From a candidate division LCP-89 bacterium B3_LCP (GTDB lineage Bacteria > Electryoneota > B3-LCP), in contig NJBN01000016.1 in the NCBI GenBank assembly GCA_005223185.1, positions 1 through 48,248 on the forward strand: a stretch of DNA of 48,248 nucleotides, written 5' to 3'. Under the pieces are notes generated by a model. The model was not told the origin of the DNA and ran no database searches. It saw only the letters and a list, made by a program, of their open reading frames with translations. How positions within the stretch are numbered: position 1 is the stretch's first letter; each line of letters starts with the position of its first letter. This document shows positions 1-48,248 of the stretch, piece by piece. A program made the position numbers and the translations under genes.

Positions 1-127
1 TGCAAGTTCAGATCGCCGTTTCCCGGATCTATGAATTGGGGATCGAGGCTGATGGAGCCGATCCCAGGCGTTACTCCTGAATAATCACCGATAGCCGAAT
101 TCCAGACGTCATTATAAGAGACGTTCG
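1..127. repeat. 127-bp perfect direct repeat, copy 1
   Basis: Bases 1-127 are identical to 5249-5375. Both copies encode the same stretch near the C-terminal end of the beta-helix domain in two paralogous genes. Surrounding sequence diverges immediately after base 127, which points to recent gene conversion or duplication. The window begins exactly where the repeat begins. Confidence 0.95.
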
Positions 128-1538
128 CGGACCCTAGTGCAGGTAGGGAGATACCATATTGCCCCGCACAGGAAACAATATTGTTCAAGATCGTGAAAAC
201 TCCACTTCCCGCAATCAGGTTAATCACTGCAACACCATTGTTACCCACGTCAAAGACCGAGTTATTCACCACATTAATTATAACGTCTTCCGTACCGGCA
301 TTTGGGTTGGTTACAGCTATCCCTTCATCCTCTGAGTGGCTGATCACATTGAACTGGGCTGTAACTGAGACGCTTCGGTACCAGGAGACGGCATTATCGA
401 CAAGAATCGCGTCAGCCGAGGCATTTATAATCGTGTTATGAGATACCGCTACCTCATCAAAACATTCGATATAAATGCCTGTGCTACAGCAGTTTTCGAT
501 AAAATTATTTTCCACAAGCGTTGAAAATGGATCGAATATCCCACCACCCATCCGGCCTGATGCGAAGATAGCAACACCGCTCACGTCTGTGATCGTGTTA
601 CCACTTATATCCAGGTAAAAGTATGTATCACAACCGGTTGAGGTAACCGAAATCCCACCAGTACCGCCGTCAATGGTATTATCGAGGATACTCACGCTGC
701 CACCCAGAGAGGGATGGCCAGTATGACTCACGCTGATGGCATTATTGGGTGAATCATAGAGAACGTTACCAGTGATGTCGCCATGAACTTCTGAAGAATG
801 ATCTATATTGATTCCACCGCCAAACATTGTGTTCTGACTGATGTTGTAACTCCCACCTATGTAAGATATCCCTCCAGATATCGACCCGTAGATCGAGCAA
901 TTTTGGATGTAGGTATCACGCGTGTAACCAAGGATAATGTCCCCACTATTAGTGTTCAACGAGAAATGACATTCTGCCGTACCAGCGTAGATAGTTCCAT
1001 TGACTACAGATGAAGTTATGGTAATACAGTGATACCACTCGCTGCTTGAACTTATGTCACCATTGACCACGGAATTGTCGATGGTTAAATACCGGCCACA
1101 ATCGGTAATGGTACAGACTTCACTGTTGGTGATTTCTATTTCAGCATAGCTGTCAGCCTCGCCAGAGATAATCCCGTATGTAACCTCACAATAAATCAGG
1201 TTAGCCACGCCGTTATCGACAACTTCAATCCCTGCCCAATCATTCATCTGTGGATTGATTAAGTTAGAAGTAAATGTAATTAGATCCCCCACCGTCCCAT
1301 CCGCAGAAAGCGAACCGTAAACTGTAAGACCCACATTCAATTCAAATCGGACTTGTACACCGGGTTCAACAACTAATGTGTTTCCGCTTTGAATGGTAAT
1401 GTCACCCATAATTAAATAAGGCGATCCAGATATATCCCATGTACCCGATACATCTCCGCCGGGAATGATGGTTTCTGCTGATGCGATTGAAATCGCTAGC
1501 ATTGCACCAATCAAAGAGACAAATGCATATCTTGACAT
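1..1538 (-). CDS. Secreted parallel beta-helix repeat protein, 3' end outside the window (partial)
   Basis: The minus strand is open from an ATG at 1538 to the window edge (512 codons), so the C-terminus is missing. The start is supported by a GGAGGTGA ribosome site two bases upstream; an in-frame ATG at 1550 overlaps that site and is less likely. The N-terminus has a signal peptide (basic start, hydrophobic stretch, ASA cleavage site). The rest is a ladder of short N/I/V-rich repeats such as ISGNTITDVSGVAIF, typical of right-handed parallel beta-helix proteins. It is a paralog of the protein at 4459-6699: both begin with GGDV, GSPY, GDITI, VRFE and VYGSL motifs and share the NVSYNDVWNSAIGDYSG stretch. 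A type IX sorting domain is therefore expected beyond the edge. Probable role is as a surface adhesin or polysaccharide-binding protein. Secretion is well supported, the ligand is unknown. Confidence 0.85.
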   Translation of the reverse strand, partial: MSRYAFVSLIGAMLAISIASAETIIPGGDVSGTWDISGSPYLIMGDITIQSGNTLVVEPGVQVRFELNVGLTVYGSLSADGTVGDLITFTSNLINPQMNDWAGIEVVDNGVANLIYCEVTYGIISGEADSYAEIEITNSEVCTITDCGRYLTIDNSVVNGDISSSSEWYHCITITSSVVNGTIYAGTAECHFSLNTNSGDIILGYTRDTYIQNCSIYGSISGGISYIGGSYNISQNTMFGGGINIDHSSEVHGDITGNVLYDSPNNAISVSHTGHPSLGGSVSILDNTIDGGTGGISVTSTGCDTYFYLDISGNTITDVSGVAIFASGRMGGGIFDPFSTLVENNFIENCCSTGIYIECFDEVAVSHNTIINASADAILVDNAVSWYRSVSVTAQFNVISHSEDEGIAVTNPNAGTEDVIINVVNNSVFDVGNNGVAVINLIAGSGVFTILNNIVSCAGQYGISLPALGSANVSYNDVWNSAIGDYSGVTPGIGSISLDPQFIDPGNGDLNL

Positions 1539-1553
1539 ATTCACCTCCATTTT

Positions 1554-1763
1554 TTACTTTACTATAATGGCTTTTTGTATTTGGATGAAATTTTCAGTTT
1601 TCAAGAGGATAGAATAGATGCCGGAAGATAATCCGGAGGCATCAGAAGTAACCTCATGGGGACCTTTGGTTTAAAAACCATTAGCCAGAAAAGCTATCTC
1701 TCGTCCCGAAATGTCATAGACGACCAATTTTACATTGCCAGCAGCCCGCACGCAGGTTTACCG
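1554..1763 (-). pseudogene. Decayed type IX sorting domain remnant
   Basis: Read on the minus strand this stretch encodes VKLVVYDISGREIAFLANGF, an in-frame stop (1671-1673), then TKGPHEVTSDASGLSSG and a tail ending AIIVK with a stop at 1554. This is the last part of a type IX (type A) sorting domain. The cargo domain upstream is gone and a stop interrupts the remnant. It lies directly upstream of the beta-helix gene ending at the left edge, so its 3' end overlaps that gene's promoter region. It is a relic of an earlier sorting-domain gene, not a functional reading frame. Confidence 0.75.
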
Positions 1764-1911
1764 TTTCAGTCGTCAATTCACTGGTGTTGGTTGTTCTGAT
1801 GTGGTCTTAATTCTCTCCATAATATAACACGAGCTTAGATATTAGTCAAGTTAAAAAATATTTATATTATTCTTGACTACTGTTGATTATGATTATTTTG
1901 GAATAGCAAAT

Positions 1912-1941
1912 AAAAAACGATCCCGCTGCAGCGGGATCGTT
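1912..1941 (-). terminator. Intrinsic terminator of the SBBP protein gene
   Basis: A 26-base perfect palindrome (1916-1941, half AACGATCCCGCTG) is followed in the minus direction by a run of six T. It lies about 30 bases after the stop of the gene at 1973-4009. Confidence 0.85.
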
Positions 1942-1972
1942 CCTTCGATATTGTGAATTCTACTCCTTACTC

Positions 1973-4009
1973 CTACTTCACCAGCACCACCTTACCAGTA
2001 GCCTGATATTCACCAGCGGTCAGATTATAGATGTACATACCTGATGGAAGATCTGAAGCATCGAAGGTTACTTCGTGATTACCTGCATCTCGCCAGCCGT
2101 TGACAAGTTCTGTCACCTGCCGACCTGTGATATCGTAGATCGAGAGACTGACTAAGCTGGAGGCTGGAAGCTGATAACTGATAGTAGTGGTCGGATTGAA
2201 GGGATTGGGGTAAGCGCCCAGCAGGCTGATTTCTGCTGGCAAAGCGTCTTCGGTCGTTATGTCCTCTCCCGGGAAAAGTTCGCCTGAACATATCCAGCCG
2301 CCTAGACCTTCCCAGCTATCATCGGTGCCCTCTTTGGTGAAGCAAAAGTTATCATAATCCATGATCACCCAGGGAGGATAACCGACACAAGCCCAATACA
2401 TGTATTCCCCTGCTGGAGCTACTGGTGGAACGGCTTGTGAACGAAGACGGGTAATGCTCTGTAACGGATTCACAATAACCTCTATCGGTCCTAACACAGT
2501 ACACTGCTGACCCGCGGGGAGTTCGACATTACACCAAATATCGAACGTCTGCTCATATTCGGAGATATTTTCTACTGATATATCAAAGGCAAACGAACCG
2601 CCGTTAGCAGGAATTACGATCGGGGGATTGACCGGCGCCAAGGTGACGGTTATAGGCGAGATCTGACAGTATTTTATGGTTGCAAAATCGTAATCAGTTC
2701 CATCGCCCACACTTTCACCCGTCACATAGACATTGAGGTCCGCATCTGTGACTATGGCATTCGGCTTATCCCGCCCAAATACCGGACCGGCGTATCTTAT
2801 ATCCCATTGGAAATTCCCCTCGGTATTGTACTTAACGGTAATGTAATCATATTCATCGACATAATTCATTCCCGTAACGTACACATTCGCTTGCGAGTCC
2901 AGAGTCATGGCACTGCAGTGGCTATCTTCGGCGCCACCCTCGTAAATCCGCTGCCACAACTCAACGCCGTCAGCATCATACTTGATGGTTACAAATTTCA
3001 GAATGTCAGTTGCTCCCGGATTGAAGTCTGCATGACCTGCGACATACACATTCCCATCGAGATCGAGCCCAAGGCCGAATATATAGTCACTTTCATTGGC
3101 AGCGTCATATCGCTTCACCCACTGCAGGACGCCTGCGGAATTGTATTTAATGGTGGTATAGTCCGGATCTGTGTCATTTTCTACACTATAGCCTGCAACA
3201 TAAACATTGGCATCACCATCTACGGCTATATAAAGCCCTTCGTCCGCGTCACCTGCAGGTCCATCGTACACTACTGACCATTGCACAGCACCATCATTAT
3301 CATACTTGACGGTAAGGAAGTCATGATCTGAACCGCTTTCTGTGCAGTATCCGGTTATATACACATTGTCGTCAGAGTCTAAAGCCATATCACTCGGCCA
3401 CTCCTGGCCTGGCCCAGGATTATGATATACCTCCCATAGCAGAACACCATCGTTACTGTATTTAAGCAAGATGTAATAATACTGACTTGCCTCATGCGAC
3501 GTTGTGGCCACAAACACATTCCCGTCGCTATCGAGGGCAATGTCCTCGGCATAGGTATCATATCCAAGGGGACCATCATAGATATGCATCCATTGTATGT
3601 TACCATCGGTGTCATACTTGATCGTGAGTATATCATGTTCAGGGCCGGATGCATAACCATACGTTCCGGTAGCGTATACATTGGCGGAGGCATCGAGAAC
3701 CAGGGCATCGACGCGGTCAGGCCAATTGAAACCACTATTGTGCCTGTCTTCCCATAACAGAACTCCGGCTGGACTGTACTTGATCACAGTAAAATCATAA
3801 CCAGTTCCCACTCCATAGCTGGACCCCCCAACATAAACATTGCCATCTGCATCCACAGCAATTACAGCGGCTTCGTCAGCTCCATTCGCAGGACCATTGT
3901 ATCTCGCTTCCCATTCCTGCATGGGGATAAGATGAGCATAGAGCGGAGCTGCAGCCAGTACGATCACGCATAGCGCGATCAGCAAAGTATTTAGATTCCG
4001 TACATTCAT
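1973..4009 (-). CDS. Secreted SBBP-repeat beta-propeller protein with type IX sorting domain
   Basis: 678 residues. A signal peptide (about residues 1-25, ending PLYA) is followed by eight repeats of roughly 50 residues with cores such as DADGNVYVGG, DSDDNVYITG and DLDGNVYVAG alternating with TIKY/TVKY strands. This is the pattern of SBBP (seven-bladed beta-propeller) families. A beta-sandwich linker (about 450-560) follows, and a C-terminal sorting domain (about 600-678: NPFNPTTTISYQLP, YDITGRQ, SGMYIY, GKVVLVK). The protein should cross the inner membrane by Sec and the outer membrane by the type IX system, with its tail removed on attachment. The start has a good site (AGGAG, seven bases to ATG). 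The upstream leader resembles that of the next gene and contains a nine-codon reading frame. The propeller's ligand is unknown. Confidence 0.88.
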   Translation of the reverse strand: MNVRNLNTLLIALCVIVLAAAPLYAHLIPMQEWEARYNGPANGADEAAVIAVDADGNVYVGGSSYGVGTGYDFTVIKYSPAGVLLWEDRHNSGFNWPDRVDALVLDASANVYATGTYGYASGPEHDILTIKYDTDGNIQWMHIYDGPLGYDTYAEDIALDSDGNVFVATTSHEASQYYYILLKYSNDGVLLWEVYHNPGPGQEWPSDMALDSDDNVYITGYCTESGSDHDFLTVKYDNDGAVQWSVVYDGPAGDADEGLYIAVDGDANVYVAGYSVENDTDPDYTTIKYNSAGVLQWVKRYDAANESDYIFGLGLDLDGNVYVAGHADFNPGATDILKFVTIKYDADGVELWQRIYEGGAEDSHCSAMTLDSQANVYVTGMNYVDEYDYITVKYNTEGNFQWDIRYAGPVFGRDKPNAIVTDADLNVYVTGESVGDGTDYDFATIKYCQISPITVTLAPVNPPIVIPANGGSFAFDISVENISEYEQTFDIWCNVELPAGQQCTVLGPIEVIVNPLQSITRLRSQAVPPVAPAGEYMYWACVGYPPWVIMDYDNFCFTKEGTDDSWEGLGGWICSGELFPGEDITTEDALPAEISLLGAYPNPFNPTTTISYQLPASSLVSLSIYDITGRQVTELVNGWRDAGNHEVTFDASDLPSGMYIYNLTAGEYQATGKVVLVK

Positions 4010-4057
4010 GATTAACTCCTTAATTCTTCGATTTTGATAATTACTACTTTTACACAG

Positions 4058-4084
4058 TTATTTAGCTAATTCTTTCCCTTTCAT
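4058..4084 (-). other. Nine-codon leader reading frame (MKGKELAK)
   Basis: An ATG at 4084 sits behind a perfect AGGAGG site and runs eight residues to a TAA at 4058; the SBBP gene starts 48 bases further on. The same AGGAGG context precedes the true start (MKRKAF) of the gene at 4459-6699. It may be the cut-off start of an ancestral sorting-domain gene, and could still be translated and affect the downstream gene. Too short to be called a gene with confidence. Confidence 0.35.
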
Positions 4085-4157
4085 TTCCACCTCCTGTTTC
4101 ATTTTGCCGTTATAGTTGATTGTTTTTTATTCGAAGCCTTTGCTTTGATTCCTTCCA

Positions 4158-4199
4158 CTTCTACAAACGGGATTTGCCGAAATGCCTAAATCTTACAAA
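4158..4199 (-). repeat. Conserved 42-base leader element, copy 1
   Basis: Forty of 42 positions match 6772-6813, and a shortened form occurs at 11089-11119. On the minus strand the core reads GATTTAGGCATTTCGGCA, then four bases, then CGTTTGT. Each copy lies upstream of an exported-protein gene on the same strand. It could be a promoter or a leader RNA. Confidence 0.55.
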
Positions 4200-4247
4200 G
4201 AAACTTGATTTTTTACTTGCTGACAGCAGATCGTTGAATGTCAATCG

Positions 4248-4331
4248 CTATTTCATCAGCAACATCTTCCCTTTGGCGGTGAATTCTTCTGCATTAAGCT
4301 GGTAGATATATATACCTGAAGCGAAACCTGT
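4248..4331 (-). pseudogene. Type IX sorting domain tail remnant
   Basis: The minus strand encodes RETGFASGIYIYQLN, then AEEFTAKGKMLLMK and a stop at 4248, the last 25-30 residues of a type IX sorting domain. No cargo domain precedes it in the same frame. With the remnant at 1554-1763 it shows that sorting-domain genes have been duplicated and lost repeatedly here. Confidence 0.75.
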
Positions 4332-4401
4332 TTCTCTTCGCTTACGGGGTCAAGACGTAAGCCTCTTATGAGTTCCAGCTTTATCTTCTTAATAGCCTTA
4401 C

Positions 4402-4428
4402 AAAAAAACGTCCCGCTACTGCGGGACG
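4402..4428 (-). terminator. Intrinsic terminator of the beta-helix gene
   Basis: Arms CGTCCCGC and GCGGGACG with loop TACT, followed in the minus direction by seven T. It lies about 30 bases after the stop of the gene at 4459-6699. Confidence 0.88.
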
Positions 4429-4458
4429 CCTCTATCGAATTCTGAATTTTCACAGATA

Positions 4459-6699
4459 TTATTTCATCAGGATCATCTTTCCGCTGTCTGTGAAATCACC
4501 GGCTTGCAAGTGGTAGATGTACATACCTGATGAGAGTTCTGATGCATCGAAAGTAACTTCATGATTACCTGCGTCCCGCCAGCCGTTGACTAGATTCGCT
4601 AGCTGTCGGCCTGAGATGTCGTAGATTGAGAGACTGACCAAACTGGTAGCTGGTAGCTGGTAACTAATAGTAGTTGTTGGATTGAAGGGATTGGGATAGG
4701 CTTCATTCAAAACAAAGTTTGAGGGAATATCTTCATCCTTGTTCACATTCAAGCCCTCAAATCCCTTACCTGCGCAGAACCAATATGATGGCGATCCTGG
4801 AAAGTTACCTTCAACACTGCCTTCTTTTTCGAAGAAGAAGTAGTAGTAATCATCCACGATCCAGGGATAGGTGCCAACATAGGCCAGATAAGTGTATGTC
4901 CCCGCCGGAGCGAAATCCGGGACTTGCTGCAATCGGTACCCGTAGGCGGTGAAACCGGGGGCTATAAGAAGACCGGTCGCACTGAGTACTTCGAACGATC
5001 CCCATCCTGGAAGCTCAATCTCTGACCAGAAGTCGAAAGACTGCCAGTCAAGAGTCAGGTTGGTTACCTCTATCGTGAAACCAAATTCACCGCCCGTTTC
5101 GGGAATCACAATGGGTAGATAATCGGGAATCAACGTCAGCTTCACCAGCATATCCTGGTGAAAGTAGAAAGCACCCATGTCCGCTATTGTACCATCAGGA
5201 TCAAACGGAGAGCTTGGATCTCCAGCATCGATGCAGGGTGAAATCCGCTGCAAGTTCAGATCGCCGTTTCCCGGATCTATGAATTGGGGATCGAGGCTGA
5301 TGGAGCCGATCCCAGGCGTTACTCCTGAATAATCACCGATAGCCGAATTCCAGACGTCATTATAAGAGACGTTCGGTGAATCGAAGTCCGAGACGTAAAT
5401 GCCATATTCGCCGCTCGTACTGACGATGTTGTTGGTAAGGGACGTGTTGAGATCTCCAGATCCGGTTTTGCTGATGGAGATGCCATTACCTCCTGAGTTG
5501 TATACGGTATTGTTGACAATCGATAACTCATGCGCCGTCGTCGCACTGACCTGAGCGGCGACACTGATGCCGTTCAGGAGACAGTTGGTGACCTCATTAT
5601 AGTGAACATAACATGATATTTCACTGAAGACACCCGAAATGTCAATTCCCGCATTTACAAATTTGTTATTAATGACATTCGCGTCATAGTACGACATTGC
5701 ACTAATCGATCCTGACAGAATTCCGTGGATGGTGTTTCCGTTTACCTCTAAACGACGTGCAGTCGTGAGGCCGATACCGCTGTAGAGTGTACTTCCAGTT
5801 ATCTCCACATCCACCCAATCGATGGTGATTTGGCCGTGGACAGTGCTATTGATAATATCCAGGTGAGTGTATTCGCCGGGATTGGTATTGATAACGGAGA
5901 TAGCAGAATACGCTGTGCTATTATTAAACTCGACACTCCCATCTTCGGTTGTAGATATAGCCCCTTGAATAGTGCAGCCATTCAAACTAATTATGCAGTC
6001 CTCGCCGAAACACACCACACTACCATTCACCTGGCTATCATAGAGCTGCAATGTACCTGCGCTCATGCCGGTGCAGTAACTAAGGTTCTGCTGCAGGGTT
6101 GAATTGGCGATGCTTCCTCCAGCAGCATTATACATGAACTCCAGATTGCCTTCGAAAGTACATCCTTCAATATCAAGTGGATTCGAACCTACCGATGACA
6201 GACTGACGGTGACCAGACAGCGGGTCAGATCTAGACCATTGGGTTCTTCACATACAGGGATCGACAACCGGCAATCGGTGAACAGAAGACCATTCGTCGT
6301 CCAGAGGGAATTTCCATATTCAAGCGTGCTGAATATTAATTCCATCGAACCGCTTCCTTCTACGTGTATGCCGTCCCAACTGCCCGGGGGTGAAGTTGAA
6401 GTGAAGAATACAGTATCACCGACGCTGAATGGATCGGTGCCATCCGCTAACAGAGAGCCGTAGACGGAAAGTCCAGTATTCTGTTCAAAACGCACCTCGA
6501 CACCGTATGTTATATTCAGAGTCTCGGCGCTGGGTATCGTGATATCTCCCTGGATGATGTAGGGTGAACCTGCCTCAGTCCAATTTCCGTATACGTCTCC
6601 GCCGGAGATGTAGGTATCTGCAGATGTAATGCTGGCTAAAACCAAGATGGCTGTTGGAATTAGCAAAGTCTGCAAGGGGACAAATGCTTTCCTCTTCAT
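4459..6699 (-). CDS. Secreted parallel beta-helix protein with type IX sorting domain
   Basis: 746 residues. The signal peptide (about 1-27) ends near TSA. Residues 30-510 form a right-handed beta-helix of many degenerate coils (for example SIVNNTVYNSGGNGISISK), of the type in pectate-lyase-like or NosD-like surface proteins. A beta-sandwich (about 520-640) follows, and the sorting domain (about 670-746: NPFNPTTTISYQLP, YDISGRQ, NGWRDAGNHEVTFDAS, GKMILMK). No catalytic cluster of a polysaccharide lyase is evident, so binding or adhesion is as likely as catalysis. The ribosome site AGGAGG is well placed. It is a paralog of the partial gene at the left edge, and its sorting domain is nearly identical in DNA to that of the SBBP gene. 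Confidence 0.88.
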   Translation of the reverse strand: MKRKAFVPLQTLLIPTAILVLASITSADTYISGGDVYGNWTEAGSPYIIQGDITIPSAETLNITYGVEVRFEQNTGLSVYGSLLADGTDPFSVGDTVFFTSTSPPGSWDGIHVEGSGSMELIFSTLEYGNSLWTTNGLLFTDCRLSIPVCEEPNGLDLTRCLVTVSLSSVGSNPLDIEGCTFEGNLEFMYNAAGGSIANSTLQQNLSYCTGMSAGTLQLYDSQVNGSVVCFGEDCIISLNGCTIQGAISTTEDGSVEFNNSTAYSAISVINTNPGEYTHLDIINSTVHGQITIDWVDVEITGSTLYSGIGLTTARRLEVNGNTIHGILSGSISAMSYYDANVINNKFVNAGIDISGVFSEISCYVHYNEVTNCLLNGISVAAQVSATTAHELSIVNNTVYNSGGNGISISKTGSGDLNTSLTNNIVSTSGEYGIYVSDFDSPNVSYNDVWNSAIGDYSGVTPGIGSISLDPQFIDPGNGDLNLQRISPCIDAGDPSSPFDPDGTIADMGAFYFHQDMLVKLTLIPDYLPIVIPETGGEFGFTIEVTNLTLDWQSFDFWSEIELPGWGSFEVLSATGLLIAPGFTAYGYRLQQVPDFAPAGTYTYLAYVGTYPWIVDDYYYFFFEKEGSVEGNFPGSPSYWFCAGKGFEGLNVNKDEDIPSNFVLNEAYPNPFNPTTTISYQLPATSLVSLSIYDISGRQLANLVNGWRDAGNHEVTFDASELSSGMYIYHLQAGDFTDSGKMILMK
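5249..5375. repeat. 127-bp perfect direct repeat, copy 2
   Basis: Identical to bases 1-127; it encodes the last beta-helix coils before the linker of the 746-residue protein. Confidence 0.95.
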
Positions 6700-6771
6700 T
6701 TTAAACCTCCTGTTTCATTTTGTCGTCATTTCAATTTCTCTTTATTCGCAGCCTGTGCAATGATTCCTGCC

Positions 6772-6813
6772 CTTCTACAAACGGGATTTGCCGAAATACC
6801 CAAATCTTACAAA
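6772..6813 (-). repeat. Conserved 42-base leader element, copy 2
   Basis: Matches 4158-4199 except for two bases. On the minus strand the core is GATTTGGGTATTTCGGCA, then four bases, then CGTTTGT. It ends about 70 bases before the start codon of the beta-helix gene at 6699 and presumably lies in that gene's promoter or 5' leader. Confidence 0.55.
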
Positions 6814-6879
6814 AATACTTGTTTTTAAATTATCTTTTATATTTGATAGCAATTATAGTTGAAATAAGCGCTAAAATGC

Positions 6880-6908
6880 AAAATAAAAACCCCGGCGTTT
6901 GTGCCGGG
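6880..6908 (-). terminator. Intrinsic terminator of the CHAT/sigma/anti-sigma unit
   Basis: Arms CCCGGC and GCCGGG with loop GTTTGT, followed in the minus direction by a T-rich tract (TTTTTATTTT). It lies about 55 bases after the anti-sigma stop codon and is the only terminator seen for the three-gene unit. Confidence 0.8.
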
Positions 6909-6962
6909 CTGGGATTGTGATCCGCGTTCTTAGTTGAAGTTATTCCTATTTAAAACTCATTT

Positions 6963-7817
6963 CTACTTCTCCTTTTCAGCCACAGGTCGTACCTTTTCTA
7001 ATAGCGATTCTGCAATTTCAGAATAATCTCTCTTCTGTATAGCAAGTCCTTCCAACAAAGGCATGGCAGGGTCGGCGTTTCCATCTAACAGGAATGCTTG
7101 AGCCAGATACCACTCTGCTCCACTCTTGAGCGTATATTCAGTTAACGATACCGCCTTAGTCAGCGCTTTGACAGCCGGTTTTGCTTGACGATCAAGGTAG
7201 TAGCTGATACCCAGATATAACCACCAGGGACCTTCATCGGGAGATGCTGACACGGCATTTTCTAAATAATCAATAGCGCCTTTGAAATTACCCTTAAGAT
7301 ATTCATCCATTCCTTTCCTGAATGTCAACTGTGCATCGGTTCCAATATCACTCCTCACGTGCATTTGTTTGAACGGCGCCTTCTCAAAGCTCAAATGAGC
7401 AAAATAGGGGTTTTCCGGCTGAGTTCCCGGGCGCATGATTAAGAATACCACCAAAGCAATCGTAACTATTGTAGCAGGTACGAACACTTTCGCTCTTCTG
7501 AAATCTTCAATGCTTGAAATTATTCTTTCCCAAATAGTCGCAGTTAAGGCTTTTCTTTTTCGCTCTTCTCGAACCAATTTTAATAACTTTCGTTTCTGTG
7601 GTTTATATTCGATACTTTCTCTTTTAAGCTCTTCACGAATTTCATCTTTATGCTCCTGGAAAGCGGAGATAACAGGCATCTTTTCTTCTATCTCCCCAAG
7701 ACAGAAATCGCACTTCAGGAGATGTTCCTCAAATCGGTCACGCTCATCGTCGCTCAACTGTCCCAACTCGTAGAGCGCGATAAGACGTCCCAATTCTGCA
7801 TCGATACATTGCTTCAT
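6963..7817 (-). CDS. Membrane-anchored zinc-finger anti-sigma factor with TPR domain
   Basis: 284 residues. Residues 1-45 hold a ZAS-type zinc finger (H32-x3-C36-x2-C39, with C4 as possible fourth ligand), as in anti-sigma factors that clamp ECF sigma factors. A basic, helical cytoplasmic stretch (45-108) leads to one membrane helix (about 111-128) without a signal peptide, so the finger is inside and the C-terminus outside. Residues about 145-275 look like three TPR repeats (YLKGNFKGAIDYLENAVSASPDEG and following). It lies 12 bases after the sigma gene, the usual order for a sigma/anti-sigma pair. Known family behaviour is to hold the sigma factor at the membrane until a signal releases it. 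A TPR sensor domain outside the membrane is less usual and could contact the exported TPR-CHAT protein encoded first in the unit; that contact is inference. Confidence 0.82.
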   Translation of the reverse strand: MKQCIDAELGRLIALYELGQLSDDERDRFEEHLLKCDFCLGEIEEKMPVISAFQEHKDEIREELKRESIEYKPQKRKLLKLVREERKRKALTATIWERIISSIEDFRRAKVFVPATIVTIALVVFLIMRPGTQPENPYFAHLSFEKAPFKQMHVRSDIGTDAQLTFRKGMDEYLKGNFKGAIDYLENAVSASPDEGPWWLYLGISYYLDRQAKPAVKALTKAVSLTEYTLKSGAEWYLAQAFLLDGNADPAMPLLEGLAIQKRDYSEIAESLLEKVRPVAEKEK

Positions 7818-7829
7818 TATCTCACCAAG

Positions 7830-8444
7830 TTATTGTATTTGATCACTCACCAGGTCCATCAATTTTTTACGACAATCGAAGACCCTCTTGTCGAATGCGT
7901 TTCTTTGCAATTCCGGCTCTAATTTCCGGTAGAGCTCCCAAACTTCCTGTACTCTCCTCCCATCCAATATAGCCAGAAAGAAAGTTTGGCAAAAAACTGG
8001 CAGCCTTTTTATTGCCGTTCGAATGTAATTAGATAAATCCTCAGATTCAATCTCAGCTAAGAAACTGCTTTTCTCCTTTATTGTGGTCACAATTCGTTCT
8101 CTAAAAGAAGCACGGTGATGGATTTCCGCCTGACTATCCGTCTGAATAGTTACATTTTTTCTCCTGCGCATCCGTTGATAGAAATTTCCAATTTTATTTC
8201 GAAGTATCTGTAAAACATACGTATCAGGATCCGACTCAATGAGATTTATCTTTTCAGAGAAGATCACCATCGTATCCTGGAGTATGTCTTCTATGTCTTC
8301 AGAAGACTGCCCTCTTAAACGGTATTTGATGATGGGGTGCAATCTTACCGCCAATTTTCGAAACAAATCATCCTTTGCTGACTGATCTCCACGACGAACT
8401 TTCTTCAGGAGATTGTTCCAATTTGTCTCTTCGATAACAGCCAA
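7830..8444 (-). CDS. ECF-type RNA polymerase sigma factor
   Basis: 204 residues. Region 2 covers about residues 25-95 (DIEDILQDTMVIF core-binding helix, then QILRNKIGNFYQRMRRRK of the -10 recognition face). Region 4 covers about 135-200 (IKRLPVFCQTFFLAILDGR, then a helix-turn-helix ending FDCRKKLMDL). The recognition helix segment is a few residues longer than in typical ECF factors. The start codon is TTG at 8444, chosen because GGAGA lies six bases upstream and no ATG is available. It sits between the TPR-CHAT gene (52 bases upstream) and the anti-sigma gene (12 bases downstream). It should bind core polymerase and direct it to a small regulon when released. No -35/-10 pair could be assigned to it. 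Confidence 0.85.
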   Translation of the reverse strand: MAVIEETNWNNLLKKVRRGDQSAKDDLFRKLAVRLHPIIKYRLRGQSSEDIEDILQDTMVIFSEKINLIESDPDTYVLQILRNKIGNFYQRMRRRKNVTIQTDSQAEIHHRASFRERIVTTIKEKSSFLAEIESEDLSNYIRTAIKRLPVFCQTFFLAILDGRRVQEVWELYRKLEPELQRNAFDKRVFDCRKKLMDLVSDQIQ

Positions 8445-8496
8445 TACTTCTCCAACTAATATATCAGTTTACGCATTCGGGCTGTTTATATATTAT

Positions 8497-11052
8497 TTAT
8501 TCTGAACTTCCGATCAGTATAAACGATGCCCAGGAATGAGTGTCCTGGTACACCTTCATCGTTTCAAGCTGGGCTTTCCTGAGAGATTCCGCCTTGCCAT
8601 ATATTCTTAAGTTTTGATAGAAATTCTTCATCAAAAAAGCAGTGGATTCATCGTCCACCATCCAGAGTGAAGAAATAATAGTGGGAGTTCCCGCATAAAT
8701 GAAGGCGCGCGTAAGCCCAACCAATTCATCCCCGTTGGTTAAATGACCCAATCCGGTCTGGCAACCGGAGAGAACCACTAAATACGCATTCAAGTCCATC
8801 GTGAAGATTTCGTGAACGTCCAATTCACCATCCTGATTATCGTCAGGAGCTAGTAATAAACCAGAAAACAGTGGATAAGCGGAGTTCAGCTCTGCATGAC
8901 AGGCTAAATGCAAGATATCGAAATTTGGTGCCAGCTCCCTGAATCTTGTCTCTGTTGCATCGGCGCCAGTTAAAACTCGAGTTTTACTGGAATATCTGCT
9001 AATGTCTTTTACCTCTTTCTCCGAAAAAGGAATTGGTTTATAATCCTTATGATCCGCTTCTGGATTACCAAAAGCTAATATATTTTCTCCTTTGTCCCGT
9101 TCTTTTGATTTTAAATACCTGATAACTGACGCTGAAGGCAGGTAACTAATTTCATATTGATCGAGGAGATATTTTCCCTTACCATCCTGCAAAGCTCCGA
9201 AAGGAAGATAGTGCAAAATGCCGTGAGGGATGATGATCAATTTTTCTGTTTTAACCGTTTCCGCAACCGGTGCAATCAGAATGTCGCATAAATCTCTGGA
9301 AAGATACTCTCCCTTCCCGAAGTACACGATTGCGTCACGAAAGCCTTTAACCATATTAATAAGGCTATCGCTGTTAATAGAAACCTGAAAAAGTTCTGCT
9401 TCGTTTGGGGTTATTCGCCAGATCAGAGTTTTCTCTTTCGTCAGGAAATATTCCAGAATTGTGCTTTCGTGATCTAATAGTTGTTGAACTTCCGAAAGGG
9501 TCTCAGAGTTCACCGTAACCAGAGCCACCAGTTCCGGCTCGTGCAACTTTTTCTCTTCAATCAATGCGCTTATTGAGCGGAGGTTTTGTTTTATTCTCTT
9601 GACAAGTTCAGCAATTATTTTCGCATCATCTGCTGCGGCGATAAGTTGTTTTTCAATTTCTTTCTTCTGATTTTGTAACTCCCGTTCACGCTGTAGGAAT
9701 TCTTTGTCCTTACCCTTACCAAATATAACGCCACCGCTTGTCAGCAAGTCCAAAAAAGAACGGGCTTGAGCGCGTTCAACGTATGCATAAGCTTCTTCCT
9801 CCCTGTGAAGCCGGAGTAACGTCAGAACCATTACTTCATAAGTTTCTGTAACTCCTGAAGCGTAGCAGCTTTTTTGCCCCTCAAACTCCAGTTTCTCACG
9901 AATCCGCTCCATAGATGCAATCGCCTCACCATAGTTCACTACAGCTAAAGAATCTAACTCTTGTACAGCATAATAGTCACCTAAGGTGGAATAGCACGCT
10001 TGAATGTCCTCTTCTTTTCCCAGTTCTGAGGCAATTGTCATCGCCTTCTCATTATATTCCAACGCTTCTGGATATTTCTTCTGGGCAAGATAGAGTTTTC
10101 CGATATCATTAAAGATCAAGCCTTCACTCCGCCGGTTTCCCACTTCCCTGGCTACCTCTAAACTTTGCAGGTAGTATTCCATTGCCTCAGGGTAATCGGA
10201 AAGCTTGGTGTAGATTGTTCCGATATTTTTCAAAGCTATACTCTCAATGATCGGCTCTTTTAATTCTCGCTTCACGGCTAAACTTTGCTGGAAATAGTGC
10301 AATGCCTTCTGGTAATCGGCGAGTGTTTTATAGATCATTCCAATGCAGTTTAGGACATAACTTTCACCGTTTCTGTTTTTGGCAAACTCAAATATCTCCA
10401 AACTTCTTCTTGAATAATCCAATGCGTTGGGAAAATCGTAAAGATTTGAATAAACTAATCCTATACTATATAACGTCCAGGCTTCACCGTTTATGTCATC
10501 TATTTCCCTCCGCAATATCAGACTTCTACGATAATGTTCCAGGGATTTGGGATAATTGGAAAGTGAATGATAAGCTATTCCGAGGCTGAACAGGATGTAA
10601 CATTCATAGTGTCGGTCTCCGATCTGTTTAGCTAATTCCAACCCCTGTTGGTAATAGTCAAATGCCCTCGGGAAAAGGGAAAAATTTCTATAGAGATCTC
10701 CGAGGTGGTATAGAACTTTAACTTCCTTTTTTCTGTCACCAATTTCAACGTATATAGCAAGTACCTTTTCTAAATAAAATAGTGCTTCCTGGAAATTATT
10801 CCGATGAACATAATGGATTCCTAACCTCCTGGATATCTCCGTTTCACCTTCTCTGTCACCAATCAGTTTGTATAGTTTCAAAGCTGATTTATATAATTCG
10901 AACCTCTCATCAGGTGGCCATAATCTCTGAATAAATTTCCCCGCAGCGAACAAACTATCCGCCTCAGACTTGATTTTAAGAGTATCTAACTGCTGGCTAT
11001 ACGCAGCAACCGCGAATAACAAGTGAGATACAATTAAAAGCTTAAATCTCAT
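8497..11052 (-). CDS. Exported TPR-CHAT caspase-like protease
   Basis: 851 residues. A signal peptide (MRFKLLIVSHLLFAVAAYS) predicts export. Residues about 35-390 form eight or more kinesin-light-chain-like TPR repeats (patterns such as ALEYNEKAMTIASELG). A coiled-coil-prone helix (about 440-490) follows, and a C-terminal CHAT domain (about 520-851) with the caspase-clan pair H719 (ILHLACHAELN) and C764 (VVLSGCQTGLG), both intact. CHAT proteins are cysteine proteases of the caspase/separase clan, and TPR-CHAT members are activated by partners to cut specific proteins. It is the first gene of the unit with the sigma and anti-sigma genes, which suggests it acts in their signalling, for example by cutting the periplasmic part of the anti-sigma factor. 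The leader carries a short form of the element found before two type IX cargo genes. Confidence 0.88.
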   Translation of the reverse strand: MRFKLLIVSHLLFAVAAYSQQLDTLKIKSEADSLFAAGKFIQRLWPPDERFELYKSALKLYKLIGDREGETEISRRLGIHYVHRNNFQEALFYLEKVLAIYVEIGDRKKEVKVLYHLGDLYRNFSLFPRAFDYYQQGLELAKQIGDRHYECYILFSLGIAYHSLSNYPKSLEHYRRSLILRREIDDINGEAWTLYSIGLVYSNLYDFPNALDYSRRSLEIFEFAKNRNGESYVLNCIGMIYKTLADYQKALHYFQQSLAVKRELKEPIIESIALKNIGTIYTKLSDYPEAMEYYLQSLEVAREVGNRRSEGLIFNDIGKLYLAQKKYPEALEYNEKAMTIASELGKEEDIQACYSTLGDYYAVQELDSLAVVNYGEAIASMERIREKLEFEGQKSCYASGVTETYEVMVLTLLRLHREEEAYAYVERAQARSFLDLLTSGGVIFGKGKDKEFLQRERELQNQKKEIEKQLIAAADDAKIIAELVKRIKQNLRSISALIEEKKLHEPELVALVTVNSETLSEVQQLLDHESTILEYFLTKEKTLIWRITPNEAELFQVSINSDSLINMVKGFRDAIVYFGKGEYLSRDLCDILIAPVAETVKTEKLIIIPHGILHYLPFGALQDGKGKYLLDQYEISYLPSASVIRYLKSKERDKGENILAFGNPEADHKDYKPIPFSEKEVKDISRYSSKTRVLTGADATETRFRELAPNFDILHLACHAELNSAYPLFSGLLLAPDDNQDGELDVHEIFTMDLNAYLVVLSGCQTGLGHLTNGDELVGLTRAFIYAGTPTIISSLWMVDDESTAFLMKNFYQNLRIYGKAESLRKAQLETMKVYQDTHSWASFILIGSSE

Positions 11053-11088
11053 TATTATGCTTATCCTTTAATTTATGTCTCCGATCAA

Positions 11089-11119
11089 CACAAACGATGC
11101 CGAAAATACTCAAATCCTC
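11089..11119 (-). promoter_or_regulatory. Shortened leader element upstream of the TPR-CHAT gene
   Basis: On the minus strand the core reads GATTTGAGTATTTTCGGCAT, then CGTTTGTG. It aligns with 4158-4199 and 6772-6813 but lacks about four bases in the middle. It ends about 37 bases before the start codon. It may mark shared control of the protease unit and the secreted cargo genes. Confidence 0.4.
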
Positions 11120-11261
11120 ATTTGCGCCAGTGATAGTTTTCAAGAAATACAGAGGTATCTTGCGAAATATAGTAACTCATGGGGCAATTGTCAAGGTATA
11201 ATACACAATTTTGATAATTTTTCAGGGGTTTTAAAATTTATTTTTCAGAACCGATTTTTCA

Positions 11262-11307
11262 ATAAAAAGGCAGGGAAACCTGCCCGTAACAGCCGAAGTT
11301 CCCTGCC
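11262..11307 (-). terminator. Intrinsic terminator of the M28 peptidase gene
   Basis: Arms GGCAGGGAA (11269-11277) and TTCCCTGCC (11299-11307) enclose a loop with a second CCTGCC. In the minus direction the stem is followed by TTTTTATT. It lies about 70 bases after the stop of the gene at 11378-14779. Confidence 0.75.
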
Positions 11308-11377
11308 CTGCAATTTGCTCCGAAGGTTTACAAAACTCCCACGGAGAGTCCCTTTGGGACAACTCACAACATAGCAA

Positions 11378-14300
11378 CTATTTCATCAGCACCATCTTAC
11401 CGGTAGCATTAAACTCACCAGCTTCAAGGTGATATAGGTATATGCCTGATGCTAATTCAGAAGCATTGAAAATCGTTTCATGCACCCCCGCATCCCGCCA
11501 GCCGTTGACCAGTTTTGCGACTTCTCGTCCTGAAATGTCATAGACCGTAAGATTAACCAGACTTGACACTGGTAACTTATAATTGAGAACTGTAGCAGGA
11601 TTGAATGGATTAGGGTAGTTCTGTCCCAGGCTGAATTCTTCGGGAATTGTTCCATCAACTGCAGTGGTATTGATGAATTCAGAGAAGGGATCTGGGAAGC
11701 TGCAGGTTGGTAAATTAGCTTCGAAGTCATAATCTAAATCCACAGCGCCTTCCTTTATCCAGGAAAAGGCATCCGTATGCCATATTTCGTATTCAGGATG
11801 CCAGCCTGAGTAAATTCGAAATTCATAGTTACCGCCCGGCCAACCAACAGGAACCGGGTACCAGGCATCCGGGCGGTTGATCTGCCAGCCGGGCTGGTAA
11901 TTGGTGATTTCGCGCAAAATAAGAGTGGTTGTATCCGTGTTTTCGTAAATTTTGTCAATCCAGATGTCATAATCCAGAGGTACCGATCCCTGATTTTCAC
12001 CCCATATGCCGTAATACAAATTCCCGCCACCAGTTGGAATAGGTGATCCTGACACGTAATCAACTTCAACTACCATCTGGGGGACTCCCGCAGTGTCTGT
12101 AGTGAAGAGAATCGCCATGCCTTCATCGATGGCGCTGGCATTGGTATGATAGGCTTGGTTGTATAGGTATTGAATGCCGTCATCTTCCGATTGGTTTTCG
12201 ATCCCCACCGTGCAGGAACTGCTGTTGTCCAATATTCCATACTGGAAGAGTATCATGCCATCGCCGGTTGAAGTCTGATAGATTAAAGGATCGTACAACA
12301 CCACTTCAAAAGTCAGGTTAGCCCAGGAGGGCCAGTAATCCCGCACTTCATTGAACTCGATTATATATAATCCCTGCCCGGAATCGTGGTAGTAACTCAC
12401 CGTTCCTTCCTGCTGTGGCGATAGATCTTCCCAGAAGGGAGCGATCATGTTGGGGGGTCCGTCTTCATCGGGAATGGGTGAATTGGAATGGTTGGTGTTT
12501 TCAGTGTACCCAAAGGCAATCCAGCCGTTAGAACATACTGAAATTTCACTGAACGTCTGTCCGTAATAGACGAACGTAAATGGAAGAGTCAGATGCATCG
12601 TTTCATCATCATTGGTATAATTCAGCAGACTGCCGGATCCACCCTGGTTGGGATCAATTTCGATCCAGTTGTAGGTGGGCCCGTAGGGTTCATCGTTGAT
12701 GTCATAAGCGCTATATCCGTAATTATCAGGTCCACTGGGCAGGTAGGTAATGTCGCCTATATCCATTGAGAAGTCCAAATAATCGATCCAGCCGCCGGCT
12801 GCCTGGTACGTTAAGGTGAAATCAGCCTGGAAATAGGGAGGCGCTGATCCTGAGGCGTTAACGCCGAAATCCTGAGTTCCCTGTCCACCGGGTTGTATGG
12901 TGCCGTACGATTGAGTAGGCGTGGGGATAGTGATATAGGGGCTGGTGCAGGAGAGGGTAGTGTTCAGGTTTCCCGCCTGGTACGATCCTTCATTGCTCAA
13001 TGTGATTTCGAAATCTGTATTCTCGCCGGGTTCTAATACTCCGTTGCCGTTACCACCGAAAGAATCATCAACTACGAGTTCATCAAGGTGGATTTCCGGT
13101 GCGTGCGCTATCATCTGCACTATGCTGATCCATTCCCGGGATCCGGAGGTCATAACCACAGTGACGTCAAAGAGGTGTTCATCCGGAACGTCAAGGGCTA
13201 TGTCAGCCGCGAAAGCATTCACCACTTCTACCGTATCTCCGGTGTTGATAGTACCGTAGTTTTCCTGCCAGTCGCTGAAGGATATATACGGATCTGATTC
13301 CTGCAGAACCACATCAACCGATGGAGCTGCTGCACCTCCAGCATTTATCACCGGGATGGTTAGAAGGATGGATTCTCCGTATTCAATCTGACCGTTATTG
13401 TTCCCTTGTGAATCATCGATAGTGACTCCGTCTGCAGTGAGATATGGTTCAACTGCGCCGTTGGGTACTGCCAAATCTGCAACTGCCCCCAACAACGCTT
13501 CCAGTACGTGAATGGCATAAGGCGTGTCAAGGTGTTCCATCAAGTCATTGACAGAATGATAGAAGGGATTCAGGTCCGGTCCCCAAGCTTCGTCTTCCAT
13601 AGCCAGAACCGCCGGAATTCCCGCATCCCAGAAGGAGGCGTGATCTGCATAAACCATACTCGGATCCAGGATTGTTACCGGTTCCAAAAAGCCTGTCACA
13701 AAAGCAGTGATCGCCTCGTTGATCTTATTGGCGATGGCAACAGAATTGGGGTCGTTGTTAGAATATATCACTATATCCGGCGGCCAGGGATCCGATCCCG
13801 GCCAGCCTATCATGTCAGCATCGACGACGCCTAAGTAGTTCTCATTCCCCCCGGGCAGGTTGCTGGTGTACGCCTGGCTTCCTAACAGACCCTGTTCGTT
13901 GCCAGCGAAGACAGCGAAGCGAATTGTTTTATGAAAGCTGAAACCGGAAGAGAGAACACGCGCACATTCCAGTACAGCAGCAGTACCGGATCCGTCATCA
14001 TCGGCGCCGGGAGCTTCGTCTTCCGGAAATATGGGAAGACCTGCAGTGGCGTCATGGTGTGCGATGATGTAATATATATCATCCGGTTCTGCGGTTCCAG
14101 TCAGTTCTGCAGTAACGTTATATCTCCACAAACCACCGACCTGAAAGCTGTCCAGCCAGGCGGTCAAACCCATAGCCTGAAATTGTCCCAGGATGTACAA
14201 CGCGGCATCATCACATTCCGGGTTGTAGGTGTTGCGGGTGATGAAATCTTCCAAAGGCTGCAGGTAATCTTCATAGGAAACAGATGACACTTCGTCTAAG

Positions 14301-14779
14301 ATGACGCCCACAAACGGATTCATGTCATCAAGGTTATCAGGGGGATTAAGTTGTTCTCTAATCGGATAACTATCTGCAGAGATGGCTCGGAATGGGATAT
14401 TGGCAGAGCAGAGATCAGATAAAACTGCATCACTGCCGTTTATGAGTATAAAATCATCAGTTTCAAATATGATAGACGAATCAGAAACTTCAAGACCCAC
14501 ATCGCGAAGACTTCGCCTGTCAACTTGATAGACGTTGCTGAAGTCCGATATCCCGTCTGAGAGCAGGGCGATTTCATCGCATTTCCGGATATTAGTCGAT
14601 TCCGGCATCATGCCGATCAAATAATCACCACAACGAGCGTGTAGCTTGAAATCCAATGATTCAAGTTCTTCCAGATCATTCGCCAGATGACCGGATATGA
14701 CAACCGGTATGTATCCCCCGGAGAGCGCCGTGTTACAGATCAGCGCCAGTAAAATTATTAACCCACTGCATATGCGCAT
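11378..14779 (-). CDS. Secreted M28-family metallopeptidase with type IX sorting domain
   Basis: 1133 residues. Signal peptide about 1-20. Residues about 160-440 carry the M28 zinc aminopeptidase pattern: H242 (AHHDAT), D260-D262 (GADDDGSG), E295 (GNEQGLLGS), D322 (DADMIGW) and H408 (FYHSVNDL). In most M28 enzymes two adjacent glutamates occupy the GEE position, the first being the general base; here it is N294, so activity is uncertain. After this come two CARDB-like beta-sandwiches (about 450-680), a larger beta-rich region with PFTFVYYGQTFSEISVCSNGW (about 730-900), and the sorting domain (about 1055-1133, NPFNPATVLNYKLP to GKMVLMK). It should act at the cell surface or outside the cell in peptide breakdown. 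A modest AGAGG site precedes the start. Confidence 0.85.
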   Translation of the reverse strand: MRICSGLIILLALICNTALSGGYIPVVISGHLANDLEELESLDFKLHARCGDYLIGMMPESTNIRKCDEIALLSDGISDFSNVYQVDRRSLRDVGLEVSDSSIIFETDDFILINGSDAVLSDLCSANIPFRAISADSYPIREQLNPPDNLDDMNPFVGVILDEVSSVSYEDYLQPLEDFITRNTYNPECDDAALYILGQFQAMGLTAWLDSFQVGGLWRYNVTAELTGTAEPDDIYYIIAHHDATAGLPIFPEDEAPGADDDGSGTAAVLECARVLSSGFSFHKTIRFAVFAGNEQGLLGSQAYTSNLPGGNENYLGVVDADMIGWPGSDPWPPDIVIYSNNDPNSVAIANKINEAITAFVTGFLEPVTILDPSMVYADHASFWDAGIPAVLAMEDEAWGPDLNPFYHSVNDLMEHLDTPYAIHVLEALLGAVADLAVPNGAVEPYLTADGVTIDDSQGNNNGQIEYGESILLTIPVINAGGAAAPSVDVVLQESDPYISFSDWQENYGTINTGDTVEVVNAFAADIALDVPDEHLFDVTVVMTSGSREWISIVQMIAHAPEIHLDELVVDDSFGGNGNGVLEPGENTDFEITLSNEGSYQAGNLNTTLSCTSPYITIPTPTQSYGTIQPGGQGTQDFGVNASGSAPPYFQADFTLTYQAAGGWIDYLDFSMDIGDITYLPSGPDNYGYSAYDINDEPYGPTYNWIEIDPNQGGSGSLLNYTNDDETMHLTLPFTFVYYGQTFSEISVCSNGWIAFGYTENTNHSNSPIPDEDGPPNMIAPFWEDLSPQQEGTVSYYHDSGQGLYIIEFNEVRDYWPSWANLTFEVVLYDPLIYQTSTGDGMILFQYGILDNSSSCTVGIENQSEDDGIQYLYNQAYHTNASAIDEGMAILFTTDTAGVPQMVVEVDYVSGSPIPTGGGNLYYGIWGENQGSVPLDYDIWIDKIYENTDTTTLILREITNYQPGWQINRPDAWYPVPVGWPGGNYEFRIYSGWHPEYEIWHTDAFSWIKEGAVDLDYDFEANLPTCSFPDPFSEFINTTAVDGTIPEEFSLGQNYPNPFNPATVLNYKLPVSSLVNLTVYDISGREVAKLVNGWRDAGVHETIFNASELASGIYLYHLEAGEFNATGKMVLMK

Positions 14780-14943
14780 GAAAACCTCTAGGTCTATGTT
14801 TCTTTCCTAACAATATAATATAACAATAAAAAGAGCCAAAATCAAGCCCGAAAACAGATTCAGTGAAAAAAAATCCCACATTTAGTGGAAAAAATAGATT
14901 TTTCTTGCTTTCGACGCCTTTAATGCTTAAATTTGTCGGACTT
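14780..14943. other. Divergent intergenic region between peptidase gene and tRNA-Glu
   Basis: This AT-rich stretch must carry the promoters of the minus-strand peptidase gene and the plus-strand tRNA. A T-rich TTTTTTTTCAC tract lies about 80 bases before the peptidase start. No confident -10/-35 pair was found. Confidence 0.4.
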
Positions 14944-15015
14944 GGCGCGTTCGTCTAGCGGTTAGGACGCCGGCCTCTCACGCCGGTAACACGGGTTCGA
15001 TTCCCGTACGCGCTA
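14944..15015 (+). tRNA. tRNA-Glu (anticodon CTC)
   Basis: 72 bases fold into a cloverleaf. The acceptor stem is GGCGCGT with ACGCGCT (one G-U at the end), the D arm starts GTCTAG, the anticodon stem is CCGGC/GCCGG with loop CTCTCAC (anticodon CTC at 14977-14979), and the T arm has GGTTCGATTCC. The discriminator is A15015 and CCA is not encoded. A tyrosine recombinase remnant lies about 100 bases downstream, as expected for a tRNA used as an integration site. Confidence 0.95.
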
Positions 15016-15122
15016 CAGGGATAAGTTTAGCATTTTCAAAGATTACCTCAATTTCCATCGTTGCAGATTTCGGTGGATTTTGGGGTATTTTCTTCTTAAG
15101 GTGTTACAAAAGTATTACAAAA

Positions 15123-15497
15123 TTAAGCAAGGTAGGTTAAAGACTCTGGGACCTCTCGCATGTCATTATCACTGGTAGGGAGATATATCTGAGTGACTTG
15201 AAGTGTACTATGGCCGAGGAAGTCTTTTATTTTATGAGGTGGGGTGCCCTGATTAGCCAAGGTTGTAGCACAGGCATGCCTTAAGTAATGCAGATGCAAT
15301 TCCTCTCGGAGCCCCGCTTTTCGTTGGTAGAACTTGAAACGCCTTGAAATGTATCCTGCTGTGTAGTTAAAGAGTCCCGGCTTGGAATGATCAAGAGCCA
15401 TAATGATCTGCATCAATTCAATGCAGATAGGGATAACACGATCATTAGCAATATAAGTGTTTATAGCTGTCGAATTTTCACTGAAAACTGAATCCGA
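15123..15497 (-). pseudogene. Truncated tyrosine recombinase (integrase) C-terminal part
   Basis: The frame is open from just after a TGA at 15498 to the stop at 15123, about 124 codons with no plausible start. It encodes the second half of a tyrosine recombinase catalytic domain: NDRVIPICIELMQII strand region, LHYLRHACATTLANQG (Arg II box), IKDFLGHSTLQVTQIYL (His/Trp box and nucleophile Tyr). The first catalytic arginine and the whole DNA-binding N-terminal domain are missing. It looks like the remains of an element integrated at the adjacent tRNA-Glu. A TTG at 15416 could start a short product, but this could not be an active recombinase. Confidence 0.8.
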
Positions 15498-15760
15498 TCA
15501 ATAACCCGCTATCGAGAAAAAGAGGGCGGTATTAGAACAGCATGTTAATATTGATTTGGGGAGATGTGAGGAATTAGATGCTCCTGAGTGATCTTTGGGT
15601 TTAAAACCCAAAAGTCATTTAATTATTGTATTTAATCCAGTTAATTATTTATACATCTGAGAATCTGATGTCTTGCATTCCTCCCCATAAAGCGCTTGCA
15701 AAATGAGCTTAATTCCTTTATCTTGATTAGTGATTGATTCAGGCTCAGGACACAAGATAC
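15498..15760. other. Intergenic region before the sigma-54 activator
   Basis: No gene is seen. It contains a near-perfect palindrome TTTGGGTTTAAAACCCAAA (15594-15612) that could be an operator, in AT-rich surroundings. No convincing promoter for the activator gene was assigned. Confidence 0.4.
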
Positions 15761-17173
15761 ATGAAGACTAACCCCGATCCAGCAGATAAGAAAGGGAATA
15801 ATAGGCGATCTACAGGCACTCCGCAAGATAACCGTTTTTTTAAGGTCATCCTAAGCTCCATCGCCGATGGAGTGTTTACTGTGGATAAAGATCGCGTTGT
15901 GACCAGTTTCAATCCAGCGGCTGAACGTATCACTGGCGTACCGGCTTCGGTAGCGGTGAGCAAGAAGTGTTACGAAGTATTTCATTCTAATATCTGCGAA
16001 GATAACTGCCTCCTCGAAAGGACCCTGAACACGGGCGAAGAAGCGATTGACATCCCCGTACAGATATTAAACAATTCCGGACGGCGCATACCCATTTCCA
16101 TTTCGACAGCTGTCCTTCGAGACGAAGACGGACAGGTATTAGGCGCCGTGGAAACTTTCCGGGATCTTTCCGCAATCGAGGTTCTCCGCAAGGATCTTGA
16201 ACGCAGCTACAGCTTCGAAGATATTATATCGAAAAGCCCCACAATGATGAAGCTCTTTGCCATTCTTCCTGATGTGGCAGAGAGTGAAAGCACCGTATTG
16301 ATCCAGGGTGCTTCCGGGTCTGGTAAAGAACTTTTTGCCCGAGCGGTTCACAATCTTTCACCACGCAAGGACAAATCCTATATCATAATCAATTGTGGTA
16401 CTCTTCCCACTACGTTGTTCGAATCTGAGCTGTTTGGATACCTGAAAGGTGCATTTACCGATGCCAAGAAGGACAAACCCGGAAAAATATCTTTAGCGGA
16501 AGGAGGTACGGTCTTCCTTGATGAAGTGGGTGATCTTCCCCTTCAAACCCAGGTCAAACTACTTCGACTATTGCAACATCATGAATATGAACCCGTTGGA
16601 GGTCTCAAATCAATAAAAGCTGACATCCGTATCGTGGCCGCTACTAACCGTGATTTGAAAGGAATGGTTACCAAAGGAAGCTTCCGGGAAGACCTTTATT
16701 TCAGATTAGCTGTTATTCGCTTCGAAATTCCGCCCCTGAAAGAACGTCGCGAAGATATCCCCTACCTGATTGACCACTTCATGCGCCGTTTCAATGCCCG
16801 CAAAGGGAAAAATCTGATTGGAGTCAGCCCTAAAGCCATGGAAGCGTTGATGCGCCATAATTATCCGGGCAACGTCCGCGAACTTGAAAATGCTATCGAG
16901 TATGGTTATGCTGTTTGTAGAGGGCGCATTATTGAGTTTGATCATCTTCCTGAAGAGATACAATCTGCATTATCCCAATCAACATCTGATCCAGAAAGCC
17001 TTTCTGAACTTCATCCTGCCCATCGCCACATAAGTGAAGAGATTGCCATTAGAGAAGCTCTTAAACGTAGAAAAGGTAACCGCACCTTAGCCAGCGGCGA
17101 TCTTGGAATGGATCGCACTACCCTCTGGCGTAAGATGCGGCGCTATGGCATCCAGATCCCCAAGAACAGTTAA
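15761..17173 (+). CDS. PAS-domain sigma-54-dependent transcriptional activator
   Basis: 470 residues from the ATG at 15761; a TTG nine codons upstream is possible but has no better ribosome site. Residues about 25-145 are a PAS domain with a cysteine group (KKCYEVFHSNICEDNC). Residues about 150-390 are the AAA+ domain: Walker A GASGSGKE with K189, the loop GAFTDA (230-235) in place of the usual GAFTGA, Walker B TVFLDEVG, and the sensor region ATNRDLK. Residues about 425-465 form a Fis-type helix-turn-helix (LASGDLGMDRTTLWRKMRRYG). It has no receiver domain, so the PAS domain is the likely sensor. Family members bind upstream dyads and drive open-complex formation by sigma-54 polymerase. A sigma-54 promoter with GTTGCA/TGCAAC dyads directly downstream suggests it controls the operon beginning at 17392. 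Confidence 0.92.
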   Translation: MKTNPDPADKKGNNRRSTGTPQDNRFFKVILSSIADGVFTVDKDRVVTSFNPAAERITGVPASVAVSKKCYEVFHSNICEDNCLLERTLNTGEEAIDIPVQILNNSGRRIPISISTAVLRDEDGQVLGAVETFRDLSAIEVLRKDLERSYSFEDIISKSPTMMKLFAILPDVAESESTVLIQGASGSGKELFARAVHNLSPRKDKSYIIINCGTLPTTLFESELFGYLKGAFTDAKKDKPGKISLAEGGTVFLDEVGDLPLQTQVKLLRLLQHHEYEPVGGLKSIKADIRIVAATNRDLKGMVTKGSFREDLYFRLAVIRFEIPPLKERREDIPYLIDHFMRRFNARKGKNLIGVSPKAMEALMRHNYPGNVRELENAIEYGYAVCRGRIIEFDHLPEEIQSALSQSTSDPESLSELHPAHRHISEEIAIREALKRRKGNRTLASGDLGMDRTTLWRKMRRYGIQIPKNS

Positions 17174-17201
17174 TTCCATCCCCTCAAATACACCTACAAA
17201 C

Positions 17202-17258
17202 GTTGCAGTGCAACATACACACGTTGCAATCCTCTTATATGGTTGCATTAAGTGCAAC
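17202..17258 (+). promoter_or_regulatory. GTTGCA/TGCAAC dyads, probable activator binding sites
   Basis: Two dyads occur: GTTGCAGTGCAAC (17202-17214) and GTTGCA-TTAAG-TGCAAC (17242-17258), plus a single GTTGCA at 17223-17228. The GTTGCA starts are 21 and 19 bases apart, so they lie on one face of the helix. The group is 55-110 bases upstream of the -24/-12 promoter, the usual place for enhancer sites. A further TGCAAC lies at 17367-17372, downstream of the promoter. Confidence 0.7.
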
Positions 17259-17278
17259 AATCAGCCAGCATATATTGG

Positions 17279-17299
17279 TTATAACATATTGTGTTATAA
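17279..17299. promoter_or_regulatory. Perfect inverted repeat TTATAACA-TATTG-TGTTATAA
   Basis: Eight-base arms with a five-base centre, between the activator dyads and the -24 element. It may be an operator for a second regulator or a DNA-bending site. Confidence 0.5.
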
Positions 17300-17313
17300 T
17301 TAATTACGATGGT

Positions 17314-17329
17314 TGGCATCATATTCGCT
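17314..17329 (+). promoter_or_regulatory. Sigma-54 (-24/-12) promoter
   Basis: TGGCATCATATTCGCT has the invariant GG (17315-17316) and GC (17327-17328) exactly ten bases apart; consensus is TGGCAC-N5-TTGC. Transcription should start near 17340, about 50 bases before the first gene of the electron-transfer operon. Confidence 0.7.
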
Positions 17330-17391
17330 AAATACTGTAGAAATTATCTGATAACGGATTTTACCCTGCAACATAACCATTATTCCCACAC

Positions 17392-18192
17392 GTGCACAAG
17401 CATAACCAAATACCCGGAACATTTGAGAACGGTGTATATATCACTCGGATAGCCATCAGTTGCTTCGGTGAAGAGATCGCACCGCGCTTTGATAACGCCC
17501 GCCGTTTTCGCTGTTGGGAGATTAGCAATAATGAAGCGAAAGACTACCCGGGAATCTCTGCTGAAGAAACAGATGGTCTTTACAGAGTTAAGCTACTACG
17601 ACGCAGCCGTATACACGTGTTAATATGCAACGGTATCGAAGAACGTTACCGGGAGATGCTTGAAGTGGATGGTTGTTATGTTGTAGATGGTGTTACTGGT
17701 TCCGCTCTTCATGCACTTTCCGATTTCCTGGAAGGCCGGCTGCAACAGCGTTTCCATGGAGAATCGCTCCCACATGGAGAAATATTGCCACATACCGCTG
17801 AATTAGTGTTATGGACGGGGGACTTGTTCAGAACTCTGGGGTGGGATGTTCAACAGCCAGCAAAACCAAATATTTTTCCGATTGACCTGCTGGCGCAACG
17901 TTCATGCCCCTTCTGCCAAAAACCGGTGAACGTGGCAATCTGCTGTGGTGCTCATTCATACCGGATTCATGAAGAAATCAAGGAGTTGAAACGAGTCACT
18001 GCTTCAAGCTATAACGCCAGGGTTTTCGTTCATCGTGCTGTTGCAGGTATTGAAGACATTTGTAAGGACTTCGAAATAGAACTTGTAGATCCTGATGATT
18101 ACACCAGTGACGCCCTGGATCAAGAAAGTCGCAGCTCCTTGCCGCCCTTAAGGGGGATAGTCATTGGACATGAGAAATTGAACGCTAACTGA
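17392..18192 (+). CDS. NifX-like (FeMo-cofactor-binding family) protein with C-terminal cysteine domain
   Basis: 266 residues. Residues about 17-120 match the dinitrogenase iron-molybdenum cofactor family (ITRIAISCFGEEIAPRFDNA, VLICNGIEERYREML, VVDGVTGSALHALSDFL), whose members bind metal-sulfur clusters. The C-terminal part (about 165-255) has C-x2-C (CPFCQKP) and a CC pair (ICCGAHSYRIHEEIK), probably a metal site of its own. No nif genes lie here. Related proteins sit in sigma-54-controlled operons of sulfate reducers (the ORP complex), so assembly or redox sensing is more likely than nitrogen fixation. The GTG at 17392 has no good ribosome site and the true start may lie slightly downstream. 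It is the first gene of the operon. Confidence 0.65.
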   Translation: MHKHNQIPGTFENGVYITRIAISCFGEEIAPRFDNARRFRCWEISNNEAKDYPGISAEETDGLYRVKLLRRSRIHVLICNGIEERYREMLEVDGCYVVDGVTGSALHALSDFLEGRLQQRFHGESLPHGEILPHTAELVLWTGDLFRTLGWDVQQPAKPNIFPIDLLAQRSCPFCQKPVNVAICCGAHSYRIHEEIKELKRVTASSYNARVFVHRAVAGIEDICKDFEIELVDPDDYTSDALDQESRSSLPPLRGIVIGHEKLNAN

Positions 18193-18208
18193 TACTTCGA
18201 GAACTAGC

Positions 18209-19669
18209 ATGCAGATTAAAGTTATCACAGGTGAAGAGAGAGAAAAGGCTTTCGCTTGCCCAAAACCGCCCGAAGTAATAGATAAACAGAAACTTCCGGT
18301 TCGTTATCACGTTGAAGACTTCGACGTTAAAGACAGACCTCAGCGATTTTTGGAAGCTTTTGCTGCCATTCTAAAGCATACGAACTACCGTTTAGCTCTC
18401 GATCACTATATAAGGGTCAGTGCCAAATGTTCGCGATGCACAACGAATTGTCAGGTGTACTTGGCTACAGGCGATGATGACGATATACCGTGCAAGCGTT
18501 CTGAATTGCTTTTGTCTGTATATCGCCGCCACTTTACCATTGCCGGTGTGCTGAAAGGTCGTTTGACGGGAAATATCGGATTGACTGATGAACATATACA
18601 GGAAATAGCTGATTCCTTCTGGAATTGTACTGCTTGCAGGCGCTGTATTCTTGAATGCCCCATGGGCATCGATCACGGTATGATCACTCACCTGGGACGC
18701 TACATACTCTCGGAAATCGGCATTACCCCCCGAGCTTTGGTCGTCAGCACGAGAGAACAACTGCTCGGCGCAACAGGCAATACCTCCGCTATCCCAGTAC
18801 CTGCTCTTATAGATACTTTAGAATTCCTGTCAGAAGACATGGAGGAGGAGAAAGGAATAGAAATTCCCTTCCCAATTGACCAGGAGGGCGCAGAATATCT
18901 CTTTCTTCCTGCGGTTTCTGATTTCATGATGGAAGCAGATACGCTTATGGGTAATGCTGCAGTTTTTCGGGCCACAGGTGATAGTTGGACCGTTGGTACC
19001 GGATATTATGACGGGATCAACTACGGTCTTTTTTACAGCGATCATGTTCTGGAAAAAGTTCTCCTGAAAATCAAGGCGGAAGCGGAACGTTTGAAGATTA
19101 AAAAGATCCTGATCGGCGAATGTGGCCACGCATCGAGGAGTGCCAAGTTCTTCTATCCAGCTTACTGTGGTGGAAAGAATGCCTTACCTGTGATAAACAT
19201 CCTGGAATATACACACCAGGTATGGAAAGAAGGTCGCCTGAAATTGGACCCCAATGTGATCACGGAGAGAGTAACATATCACGATCCTTGTAATATAGCC
19301 AGGCCGGGCTGGATCGTGGATCAGCCGCGAGAACTTCTGAAGGCATTTTGCAGGGATTACGTGGAGATGACGCCTTCAGGTCGTGACAACATCTGTTGTG
19401 GTGGCGGCGGCGGCACTGTCTCCATAGACGAAATCAGACCATACAGGACGGCAATCGGCGGTAAAGCTAAAGCTGAACAGATCAGGGCAACAGGAGCCAA
19501 ATACTGCGTAGCTCCCTGTGCCAACTGCAAGAAGCAGTTAAAAGAGCTTATGGAAGATAATAATGTGGACTGTGAAATAGTCGGTCTGCATGATCTTTTA
19601 TACAAAGCAATCATCTTTGAGGGAGCTAAGAATCCCGTGAATGAAGAAGAGAAAGTTCAGGATAAATAG
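18209..19669 (+). CDS. Heterodisulfide reductase-like (DsrK/TmcB/HmcF type) Fe-S protein
   Basis: 486 residues. Two cysteine groups bind [4Fe-4S] clusters near residues 74-95 (CSRCTTNC plus a later C) and about 140-151 (CTACRRCILECP). The C-terminal half carries a CCG domain: HDPCNIARPG, ICCGGGGGT and APCANCKKQL, which in HdrD holds the active-site noncubane cluster and in DsrK/TmcB is thought to handle thiol/disulfide or quinol electrons on the cytoplasmic side. It starts 16 bases after the NifX-like gene and precedes the cytochrome b subunit, the order seen in Tmc, Hmc and Dsr complexes. No dsrAB, apr or qmo gene lies in the window, so a link to sulfate reduction cannot be claimed. Confidence 0.85.
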   Translation: MQIKVITGEEREKAFACPKPPEVIDKQKLPVRYHVEDFDVKDRPQRFLEAFAAILKHTNYRLALDHYIRVSAKCSRCTTNCQVYLATGDDDDIPCKRSELLLSVYRRHFTIAGVLKGRLTGNIGLTDEHIQEIADSFWNCTACRRCILECPMGIDHGMITHLGRYILSEIGITPRALVVSTREQLLGATGNTSAIPVPALIDTLEFLSEDMEEEKGIEIPFPIDQEGAEYLFLPAVSDFMMEADTLMGNAAVFRATGDSWTVGTGYYDGINYGLFYSDHVLEKVLLKIKAEAERLKIKKILIGECGHASRSAKFFYPAYCGGKNALPVINILEYTHQVWKEGRLKLDPNVITERVTYHDPCNIARPGWIVDQPRELLKAFCRDYVEMTPSGRDNICCGGGGGTVSIDEIRPYRTAIGGKAKAEQIRATGAKYCVAPCANCKKQLKELMEDNNVDCEIVGLHDLLYKAIIFEGAKNPVNEEEKVQDK

Positions 19670-19695
19670 CTGGCACAATACGGAGGAAATATACA

Positions 19696-20466
19696 TTGCA
19701 AGCATGGATAGAGTTCGGGCAGGGACCACTTTTCAGGTTATGCTTCGTCCTGATGATTCTGGGATTAATCCGCATCTTCATCCTGACCATAATCGGGATG
19801 GTCGAAGCATTGAACCGCAATACTGATAAAATCGTCCCATACCGGGATTTGATTCAAAAAACACTGATGTGGTTATTTCCCATAAAGCACCTGTGGACGA
19901 AAAGACCGTTCTACGGATTAATTTCGGTTTTATTCCATGTGGGACTGCTTATCGTACCTCTATTTCTCGCCGCTCATGTATTGATGTGGAAAAATTCCGT
20001 CGGTTTTGCGTGGTTTTCTATTCCTCGTGGCTTAGCTGACTGGTTGACTATAATAGTCATTGTAACCGGTATAGTTTTATTTCTAATGAGAGCCAGTAGT
20101 AAAGCCGGCCGGGCTTTGAGTCGCAAACAGGACTATATCTGGCCCTTGCTTTTAGTAGTGCCATTTATCACTGGCTATATTTGTTCAAACAGCGCTATAG
20201 GACCTGCTGCATATCAGCTTATGATGATGGTGCATGTTTATTCAGCAAACTTAATCATGCTGATGATTCCTTTCACCAAAATTGCGCACTGTATTTTGGT
20301 ACCGCTATCGCAGTTGGTCACTGCTATCAGTTGGAAGTTTCCTGCTGGTGCCGGTGATATGGTGATAGAGACTCTTGGCTACAAAGAATACCCCACTTGG
20401 GTGAAGAAACCCAGATTAGAGACACCGGTTGAGCTGAAGGTTAAAGAGGAGATCAACGCGGAATGA
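19696..20466 (+). CDS. NarI-like membrane cytochrome b subunit (DsrM/TmcC/HmcE type)
   Basis: 256 residues with about five membrane helices, in the pattern of the respiratory nitrate reductase gamma family. Histidines in or next to helices (for example FHVGLLIVPLFLAAH and MVHVYSANL) are candidate heme b ligands. A TTG start is chosen because GGAGG lies nine bases upstream. The stop overlaps the next start by four bases (ATGA), which indicates translational coupling. It should exchange electrons between the quinone pool and the cytoplasmic CCG protein encoded just upstream. Confidence 0.85.
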   Translation: MQAWIEFGQGPLFRLCFVLMILGLIRIFILTIIGMVEALNRNTDKIVPYRDLIQKTLMWLFPIKHLWTKRPFYGLISVLFHVGLLIVPLFLAAHVLMWKNSVGFAWFSIPRGLADWLTIIVIVTGIVLFLMRASSKAGRALSRKQDYIWPLLLVVPFITGYICSNSAIGPAAYQLMMMVHVYSANLIMLMIPFTKIAHCILVPLSQLVTAISWKFPAGAGDMVIETLGYKEYPTWVKKPRLETPVELKVKEEINAE

Positions 20467-21233
20467 AAGCGATATTAACCGATACGACCAAGTGCATCGG
20501 CTGCCGTGAATGCGTGATAGCATGCAAGAAGACCTATAATCTCGAAGAGGAAGTACCACGCCGGTGGAGTTCCGATGACGGTCTCTCGTCTCGCAACTGG
20601 ACTTCGATTATCCAGAAACCGGAGGGTAAATTTATCCGTAAGCAATGCCGCCATTGTTTACAGCCAGCGTGTGTCTCCGCGTGCCCGGTAGGAGCTCTTC
20701 GGAAAACATCTGAAGGTGCGGTAATTTACGACAGTAAAAAATGTATAGGATGTCGTTATTGCATGATGGCTTGTCCGTATGGTATTCCGCGGTACGATTG
20801 GGATCAGCCGGTGCCGTACGTTCGTAAATGTATCCTCTGTTATGACCGCATTACTCAAGGGAAACAACCTGCCTGCACGGAAGCGTGTCCCACAGAAGCG
20901 ACCATCTTTGGCGATCGCCAGGAACTCTTAGGCGAAGCGCATCGCCGCTTAAAGGAAACCCCGGATAAATATATCGACAGAGTATGGGGGGAGAAAGAAG
21001 TGGGCGGTACCCAGGTATTATATATCTCTGATATAGACCTGTCCTGCCTGACGTACGGAAGACCTTTGGGAGAGAAACCATTACCAACCCGAACGGCAAC
21101 CGCGATGAATGCTGTGCCCTATACTTTCGTGGGGATGTCAGCGACTATGGCTGGAATTAGTTGGATCATAGGGCGGCGAATGAAGATCCAGGAGAAACCG
21201 GGGGACGATCAAAGGGAAGATAACGATGAATAG
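20463..21233 (+). CDS. Four-cluster ferredoxin subunit (HmcB/DsrO/DmsB type) with C-terminal membrane helix
   Basis: 256 residues. Four cysteine groups for [4Fe-4S] clusters are visible: CIGCRECVIAC (from residue 11), CRHCLQPACVSACP, CIGCRYCMMACP and CILC with CTEACP. No Tat or Sec signal is seen at the N-terminus. A hydrophobic stretch at about 218-240 (YTFVGMSATMAGISWIIG) could anchor it. It overlaps the cytochrome b gene by four bases and the NrfD gene by eight. In related complexes this subunit carries electrons between the NrfD subunit and the other redox modules; which side of the membrane it faces here is not certain. Confidence 0.88.
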   Translation: MKAILTDTTKCIGCRECVIACKKTYNLEEEVPRRWSSDDGLSSRNWTSIIQKPEGKFIRKQCRHCLQPACVSACPVGALRKTSEGAVIYDSKKCIGCRYCMMACPYGIPRYDWDQPVPYVRKCILCYDRITQGKQPACTEACPTEATIFGDRQELLGEAHRRLKETPDKYIDRVWGEKEVGGTQVLYISDIDLSCLTYGRPLGEKPLPTRTATAMNAVPYTFVGMSATMAGISWIIGRRMKIQEKPGDDQREDNDE

Positions 21234-23136
21234 GATTTACACATTCAAAACAATTCTCTGGACAATATTGGGTTTCGGTGCCGCGGTAGGTACCGCACGA
21301 TTTATCTACGGATTGGGTGTTACGACCAATCTCTCGGATTCTGTACCATGGGGTTTATGGATCGGTTTTGACGTTATGGGCGGCGTAGCACTGGCAGCAG
21401 GAGGGTTTATCTTAACAGCGACGGTTTACATATTCAGGTTGGAGAAATTTCATGGGATCGTCCGCCCAGCCGTATTGACGGCGTTCTTAGGATATATTGC
21501 TGTCGCCGTAGGATTACTGTTCGACCTTGGTTTGCCTTGGAACATCTGGCACATGATCATATTCTGGAACCCTCACTCGCCGCTTTTCGAAGTTGGTTGG
21601 TGTGTTATGCTTTATCTAACTGTGCTGTTGTTGGAATTCTTCCCTATCCCTGCTGAAGAATTTAGCAAACTCAACAAATTGCGTAATTTCCTGTTAAAGC
21701 TTCGTCTGCCGCTTGTTATTGCCGGCATTGCTCTATCGACGCTTCATCAATCATCGTTAGGTTCGCTGTTCCTGATCATGCCATACAACGTGCATCCTTT
21801 ATGGTATTCACCAATTTTACCTGTGCTGTTCTTCATCTCCGCCATCACACTTGGCTTGATGATGGTTTCCTTTGAGAGCAAATTCACCTCCTGGCTCTAT
21901 CGCCGCGAAACAGAAACCGATCTACTGGCTAAACTTTGCTCAGCAGCGCGATGGGTTTTTCTAATTTATATTATTGTGAGGTTTGGCGATCTCGCCTTCA
22001 GAGGTCAGTTAGGACATTTGGGCGGTGGTGAATGGCAGGTAGTGATGTTCTGGGTTGAGATTGCAATTACGGCACTTATTCCGGTGATTTTGTTATCAAT
22101 CCCAAAGATTAGAATCGCCCCTGTGTGGCAGTGGATTATTCCTATGATGAGCATCTTCGGAATTGTATTAAACCGGATCAATGTCGGCGGATTGGTGCAC
22201 ATCAACCGTGGTAATACGCTTTATTTGCCATCCTTGACCGAGATTACCATCAGCGCCAGCGTGGTAGCGGGCGCAGCACTTGTCTTCCTTTACATGGTCG
22301 AACGTTATAAGATATGGGAAAAGAGACCTGCCGATCCCAATACTGATCCTACTAAAATTCCAGAATTTGACTTTGCCAGCCGGACCTCCCTGGGAACGCC
22401 TGAAGTCGCCTTGAGAACAAAATATTCACTTGCTTTTATCCTGGCAGCAGCGGTTGGTTTTGCGCTATTATCGACCGAGAATCTCTCCAGCGCGGGAACA
22501 GAATCCTCACCGGCGAAAGAGGCACGCGGGTGGGAAACCATGTGGATCGATGGTGATCTTGATGGTGAAGGTACTGCTTTTCCGCACGCTAAACATATAG
22601 ATAATAACGGCAAGGAAAAATCATGTGTTTTATGTCACCATATGAATCTTCCCCTGGACAATAGCTCACAGTGCTCCGCCTGTCACCGTGATATGTACCT
22701 CCTAAGTGATGCTTTCGGACATGACCGGCATGCTTCCGCATCTGGCGCAGGGTTAAAATGTTTTGATTGTCATAAGAAAGACCTGACTAAAAATGCAGAT
22801 ACGGCGAAACCCTGTAAAGACTGTCATGGCGATTTGGTGGCGGAAGGTTCCACTATCACCGTCGAGAATTACAGAACAATTGGATATGTCGAATCCATGC
22901 ACAGATTATGTATCGGATGTCACAGCCAGAAAGCTGATTCGCTTGAAAAACCCGATCTCCCGCGTTGTGCCAACTGTCATAAGGAAAAGCGGACGATAAT
23001 TTCTCCTGATGCGGGTGTACACCCTCACCAATATGGCGCTGAAAAGGATAATGTCATTTTTCCAATTGTAAGCTATAATTCTGAGCAACCACCGGATACA
23101 ACTAATACTGGATCTGCCGTTGAAAACAGCCGGTAA
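21226..23136 (+). CDS. NrfD/HybB-like membrane protein fused to a hexaheme cytochrome c domain
   Basis: 636 residues. Residues about 1-365 form an eight-to-ten-helix NrfD/HmcC/HybB quinone-interacting subunit (for example VPWGLWIGFDVMGGVALAAG and LHQSSLGSLFLI). A further helix at about 400-420 (LAFILAAAVGFALLS) leads into a hydrophilic domain with six CXXCH heme motifs from C467 to C581: CVLCH, CSACH, CFDCH, CKDCH, CIGCH and CANCH, in the class III cytochrome c style. In Hmc and Tmc complexes the multiheme cytochrome is a separate protein, so this fusion ties the periplasmic electron port directly to the membrane subunit. It overlaps its upstream neighbour by eight bases and the kinase gene downstream by 17. 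Confidence 0.9.
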   Translation: MNRIYTFKTILWTILGFGAAVGTARFIYGLGVTTNLSDSVPWGLWIGFDVMGGVALAAGGFILTATVYIFRLEKFHGIVRPAVLTAFLGYIAVAVGLLFDLGLPWNIWHMIIFWNPHSPLFEVGWCVMLYLTVLLLEFFPIPAEEFSKLNKLRNFLLKLRLPLVIAGIALSTLHQSSLGSLFLIMPYNVHPLWYSPILPVLFFISAITLGLMMVSFESKFTSWLYRRETETDLLAKLCSAARWVFLIYIIVRFGDLAFRGQLGHLGGGEWQVVMFWVEIAITALIPVILLSIPKIRIAPVWQWIIPMMSIFGIVLNRINVGGLVHINRGNTLYLPSLTEITISASVVAGAALVFLYMVERYKIWEKRPADPNTDPTKIPEFDFASRTSLGTPEVALRTKYSLAFILAAAVGFALLSTENLSSAGTESSPAKEARGWETMWIDGDLDGEGTAFPHAKHIDNNGKEKSCVLCHHMNLPLDNSSQCSACHRDMYLLSDAFGHDRHASASGAGLKCFDCHKKDLTKNADTAKPCKDCHGDLVAEGSTITVENYRTIGYVESMHRLCIGCHSQKADSLEKPDLPRCANCHKEKRTIISPDAGVHPHQYGAEKDNVIFPIVSYNSEQPPDTTNTGSAVENSR

Positions 23137-24595
23137 AACAAATTCACCGGAAGCCCTGCAGTCTCTACTCAAAGGGCAACTCTTCGATATAGTACCTTTC
23201 GGCGTTGCAGTCATCGATAGGAATATGAATATCGTTACCGCGAACCACAACTTTGAAGAGTATTTTGGTAAGAGGGAAAAACAGCACTGTTACGAAGTTT
23301 GTAAGGGGCTTCAGGAGCAGTGTCCGCAATGCAACGCCAAATACACCTTCGAAGATGGAAAACCCCGCGTATCTGATGAAAGGGGTGTTGACTTTCATGG
23401 CCGCACCTGCCATTATGTGGTGCATGTTGCGCCGCTCTTTAACGATAATGGTGACGTCGAATACGTCGTTGAAATGACGACAGATATGACGGAGACGAGA
23501 ATTCGTCAACGTGAATACAACCTTCTCTTTGAGCGAGTTCCTTGTTTTGTCACTATTATTAATCGAGATTTTGAGATCGTCCGTGCGAACGAGAAATTCC
23601 GCAACACATTTGGTGATGCTCGGGGTAAACACTGCTACGTTGCCTACAAAAATCGGGAAACAACCTGTCCGGACTGCCCGGCAGCTCTTACTTTTAAGGA
23701 TGGTGAGGAACGTGTGGCTACCCAAACCGGTGTTTCCCAGGATGGAAAGGAAACACACTATGTCGTAACCACGGCTCCTCTGGGTCGCAGTCCGGGTGAA
23801 GTAGCTCATGTCATCGAGATATCTGCCGACATATCGCAGGTCAAGGAGTTGGAAAAGGAGATGTTGGACGCCGAACGTCTGGCGGCTGTAGGGCAAACGG
23901 TAGCTGGATTGGCACACACCATTAAGAATCTGTTGATGGGTTTGGAAGGTGGTATGTATATGATGGATAGCGGTCTTCAACAAGTCGATCCGGAACGCAT
24001 TGCAGAAGGGTGGGATGTGCTCCAGAGAAATTTTGATAAAACAGTTGCACTGGTTAAAGATTTCTTAAGCTTTTCCAAAGGCAGGCTACCAGTTCTTAAA
24101 GAAACGGATACCAACGCTCTGGTTACTTCCATAGTGGAACTCTACCGTGACGCTGCAAAAAAACAGGATGTTGAGCTAATTCATAAAAAAAATAAACAAA
24201 AGCTGACAGCTCTTCTTGATCCTGATGGTATAGAAGCATGTCTCACCAACCTTGTTTCAAACGCAATCGATGCCGCAATGACGCGTGAAGAAGGGGGCGC
24301 TCGTGTCACCATAAGAAATTATGAAAGCGAAAATGCGGTTATCTTTGAAGTTACTGACAACGGTTGTGGGATGGATTGGGAAGTCAAACAGAAAGTTTTC
24401 ACCACTTTCTTTACAACCAAAGCAAGCAAAGGAACCGGATTGGGGTTACTTACTACGAGAAAAATTGTGCAGGAACACGGTGGGAGTATTGAGGTGGATT
24501 CGGAGGTCGGTGCAGGATCGACGTTCCGGATCCGTCTGCCCAGGGAACGACTGGAACTTATTGCTGAGGAAGCAAACAAGGCAAATTCAAATTAG
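23120..24595 (+). CDS. Double-PAS sensor histidine kinase
   Basis: 491 residues. Two PAS domains (about 20-125 and 135-240) each contain a cysteine set: HCYEVCKGLQEQCPQC in the first, HCYVAYKNRETTCPDCP in the second. The same motif occurs in the PAS domain of the sigma-54 activator upstream. The dimerisation helix holds the phosphoacceptor H266 (GLAHTIKNLLMG). The ATPase domain (about 350-480) has N box NLVSNAIDAA, G1 DNGCGMD and G2 GTGLGLLTTRKIVQEHGG. No membrane helix is seen, so it is cytoplasmic and probably reads a redox or metal signal. The TTG start lies within the end of the NrfD gene and has no strong ribosome site, so coupling is likely. Confidence 0.9.
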   Translation: MKTAGKTNSPEALQSLLKGQLFDIVPFGVAVIDRNMNIVTANHNFEEYFGKREKQHCYEVCKGLQEQCPQCNAKYTFEDGKPRVSDERGVDFHGRTCHYVVHVAPLFNDNGDVEYVVEMTTDMTETRIRQREYNLLFERVPCFVTIINRDFEIVRANEKFRNTFGDARGKHCYVAYKNRETTCPDCPAALTFKDGEERVATQTGVSQDGKETHYVVTTAPLGRSPGEVAHVIEISADISQVKELEKEMLDAERLAAVGQTVAGLAHTIKNLLMGLEGGMYMMDSGLQQVDPERIAEGWDVLQRNFDKTVALVKDFLSFSKGRLPVLKETDTNALVTSIVELYRDAAKKQDVELIHKKNKQKLTALLDPDGIEACLTNLVSNAIDAAMTREEGGARVTIRNYESENAVIFEVTDNGCGMDWEVKQKVFTTFFTTKASKGTGLGLLTTRKIVQEHGGSIEVDSEVGAGSTFRIRLPRERLELIAEEANKANSN

Positions 24596-24641
24596 CAGGA
24601 AACAGTCTGTAAAAGAAAAGTCTTAATGAGGAAGAGATATC

Positions 24642-25160
24642 ATGAACGTCACTAATAAATACGTCCTGGTAGTCGATGACGAAGAGGATGTACGCAACTA
24701 CTTGAAAACTGCGCTTCAAGATGCAGGCTTTCGAGTGGTCACCGCCGGTGACGGCTTCGAAGCAATAGAAATGGTCAAAAAAGAGGTGCCCGACCTGATC
24801 TCATTAGATTTGGTTATGCCCAAGAAATCCGGTGCTATGTTTCACCGGGAACTGAAAAAAAACAAAGAATGGGCGAAAGTGCCGGTTCTGATTGTCACCG
24901 GTCACGCTCATGACGATCTGGGCAAGGCTGACCTGGAAGAGTTAACTATGTCTGGACCGGGCATCTATCTTGAAAAACCTGTGAGTCCTAAAGCTTATGT
25001 GAAAGCAGTATGCCAACTCCTGAACATCGATCCTCCAAAAACCGGCGCGGTAGAAGGAGAAAAACCTAAAGAAGATCAATTGAGATCAGAACTGTTCCAG
25101 AAATTAAATAAAGCGGATAGCGAAGCGTTAAAACGCGCGCTAAAAGCGCTGAAGAAGTAA
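24642..25160 (+). CDS. Response regulator receiver protein with short C-terminal helix
   Basis: 172 residues. One CheY-like domain (about 5-125): acidic pocket VVDDEEDVR, phosphoacceptor D56 (LISLDLVMPKKSG), VTGH switch region and K in YLEKPVSP. The C-terminal 45 residues are charged and helical with no recognised output domain. A GAGGAAGAGA ribosome site precedes the ATG. It follows the kinase gene by 46 bases and is its likely partner; it may act by protein contact or phosphotransfer. Confidence 0.9.
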   Translation: MNVTNKYVLVVDDEEDVRNYLKTALQDAGFRVVTAGDGFEAIEMVKKEVPDLISLDLVMPKKSGAMFHRELKKNKEWAKVPVLIVTGHAHDDLGKADLEELTMSGPGIYLEKPVSPKAYVKAVCQLLNIDPPKTGAVEGEKPKEDQLRSELFQKLNKADSEALKRALKALKK

Positions 25161-25193
25161 CTATTACTGAAGCTTAAAATAAGGAGATATATC

Positions 25194-25586
25194 GTGGCTA
25201 ATCCGGAAAAGAAAACCATCCTCATCGTTGATGATGAACCCGACGTTCTGAAGTATCTGACCACTTATCTTGAAGACAACGGGTTTGCGACTATCAGTGC
25301 TGTGGATGGAAGGGACGGTTTCCAGAAAGCAAAAGAAAGCCTTCCAGATCTCATTACACTCGATATCACTATGCCGGAAGAGTCCGGTGTGAGAATGTTT
25401 CGTAATCTGCAGGATGACGAAAAACTGCGAAATATTCCTGTGGTAATAATAACGGGAATATCGAGTGAGTTTGAACATTTCATCAAAACGCGCAAACAGG
25501 TTGATCCACCGACAGCATATTTTGAAAAACCGATCGATCGAAGCGAATTACTAGGCAAGATCAAAGAAATCCTGAAAATGATATAA
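25194..25586 (+). CDS. Single-domain response regulator receiver protein
   Basis: 130 residues, a receiver domain only: VDDEPDVLKYL, phosphoacceptor D57 (LITLDITMPEESG), IITG and K in YFEKPIDR. The start is GTG with AAGGAG seven to eight bases upstream. It is related to the preceding receiver and probably arose by duplication. Two receivers without DNA-binding domains beside one kinase suggest a phosphorelay or protein-level control; a link to the sigma-54 activator, which lacks a receiver, is not shown. Confidence 0.88.
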   Translation: MANPEKKTILIVDDEPDVLKYLTTYLEDNGFATISAVDGRDGFQKAKESLPDLITLDITMPEESGVRMFRNLQDDEKLRNIPVVIITGISSEFEHFIKTRKQVDPPTAYFEKPIDRSELLGKIKEILKMI

Positions 25587-25608
25587 CTACATTACGGGAG
25601 AGATAAAA

Positions 25609-25830
25609 ATGAAAAAACGGCAGTTTGAATGCAAGGATTGCGGGCACGCCTGGGAAGAGACCTTCGGAACGGGAAGACCTGAAGGATGCCCCTCCTGCAA
25701 TTCAGTAAACATATATCGAACTGACTCTGGGCCACGTCGATTAGGGCAATGTAAAGGTGGACCGAGCGGTAGAGGATCTGACAAATTAAAAAAGGCAGAT
25801 AATAAGGATTTGCCAAAATCTGAGGGATAA
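25609..25830 (+). CDS. Small zinc-ribbon protein
   Basis: 73 residues. Two cysteine pairs, C8-x2-C11 and C27-x2-C30, form a rubredoxin- or zinc-ribbon-like knuckle (FECKDCGHAWEETFGTGRPE). The tail is basic, glycine-rich and probably disordered. Similar small ribbons accompany NifX/ORP-type proteins. A GGGAGAG ribosome site precedes the ATG. It lies three bases before the next gene, so the two are probably made together. Confidence 0.7.
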   Translation: MKKRQFECKDCGHAWEETFGTGRPEGCPSCNSVNIYRTDSGPRRLGQCKGGPSGRGSDKLKKADNKDLPKSEG

Positions 25831-25833
25831 GAA

Positions 25834-26220
25834 ATGAGAATAGCAATACCGTCTGATGAAGGTACCAACATTGCAGCGCACACGGGACGAGCAGGAGGTT
25901 TCGTGATCTATGACATAGATAATAACCAGGCTGCACGGGTTGAATATCGCAGTAATACTTTCACCGCCCATGCAAAAGGTGAATGCAACGGTGAAGAGAA
26001 TCAAAAACATCACGCGCACAGCGATCATGGTGAACTCTTAGACGCCTTGCATGATTGCCAGGTGATGATTGCACGAGGGATGGGTCCTCGTCTGGTAATG
26101 GATTTAGCCAGACGGAATATCGAAGTGGTATTCTGTGAAAGTGATGTTGCAGATACAGCGGCGCAGCAATACGCAGCAGGCGAGCTCATGAATACGGGGA
26201 AAAGCTCCTGTGATCATTAG
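25834..26220 (+). CDS. NifX/NifB-like iron-molybdenum cofactor family protein
   Basis: 128 residues, a single domain of the dinitrogenase iron-molybdenum cofactor family: MRIAIPSDEGTNIAAHTGRA, FVIYDIDNN, a histidine-rich insert (HHAHSDHGELLDALHDC), ARGMGPRLVMDLARRNIEV and a tail ending CDH. The cysteines and histidines could bind a metal cluster. The family includes NifX, NafY and the orange protein of sulfate reducers. It is the last large gene of the operon, which therefore has NifX-like proteins at both ends. GAGGGA lies just upstream of the ATG. Confidence 0.82.
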   Translation: MRIAIPSDEGTNIAAHTGRAGGFVIYDIDNNQAARVEYRSNTFTAHAKGECNGEENQKHHAHSDHGELLDALHDCQVMIARGMGPRLVMDLARRNIEVVFCESDVADTAAQQYAAGELMNTGKSSCDH

Positions 26221-26377
26221 GAAAGCAGGCTGGTTGGCTGATTTTGGGAAAAATCGCGATATAGCGGATGACAGGTTTTCGATAAGATGAAATTATACAT
26301 TGTGATGTATGCCTTTAAAATTGGTTTGCAATAAAATATAGATACATCGCAGTATCATCTGTAAAGGAATGAGAAAG
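26221..26377. promoter_or_regulatory. Gap with two inverted repeats before a tiny gene
   Basis: The dyad ATACATTGTGATGTAT (26295-26310) and a second one, GATAC-ATCGCA-GTATC (26341-26356), lie 70 and 25 bases before the start of a 27-codon frame. They may be operators or part of a promoter. No other gene is seen in this stretch. Confidence 0.4.
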
Positions 26378-26461
26378 ATGATAAATAACAAATACATGGT
26401 TGTCTTTATACTGACAGTCCTAACGCTTTTGTCAGCGCAACACACAAAATGCTGTTGCTGA
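26378..26461 (+). CDS. 27-residue membrane peptide ending in three cysteines
   Basis: An ATG behind AAAGGAATGAGAAAG opens a 27-codon frame: a polar start (MINNKYM), one hydrophobic helix (VVFILTVLTLLSA) and the tail QHTKCCC. Length, composition and the strong terminator 45 bases later suggest a real expressed peptide, perhaps a membrane-bound partner of the preceding redox complex or a metal-binding tail. It resembles no family known to me, and a non-coding transcript ending at the same terminator is an alternative. Confidence 0.4.
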   Translation: MINNKYMVVFILTVLTLLSAQHTKCCC

Positions 26462-26506
26462 AATAGTATAAAACGGGCGAAATAGCTTGTTAGGACGTTA
26501 AACAAG

Positions 26507-26536
26507 CGGGCAGCTTATTAGCTGCCCGTTTTTTAT
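26507..26536 (+). terminator. Strong intrinsic terminator after the electron-transfer operon
   Basis: Arms CGGGCAGCT and AGCTGCCCG with loop TATT, followed by six T. It ends any transcript from the operon or from the 27-codon frame. Confidence 0.92.
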
Positions 26537-26641
26537 TCCACTCCAGTGGATTGACAAATGCACAAAGAAATAGGAAACACTTCTCTTAACTTTCTGGTTG
26601 TAATTGGAGGACGGATTCATTATTTTTCAAGGGATTAACCG

Positions 26642-26715
26642 AAGGAGTTGCCCGCAGAGATGAAAGCAATGTTATTAAACCGGATCTGCAGCCTGGAGGA
26701 GAATAGAGAACCGCT
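26642..26715. repeat. 74-bp direct repeat, left copy (start of the alcohol dehydrogenase gene)
   Basis: Matches 29133-29206 at 72 of 74 positions; similarity continues about eight bases further upstream with two mismatches. It contains the ribosome site and the first 18 codons of the alcohol dehydrogenase gene. The two copies bracket the STAND gene. Confidence 0.92.
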
Positions 26716-26725
26716 TCAGGATTAA
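26660..26725 (+). pseudogene. Truncated alcohol dehydrogenase start (21 codons)
   Basis: This frame reads MKAMLLNRICSLEENREP, matching the start of the full dehydrogenase at 29151, then diverges to LQD and stops at 26725. It keeps the AGGAG ribosome site. It is the 5' fragment left when the STAND module and the dehydrogenase gene became separated or duplicated. Its translation could couple to the STAND start 26 bases downstream. Confidence 0.8.
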
Positions 26726-26751
26726 GCCTTAATGAGGTGATAGTATCCATT

Positions 26752-28341
26752 ATGGGAATTAATTTGACAGCAATTGCCGGTATTATTGCAAAGTTAGCAA
26801 TTGACCCGGTAAAAAGGGGATTAGAAAGAAATTATAGAATTATAAAAATATTCGAGGAGATCGAAATTAACGTACTCAAACCGGATTTTGAGTCGGTTTA
26901 TGCTTATACTCTTGTGAGTTACGGTGTTGACAAAGATCCTACCGAACTAGTTAAACTCTTTGCCCTGAAGGATGTTGCGGCTGCATTTAAGGCTGAGTTT
27001 TATATGAAGGAAGAAGGGGCACTTCGACGAACCTTAGATCACAACCTGACGACCAATCCCGATGTGAGGGAATTGAAAAACCACCAGTTCTCTATCGATG
27101 ATGAAATAAATCTCTTCTATGCTGAATTTGAAAAAACAACTACGTCAACTGCTGCACCCATACAAGTCTTGTTGGCTCAGACAACTATAGAAGAATTTCA
27201 TGACGAAGTTAAGAAAATATCTGAAAAGCTGGCAAAGGAAGAGCTTAAAAAAGAGTGGGAAGATTCTATAAGGTTGGATTATAAAGATTTTGACCTGATA
27301 GATGAGGATTTCTGGGAAAGAGTTCGCATAGATTCCGATATTGATCACCTCTACATGTATTATACCAGGACTGATTCATCTCCCACAAAGTTGCTGGATG
27401 TGGTGGCCAATGACTTCTATATCTCCAATGAAAACATAGATAGCGAACTTGACCGAATTCTGATTGATACAGTCCAAAACTGCACCACCCTGATCAAGAT
27501 ACTTTCTAAAGGCGGGGAAGGAAAGTCATCATATCTCTATCATCTGGCTAAAAAGCATCATCGGTTCTATAATGTCGTTCTTTTCCGGGACCTCAATAAA
27601 CAAATTTTGATTCAGGTCGAAAGTCTGTTGGGCGATAAGCCTTCTTTACCATTGATGTTTCTCATGGATAATCCATCTATCTATGGTGAGGATCTGGTAC
27701 AGTCAGGCAACAATATTATCAAGCGATTCAGAAAGAACGGTATTGTCGTGGTCTTGACGGAAAGAGAGTTCCGCTATGACAAGATCGATAATATTGACAC
27801 CTTTGAGGGTACATTTAACTATAGAAATGAGATCACTTATAAGGCTAATTCGCTTAGAGAGCCTGTTTTCGACAAACTTTTTACATTCTTCCAAAAAGAA
27901 TTCAAACTGACCGATGATGTCAGAGAAGGAGCCAAACGAGTTTACTTTAAAGATGAGCGCAGGAGTCTTTCGGAACGTACGTTTGCCGTTATAAAGCACC
28001 TTAGAAAAGAGAAACAAATAGAATTTGCATTCGACTGGGAGGACTGGGAGAAATTTGCCGCAGCCAACAAACCCGAACTGGAGGATCTTTTCCTTATAAT
28101 TGCGACCTTTTATCAGTTTGGTTTTAATTTGGATATCGATTTCTGTGCCAAATTCTTAGAAAGGATAGATGCCCCTGGACTGATTAAAACGCTGGGAGTA
28201 AGCCATAATCTGCCTATATACCGGGAGAGTCACAGACTTACACTGCGGCACGAAACTATTGCGGAGTGGTATTTCGATCCTGAGGAAAAGATACAGAGAG
28301 AAACCGTCCAAGATCAGAGTACGTCTTTAAAGATTTTCTAA
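26752..28341 (+). CDS. STAND P-loop NTPase, N-terminal part (frameshifted gene)
   Basis: 529 residues from the ATG at 26752, which has AGGTGA ten bases upstream; a GTG at 26737 is an alternative. Residues about 1-150 are helical, like the N-terminal helical domains of NACHT-type proteins. A P-loop follows (KGGEGKS, K263, numbered from the GTG) with Walker B MFLMDNPS (D311), then an arginine-rich sensor region (VVVLTEREFRYDKI) and winged-helix-like helices (to about 500). The last 19 residues belong to a shifted frame: at a run of four A (28285-28288) the next frame reads KDTERNRPRSEYVFKDFL and continues without a stop into the TPR part ending at 29048. Proteins of this design are signal-transducing NTPases, often in phage defence, with the TPR part as sensor. 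No separate effector domain is recognised. Flanking repeats suggest it was gained as a module. Confidence 0.78.
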   Translation: MGINLTAIAGIIAKLAIDPVKRGLERNYRIIKIFEEIEINVLKPDFESVYAYTLVSYGVDKDPTELVKLFALKDVAAAFKAEFYMKEEGALRRTLDHNLTTNPDVRELKNHQFSIDDEINLFYAEFEKTTTSTAAPIQVLLAQTTIEEFHDEVKKISEKLAKEELKKEWEDSIRLDYKDFDLIDEDFWERVRIDSDIDHLYMYYTRTDSSPTKLLDVVANDFYISNENIDSELDRILIDTVQNCTTLIKILSKGGEGKSSYLYHLAKKHHRFYNVVLFRDLNKQILIQVESLLGDKPSLPLMFLMDNPSIYGEDLVQSGNNIIKRFRKNGIVVVLTEREFRYDKIDNIDTFEGTFNYRNEITYKANSLREPVFDKLFTFFQKEFKLTDDVREGAKRVYFKDERRSLSERTFAVIKHLRKEKQIEFAFDWEDWEKFAAANKPELEDLFLIIATFYQFGFNLDIDFCAKFLERIDAPGLIKTLGVSHNLPIYRESHRLTLRHETIAEWYFDPEEKIQRETVQDQSTSLKIF

Positions 28342-28524
28342 GTAGAATTGATACCGAGTTTGAAAGAAACTTACTCATTTGGCTCTCAAAAAGCGAGGAA
28401 TTTAAAAAATCGTGGCTTGCCCGGATACTCACTGATAATAAGCTGGCTGAGCTTTATGGCAATTACATCTGTAACCATCCAAAAGAGCTGAAATGCCGCA
28501 CCGAGCTTAGCAAAATTTATCTGA

Positions 28525-28720
28525 AACAGAAGCGCTATAAGGAGGCTGAAAAAGTCCTGTTAGAATGCCTCCAACTTAAGGCTACTGACTTGAACTCCCG
28601 CACCGAATTAGGTCGTGTCTATCTTGAACAGAAGCGCTATAAGGAGGCTGAAAAAGTCCTGTTAGAATGCCTCCAACTTAAGGCTACTGACTTGAACTCC
28701 CGCACCGAATTAGGTCGTGT
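28525..28720 (+). repeat. 102-bp tandem repeat encoding one TPR unit
   Basis: Bases 28525-28618 recur exactly at 28627-28720, a period of 102 bases or 34 codons, one TPR repeat. Perfect identity over 94 bases points to very recent duplication. Repeat number could vary between strains. Confidence 0.95.
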
Positions 28721-29048
28721 GTTTCAGAGAATGGGAAGGTACAAAGACGCTGAGGATGTGCTTCTAAATCTTTTGGCGATAGATAAGAGAAATTATTTTG
28801 CCATGGCTGAACTCATTTCAGTTTACGATAAGATGCAGGATCCTGACAAGTGCTTGCAGAAATTCAATGAATTTTTAGCTAATGTAAAAATATCAAAAGG
28901 CCGCGAACACCAGGCAATGTTCAACAATATATTCAAATTATGTAAGAGATACAGTTATCCTGAAAAAGCGAAGGAATATTTTGAGAAATATAAAGAGATC
29001 CTGGATGAACGGAATAAAGAGCTCTACCAATCACTTTTTGGTGAGTAA
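28590..29048 (+). CDS. TPR sensor part of the STAND protein (downstream of frameshift)
   Basis: This frame is open from the shift point near 28288 to 29048, about 253 codons; the ATG-less start at 28590 is only the first conventional start codon, so this is unlikely to be an independent gene. It encodes TPR repeats of 34 residues (RTELGRVYLEQKRYKEAEKV), two of them nearly identical in DNA, then a helical tail. One inserted base at the A run would fuse it to the preceding frame into a protein of about 765 residues. Either the gene is broken, a programmed -1 shift makes the fusion, or the assembly lacks a base. Confidence 0.7.
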   Translation: MNSRTELGRVYLEQKRYKEAEKVLLECLQLKATDLNSRTELGRVFQRMGRYKDAEDVLLNLLAIDKRNYFAMAELISVYDKMQDPDKCLQKFNEFLANVKISKGREHQAMFNNIFKLCKRYSYPEKAKEYFEKYKEILDERNKELYQSLFGE

Positions 29049-29132
29049 CCTGTGGTTATCATAACCAAATATAGCAATGATAAATGTAGAACGGTCCAAT
29101 CCCCACGGAGCAAATATTATGGCTATTAATCA

Positions 29133-29206
29133 AAGGAGTTGCCCGCAGAGATGAAGGCAATGTTATTAAACCGGATCTGCAGCCTGGAAGAGAATAGAGA
29201 ACCGCT
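29133..29206. repeat. 74-bp direct repeat, right copy (start of intact alcohol dehydrogenase gene)
   Basis: Partner of 26642-26715 with two mismatches. This copy continues into the complete dehydrogenase gene. Confidence 0.92.
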
Positions 29207-30179
29207 GGAACTGGTCGATCTGCCCATACCGGTACCTGGAGAAAAGGAGATTTTAGTCAAAGTTTCCACCTGCGGAGTGTGCCATACAGAGTTGGATGAA
29301 ATTGAAGGACGGACTGCGCCGCCGCACCTCCCGGTAGTGTTGGGGCACCAGGCTGTAGGAGAAGTAGTCGAATTCGGCAGCGGAGCAGGAAAATTCGCGG
29401 TTGGCGACAGGGTGGGAATCGCCTGGATATATTCAGCCTGCGGCAAATGTCAGTATTGCCGGGAAGGAAACGAAAATCTCTGCCCTGATTTCAAAGCATC
29501 GGGCAGGGATGCCGACGGCGGATACGCAGAGTATCTGACCATTTCCGAAGATTTTGCCTTCGCGATACCAGACCTGTTTTCCGACGTAGAGGCGGCTCCT
29601 TTGTTGTGCGCTGGAGCTATCGGGTACAGGTCACTCCGTTTGACCAATTTGAAGGATGGACAGAATTTAGGACTTACCGGCTTCGGAGGATCTGGTCATT
29701 TAGTTCTGAAGATGGTGAAGCACAGATATCCGGACGTGAAAGTGTACGTCTTCGCTCGCAGTGAAGAAGAGAGGGATTTCGCCGTTAAATTAGGCGCGCA
29801 GTGGGCTGGTGATACTGATGATGAATGCCCGGTCAAACTCAATGCAATCATCGATACAACGCCCGTATGGAAACCTGTGGTGGAAGCGCTAAAGAACTTA
29901 GCTCCGGGTGGGCGGCTGGTGATCAATGCTATCCGCAAGGAAGAGATGGATAAGGATTACCTGATGAAATTGGATTATACGACTCATCTCTGGGAGGAAA
30001 AAGAGATAAAGAGCGTAGCAAACGTCTCCAGGCGTGATGTGAGCGAATTTTTAGGCTTGGCTGCAGAGATTGGCATTAAACCGGAAACACAGGAATACAG
30101 ACGGGAAGATGCAAACAGCGCTTTGCTGGAATTGAAGGAAGGTAAGATCAGAGGTGCTAAGGTATTGAAGATCGGTTAG
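29151..30179 (+). CDS. Zinc-dependent alcohol dehydrogenase (medium-chain family)
   Basis: 342 residues from the ATG at 29151; a TTG four codons earlier abuts the ribosome site and is unlikely. Catalytic zinc ligands are the C in GVCHTELDE and the GHQAVGEV histidine; structural zinc ligands are CGKCQYCREGNENLC. The nucleotide-binding motif is GLTGFGGSGH. It belongs to the AdhA/AdhP-like class that interconverts alcohols and aldehydes with NAD(P)H in the cytoplasm. Substrate cannot be told from sequence. Its first 18 codons and ribosome site are duplicated 2.5 kb upstream, on the far side of the STAND gene. Confidence 0.92.
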   Translation: MKAMLLNRICSLEENREPLELVDLPIPVPGEKEILVKVSTCGVCHTELDEIEGRTAPPHLPVVLGHQAVGEVVEFGSGAGKFAVGDRVGIAWIYSACGKCQYCREGNENLCPDFKASGRDADGGYAEYLTISEDFAFAIPDLFSDVEAAPLLCAGAIGYRSLRLTNLKDGQNLGLTGFGGSGHLVLKMVKHRYPDVKVYVFARSEEERDFAVKLGAQWAGDTDDECPVKLNAIIDTTPVWKPVVEALKNLAPGGRLVINAIRKEEMDKDYLMKLDYTTHLWEEKEIKSVANVSRRDVSEFLGLAAEIGIKPETQEYRREDANSALLELKEGKIRGAKVLKIG

Positions 30180-30225
30180 GTTAATTTTAAAACGACACAG
30201 AGTACCTTTCATAATCGGAGGCAAA

Positions 30226-30693
30226 ATGGACGCAAACGTACTAATTAAGCTATATCGAATAAACCTGATGGTGATAGAGAAGAACCTGCAGGGGGTCAGC
30301 CACGAGGACAGCCTGTATCAGCCAGAGCCTGGTGGAAACAGCATCAACTGGGTCTTGGGGCACATAACGGCGACCAGAAATTCAGTGATGAAGGTGATGG
30401 ATAAGGTTCCTGTTTGGGGTGGAGATGAAGCGGCTGTTTACGCTCGGGGAACCGATCCGACCGCTGGAGAGAGAAAAGTTATCGAGCTGGATAAGATTCT
30501 TAGGGATTTAAGAAAATCACAGGACACACTACTCCAATGGCTGCAACAGGTGTCATCTGAAGAACTTGAAGCATCAAACGGGGATGAAACGAAGTACGAG
30601 CAGTTAGCTTTTCTGCAGTTTCATGAAGCTTACCATGCCGGACAGATCGGAATACTGCGGCGGTTAACTGGTAAGTCGGGCGCGATTACATAG
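30226..30693 (+). CDS. DinB-like four-helix metal-binding protein
   Basis: 155 residues, four-helix bundle of the DinB/YfiT superfamily. The metal triad is probably H46 (NWVLGHITATRN) with two histidines in FHEAYHAGQIGILRR near the C-terminus. Members include thiol-dependent transferases and many of unknown role. GGAGG lies five bases before the ATG. It may be cotranscribed with the dehydrogenase gene 46 bases upstream. No specific substrate can be assigned. Confidence 0.8.
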   Translation: MDANVLIKLYRINLMVIEKNLQGVSHEDSLYQPEPGGNSINWVLGHITATRNSVMKVMDKVPVWGGDEAAVYARGTDPTAGERKVIELDKILRDLRKSQDTLLQWLQQVSSEELEASNGDETKYEQLAFLQFHEAYHAGQIGILRRLTGKSGAIT

Positions 30694-30733
30694 TTGCACC
30701 AAAAGATAATACAAAATAGAAGGAGAAGAGACT

Positions 30734-30937
30734 ATGGAAACAACAGCATACGTTTTATTGGGCATAGTAGCGATCTGCTGGCTCATTGCCATGCTGGTGG
30801 GGATGGTAGTAGCATTCCCCTTCGGACTCATCGGTCTGATTGCAATCCTGGGAATCGGTATCTTGTTTATCAAGGTACTCGGCGATCGGTTATCCAGTAA
30901 AGAAGACGACCATTATTCACAAAATGTAGAGAAATAA
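30734..30937 (+). CDS. Small hydrophobic membrane protein
   Basis: 67 residues: two hydrophobic helices (about 5-30 and 31-50, with a PFGLIGLIAILGIG turn) and a charged tail. GGAG lies ten bases before the ATG. Eleven bases separate it from the YbjQ-like gene, so the two are probably one unit. No family with known function is recognised. Small membrane proteins often sit beside YbjQ-type genes. Confidence 0.7.
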   Translation: METTAYVLLGIVAICWLIAMLVGMVVAFPFGLIGLIAILGIGILFIKVLGDRLSSKEDDHYSQNVEK

Positions 30938-30948
30938 GAGGTGACTAA

Positions 30949-31269
30949 ATGCTTATTACAACACAGGACGAGTTTGCTGACCACGAAATAACCGAAACCC
31001 TCGGTATGGTTCGAGGTAATACCATTCGAGCGCGGCATGTCGGTAAAGATATCTTAGCCGGTCTGCGCTCCATCGTGGGCGGCGAAATTACGGAGTACAC
31101 CAAAATGCTGGCAGAATCAAGGGAACAGGCCATAGATAGGATGATTGGTGAAGCCAAGCAGAAGGGTGCGGATGGAGTCGTTTGTGTGCGTTTCACCACG
31201 TCGACTGTAATGAGTAACGCCGCCGAATTGCTGGCTTACGGTACGGCGGTGAAGCTGAAGAAGAAGTAG
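30949..31269 (+). CDS. YbjQ/UPF0145 family protein
   Basis: 106 residues covering the whole family: GMVRGNTIRARHVGKDILAG, GGEITEYTKMLAESREQA, KGADGVVCVRFTTS and a C-terminal AYGTAVKLKK strand. The family forms pentameric rings and is often called heavy-metal-binding, but its function is not established. GAGGTGA lies four bases before the ATG. It is probably cotranscribed with the small membrane protein gene. Confidence 0.88.
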   Translation: MLITTQDEFADHEITETLGMVRGNTIRARHVGKDILAGLRSIVGGEITEYTKMLAESREQAIDRMIGEAKQKGADGVVCVRFTTSTVMSNAAELLAYGTAVKLKKK

Positions 31270-31291
31270 GTGAAAGAAAACAAAAATCAGT

Positions 31292-31404
31292 GGCAATCGC
31301 TTATTTGTATGAACCACTTTTATCGCCACACTCAAACCGCGAAATTAGTATTGTGAATAACATATCTCACTCATGATATGAAGTTGTTTAGCAAAGCGAT
31401 TGCC
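31292..31404. repeat. Distant 11-bp inverted repeat upstream of the CHAT-NB-ARC gene
   Basis: GGCAATCGCTT (31292-31302) and its exact complement AAGCGATTGCC (31394-31404) are separated by 91 bases of AT-rich sequence, ending 42 bases before the CHAT-NB-ARC start. It may be a paired operator or a large stem in the leader. Confidence 0.4.
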
Positions 31405-31446
31405 TATATATTTTAGAGAAATGATATTGCTGGAAAGTGAAATCAA

Positions 31447-34400
31447 ATGATGAACCCACTCAAAAAAACAGAACTTATGGAGCTATCCATCCGTTTTACC
31501 TCGGACGAGAAGAAAGAAGATTCCCCAATTGAGGTTTCCTTCTTCCAACCGCAAAATGGTACCTATTCCAAATCCGAAATCTTCGATCCGCCCTTAGATG
31601 ATGAACACTTAGCTGAGTTGCGTTGGTATTTGGAGGAATTCTCAAATTGGTTCACACTAACTGACTATGAACGTGCTGAAAGACTAAAGGCCCAATTAGA
31701 GGACTGGGGACGCGACCTACTTAGAAGCGTTACTAAGGGACATGAAGCAATCCGTATCTGGCAGCAGTTTGTGGACGATAAGGAAAAAAACAAACTTCTA
31801 ACCATCGATGCTACAGATCCACGTGTACTGCGCCTGCCTTGGGAGCTTCTGGCCGACGAACAGGGCCACATTTTTACGGATGGCGTCAGTATTAGGAGGC
31901 GTCTGCAAAAGGTAGCCAGAACCGTTTTAAAACCCTTAGATCTGCCGGTTAGAGTGTTGATCGTCGTTTCGCGTCCCAATGAAAAAGACGTTGGCTTTTT
32001 CGATCCGCGCGCTGATTCAAAGCCGTTGTTGGATGCGGTGGATACGCTTGGAGATATGGCTCAGGTTGAGTTTTTATATCCTCCCACACTGCGAGCCTTA
32101 ACGGACCGTCTGCGTGATACCCATGCGCCCCGCGTGCACGTCGTTCACTTTGATGGGCACGGCGTTTACAACGTAGGTAAGGGTTTAGGGTATCTATTAT
32201 TCGAGGATGATGAGCACAAAAAAGATCTTATCGATGCTTCCCAGTTGGGAACTCTGTTGACCAATTGTGGAGTGCCTTTGATGGTACTCAGCGCCTGCCA
32301 GAGTGCCAAACAAGAGGAGGCTAATCCCTATGCTAGCGTCGCCGCGCGCTTGATTAGAGCCGGTGTGGGCAGTGTTCTGGCTATGAACTATTCTGTACTC
32401 GTAACGGCTGCTACAAAATTTGTTGAGGCGTTTTACGGTAGCCTCGTGAAGGGTTTATCGGTTGGACAGTCTGTAGATGAAGGGAGATATGCTCTACACT
32501 CCGATGAGAGGCGTTACACCATAACTCGTCACACTGAAGATGGCGATTTGGTTGAAGAGACGGTCAAACTGCGCGACTGGCATCTGCCCGCACTATACCA
32601 GCAAGCAACCGACCCGGTCGTATTTAAATCGCGCAAGGGCGCCAAGCGCAGCGAGCCGAAACCTAAACCTTTGGCGTTAACCGACCATAGAGTTGCGGGA
32701 GGGTTGCCTAAGGAACCGTTGCACGGCTTCCACGGGCGAGCACAGGAATTACATAAAATACAGCGCGCCTTAGCCGAACGTAATGTGGTGGTGCTGCACG
32801 GTTTCGGAGGAATCGGCAAGACGGCTCTGGCTGCGGAAGCTGGTCGTTGGTTTTACCGCACCGGACGTTTCCCAGGCGGTGCAGCTTTCGTTTCTTTTGA
32901 ACACGGCGGATCGCTGCAGCAGCTATGTTCATGGGTGGGACAAGCCGTCAGCAACGATCCCAACTTCGCAATTGGAGAGGGTGATCCCGTAGAGCGAGTT
33001 GCTGATGTGCTTAAAGAAAACCCCGCCTTGATCATTCTTGACAACTTCGAATCAGTGCTGGGTAAGGATCCCATGATGCCACCCGATGAATTAGAAGAGA
33101 TACTGGATGCGGTGTGGAAATGGGCGGAAACTGATACCAGCGAGGCGCGTGATAAAAGCAGTGTGATTACGCCTCCACGGACACGAATTCTGATTACCAC
33201 CCGCGATACTAACTTTAATGACAGCCGCTTCAGTCCTTCTAAAGAATGCGCGCACATTGAACTTGGTGGGCTGATTCAGAGTGAGGCACTGAACCTGGCC
33301 GCGGCTGTGCTTAATTCGAAAAGCATTGACCGTGCCGAAATTGACCTGCAAGAACTGATCTATCTTATGGACCTCCTGGGTGGACACCCGCTGTCTCTCT
33401 ATCTCACATTGCCGCATCTGCATGACTATTCCCCCGCTGAGTTGACCGCACAGTTTGAGGAGCTGCTGCCCGATTTTATCGAAGGCGAAGCCCGGGATCG
33501 CAACGAAAGCCTGACCCTGTCTCTCGAGTTCTCCTTAAACCGTATGGGTGAAGAAACCCGCGCGGCACTGCCCAACCTGGCTGTCTTCCAGGGCGCTGCC
33601 TTTGAGGAGGAAATACTGCAAATTACGCAGATTGACCCGGAACTGTGGAAAACCGCTCGTGCAGAGATGGAACAGGCGTCGCTTGTTTCTGTGGAGTCCC
33701 TGCCAGGTATTAATCCTCCTTTCCTGCGTTTTCACCCGACGCTAATACCATATCTGTCTTCACGCCTGCCGAGCGAACACCGATCCGAACTTGAGGAGAG
33801 GTACTGGAAGCGATATTACGCTCTATCCAATTATCTTTACCAAACAGACACCCAGAATCCTCACATGGCTCGTACCATGGCTTGGCAGGAGATGCCCAAC
33901 CTTCTCTGCGCCTTGGATTTAGCCGTCGCGGCACGTGATGATGAAGCATCTGTTAACTTTGCCACTTGCATAGAGTTTTTTCTTAATGCTTTCGGACGCT
34001 GGCGCGAGAGGGACAGGATGATGGAGAGGGTGGCAACTACTTTTAATACTAAGGAGGCAGACATACTGACCCAGGCGGAATTCATGCTTCTGAGCCAGCA
34101 GGGTGAAACCTTGTGGCAGCAGGGCCGGGCATTAGAAGCGGAAAAGATATTTAGAAATCTGCTAAAGCGCTTGGAGACCAACACCGCCTATGATAGCGCC
34201 TATGACCATGCAAGAACGCTTTGGAGTCTGGGTCGTTGTTTTACCAGTCAGGGTAAACCTGGGGAGGCTACTGATTGGCATAAAAGAGCACTGCAGGAGT
34301 TTAAGCTTCTTAGTGAATCGAATGAAGATGTTAAGAATGCGCTCGGTACAATATACTGCGATTTGGGCAACAATCTAACTATCATGGGAAAGTATGATGA

Positions 34401-35319
34401 GGCGCAGAAAGCTTACGAAAGTGGTTTGGATATCTCAAAAGAGGTTGACGATATGCGTGCGGTCGGCGTTACCTTAGGTCAAATGGGTTCTCTGGCGCTA
34501 AATCGTGGTAACCTGGCTGAAGCAGTAAAACAACTCACTGAAGCGCTGCAGACGTTCCGTTCGCTGGGTGAACCGAAGTCGGAAGCCGCTGTCTGGCATC
34601 AGTTGGGGATGGTGGCCGGCAAGGCTGAAAATTGGGAGGAAGCGGAACGATGCTACCGGGAAAGTTTGAAACTTGAAGAGAAATTAAATAACCCTGAAGG
34701 TATAGCTATAACTTGCAACCAATTAGCTAATGTGGCCCAGAGTGCCGGACGATTCAATGATGCCGAACGCTGGTTTTTGCGAGCTTTAGACGGATTTGAG
34801 AAAACTGAGCAGTTCAATAATATCTCACGTGTCTTATCCAATCTAGCTAATCTTTGTCTGTCACTGAGCCGCCTGGATGAGGCTGAGGATTACGCCATGC
34901 GGGCTCTGGAGATAGATGAGCATATAGACGATCCTTCTACTGAAATATGGAAAAATTATTCAATAATAGCAGAAATTACTGAGAAACGCGGTGAAACGCA
35001 GGAAGCTGCTAAATGGAGGCGCAAAGAGAAGGAGAGCTACGCCGCGTATGCGGGATCTGCGCATGAGATAGAGCAATTTCAGCCTCTCATCAATGCCGTA
35101 GTCCAGGCAGTAAAGGGCGATGAGAAGGTACGTGCCTTCGTGGAGAGCGAATATCCTAAGATGCAAGCAGGTGATCCAGAATGGCAACTAAGCGCTGAGG
35201 CCATACGGCGCATTATCGCCGGCGAGCGGGGTGTAGAGGTTTTAACGGAGGGAATGGGTAGAAAGCAAGCCCTCATAATCAGTACTATTTTGGCACTGTT
35301 GCAAGAGAGGCAGGAGTAG
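31447..35319 (+). CDS. CHAT protease fused to NB-ARC STAND ATPase and TPR sensor
   Basis: 1290 residues, no signal peptide. N-terminal CHAT domain (about 90-385) with H238 (VHFDGHGVYN) and C284 (MVLSACQSAKQ), both intact. Central NB-ARC-type ATPase (about 425-760): Walker A GFGGIGKTALA with K458, Walker B LIILDNFE with D532, RILITTRD sensor and GGHPLSL motif (GxP). A winged-helix region follows. C-terminal TPR array (about 900-1190) of eight or so repeats, and a helical tail. This is the design of a bacterial NLR-like protein: the repeats sense a trigger, the ATPase assembles, and the protease is switched on. Related proteins are linked to phage defence or regulated cell death, but the trigger and target here are unknown. 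It is a single-gene unit with its own 177-base leader. Confidence 0.9.
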   Translation: MMNPLKKTELMELSIRFTSDEKKEDSPIEVSFFQPQNGTYSKSEIFDPPLDDEHLAELRWYLEEFSNWFTLTDYERAERLKAQLEDWGRDLLRSVTKGHEAIRIWQQFVDDKEKNKLLTIDATDPRVLRLPWELLADEQGHIFTDGVSIRRRLQKVARTVLKPLDLPVRVLIVVSRPNEKDVGFFDPRADSKPLLDAVDTLGDMAQVEFLYPPTLRALTDRLRDTHAPRVHVVHFDGHGVYNVGKGLGYLLFEDDEHKKDLIDASQLGTLLTNCGVPLMVLSACQSAKQEEANPYASVAARLIRAGVGSVLAMNYSVLVTAATKFVEAFYGSLVKGLSVGQSVDEGRYALHSDERRYTITRHTEDGDLVEETVKLRDWHLPALYQQATDPVVFKSRKGAKRSEPKPKPLALTDHRVAGGLPKEPLHGFHGRAQELHKIQRALAERNVVVLHGFGGIGKTALAAEAGRWFYRTGRFPGGAAFVSFEHGGSLQQLCSWVGQAVSNDPNFAIGEGDPVERVADVLKENPALIILDNFESVLGKDPMMPPDELEEILDAVWKWAETDTSEARDKSSVITPPRTRILITTRDTNFNDSRFSPSKECAHIELGGLIQSEALNLAAAVLNSKSIDRAEIDLQELIYLMDLLGGHPLSLYLTLPHLHDYSPAELTAQFEELLPDFIEGEARDRNESLTLSLEFSLNRMGEETRAALPNLAVFQGAAFEEEILQITQIDPELWKTARAEMEQASLVSVESLPGINPPFLRFHPTLIPYLSSRLPSEHRSELEERYWKRYYALSNYLYQTDTQNPHMARTMAWQEMPNLLCALDLAVAARDDEASVNFATCIEFFLNAFGRWRERDRMMERVATTFNTKEADILTQAEFMLLSQQGETLWQQGRALEAEKIFRNLLKRLETNTAYDSAYDHARTLWSLGRCFTSQGKPGEATDWHKRALQEFKLLSESNEDVKNALGTIYCDLGNNLTIMGKYDEAQKAYESGLDISKEVDDMRAVGVTLGQMGSLALNRGNLAEAVKQLTEALQTFRSLGEPKSEAAVWHQLGMVAGKAENWEEAERCYRESLKLEEKLNNPEGIAITCNQLANVAQSAGRFNDAERWFLRALDGFEKTEQFNNISRVLSNLANLCLSLSRLDEAEDYAMRALEIDEHIDDPSTEIWKNYSIIAEITEKRGETQEAAKWRRKEKESYAAYAGSAHEIEQFQPLINAVVQAVKGDEKVRAFVESEYPKMQAGDPEWQLSAEAIRRIIAGERGVEVLTEGMGRKQALIISTILALLQERQE

Positions 35320-35477
35320 GAATAGGAATATAACTGTGGCAGAAGTTGCCCTGAGCCAGCCGGGCGTGCCATTACAATAGTAAAATCGCATATAAGTGAA
35401 AAACATCTTGATAATTACTATAAAATTTACTATATTATAATACCGAACCTCACCAGTGCGATATGCTGAATTCATAG

Positions 35478-35498
35478 GGAGTATATAGGGAGTATATG
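35478..35498 (+). promoter_or_regulatory. Duplicated ribosome-binding segment
   Basis: AGGGAGTATAT occurs twice in tandem (12-base period) just before the ATGATG start of the beta-lactamase-fold gene. The second GGGAG is six bases from the ATG at 35499, which favours that start over 35496. The duplication may affect translation efficiency. Confidence 0.45.
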
Positions 35499-37397
35499 AT
35501 GAATAGCAAATGCTCATGGATTTTTTCAATAGCGCTCAGCCTTCTGCTTTGTATGAATGTTTCCGCTTCAGACCGCTCCACCCAGCGCAGTGAGCTCCCC
35601 ATCACTCATCTACCTGCTAATGAAATGCTGACGCAGTTCACCGACATGGATTCATCGGCGTTGGCGTCTTATATCGTTGATTACATGGAGGATCATCACA
35701 TTCCTGGCTTATCGTGCGCGGTTGTGAAGGACGGTGAGGTCATCTGGAACGGAGCGTATGGAAATGCCTACTTCAACCCCTGGATACCTACTGCAGACAG
35801 CACCCTGTTTATGCTGGCTTCGATCTCCAAGACTATAACCGGAACCGCTCTAATGCAGTTGTGGGAAGGGGGCGCTTTCCAACTGGATGATCCGGTTAAT
35901 GATTACCTCCCCTTTGCTGTCATTCATCCGCGATATCCCGACACGGATATCACGTTCAAGATGCTGTTGACCCACACCTCGGGGATAGAGGACAACTGGG
36001 ATTATATGCCCTACTACCCGGGTGATTCTCCTATTCCATTAGGTGAATATCTGGAGAATTACTTAGTGGAAGGAGGCGCCTATTACAATCAGTGGTGGAA
36101 TTACAGTTTCTGGCGTCCCGGTACAGCTTACAGTTACAGCAACGTAGCTGTAGCTTTGGTAGGCTATTTAGTGGAAGTTATTTCAGGGACGGCTTTCGAT
36201 CAGTACTGCGAAGGTAACATTTTTCCTCAACTGGAAATGGATGAAACCGCCTGGTTTCTGGCTGATCTGGACACCATGCAGGTGGCCCAGCCAAACTATT
36301 GGAACGGCAATAGTTACATTCCCTACGTGCATTTCGGTTACAGCGACTATCCTTCAGGGCAACTTCGCACGAGCGCGCTGGAGCTGCTCAACTTCCTGAC
36401 TTCTTATCTGCAGATGGGACAGTGGGGAGGATACACCATCCTGGACAGTGCCACAGTGGCACAGATGCTATCACCTCAGATTCCTCAGATCGATCCTTCG
36501 CAGGGATTAATCTGGTACAAAAGCTACGTCGGGGGCAGAGAACTTTGGGGGCACGGAGGAGGCGATGTGGGTGTAACCACGGAAATGTATCATTGTCCCG
36601 ATCAGAACAGCGGGGTGGTGATTTTAACCAACGGGGAATCTTACTTCTTTGAGATCCTCGACGCCCTCTTCGATTATGCAGAGCTGTATGATGCTGGCCT
36701 CTTGGTGGATATGATACCAGACAATCCTCCGATTATCATCCCTTCCGGCGGTGGGGATTTTACCTACGACATTACCATAACTAATAGTGATATAAACAGC
36801 ATCACCTTCGATTTGTGGATAGATGCACTGCTGCCGAATGGTAATGTGTTTGGTCCGATAATCCTGCGGAACGGCATTACGCTTTCATCTGGAAGTTATA
36901 TCAACAGGAATAATATAATGCAAACGGTTCCCGCCAGCGCTCCAGCAGGTGAATACAGTTACCGGGCGCACGTGGGTGAATACCCCGGCGTGGTGATCAC
37001 ATCAGATAGCTTCACCTTTACGAAACTGAGCGATGGAGACGGTGCAATCGCTGAATCCAAATGGCAGCTAAGCGGATGGGATGAAGGAGAGATTGCGAAC
37101 TTCTCGGCCGTAGATGATTGGGTTCTGGTTTCAGCCTATCCGAATCCGTTCAATCCTCGGGCAGTGATCAGTTTCTCCCTGCCAGTTTCGAGTATGGTGA
37201 AATTTGATGTTTTCGATATATCTGGCTCTCGCGTAGGGGTCGCCTGCCCCTTCGGGGACCTTGCCTCGACCCGTCAATACCCCCCCGGCACCCACCAGAT
37301 CACCTTCGATGGCTCTGGTCTGCCATCAGGTATATACATCTATCAACTGACTACAGGGGAATCAACTACGGTTGGCAAGATGGTGTTAATGAAGTGA
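35499..37397 (+). CDS. Secreted beta-lactamase-fold serine hydrolase with type IX sorting domain
   Basis: 632 residues from ATG 35499 (ATG 35496 would add one). Signal peptide about 1-24. Residues about 50-400 are a class C beta-lactamase/esterase domain with all three motifs (numbered from 35496): S109-x2-K112 (SISK), Y214-S215-N216, and H353-x-G (GHGGGDVG). Such secreted relatives are usually D-amino-acid peptidases or esterases, not drug-resistance enzymes. A beta-sandwich (about 405-510) follows, and the sorting domain (about 550-633), in which a GC-rich insert adds about seven residues between SRV and THQITFDGSG. It should act at the cell surface. Confidence 0.88.
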   Translation: MNSKCSWIFSIALSLLLCMNVSASDRSTQRSELPITHLPANEMLTQFTDMDSSALASYIVDYMEDHHIPGLSCAVVKDGEVIWNGAYGNAYFNPWIPTADSTLFMLASISKTITGTALMQLWEGGAFQLDDPVNDYLPFAVIHPRYPDTDITFKMLLTHTSGIEDNWDYMPYYPGDSPIPLGEYLENYLVEGGAYYNQWWNYSFWRPGTAYSYSNVAVALVGYLVEVISGTAFDQYCEGNIFPQLEMDETAWFLADLDTMQVAQPNYWNGNSYIPYVHFGYSDYPSGQLRTSALELLNFLTSYLQMGQWGGYTILDSATVAQMLSPQIPQIDPSQGLIWYKSYVGGRELWGHGGGDVGVTTEMYHCPDQNSGVVILTNGESYFFEILDALFDYAELYDAGLLVDMIPDNPPIIIPSGGGDFTYDITITNSDINSITFDLWIDALLPNGNVFGPIILRNGITLSSGSYINRNNIMQTVPASAPAGEYSYRAHVGEYPGVVITSDSFTFTKLSDGDGAIAESKWQLSGWDEGEIANFSAVDDWVLVSAYPNPFNPRAVISFSLPVSSMVKFDVFDISGSRVGVACPFGDLASTRQYPPGTHQITFDGSGLPSGIYIYQLTTGESTTVGKMVLMK

Positions 37398-37444
37398 TTG
37401 TCGGAACCGCTGATTCACGCAGATTGCGCGGATAAGTAGCTACA

Positions 37445-37520
37445 CTGGATTCCCGCGTTCGCGGGAATGACACTGGCAGAGCGGCAGCTACTGTCATTCC
37501 GCACTTGATGCGGAATCCAG
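37445..37520. repeat. Two REP-like palindromes (GGATTCC...GGAATGAC type)
   Basis: The first has arms ATTCCCGC and GCGGGAAT; the second, in reverse orientation, has ATTCCGC and GCGGAAT around CACTTGAT. This is a widespread class of dispersed bacterial palindromes. A degenerate member lies at 38973-39010. Confidence 0.75.
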
Positions 37521-37592
37521 TAACAGAACTTCATAGAATATACACTAGACTCCAGCTTACACGGGAGTGACAGCATGAATAGTAAATGACTC

Positions 37593-37696
37593 AGCCCCCT
37601 TCAGGGGGCTTTCTTTACTTATCCGTAGGCCGGTGCTTCAGCGCCGGACCAATGGGTGCCCCATAGCTCTGCTGTGGGAAGGCCAAGCATATAAAA
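37593..37696 (+). repeat. Three-hairpin interspersed repeat, copy A
   Basis: About 104 bases, over 90 percent identical to 39091-39193. Hairpin 1: AGCCCCC-TTCA-GGGGGCT followed by a T-rich tract. Hairpin 2: CCGGTGC-TTCA-GCGCCGG. Hairpin 3: CCCATAG-CTCTG-CTGTGGG. Copy A has U in stem 3 where copy B has C; both still pair with G. Confidence 0.85.
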
Positions 37697-37735
37697 GCGT
37701 CATTCTGGCTCCGTCCAGAATCTGACGCTTTTTCC
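37695..37735 (-). terminator. Terminator of the 343-residue cargo gene (possibly bidirectional)
   Basis: Long stem with outer arms AGCGTCA/TGACGCT and inner arms TTCTGG/CCAGAA. T-rich tracts follow in both directions (TTTTAT on the minus strand, TTTTT on the plus). It lies about 20 bases after the stop of the minus-strand gene. Confidence 0.8.
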
Positions 37736-37753
37736 GTTCAAAATCTCAACCCA

Positions 37754-38785
37754 CTACTTCATCAAAACGAGCTTCTGAACCTGCTGCTGGTTGCCAGCGG
37801 TCAAACGGGCAAAGTAGATACCACCGGCAAGGTTTTCAGCAGAAAAAGTGCTGTGGTAAACGCCCGGCGTCAACCAGCCGTCGTGCTGGCAGGCTACCTC
37901 GCGCCCCTGCAGGTCGATAATGGATAGGACAGCACGTCCCGCTTGCGGCATAGTGAAGCTTAAGATTGTCTGCGGGTTGAAGGGATTCGGGTAAGCTGGC
38001 AGCAGTAAATAGGTTACTGGAGGCAGGATGGTATCGGGTTGTTTCTCCACGGCTGTGAGATCGACTATCCTGTTGAAGTAACCCACACCGAAATAGGGTT
38101 CAAGTTCGTTGGCAGCGGACAGCATCATAGCTACAGCGCCATAGGTTGGTGCAATCCAAGCCCAGTTCCAGTAGGTTGTGGTGTCGTAAGGCACGCCTTG
38201 GAGTGAATTGATTTTCCAGATATGACCCTTTCTGCGGAGCACTTGGTATGTGTTGTTACCGTCAATTAAGGTCCCCCAGGCATCGATAATGTTACGAGTG
38301 GAATCATACAGCGTGGTATCACCACCCTGTGAATACTCATAAACCGCATCCCATTCATCCAGATAGTTTAGGGGGAATTCCACTATTGGCTTGGAATTAT
38401 CATAAATATAAGTGCCAGATTCTGAGCCGCTACCTCTTATCCAATAGGCGGTTTCGTTCATTTCATGGTAGATGTAGGTGTCCTGGTCGAGCTGAGTGGA
38501 TGTTGTTACCTGATTCGCCGTAGGGAAACTGCCGAAATAGGGCGTCGAAGATGGTTCATGCCATTCCTGCAGGTAAGCGATGGGAGTCTCCATGAAGGTG
38601 TAAACCCAGGTTTGATTGGCTCCGGACAAGCCCTGGTTAACAGGTATCATAGCACCAGAAGAATGGAGTTCAGCCGTCGATCCTGGTGGTCGCTGAAAAT
38701 CGTCTGCTGTCAGAGTAATCTGCGCCAGAACGGACAAGGGTAGAAGAAAACACAATCCTATAGAAATTGTAGAGATGATCCGCAT
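37754..38785 (-). CDS. Secreted protein of unknown function with type IX sorting domain
   Basis: 343 residues. Signal peptide MRIISTISIGLCFLLPLSVLAQ with cleavage after LA. Residues about 25-250 are beta-rich and aromatic (for example YWIRGSGSESGTYIYD) and match no domain I recognise. The sorting domain covers about 265-343 (YPNPFNPQTILSFTMP, IIDLQGREVA, GGIYFARL, QKLVLMK) and is more divergent than the copies at the left of the window, so it is an older family member. A GGAGGAG ribosome site precedes the ATG. It should be exported to the surface. Confidence 0.8.
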   Translation of the reverse strand: MRIISTISIGLCFLLPLSVLAQITLTADDFQRPPGSTAELHSSGAMIPVNQGLSGANQTWVYTFMETPIAYLQEWHEPSSTPYFGSFPTANQVTTSTQLDQDTYIYHEMNETAYWIRGSGSESGTYIYDNSKPIVEFPLNYLDEWDAVYEYSQGGDTTLYDSTRNIIDAWGTLIDGNNTYQVLRRKGHIWKINSLQGVPYDTTTYWNWAWIAPTYGAVAMMLSAANELEPYFGVGYFNRIVDLTAVEKQPDTILPPVTYLLLPAYPNPFNPQTILSFTMPQAGRAVLSIIDLQGREVACQHDGWLTPGVYHSTFSAENLAGGIYFARLTAGNQQQVQKLVLMK

Positions 38786-39018
38786 TTCTCCTCCTTTTAG
38801 ATTATTTAAGTCGGGAGACGAATTCTGAGATTGGTGTAAAGGTCAGCTATATCACTGTTATTCGCTTTACAATTTACATGAATACAATCAGCGTGTCAAG
38901 GGTTATTGCACTTTTTCAGTAAATATACATGATGGGGTTGGGGGCGACCCCGACTACGGACAAATTAAGTGTGTCATTCCGGAAAAACTTTAGTTCTATC
39001 CGGAATCCAGTGAATAAA

Positions 39019-39063
39019 CAAAAAGCGTCAGGTCACATCCGCCTTCGGCGACCAAGACCTGAC
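39019..39063 (-). terminator. Terminator-like hairpin read from the minus strand
   Basis: Arms GCGTCAGGTC and GACCTGACGC, with an inner GCCTTCGGC hairpin; in the minus direction a TTTTTG tract follows. It may end transcripts of the membrane protein gene 39246-39890. Confidence 0.6.
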
Positions 39064-39090
39064 GCAACATGTCAATTGTACCATCCGTCT

Positions 39091-39193
39091 AGCCCCCTTC
39101 AGGGGGCTTTTTTACTTATCCGTAGGCCGGTGCTTCAGCGCCGGACTAATGGGTGCCCCACAGCTCTGCTGTGGGAAGGCTAAGCACATAAAA
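39091..39193 (+). repeat. Three-hairpin interspersed repeat, copy B
   Basis: Same three stems as copy A. Stem 1 is followed by six T. Stem 3 is perfect here (CCCACAG-CTCTG-CTGTGGG). No plus-strand gene precedes it, so the terminator-like first hairpin does not serve a neighbouring gene. Confidence 0.85.
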
Positions 39194-39205
39194 TTCCTAA
39201 TTATT

Positions 39206-39228
39206 CGGGTCGATTTTATATCGACCCG
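39206..39228 (-). terminator. Hairpin after the membrane protein gene
   Basis: Perfect arms CGGGTCGAT and ATCGACCCG with loop TTTAT, 18 bases after the stop of the minus-strand gene. The T tract that follows is weak, so termination is possible but unproven. Confidence 0.5.
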
Positions 39229-39245
39229 CTTGTTCGTTCTATCTT

Positions 39246-39890
39246 CTAGACAGCCTTGAGCTCCCGATAAAAACTAACGAAAAAGTAGAGTTTCAGAAAG
39301 AATCCTACAGCAGCCACTGGCAGCATGATCGTGGTGACACTTCCAGGAAGATCTGAAAACCAGCGGATGTTGTCTGTAGCGACAAAGCAGCCTATGATGT
39401 AGGTACTGATACCGGCAGAAATTGACGATCCGATGACTGCGGCCAGGGCGGGTCTCTGCAGCTTGTCTAGATTAGTACGAATCGTCTCTTTGTAGAAAGT
39501 AACGAAAAACACCAGGATGACGATTGAACTGACCCAGGGAATCAGCGTTTCAACGGTCCTGAGTACAGGACTTTTTGCTATGAACACAATGGTATACCAA
39601 TGGAACACCACCGCTAGACCCTTCATCATCACCAGCACCATAGCAACGGACACCACCACAGCCCAGATTGAAGCTCTCCTCAAGGAAACCTGATCATCCC
39701 TGACGTAATCCCGCAGTAGTAGCACGAAGAACAGGAGAATAACCAGACTTGCCAGGAAGGATAAGGAACCGGTGATTTGCGCTGCAGTCAGGTTTCTGAA
39801 AAGGTTCGGGTACAGGGTGCCCAGAACCCTGATCGAGAAGAGATAACACAGGCTGATTATAGTCAGCATGGTGGCTTTTTTCAGGTTCAT
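39246..39890 (-). CDS. Integral membrane protein of unknown function, about six helices
   Basis: 214 residues from the ATG at 39890, chosen because AGAGG lies seven to eight bases upstream; ATGs at 39911 and 39974 are in frame but lack ribosome sites and the upper one lies inside a structured repeat. Six hydrophobic helices alternate with short charged loops (for example LLFFVLLLRDYVRDD and IVILVFFVTFYKETIR). The two halves look alike (FLASLVILLFFVLLLRD and VSSIVILVFFVTFYKE), which suggests internal duplication. No known family or catalytic motif is recognised. Confidence 0.7.
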   Translation of the reverse strand: MNLKKATMLTIISLCYLFSIRVLGTLYPNLFRNLTAAQITGSLSFLASLVILLFFVLLLRDYVRDDQVSLRRASIWAVVVSVAMVLVMMKGLAVVFHWYTIVFIAKSPVLRTVETLIPWVSSIVILVFFVTFYKETIRTNLDKLQRPALAAVIGSSISAGISTYIIGCFVATDNIRWFSDLPGSVTTIMLPVAAVGFFLKLYFFVSFYRELKAV

Positions 39891-39911
39891 GATAGTGCCT
39901 CTTGATGACAT

Positions 39912-40005
39912 AAATGTGCCGTCGTACGCCCTCGTGCGACGGAAAAACAAGGGTTTGGTTGGCAGACCACTCAAGGGTCTTTACGGACGAGGGCGTCTGC
40001 CAACA
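39912..40005. repeat. Highly structured GC-rich element
   Basis: Two nested inverted repeats: ACGCCCTCGT (39926-39935) with ACGAGGGCGT (39987-39996), and TTGGCAGAC (39959-39967) with GTCTGCCAA (39995-40003). A small GTCG/CGAC hairpin lies in the left half. It fills the space between two minus-strand genes and could be a mobile palindrome or an RNA structure. Confidence 0.6.
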
Positions 40006-40016
40006 TAGCTATGCTC

Positions 40017-41060
40017 CTATTTCACCTTTCCCGATCCCAACATAATCGCCAACCACCGCGTGTCATCATGGCTGTCTAATGCAATCTTCACCGTCATGGA
40101 TAGGGGCACCGAGAGGAGCATTCCCACAGGTCCCAACACCCATCCCCAGAAGACCAGTGATAGGAATACCACCAAAGTGGACAGTCCCAACCCCTTGCCC
40201 ATAACCCGCGGTTCGATCAGCGTGCCCGCGATGAGGTTTACTCCTAAATAGCCCGCCGCCGTCAGCAGGGTAACACCGATCCCTCCCGAAATCAACGCCA
40301 GCAGAACCGCCGGAATTGCCGCCAGTATCGATCCGATATTGGGTACGTAATTCAACAGAAATGCCAGCAGTCCCCAGAGGAGCGCGTAATCAACGCCCAA
40401 GATGGACAGCCATATAGTAATGGCAGCACCGGTGCCGAAGCTGATGACCGTTTTGATCGCCATGTAGCGCTTGATATTGTCTATGACGGCGTTCATCTGA
40501 CCCAACGATGCTTTAGAATCTTTGGAAGCAGCTTCCAATTTAGCGGGAAAACCGGATGCCTCCGCCAGGATGAATATTATAAGCAGCGCTATTAAGAACG
40601 TGTAGCTGAGGACGCCCCCAAGACCGCTCAAGAAACTTCCCACAAATCCCATAGCCATACCGGGATCGAAGGAATCCATCACCGCCTGATCGGGGAAATC
40701 AAAGCCGATTCTTTCCAACCAGGTGATCATAACGCCAGCCTTGGCTTTCAATAGAGCCTGGTATTCCGGCAGCGAACTGGAGAAATCACTCAGTGATGAT
40801 CCTATCAAGGCAGCTACCAGAAAACCTATCACCAACACGCAGAGGATGACCAGTAACAGCGCAAGGGGACGCGGGACTCTCTTCTTTCGCAGCCACAGGA
40901 ACGGTGCTAAGCAGTTTATAGCGATGAACACAGCCAGTAAAAAAGGCACTATTATGGAACTCGCTGCCTTCATACCAGCGACGACTATCACAAACGCCGC
41001 AGCGTTCACCAAGAATCTTCCGGTCCTTGGTTGCAAGGAAGTCTTATCCAGATTTGTCAT
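40017..41060 (-). CDS. AI-2E family transporter (PerM/TqsA-like)
   Basis: 347 residues, eight predicted helices in the AI-2E exporter family layout: an N-terminal pair (IIVPFLLAVFIAINCLAPF), a long cytoplasmic or periplasmic loop (about 85-145), and the conserved block AIPAVLLALISGGIG, GTLIEPRVMGKGLGL and GPVGMLLSVPL. Family members were named for autoinducer-2 export but many act as sodium/proton or small-solute transporters, so substrate is open. The gene is alone on its strand with structured repeats on both sides. Confidence 0.9.
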   Translation of the reverse strand: MTNLDKTSLQPRTGRFLVNAAAFVIVVAGMKAASSIIVPFLLAVFIAINCLAPFLWLRKKRVPRPLALLLVILCVLVIGFLVAALIGSSLSDFSSSLPEYQALLKAKAGVMITWLERIGFDFPDQAVMDSFDPGMAMGFVGSFLSGLGGVLSYTFLIALLIIFILAEASGFPAKLEAASKDSKASLGQMNAVIDNIKRYMAIKTVISFGTGAAITIWLSILGVDYALLWGLLAFLLNYVPNIGSILAAIPAVLLALISGGIGVTLLTAAGYLGVNLIAGTLIEPRVMGKGLGLSTLVVFLSLVFWGWVLGPVGMLLSVPLSMTVKIALDSHDDTRWLAIMLGSGKVK

Positions 41061-41138
41061 TACGCGATATCCGGGTTGTTATTGTGGTATTACCCTGAGT
41101 TTCGTGAAAATTATCGAATTATTTCCACAAATGCAACG

Positions 41139-41169
41139 AAAAAAAGCAGGCTTCTTGAGAAACCTGCTT
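41139..41169 (-). terminator. Intrinsic terminator, minus strand
   Basis: Arms AAGCAGG and CCTGCTT, followed in the minus direction by seven T. The nearest minus-strand gene upstream is the VOC gene, about 315 bases away, with the palindrome group between. Confidence 0.75.
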
Positions 41170-41231
41170 TATCCTCTTATGTGCTCCTATGAGGAAAGTT
41201 GTGCTATTGGACATTTATTGATTATCTTAAC

Positions 41232-41450
41232 AGGTAGCGCGGGGGCTTGTGGCGAAGCCATGCCTATGGTGCCCCCGTTTTTCCGTCATTGCCCCGTAGG
41301 GGTTCCTTCGGAACGAGGAATCCCCTCCGAGCGGGATGACGAAGTAATCTCATCCCGTGGTCGGGGTTGCCTGCGCCTATGGTGTCCCCGACATGAGACT
41401 CTTCGCTTCGCTCTCCATAGGAGTCCTTCGGACAGAGTGACACTTTTAGG
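41232..41450. repeat. Group of GC-rich palindromic elements
   Basis: Contains CGGGGGC...GCCCCCG followed by TTTTT (41240-41285), a GTCAT...ATGAC stem enclosing GGGGTTCC/GGAATCCCC (about 41284-41342), and GTCGGGG...CCCCGAC (about 41362-41392). The first and third share GCCTATGGTG in their loops, which suggests one family. A related GTAGGGGT block is inserted in the hydrolase gene near 37233. Confidence 0.65.
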
Positions 41451-41485
41451 ACAGCCCCCTGTTTCTCTCGAGCGTTTTTTAACTG

Positions 41486-41848
41486 CTATGCAGCCTTCTC
41501 ATCCCCTTCCCACAATCCGAAGGCGTTGTTTTCGCTATCCAGGCAGATGATAAACCAGCCCATACCCGGCACCGGCGTCTTCTCCATGACGATGCGCCCA
41601 CCCAAATCCTGCACCTTCTTGGCGTAGGATTCGACGCTGTCCACGTCGATGTAGTTGACGGGCGTCTGTTCGGGAGCCTGGCGCTTCATCATTCCACCGT
41701 TTAGGGCTTTACCTTCCGGGCCGGTCATAATCCCGTAATAATCCATATCGGGATAGTGCTTAATTTCCCAGCCAAAGAGATCTTCATAGAATTTCTTGGC
41801 TCGTTGCGGATCATCTGCAGGGATTTCAAAATGACAAACTGTCGGCAT
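41486..41848 (-). CDS. VOC (glyoxalase/bleomycin-resistance fold) family protein
   Basis: 120 residues, one VOC module of two beta-alpha-beta-beta-beta units: HFEIPADDPQRAKKFYEDLFGW at the start, NGGMMKRQ, YIDVDSVESYAKKVQDLGG and GMGWFIICLDSENNAFGLWE at the end. One metal site of up to three ligands is possible (H6 and the final E). Substrate is unknown; members range from dioxygenases to binding proteins. AAGGAG lies seven bases before the ATG. Confidence 0.9.
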   Translation of the reverse strand: MPTVCHFEIPADDPQRAKKFYEDLFGWEIKHYPDMDYYGIMTGPEGKALNGGMMKRQAPEQTPVNYIDVDSVESYAKKVQDLGGRIVMEKTPVPGMGWFIICLDSENNAFGLWEGDEKAA

Positions 41849-42008
41849 GTTGCACTCCTTATAGTTTTAACTCTGTTGACTAATTATCTGAACGATTGTA
41901 CACTAATATACAAATGTTCATAGCAAAAGTCAAGAGGTTTTTTAGATTTTTTTGTTTTAATTAATTACGGGATGGAGTGGTGGGTGTTGGAGAATACCTG
42001 ATAATACA

Positions 42009-42038
42009 TTTATAGGCGGTCTATGTGCCGCCTATAAA
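42009..42038 (-). terminator. Strong hairpin after the small charged protein gene
   Basis: Perfect 11-base arms (TTTATAGGCGG and CCGCCTATAAA) around an eight-base loop, 27 bases after the stop at 42065. No long T tract follows, so it may protect the transcript end or terminate weakly. Confidence 0.65.
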
Positions 42039-42064
42039 TCTTCTTTACATAACGATTGAGAGTT

Positions 42065-42262
42065 CTAACAACCAACCATTTTGTTGTTCAACTTATTCCA
42101 TGAAACCTGTTTGATTCGTTGGTCTCTTTCAAATTCTTCCTTCGCAACCTTATCCAAGAGTTTGTCATTTTCGGATAACTTTGTTTTAGTTGAGGAACTT
42201 GGTTTTGCATTGAACGATTCTAGCATTCTCTTAACTTCAGCTTTCTTTGCTGAATGGCTCAT
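42065..42262 (-). CDS. Small charged helical protein, partner of the C39-like peptidase
   Basis: 65 residues, lysine- and glutamate-rich, mostly helical (MSHSAKKAEVKRMLESFNA and LLDKVAKEEFERDQRIK), ending KMVGC. No signal peptide or known family. AGGAGG lies seven to eight bases before the ATG. It follows the peptidase gene by 11 bases on the same strand, so the two are probably one transcript. It could be a substrate, inhibitor or antitoxin-like partner of the peptidase; that is inference from order alone. Confidence 0.6.
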   Translation of the reverse strand: MSHSAKKAEVKRMLESFNAKPSSSTKTKLSENDKLLDKVAKEEFERDQRIKQVSWNKLNNKMVGC

Positions 42263-42273
42263 TGTTTGTCCTC

Positions 42274-43848
42274 CTAAAATGAATTTACTAACATTGGCTC
42301 TGGGAAGGATTCACCTTTATCGTCAACTTCTATTGTGTGAGGAAAATCAGGACCGGTATGTACCTGGTTACATAATATAACACCAGGGTAGCGGATAAAC
42401 AACCAGGAAGTATGAAAATCTCTACCTGCAGTAGCGTCCAGAAGAATTTCTCCGAATTTCATTCCGCTTTGTTCATTTTTAATTCCCGGAATGGAAACAT
42501 TTTTAAAGAACAAATCTTTTGTACTAATTTCTACAAGCCAGATAAATTTTGGAAGATTAAAATATCTTAGTAACTGTGCTGTAGACTCATCACTTAGTGT
42601 TCGTGTCAAGTAATTCAAATAAGTCCTACTACTAGTTAGAACAGTCCTGATTATTAAAGGATCCTTTAGGTTAATATTTTCAAGGATTTTCTTTCCTATT
42701 TTCTTTGTGATAAGGCTTCTTATTCCTATTTTTGGATGTGAAATAAGAGATAAGCCGTGGCTTTTAGCTAAACGCGCCGATAGAAATATCTTTTCATAAA
42801 GTGGCACAATGATGAATTCAACATCTTTAATAGTTCTAGTTGATGTGCCCTGAATGAGAGAATTCACTTTACGATTCCAATACTTATATGGAAATAGGTT
42901 TCTATCATCGTTTACTATTAAACTATCACAATAGTCTGCAGCATCGTAATAGGGTGTTAAATAAGCACCTTCTTTTCTGTAGAGTCTGTGACTATTAGTT
43001 AGATGATCAGCTTTTGGAGCACTTCGACCGATGATTACTACCGCGTGATTGCGTGTGCAGGCAATTACTGGGATCCTTGACTCTATATACGCATGCAAAA
43101 CACTAAAAAAATCTTCAGGATCCTCAGATCTACTAAGAACCTCTGGATGGTATCCTAAAGCAGAAAGAATTGATCCAAGTTGCATAACATTCAATCCGCC
43201 ACTTGGGATAAGTCTTTTCCAAGGTACCTCGGTATCCCATAATATTTCATGTGGAAGAGCTTCTCTATAGAAATTATATCTTGTCGAAAAGTAGCGATGA
43301 ATCATCCATAAGCTAACATGCGCACAACGAATAACCTCTTGATCTTGCCATATAAATGGGAATCCTTTTACACTAAGTTTACATCCAAATAGACGTGCTT
43401 CATGTTCTGTTTGACAAATAAAGTCTCTTTTATCATTTGGATAAAATCTCAAGACAGTCCGCCCGAGATATGGTCTATCTAGTAGTGAAAGACATAAATA
43501 CCCCTCATACGGAAGGCTAACCAAATCATTCGCAGGAGGACATATATTCTTAAAAGAAATCAGATCCCTGAATATATGAAGACGAACGGATTGCCGTTCA
43601 ACACTCCTATAGACTTTTGCGTAATGTCTGTAGTATAAACTACGGAAATCTCTATCGGTGTAATTATTTTCAGCTATGACAGTTAGTGGTAATAAATCTT
43701 TGAAATAATTTTGTAAAAGGAACAAAAGGTATCGACCTTCTATATTTTCAAAGCTTGCACCTATTGTCTCTAAAACACCCTTCCATGAGTTGATGCCGTT
43801 ATCAGATTGGTTTACGATATGGGCGGGTATATGTGTAGGTATTTTCAT
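42274..43848 (-). CDS. Protein with C39-like cysteine peptidase domain
   Basis: 524 residues, no signal peptide. The middle (about 165-320) matches the papain-like C39 fold: C175 (RCAHVSLWMIHRYF), a GLNVMQLGSILSALGY helix as in GTNPWQLxxxLxALG of the family, H268 (TRNHAVVIIGRS) and D314 (SLIVNDDRN). The flanking parts (1-160 and 330-524) match nothing I recognise; the C-terminal part has strands such as FIWLVEISTKDLFF. Base composition is more AT-rich than the neighbouring glnS. No ribosome site is clear. It may cut or modify another protein, with the small protein encoded next as a candidate partner. A defence or toxin role is possible but not shown. Confidence 0.65.
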   Translation of the reverse strand: MKIPTHIPAHIVNQSDNGINSWKGVLETIGASFENIEGRYLLFLLQNYFKDLLPLTVIAENNYTDRDFRSLYYRHYAKVYRSVERQSVRLHIFRDLISFKNICPPANDLVSLPYEGYLCLSLLDRPYLGRTVLRFYPNDKRDFICQTEHEARLFGCKLSVKGFPFIWQDQEVIRCAHVSLWMIHRYFSTRYNFYREALPHEILWDTEVPWKRLIPSGGLNVMQLGSILSALGYHPEVLSRSEDPEDFFSVLHAYIESRIPVIACTRNHAVVIIGRSAPKADHLTNSHRLYRKEGAYLTPYYDAADYCDSLIVNDDRNLFPYKYWNRKVNSLIQGTSTRTIKDVEFIIVPLYEKIFLSARLAKSHGLSLISHPKIGIRSLITKKIGKKILENINLKDPLIIRTVLTSSRTYLNYLTRTLSDESTAQLLRYFNLPKFIWLVEISTKDLFFKNVSIPGIKNEQSGMKFGEILLDATAGRDFHTSWLFIRYPGVILCNQVHTGPDFPHTIEVDDKGESFPEPMLVNSF

Positions 43849-44165
43849 ATTATTCAGACGCTTAACGAAGTATGGCTTGAATTACTATGGGAAGAGAAAT
43901 ATCTAGAAACAAAGGTCTGTGATTGTAGTAATTAGCTTTATTACGAAACGAGCACATATTATCAATATTACTTAAATCTACAAAACCCCTTCCCAAAAAG
44001 CAAGAGAAAACACAGCAGTATTTTGAAAGTGTGTGCCAAATGTGTCAGCCCCCTTCAGGGGGGTTTTTGCTATCTGTAGGCCGGTGCTTTAGAGCCAGCT
44101 ATTCGCCATCCAGGGTGGCATGCTTCTGGCTCGAAGAGACGAAGCATGTCTTCTTTCGCTCCCCC
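43849..44165. other. AT-rich intergenic region with a degenerate hairpin repeat
   Basis: The left two thirds are AT-rich and must hold the promoter of the C39-like gene. Bases 44047-44100 are a decayed copy of the three-hairpin repeat. No gene is seen. Confidence 0.6.
44047..44100 (+). repeat. Three-hairpin interspersed repeat, degenerate copy C
   Basis: Keeps the first hairpin (AGCCCCC-TTCA-GGGGGG, followed by five T) and the GTAGGCCGGTGCTT core of the second; the third hairpin is lost. Confidence 0.7.
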
Positions 44166-44741
44166 TTACATCATCCCCGGCTTCTCGTTGTTTACAGAAC
44201 GCTGTACCACCTTTTCGATGCGCCGCTGGCGGGTATCGTCCCGTTTGGCAGCGACCACATACCTGATATAGTCGTTCTTATATCCATCCGCGAAATTACT
44301 GAAGTTCACCCAGGCGTTCTCATCTTTCATCAAAGCGCTCTTTAGGTCCTCAGGCATCTCAACATTCTTATTCAGTGTATAGGCACTATCCCATCTGCCA
44401 TTCTGCTTAGCCTCTTCGATTTTCGCCATTCCCGCATCCGTCATCCTCCCTTGAGCGATCATTTTCAGTGCCCGCTCTTTATTCAACTTGGACCAGGCGC
44501 TGTTCTTCTTGCGGGGGGTGTACTTCTGCATGTATCGTTCAGCGTCAATCGTCTTGACCTTAGTGTCAATCCAGCCGAAGCAGATCGCTTCTTCCACCGC
44601 TTCCACGTACTGAACGGTCGGCTTTTTCGTGTGCTTTTTGAAATAGATGACCCAGAGTTCCGGTGCGCTATCATGGTTCTCTTGCAGCCACGCACGCCAG
44701 GCTTCTCTATCTTGGAAGTGTTTTTTATGGGGAGATTTCAC
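44166..44741 (-). CDS. YdeI/OmdA family protein
   Basis: 191 residues. The N-terminal region (AWRAWLQENHDSAPELWVIY, VEEAICFGWIDTKVKTID, TPRKKNSAWSKLNKERA) and C-terminal region (MPEDLKSALMKDENAWVNF, YIRYVVAAKRDDTRQRRIEKV) are those of the YdeI/OmpD-associated family, which includes bacteriocin-tolerance proteins of unclear mechanism. The start is GTG with a TAGGA site that lies at the end of a 22-base copy of the 3' end of glnS. The gene was therefore probably cotranscribed with glnS before the nuclease gene came between them. Confidence 0.85.
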   Translation of the reverse strand: MKSPHKKHFQDREAWRAWLQENHDSAPELWVIYFKKHTKKPTVQYVEAVEEAICFGWIDTKVKTIDAERYMQKYTPRKKNSAWSKLNKERALKMIAQGRMTDAGMAKIEEAKQNGRWDSAYTLNKNVEMPEDLKSALMKDENAWVNFSNFADGYKNDYIRYVVAAKRDDTRQRRIEKVVQRSVNNEKPGMM

Positions 44742-44747
44742 AGTGAT

Positions 44748-44769
44748 CCTACCCCTTCTTCTGCATCCT
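44748..44769. repeat. 22-bp direct repeat of the glnS 3' end, left copy
   Basis: Identical to 46396-46417. On the minus strand it encodes RMQKKG and the TAG stop of glnS, followed eight bases later by the GTG of the YdeI-like gene. It looks like the original glnS end, displaced by an insertion. Confidence 0.9.
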
Positions 44770-44843
44770 TGCTTGGTCTATCCCAAATCTACATCTAATA
44801 ACTAGCACTTCACAATCAATAAATTGTGGAAGTTTATACTGTA

Positions 44844-46358
44844 TTAATCTTTAAACCAATTAAAGAAATTTTCCAGAATATTATCAAGAAATTTTATATT
44901 ATACTCACGGGGAAGCTTTCTCTCTAGGTATAGCGGCCAATCGCCAACGGTATGATACGGTTCTATTAATTTCTCATCAAGAATTTTTGATATCTCTCCA
45001 CTTTTCGTTGCAGCTATTAATAGCAACCATTCATATGATCTTATGTCAAATATTTGTGGTTTATATTTTAATACAGAAATGCTTTTATCGTGATGTGAGT
45101 CCTTAGCTGTAAGAGCAGGTGTAATTATAGAATTCCAAAATTCATCTGAATTTGCAGATGGTATATACCCAAAAGTAAGGATTATCGCATATAAATCCTT
45201 CCCCGAGCCTTCGAACAATTCTCCGTATCTGCCATTGCGAATATTATTGGCAGTACTTATTATCTGTATAATACCATCAACTATTTTATGAGCGGATGTG
45301 TCATGTTTTTTTGCTTCCTCTGTGAATAGTTCCTTTGCATATATAATTGATTTGCACTCTACTAAAAGTATGCAATCCTTGAATTCAAAAATGAAGTCGC
45401 ATGAACGACCTAAACTAAGTTTTTCTATTTCTCTATCACCATGGATAATAGTATCAGGTAAAATATCCCTTGTTACTCTTTTAACATAAGCATGGAAAGA
45501 ACCTTTCATCTCCGACGAGAACTCCTCCCATTGACGCATTATCTTTATTAGTCCTGCCCATGAATTATTAAGCAGGTATTCATCGTGTACTACCATATAT
45601 TTCCCGTTGTCAAAATGAATAACAGGATGCTCAATAAAAATACTTGGATAAGACAAAATAAGATGAGGATTGCTTATTTTCCTTTTATTGATAATAGTTT
45701 TTATCTCTGGGACATCAATAGAAATAAATTTCAAGAATGGCTTTACAGAATCCTTTGGAAGGGAAGAAATGTTCGCGTTAAGTAAGAAACTATCACTAAA
45801 TACGTTGTTGAGGTTTCTGCTATCAAATTGTATGGCATGTATTATCCAGTGCATATAAAACCAGTCCCTAATTGAATAGCCAAATTTCTCCATGAAAGAT
45901 TCAGCACATAGAGGAATTGGATCATTATTATGAAAGATAGCAAGACCTCTTGCAATATCATATCTACCGTACACATGCTGAATAGGTAGTTGTAAGCACA
46001 TCTGATATGATAATGCATAATCTATGTCTTTAAGTGATGCGAATTCTACAAAAGGATCTTTATATTGCTTGAAGATCCTCATTATTTCAAAGAATTTCTT
46101 TTCATCTGTGTGGTTGCTATGTGTTTTTCTATGAAATGCGCAACAAAATTCGATCGAATTCAGTATGAAGTGAGGTGGCGATTTAATGGCATATTTAATG
46201 TCAGATAATGATCTTATTAGCCTTTTCTTTGCAAATAATGCATAGTAATATGGGTTGAGTTTCTTTACAACACTCTCGACCTCCTCAATGAACTTCCATG
46301 CTAAACTTTTGGATTTAATTAGACTAGGATTGTTTTTCTTAGTTTCTCTATTTAGCAT
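44844..46358 (-). CDS. Predicted PD-(D/E)XK nuclease, AT-rich
   Basis: 504 residues. The C-terminal half has a restriction-endonuclease-like core: D321 (CDFIFEF), E334 and K336 (ILLVECKS), spaced as in D-x12-E-x-K sites, followed by helices (EEAKKHDTSAHKIVDGIIQI). The N-terminal 290 residues are helical with no recognised domain; YGYSIRDWFYMHWI-like stretches are not membrane-spanning. Base composition is clearly more AT-rich than the flanking glnS. The ATG lies 38 bases after the glnS stop and has only a weak ribosome site. A 22-base repeat of the glnS end lies beyond its 3' side, so the gene forms an inserted module. A stand-alone defence nuclease is the likeliest role. Confidence 0.75.
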   Translation of the reverse strand: MLNRETKKNNPSLIKSKSLAWKFIEEVESVVKKLNPYYYALFAKKRLIRSLSDIKYAIKSPPHFILNSIEFCCAFHRKTHSNHTDEKKFFEIMRIFKQYKDPFVEFASLKDIDYALSYQMCLQLPIQHVYGRYDIARGLAIFHNNDPIPLCAESFMEKFGYSIRDWFYMHWIIHAIQFDSRNLNNVFSDSFLLNANISSLPKDSVKPFLKFISIDVPEIKTIINKRKISNPHLILSYPSIFIEHPVIHFDNGKYMVVHDEYLLNNSWAGLIKIMRQWEEFSSEMKGSFHAYVKRVTRDILPDTIIHGDREIEKLSLGRSCDFIFEFKDCILLVECKSIIYAKELFTEEAKKHDTSAHKIVDGIIQIISTANNIRNGRYGELFEGSGKDLYAIILTFGYIPSANSDEFWNSIITPALTAKDSHHDKSISVLKYKPQIFDIRSYEWLLLIAATKSGEISKILDEKLIEPYHTVGDWPLYLERKLPREYNIKFLDNILENFFNWFKD

Positions 46359-46395
46359 AGTTAATCAATTCTTTAGTTCAATCATTATGCATATC

Positions 46396-46417
46396 CCTAC
46401 CCCTTCTTCTGCATCCT
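46396..46417. repeat. 22-bp direct repeat of the glnS 3' end, right copy
   Basis: The final codons and stop of the intact glnS gene; its partner lies at 44748-44769 on the other side of the nuclease gene. Confidence 0.9.
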
Positions 46418-48079
46418 CTTCCAGGCATCTCTCAGGGTTACGGTGCGGTTGAAGATTATTTTATCGCCATCCGAATCCTGATCCACGCAGAAATACCCCT
46501 GCCGTTCAAATTGGCAGGAAAAACCCGGTTCAACTCCACGAAGGTTCGGTTCTAACTTACAGCCCGTCAGCACTTCCAGCGATTTCGGGTTCAAGTTGTC
46601 GATCCAATCACCGCCTTCGGGCACGTCTTCCGGGTCTTCTGTGGTAAACAGAGTATCATATAACCGCACTTCAGCATCGATAGCGTGTTTCGCTGATACC
46701 CAGTGCAGAGTTGCCTTTACCTTACGCCCATCGGGAGCATCCCCGCCCTTAGTAGCCGGATCGTAACTGCAGCGTAGTTCGATTACTTCACCGTCAGCGT
46801 CCTTCACCACCTCATTGCAGGTGATAAAGTACGCGTAACGCAGTCTGACTTCTCGCCCCGGAGCCAACCGGAAGAATTTCTTGGGCGGATCTTCCATGAA
46901 ATCTTCCCGTTCGATGTAAAGAACCCGAGAAAAGGGCACTTCCCGCGTACCCGCTGATGGATCCTCAGGGTTGTTTACCGCTTCCAATTCTTCAGATTCA
47001 CCTTCCGGGTAGTTATCAATCACCACCTTCAGCGGACGCAGAACCCCCATAAAACGGGGCGCTTGCTTGTTCAGGTCTCCCCGTATGCAGTGTTCTAACA
47101 GCGCCAAATCAACCGTGCTGTCCTTCTTGGCTACTCCGATGCGGTCGCAGAAATCGCGGATGGATGCAGGTGTATAGCCTCGGCGCCGTAGTCCCGATAG
47201 CGTAGGCAGGCGCGGATCATCCCAACCCTGCACGTGCCCTTCGTTGACCAACCGGATCAATTTGCGCTTGGAAAGAATCGTGTAGGATAGATTCAACCGG
47301 GCGAATTCGATCTGCTGGGGGTGGAATTCACCTAATTGATCCAGGAACCAGTCGTACAGCGGTCGGTGGTCTTCAAATTCAATAGAACAAAGTGAATGCG
47401 TGATCTTTTCTATGGAATCCGACTGCCCGTGAGCCCAGTCGTACATAGGATAGATGCACCAATCGTCGCCCGTGCGGGGGTGCGATGCGTGCAGTATGCG
47501 GTACATGACCGGATCGCGCAGGTTCAGGTTGCCAGCAGCCATATCGATCTTAGCACGCAGGGTTTTCGATCCGTCGGGGAATTCGCCGTTTTTCATGCGC
47601 GCGAACAGATCCAAGTTCTCCTCCACCGGTCGGTTGCGATAGGGAGATTCTACCCCCGGTTTAGTCAAGGTACCGCGTGTTTCCCTGATCTGATCGGCGG
47701 TGAGTTCACAGACGTAAGCTTTGCCGTCTCTGATCAGCTTGACTGCCCACTGGTACAACTGTTCGAAATAGTCCGAAGCGAAGTAAAGGCGGTCCTCCCA
47801 GTCGAAACTCAGCCACTTGATGTCTGCGATGATGGCGTCGATGTATTCCTGCTCTTCCTTGACCGGGTTGGTATCGTCAAAGCGCAGGTTGTAGGGCGCG
47901 TGGAATTCTTCCGCCAGACCGTAGTTTACGCATATAGCTTTGGCGTGCCCGATGTGCGGGTAGCCGTTGGGTTCGGGGGGAAAGCGCGTGTGTACACGGC
48001 CGTCGTTCACCCCTCTGGCAACATCTTCCTTGATGATGTTGCGGATGAAGTGGGATTTTTCGGGTGTTTCGTTATTCAT
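46397..48079 (-). CDS. glnS: Glutaminyl-tRNA synthetase
   Basis: 560 residues, full family length. It charges tRNA-Gln with glutamine in the cytoplasm. The class I signature is clear: [17 protein letters not shown] (HIGH, about 32-48), [13 protein letters not shown], the active-site region [15 protein letters not shown], and the KMSKS counterpart LSKRKL. The C-terminal anticodon-binding beta-barrels are present (for example [28 protein letters not shown]). Its presence means this organism uses the direct route to Gln-tRNA, at least in part. No Shine-Dalgarno site is visible; the leader is a CCTAAACCCTAATCCCT low-complexity tract. It stands before the inserted nuclease gene. Confidence 0.96.
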
Positions 48080-48160
48080 AGGGATTAGGGTTTAGGGATT
48101 AGTTGTTTAGGTGTAAATATATGTAAAAGTCAATAGCTTACCGGACAGTTTTTTATCAGA
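48080..48160. other. Low-complexity leader of glnS and end of a probable insertion sequence
   Basis: GGGATTAGGGTTTAGGGATTAG lies directly upstream of the glnS start. Beyond it, the sequence up to the transposase stop contains TACCGGACAG, which may belong to the terminal repeat of the insertion sequence; the partner end is outside the window. Confidence 0.4.
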
Positions 48161-48248
48161 TTAAGCGACCTTTTTCTCGTTTTGTTCTTTGAATTCGTTA
48201 AACGATAATAATGGTGTTTTGCCGTTATTTCGATATCCCAGATGAGGG
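48161..48248 (-). CDS. C-terminal end of a DDE transposase, 5' part outside the window (partial)
   Basis: The minus strand is open from the window edge to a TAA at 48161. The 28 residues read PHLGYRNNGKTP then LLSFNEFKEQNEKKVA. A (R)PH-x-GY-x-TP tail followed by a short charged end is typical of IS3/IS481-type transposases. The identification rests on this short tail only, so the family is not certain. Confidence 0.55.
   Translation of the reverse strand, partial: PHLGYRNNGKTPLLSFNEFKEQNEKKVA

Follow-up and report, generated by a model that had tools for sequence, protein, structure and literature searches.

A predicted exported TPR-CHAT protease encoded with an ECF sigma factor and a transmembrane anti-sigma factor: a candidate site-1 protease and an invariant juxtamembrane arginine

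In the Craspase system of type III-E CRISPR loci (Csx29 - Csx30 - CASP-sigma), a TPR-CHAT protein, a sigma inhibitor and an ECF sigma factor are encoded together, and the Csx29 protease has been proposed to relieve the inhibition of the sigma factor (PMC10028731). Craspase is cytoplasmic and is triggered by guide and target RNA, and its cleavage sites (L|D, A|S and M|K) are not conserved (PMC11106740). In the CalpL-CalpT-CalpS system, also of type III CRISPR, the ECF sigma factor is freed by proteolysis of its anti-sigma factor (PMC11417357), in this case by a Lon-type protease activated by cA4. The RseA-DegS-RseP system presents a single-pass membrane anti-sigma factor, an extracytoplasmic site-1 cut and a site-2 protease; in the review of regulated intramembrane proteolysis of anti-sigma factors that covers it, the site-1 proteases include DegS, PrsW, signal peptidases and Prc, and the word caspase is nowhere mentioned (PMC10202637). 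In addition, members of the group ECF54 are encoded beside a CHAT, a subtilase or a carboxypeptidase; they were described without an anti-sigma factor, and proteolysis of the sigma factor itself was proposed as the means of control (PMC8999054). Metacaspase operons with sigma70 genes, which likewise join a caspase homologue to a sigma factor, have been reported in Myxococcus, Haliangium, Sorangium, Fibrobacter and others; the portion of that survey on which we draw mentions no anti-sigma factor, export or cleavage site, and leaves CHAT out (PMC3501461). These operons and the CHAT neighbours of ECF54 already hinted at the kind of link presented here. In the open-access literature we found no description of an exported CHAT with a transmembrane anti-sigma factor; the main ECF reclassification, which lay outside that search, may tabulate synteny.

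The window analysed here is the whole stretch of 48,248 nucleotides of contig NJBN01000016.1, from a candidate division LCP-89 bacterium. It carries on the minus strand the three adjacent genes named in the original prediction, and both the open reading frames and the Pfam matches agree with a CHAT protein, an ECF sigma factor and a ZAS anti-sigma factor. The features of the locus are the following:

8497-11052, minus strand: TPR-CHAT protease gene, 851 aa, product predicted to be exported, first in transcription order
10993-11052, minus strand: putative Sec-type signal peptide MRFKLLIVSHLLFAVAAYSQ, residues 1-20, with a hydrophobic segment at residues 3-17
8896-8898, minus strand: codon CAT of catalytic His719, His in 31/31 aligned rows (family 2, described below, plus the window)
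8761-8763, minus strand: codon TGC of catalytic Cys764, Cys in 31/31 of the same rows
8650-8652, minus strand: codon of Asp801, candidate S1 aspartate for a P1 Arg, Asp in 31/31 rows
7830-8444, minus strand: ECF sigma factor gene, 204 aa, TTG start, second in order
6963-7817, minus strand: ZAS-TM-TPR anti-sigma factor gene, 284 aa, third in order
7701-7724, minus strand: ZAS motif H32-x3-C36-x2-C39, invariant columns in the alignment of 15 anti-sigma factors
7437-7487, minus strand: single transmembrane helix, residues 111-127, from hydropathy
7350-7400, minus strand: juxtamembrane segment AHLSFEKAPFKQMHVRS, conserved in the alignment, with R155-S156 as its last two residues and putative site of the site-1 cut
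6969-7337, minus strand: extracytoplasmic TPR domain, residues 161-283, AF2 pLDDT mostly >90
11166-11194, minus strand: sigma70-like promoter TTGACA-17-TATATT upstream of the CHAT gene, near-consensus (11/12 consensus matches)
6891-6908, minus strand: terminator-like stem 3' of the three-gene unit
11268-11285: terminator-like stem at the upstream boundary of the unit

In the first product, Pfam places the CHAT domain (PF12770, 3.9e-72) at residues 585-849 and TPRs at residues 75-380; by this profile match and its His-Cys dyad, the protein belongs to the CHAT peptidases of clan CD. The intact H719 and C764 that had been claimed were read in both codons, and the N-terminal segment looks Sec-like, the calls of signal peptide and topology being based on hydropathy and charge. 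Similar N-terminal segments occur in nearly all complete sigma-linked CHATs. An AF2 model of the full protein gave a long TPR superhelix and, with five alignment rows, a catalytic domain of low confidence. The sigma factor matches Sigma70_r2 (1.1e-5), and none of the solved structures closely resembles it. The anti-sigma factor matches zf-HC2 (PF13490, 6.4e-5, above the cut-off) and TPR. With its HxxxCxxC domain and helix 111-127, beside an ECF sigma factor, it is a ZAS transmembrane anti-sigma factor, and the motif, the helix and the AF2 model of the TPR domain bear out the predicted arrangement of one membrane helix with a TPR domain outside.

The gaps between the genes are 52 bp (CHAT/sigma) and 12 bp (sigma/anti-sigma). 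Because there is a promoter at 11194-11166 and a stem bounds the trio on either side, the three genes probably form one transcription unit, bearing in mind that the overall counts of such sites were not above those of shuffled sequence. Since this is a housekeeping-type promoter, the basal expression of the trio would be independent of its own sigma factor. The flanking genes on the same strand (4459-6699, 1973-4009 and 11378-14779) encode secreted products with T9SS sorting tails, so our guess is that the regulon of this sigma factor concerns the cell surface.

The parallel with Csx29 and Csx30 drawn in the original prediction held for the shared logic and failed for membership. Against the Csx29 profile NF041237 the CHAT scored 67 bits (cut-off 300), in the CHAT region only, and against the CASP-sigma profile NF041236 the sigma factor scored 33 bits (cut-off 100), in a match that spans both sigma regions. 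Type III-E loci have a CRISPR array and Cas7-11 nearby; as had been stated, there is no CRISPR-like array, nor such repeats, anywhere in the 48 kb window. The assignment of the unit to the Csx29 systems was rejected on these grounds (a score far under the cut-off and no array in the window), together with the transmembrane inhibitor and the predicted export. Csx30, unlike the inhibitor found here, is not a transmembrane ZAS protein. Furthermore, Craspase cuts after Leu, Ala or Met, whereas an invariant Arg is the predicted site in the window unit. With regard to ECF54, the window unit differs in having an anti-sigma factor, and with regard to the RseA systems, the proposed site-1 enzyme would be a clan CD protease, a CHAT or a C14. 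By analogy, the trio would resemble Craspase and CalpL/T/S in its logic and RseA/DegS in its place.

We consider it probable, with some reserve, that the exported CHAT is a dedicated site-1 protease which cuts the anti-sigma factor after R155 and frees the sigma factor via intramembrane proteolysis. We infer periplasmic residence of the protease, cleavage at R155, sensing by TPRs, release of the sigma factor and the kind of genes under its control. In the resting cell the ZAS domain would keep the ECF sigma factor bound in the cytoplasm, while the anti-sigma factor would span the membrane once and expose outside the Arg-bearing juxtamembrane segment, followed by the TPR domain. A signal would be sensed by the TPR array of the CHAT, or jointly by both TPR domains, and the activated Cys-His site would cut after R155, the conserved Arg of the anti-sigma ectodomain, with which the proposed cleavage can be assigned to a definite position. 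The remaining stub would be passed to a site-2 (M50) protease and to cytoplasmic proteolysis, freeing the sigma factor. The source genome encodes an M50 protease (G000:C6:147794-148795, PF02163, 7.3e-62); such proteases are near universal, and the presence of one in a genome gives weak support.

Conservation of the neighbourhood in relatives had been put forward as a check, with its absence as a refuting outcome; it was found within the genome, within the phylum and beyond it, and the idea came through this check strongly. The source genome contains on contig C4 a second full copy (locus L009) with CHAT, sigma and ZAS-TM-TPR genes in the same order and identities to the window of 39% for the sigma factor, 39% for the anti-sigma factor and 53% for the C-terminal part of the CHAT. 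A sigma search of 39 genomes of the phylum, with inspection of the surroundings, gave 21 sigma loci (family 1), two of which (G039 and G040) come from two related genomes reached through another search. A CHAT adjoins the sigma factor at 16 of the 21: in thirteen the CHAT, sigma and anti-sigma genes follow one another in that order and both partners are visible, one has the anti-sigma factor off the contig end, and in two (G014 and G027) the CHAT follows the anti-sigma factor. The other five comprise one with a C14 protease, two at contig ends (G036 and G039) and two, G033:C92:16579 and G031:C366, with no protease in view beside the sigma factor. Since only 17 of the 39 genomes contain a CHAT, chance adjacency is negligible, and the pairing, with its second copy in one genome and its recurrence in many, is far beyond chance. 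Many CHATs have no sigma factor. A scan of genome contigs with the sigma alignment yielded no more than 7 loci, almost all of them in this phylum.

Another aspect to mention is the exchange of the protease in the genome G029, which is 97% complete and has no CHAT match. Directly 5' of its sigma/anti-sigma pair, in the exact position of the CHAT, lies a gene for a protein of 1164 aa that has a membrane anchor at its N-terminus, WD40 repeats and, at its C-terminus, a Peptidase_C14 caspase domain (3.9e-14), whose H/C dyad is intact (motifs AGHG and DACHSG). CHAT and C14 are peptidases of one clan, with no other domain in common here (TPR versus WD40). The slot 5' of the sigma gene preserves a caspase-fold protease with predicted export. 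In related units of this kind, the exported WD40-caspase would play the part of the CHAT, with activation through the WD40 repeats.

The association was also found in another phylum, in about 130 genomes reached via G039 (family 2), where the coordinates of ZAS and CHAT matches were compared. Among the matches listed, a CHAT lies within 5.5 kb of at least 34 of 47 ZAS proteins shorter than 300 aa and of 0 of 51 ZAS proteins that measure at least 700 aa (Fisher p 5.6e-16). When 11 of the other 13 short-ZAS loci were inspected, one more CHAT was seen (L248), and further loci were found to end at contig edges. The CHAT is codirectional and downstream in at least 24 cases, convergent in at least 8 and upstream in at least 2, and these three orientations indicate that the association is more than one inherited block. 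All the CHATs of family 2 but one truncated frame have an N-terminal hydrophobic segment. The anti-sigma ectodomains gave no TPR match in Pfam and, judged by eye, are probably beta-rich. In the units L233 and L234, several tandem CHAT genes stand behind a single sigma/anti-sigma pair.

In Aureibacter tunicatorum (Bacteroidota), two plasmid loci carry a divergent version of the unit, with the genes in the order sigma - anti-sigma - CHAT; there the anti-sigma factor has a membrane helix and a TPR-like outer part without the ZAS motif, and the CHAT has a C-terminal membrane helix. A tblastn search of plasmids with the window sigma or anti-sigma factor gave no match, and on the sampled plasmids of Caballeronia, Nostoc, Emticicia, Flammeovirga, Granulicella and Azospirillum no annotated sigma factor stands beside the CHAT. 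The pairing with a sigma factor is therefore one use of CHAT among several.

All 22 anti-sigma factors inspected for family 1, here including both Aureibacter proteins, have an Arg in the short linker behind the helix, followed by a small or polar residue: Gly (8), Ser (5), Ala (3), Thr (2), Asp (2), Glu (1) or Asn (1). R155 (codon AGG at 7355-7353) is among the twelve invariant positions of 15 aligned proteins, and no other of the twelve falls between the ZAS cysteines and the TPR domain. In family 2 the Arg is present in 36/36 proteins, at 13-29 residues from the membrane, and is the sole ectodomain column conserved in all 36; the next residue is Ser (23), Ala (7), Thr (3), Gly (2) or Asn (1), and four residues before it there is a Leu or Phe in 36/36. 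It should be noted that in family 1 the Arg was located by visual inspection of the sequence after the predicted helix, and that the positions of family 2 come from one alignment; short windows often hold an Arg by chance, so weight is given to invariance in alignments and not to presence. In G003, of family 1, the Arg falls inside the poorly defined end of the membrane segment. The AF2 model of the window anti-sigma factor assigns pLDDT <50 to residues 153-156 and is confident for the stretch 141-150, beside the TPR domain; it was built from eight alignment rows, and its loop confidence is weak evidence. The Arg-small pair precedes ectodomains of different kinds (TPR in one family; non-TPR, probably beta-rich, in the other). 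Judging from the alignments and the model, an Arg that never varies, placed close to the membrane in a loop that seems flexible, has the look expected of a site-1 cleavage site. The Arg is also kept in three anti-sigma factors without a visible neighbouring protease (G033:C92:16579, G031:C366 and G036, the latter at a contig edge), so that its role could also lie in folding or docking, or in recognition by a protease acting in trans.

On the side of the protease, D801 is present in every aligned CHAT except the broken copy of G024, in which the frames of both sigma factor and CHAT are interrupted. It is the last residue of a weak Pfam match to Peptidase_C50 (separase) at residues 746-801 (E 0.022). 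In separase a conserved Asp (Asp2151, Asp2070 and Asp1080 in three species) binds the P1 Arg (PMC10317155), and clan CD includes enzymes specific for Arg, among them separase, gingipain R and MALT1 (PMC4626109). Csx29 chains, which are among the few CHATs of solved structure that were matched, carry Ser or Pro in this column of the alignments. The pattern fits an Arg specificity here that would have been lost in Csx29; being general to CHATs, D801 allows such a specificity and is no proof of it.

Several other explanations have to be considered. The CHAT could be a sensor or scaffold whose TPR array binds the anti-sigma ectodomain and alters its state uncut, or masks the site of another protease. 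TPRs on both proteins agree with this idea, as do the CHAT adjoining the sigma factor in G033, which has lost its catalytic His, and the sigma/anti-sigma pairs that have no CHAT. However, the His is intact in all family-1 CHATs but that of G033, His and Cys are kept in the other intact copies and in 31/31 rows of the family-2 set, and in G029 the place of the CHAT is taken by a caspase of its clan that looks active and has WD40 where the CHAT has TPR, which leaves the protease as the part in common; we regard this explanation as improbable. An equally improbable one is that the CHAT is an output, either a member of the sigma regulon or a merely co-expressed protease, with invaders or other proteins of the envelope as its targets. 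Such a role would suit the secreted T9SS-tail proteins encoded around the trio, the tandem CHATs of L233 and L234, and the many CHATs without a sigma factor. Nevertheless, the window CHAT is the first gene after a housekeeping-type promoter, other units have the CHAT upstream or convergent, and the conserved Arg would still call for some protease or for another explanation.

Less probable still, in our opinion, is that the Arg serves the structure of the juxtamembrane segment, or docking to it, and that the cut falls elsewhere. The confidently modelled segment 141-150 beside the TPR domain and the retention of the Arg without an adjacent protease gene speak for it, and so do the long ZAS proteins, another class which often has a near-membrane Arg (ENRV/ENRL, in 4/5 seen). 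Yet the same Arg-small pair stands before TPR and non-TPR ectodomains alike, and R155 lies in a loop modelled with low confidence. Site-1 cleavage after R155 by the exported CHAT is the reading that we prefer, and the original interpretation, supported in part, is plausible and stands on firmer ground than at the outset.

To our knowledge, no substrate has been assigned to the majority of CHAT and caspase homologues in bacteria. The dozens of loci described here, from several phyla, point to a likely substrate and to a candidate residue of cleavage, and make the question directly testable. On a wider scale we put forward, more tentatively, that exported CHAT and caspase proteases are a widespread, undescribed class of dedicated site-1 enzymes cutting anti-sigma factors after the invariant juxtamembrane Arg, and that Craspase may be a cytoplasmic offshoot of an older CHAT-ECF pairing in envelope signalling. 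If this were true, the known site-1 proteases acting on anti-sigma factors would be joined by a clan CD class, and an ancestral setting would be at hand for the circuits of protease and sigma factor in type III CRISPR; the loci suggest a widespread and so far undescribed route relaying outside signals to genes.

With respect to the sigma factors, 9 of 12 relatives of the window sigma match the CASP-sigma profile NF041236, and a distant kinship between the sigma factor of the trio and the CASP-sigma of type III-E is possible, as a lead only. A control set of sigma factors for comparison was dropped as unclean, for it was found to include CHAT-linked ones. Finally, the mirror-tree correlations are modest (0.61 for sigma and anti-sigma, 0.47 for anti-sigma and CHAT, 0.33 for sigma and CHAT), and it seems that units have exchanged CHAT lineages with one another.

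Besides the exported TPR-CHAT protein, the window encodes another CHAT-containing protein, of 1290 aa:

31447-35319, plus strand: CHAT-STAND protein, with CHAT at the N-terminus (6e-23), an NB-ARC/STAND NTPase and TPRs

The CHAT part of this protein matches SAVED_CHAT of PADLOC, and the whole looks like a STAND-type, cytoplasmic protein of defence or signalling.

Some exported CHAT proteins are giants of 2700-2835 aa, which are kept across the family (loci L010, 9387-17810, and L096, and the relatives' contigs G012:C33, G013:C71 and G011:C235). The giant copy of the window genome presents TPR and beta-propeller-like parts, and its neighbour is FecR-like, with no sigma factor there. At each of two loci, a single sigma/anti-sigma pair is followed by exported CHAT genes in tandem, three of them at L234 (3029-14010) and two at L233 (2380-9805). 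In two unrelated genomes, CHASE2-like membrane proteins, as read from sequence, adjoin exported TPR-CHATs (loci L092, 500-8463, and L135, 7167-9941); such a protein could perhaps be another receptor partner for periplasmic CHAT.

Regarding the anti-sigma factors, ZAS proteins of ~760-800 aa adjoin ECF sigmas and form a large class (loci L180, L183, L186, L188 and L190), whose N-terminal part is TolB-like and whose ectodomain is probably TPR; no CHAT was found near ZAS proteins of this class (0/51). A DUF3800-like gene comes after the anti-sigma gene in three family members (loci L009, 10766-11560; L090, 7803-8543; L091, 5696-5938). The 703-aa anti-sigma factor of L036/L087 (1877-3988) carries a T9SS-type sorting tail at the end of its outer part, which supports that its C-terminus faces outward.

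The window also contains a 102-nt tandem duplication (28518-28721), with copies 97% identical.

Follow-up and report, generated by a model that had tools for sequence, protein, structure and literature searches.

The region 17202–17329 of the window (the whole 48,248-nucleotide stretch of DNA analysed here, from a candidate division LCP-89 bacterium) is, in our assessment, highly likely to comprise the enhancer and promoter of a sigma-54-dependent redox operon, which would be switched by the activator encoded at 15734–17173 in response to a signal that is probably redox. The rarity of the sites, their co-occurrence with the activator, the near-fixed spacing, the presence of a sigma-54 gene and the conservation of the cysteines were computed, and it is from these that we infer DNA binding, activation, the start site and redox sensing. 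According to the model, the activator would bind several GTTGCA/TGCAAC half-sites on one face of the DNA, within 17202–17258, and reach across a 56-bp AT-rich spacer to the sigma-54 RNA polymerase held at 17314–17329; its ATPase would then open the promoter, and transcription would start near 17340 and run into the Hmc-like redox operon. The signal would probably be the cellular redox state, which three conserved PAS cysteines would read, perhaps by way of an iron-sulphur cluster of the sort attributed to OrpR of Desulfovibrio vulgaris. The first-pass annotation of this DNA had suggested a sigma-54 control region served by the adjoining activator, and the comparative data strongly support such a prediction: the half-sites track the activator across phyla, including two cases in which the activator gene is unlinked, the enhancer–promoter distance is near-fixed, and there is a Sigma54_DBD gene in the genome. 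Since the layout recurs in distant bacteria, the prediction is directly testable. For lineages represented here almost entirely by metagenomes, it offers a precise regulatory assignment that links one operon to its box, promoter and activator.

Table 1. Control features and genes predicted in the window
Feature	Position	Strand	Basis or remark
Activator: PAS, sigma-54 AAA+, Fis-type HTH	15734..17173	+	Pfam, NCBIfam, alignment, motifs
Half-site pair 1, GTTGCA-G-TGCAAC (GTTGCAGTGCAAC)	17202..17214	.	Sequence reading
Single half-site GTTGCA	17223..17228	+	21 bp from first half-site
Half-site pair 2, GTTGCA-N5-TGCAAC	17242..17258	.	End 56 bp before -24 GG
Palindrome TTATAACA-N5-TGTTATAA	17279..17299	.	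AT-rich spacer; N5 = TATTG
Putative sigma-54 -24/-12 element TGGCATCATATTCGCT, GG-N10-GC	17314..17329	+	Start expected near 17340 (predicted)
Extra half-site TGCAAC	17367..17372	-	In predicted leader, 52 bp past -24 GG
First operon gene, Nitro_FeMo-Co/ORP-type domain with C-terminal extension	17392..18192	+	Pfam, 25.5 bits (cut-off 26.3)
DsrK/TmcB/HmcF-like CCG iron-sulphur protein (K)	18209..19669	+	Pfam, NCBIfam
HmcE/TmcC-like membrane protein (E)	19696..20466	+	NCBIfam
HmcB-like ferredoxin subunit (B)	20463..21233	+	Pfam, NCBIfam
HmcC/NrfD membrane subunit, fused C-terminal cytochrome with six CxxCH	21226..23136	+	Pfam, NCBIfam, motifs
Histidine kinase, two PAS domains, each C-x10-C-x2-C	23120..24595	+	Pfam, motifs
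Response regulator, receiver domain only (DVU0259-like)	24642..25160	+	Pfam, NCBIfam
Response regulator, 130 aa (DVU0259-like)	25194..25586	+	NCBIfam scan only
Second Nitro_FeMo-Co-type (NifX-type) protein, possible last gene	25834..26220	+	Pfam, NCBIfam

The GTTGCA/TGCAAC half-sites in the window and in the genome

Five GTTGCA/TGCAAC half-sites lie within 17202–17258, flanked by the activator gene (15734–17173) and the redox operon (from 17392); all of the dyads that had been reported between these two are present where the first-pass annotation placed them. The 218-bp intergenic region as a whole contains six half-sites, as compared with a mean of 0.26 and a maximum of three in 5000 shuffled sequences, the sixth (17367) being located downstream of the promoter. 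A loose scan of the window for the dyad, with three mismatches allowed, gave 17 matches against 19.3 expected. The strict pattern GTTGCA-N0-8-TGCAAC was found at four places in the whole 3.79-Mb genome, two of them in the 17202–17258 region and two within coding genes, which from their translations we take to be a metallophosphoesterase-like gene (L001) and a threonine-aldolase-like gene (L037); the reversed control pattern was found at no place genome-wide. Run with this strict pattern, the genome-wide search that had been recommended for defining the regulon returned one operon as an intergenic target. The Hmc-like operon is the only strict-dyad target found in this genome, and a regulon of several operons was rejected because the search, which applies to the strict pattern only, gave no other intergenic place.

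The half-sites had also been described as phased, and this holds for the set of 26 regions compared below: 86 distances between half-sites of the same orientation showed a period of ~10.5–10.9 bp (R = 0.31, versus a null mean of 0.12; p = 0.001). The spacing within pairs varies, convergent start distances of 2, 6–8 and 11 being common in the upstream regions of relatives. A fixed dyad as the binding unit was rejected since this spacing is too variable, and we describe half-sites rather than one palindrome. Half-sites downstream of the promoter number five, in 4 of 23 regions (the window at 17367–17372, L042, L058 and L053). All five have the TGCAAC orientation and three lie 52–57 bp beyond the -24 GG (p = 0.001, against a mean of 0.47 in shuffled sequences).

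The activator, the operon and the nature of the signal

The activator contains a Sigma54_activat domain (PF00158, E = 5.8e-65) with the Walker A motif GSGKE, the Walker B motif VFLDE and the loop GAFTDA, a C-terminal Fis-type HTH (PF02954, E = 1.8e-9), and a PAS domain with one cysteine triad, C79, C88 and C92 (C-x8-C-x3-C). Just upstream of its gene, at 15123–15416 on the minus strand, lies a 97-aa piece of a phage-type integrase (PF00589), possibly a trace of past mobility.

Nine co-stranded genes are found downstream of the promoter, from 17392 to 26220. The matches of their products to the NCBIfam Hmc equivalogs miss the cut-offs (HmcB 240 of 420 bits, HmcC 293 of 550, HmcE 123 of 275 and HmcF 199 of 750), and the DsrK model was matched with 300 bits against a curated cut-off of 400. 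Two of the ten scanned proteins (the activator and the nine operon proteins) matched the MrpORP model, scoring 24.7 and 30.9 bits where the cut-off is 450. Downstream of the operon, the plus strand encodes a protein with the NACHT N-terminal NNH5 domain (26737–28341) and a CHAT-TPR protein with NTPase matches (31447–35319), both of kinds seen in defence or signalling. Two secreted-type proteins are encoded at 35496–37397 (plus strand), with a C-terminal Por_Secre_tail, and at 11378–14779 (minus strand), with a C-terminal sorting tail recognised by eye in the translation.

The activator's PAS domain had been said to share a cysteine motif with the kinase of the operon. Conserved triads are present in both proteins, but the motif is not the same (C-x8-C-x3-C versus C-x10-C-x2-C). 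The triad of the activator, as C-x8-C-x2/3-C, is shared by 52 of the 53 activators placed on the tree described below, and both C-x10-C-x2-C triads are kept in 25 of 25 kinases matching above 400 bits. Comparison of the activator PAS domain with the first PAS domain of the kinase revealed no significant similarity (E = 2.0); homology of these two domains was rejected on this ground, and the shared motif is to be read as an analogy.

It is conceivable that the switch formed by the activator and sigma-54 is real and that its signal is something other than redox, the PAS cysteines being structural or binding another ligand or a metal. PAS domains bind many ligands, and we give this alternative a substantial, though clearly minority, share of the probability. 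The conservation of the triads in both the activators and the kinases, the redox complex encoded by the operon, and the [4Fe-4S] PAS domain reportedly carried by OrpR of D. vulgaris, a regulator that is said to answer to redox potential, argue for redox state as the signal.

Co-occurrence of the half-sites with the activator in relatives

Matches to the first operon gene occur in 14 of 61 genomes, the window's own genome counted. In 9 of 16 stretches around these matches, one of which (L034) is outside the phylum, the activator is followed by the ORP-type protein, then by K, E, B, the NrfD-cytochrome protein and the kinase; a tenth (L022), which ends after K, agrees so far as its sequence goes. 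An alignment search with the NrfD-cytochrome protein yielded 236 confirmed stretches, and the best 80 of these were kept. According to their records, the best 80 belong to Zixibacteria, Calditrichaeota, candidate division LCP-89, 'Candidatus Electryonea', Acidobacteria, Ignavibacteria as well as other Bacteroidetes, Myxococcota and further groups. The upstream counts are based on 63 loci: 59 of the best 80 (21 with a co-oriented activator, 4 with a divergent one and 34 without) together with the window, L022, L034 and L031. The other 21 of the best 80 were set aside, as the K gene, the K start or enough upstream sequence was missing. The counts leave out the paralogue loci L032 and L033, which were inspected, and also L035.

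Where the activator is immediately upstream and co-oriented, at least two half-sites were found in 23 of 24 operons and at least three in 22 of 24, counts that are not independent since the loci are related. The lone exception, L034, has no GTTGCA half-site and four copies of GTTTCA; L040 has two half-sites only. An unbiased hexamer count over the 24 regions ranked GTTGCA first, with at least three copies in 22, the best hexamer of 50 shuffles reaching five regions. Of the 33 operons for which no activator was seen in the neighbourhood, 3 have two or more half-sites (unlinked copies were checked for the genome of one operon). These 33 contain 15 half-sites in total, versus a shuffle mean of 6.4 and a maximum of 11, an excess that is partly due to a tandem repeat in L074. 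Upstream of K in this locus GTTGCA occurs four times, exactly 52 bp apart, which is a repeat and not an enhancer-like cluster. Where the activator is divergent and more distant (44–50% identity), two of the four operons have at least two half-sites.

Seven and five half-sites, respectively, precede the operons L053 and L057, neither of which has an adjacent activator; their genomes (G021 and G030) carry activators of 71% and 67% identity on other contigs, the gene in G030 having an internal stop codon. The genome G015 has an operon with neither sites nor an adjacent activator, and its closest activator reaches only 42%. The search for unlinked activators covered 12 chosen genomes. A second type of K-E-B-NrfD operon, found at L144 (G001) and L147 (G021), has divergent activators (47–50% identity) and intergenic GTTGCA clusters, so that the box may reach beyond the clade studied here.

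The predicted sigma-54 promoter and its distance from the half-sites

The GG-N10-GC promoter that had been proposed for this region corresponds to TGGCATCATATTCGCT, which agrees with TGGCAC-N5-TTGCW in 9 of 11 letters (two mismatches) and has the exact GG-N10-GC spacing. On its own the match is only moderate (shuffle p = 0.023), and a loose scan of the window for the -24/-12 pattern, with three mismatches allowed, gave 175 matches versus 188 expected. The relatives raise its support greatly. With at most two mismatches, a -24/-12 element was found in the last 250 bp of 18 of the 26 activator regions (24 adjacent and 2 unlinked; shuffle mean 0.73, maximum 3) and in 3 of the 33 regions where no activator was seen nearby. 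A limit of three mismatches allowed an element to be scored in 24 of the 26 regions, and none was found in L040 and L085.

The end of the last half-site lies 63–68 bp from the -24 GG in 14 of the 24 scorable regions (at most 9 in 20,000 trials of random placement, p ~5e-5). The gaps in the window's own family are 56 bp (window), 54 bp (L022), 55 bp (L044) and 56 bp (L040, whose element is poor), that is, one helical turn below those of the main group; the elements of L022, L044 and L040 are weaker than that of the window. Seven scorable regions have other gaps, namely 60, 60, 78, 96, 97, 111 and 224 bp. One Sigma54_DBD gene was found in the 3.79-Mb genome, which is 95.8% complete. The promoters of the relatives, together with the near-fixed gap, thus raise the modest match in the window to a confident assignment.

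The orp promoters of D. vulgaris require IHF (PMC3897727). In our set, an IHF-like peak was found on the plus strand 35 bp past the last half-site (p = 0.001); the positional signal is ambiguous, as a peak of the same height appears on the minus strand at 22. Exact IHF matches are present in 3 of 22 spacers and absent from that of the window, and the genome contains two HU/IHF-family matches. Mismatch-free -24/-12 elements (TGGCACGGGCGTTGCT and TGGCACGGGTGTTGCT) were seen upstream of K in L101 and L113, annotated as Thermoanaerobaculia/Thermoanaerobaculales, with no GTTGCA and no activator seen nearby; these are probably operons of this kind controlled by a different sigma-54 activator.

The AT-rich spacer contains the 8-bp inverted repeat of TTATAACA, which is perfect, as the first-pass annotation had stated, and weak when taken alone (shuffle p = 0.047). 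Overlapping it, TGTTATAAT at 17292–17300 is a possible sigma-70 extended -10 (TG-T-TATAAT). We considered that a sigma-70 promoter at this position drives the operon, with the palindrome as a repressor operator and the activator sites as secondary or intended for another start. The two overlapping elements fit this arrangement and the spacer of L044 also contains TATAAT, but a promoter scan of 16900–17700 found no sigma-70 site, and in the majority of scorable relatives the sigma-54 element and the half-sites are separated by an almost constant distance. The palindrome itself was found upstream of none of 15 relatives in a tolerant pattern scan and occurs at a single place in the genome; as a shared operator it is unproven, and its membership in the control logic, which had been assumed, is unsupported. 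We regard the sigma-70 arrangement as quite improbable and retain the sigma-54 element as the predicted promoter of the operon, beside which a weak second promoter may act.

The activator tree and the half-site code

The activator tree comprised 53 rows, with the HTH left out and rows shorter than 400 residues excluded; it was a quick tree with no bootstrap, and DVU2106 is absent from it. The window activator falls in a 25-row clade (SH-aLRT 99) that splits into 22 GTTGCA rows (support 98) and 3 GTTTCA rows (84). Four rows from the MrpORP side (L203, L212, L205 and L214) lie outside this clade.

Three activators, L198 (G044), L201 (G331) and L200 (G292), which form one clade on the tree, have the recognition helix SRTTLWRK. 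In the 450 bp downstream of their genes GTTTCA/TGAAAC is present in 4, 4 and 6 copies and GTTGCA in 0, 0 and 2, respectively. The residue before the recognition-helix arginine is D, N, E or H in most GTTGCA activators, and L061 reads EQ. This is suggestive of a one-base change of the half-site, from GTTGCA to GTTTCA, tied to a change of the recognition helix, and suggestive only, as the two together represent a single change on the tree.

Recognition of the sites by the activator is predicted from their co-occurrence and from the half-site of the three SRTTLWRK loci. That a different regulator binds the half-sites, for instance another of the sigma-54 activators of this genome, numerous at 34 to 36 first-look candidates (at most four candidates per genome were scored), or a partner of the operon's kinase, is very improbable, given that the sites follow this activator clade, the two unlinked cases included, that the next closest activator in the same genome is 40% identical, that GTTTCA is the half-site of the three SRTTLWRK loci, and that the first response regulator is receiver-only by Pfam and the second (130 aa) looks alike, by the NCBIfam scan only.

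Two paralogues of the activator, at L033:4462-5817 (G005) and L199 (G002), have Walker A K changed to R, Walker B DE changed to NE, and an AFPEA loop, so ATP hydrolysis or sigma-54 contact has probably been lost. GTTGCA/TGCAAC clusters closely follow the L033 gene and closely precede the L199 gene, and the best GG-N10-GC candidate after L033 has three mismatches. These paralogues may have turned into sigma-54-independent regulators.

A broader reading would see here an ancient dedicated redox switch, composed of a cysteine-PAS activator, a GTTGCA code and one electron-transfer operon with a cysteine-PAS kinase, whose geometry (~66 or 56 bp) has been kept across several phyla, and in one lineage of which GTTGCA became GTTTCA together with the recognition helix. 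We consider this close to an even call, leaning slightly against it. If true, it would amount to a natural experiment on the reading of DNA by Fis-type activators, and the GTTGCA/GTTTCA contrast provides a concrete test of DNA recognition by the Fis-type HTH. The box and the spacing can also be used to find redox complexes switched by cysteine-PAS activators.

Comparison with known systems

In the openly licensed literature, no title on this control region was found among the matches listed. GTTGCA together with sigma-54 gave only PMC5506826 among the matches listed, in the excerpt of which GTTGCA appears only inside Acidithiobacillus promoter sequences, and a search for OrpR by name gave only unrelated papers among the matches listed.

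OrpR is DVU2106 of D. vulgaris, described in PMC4641369 as a single-component regulator with the GAFTDA motif; our comparison with OrpR and the orp operons draws on PMC3897727 and PMC4641369. Like OrpR, the window activator stands alone, adjoins its target, has the GAFTDA loop and a very small predicted regulon, and has ORP-type proteins nearby; as in the orp operons, palindromic sites lie upstream of a -24/-12 promoter. Unlike OrpR, it adjoins the genes of an Hmc-like membrane complex in place of the orp genes. Activators near MrpORP genes served as stand-ins for DVU2106. An activator match was present in 7 of 20 stretches around MrpORP genes, two of which were set aside (one of 41% and a fragment of 37%). 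The five others lie 0.3–4.9 kb from MrpORP, show 52–56% identity with the window activator and have retained the cysteine triad, the loop being GAFTDA in four and GAFTGA in one. These loci differ from the window in that four of the five lack a GTTGCA pair within 45 bp; L170 has a same-orientation pair. Judged by its neighbourhood and by the tree, the window activator is OrpR-like, a cousin and not OrpR itself.

In PMC4641369, DVU3142 and ohcBAC of D. vulgaris likewise form a pair of a sigma-54 activator gene and an electron-transfer operon beside it that it is predicted to control, although their orientation is divergent and the complex is another one. By NCBIfam, the subunits encoded in the window resemble those of Hmc, Tmc and DsrMKJOP (HmcB-, HmcC-, HmcE/TmcC- and DsrK/TmcB/HmcF-like) and differ from them in scoring below the curated cut-offs and in the fusion of the NrfD subunit to a six-CxxCH cytochrome. 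In enhancers of the NtrC and NifA type, too, a Fis-type HTH reads half-sites that lie in pairs upstream of the -24/-12 promoter; the window differs in its half-site, GTTGCA, and in the variable spacing inside the pairs. Nothing in what is known of sigma-54 control is overturned by this case, which is distinguished by its unusually clean conserved geometry.
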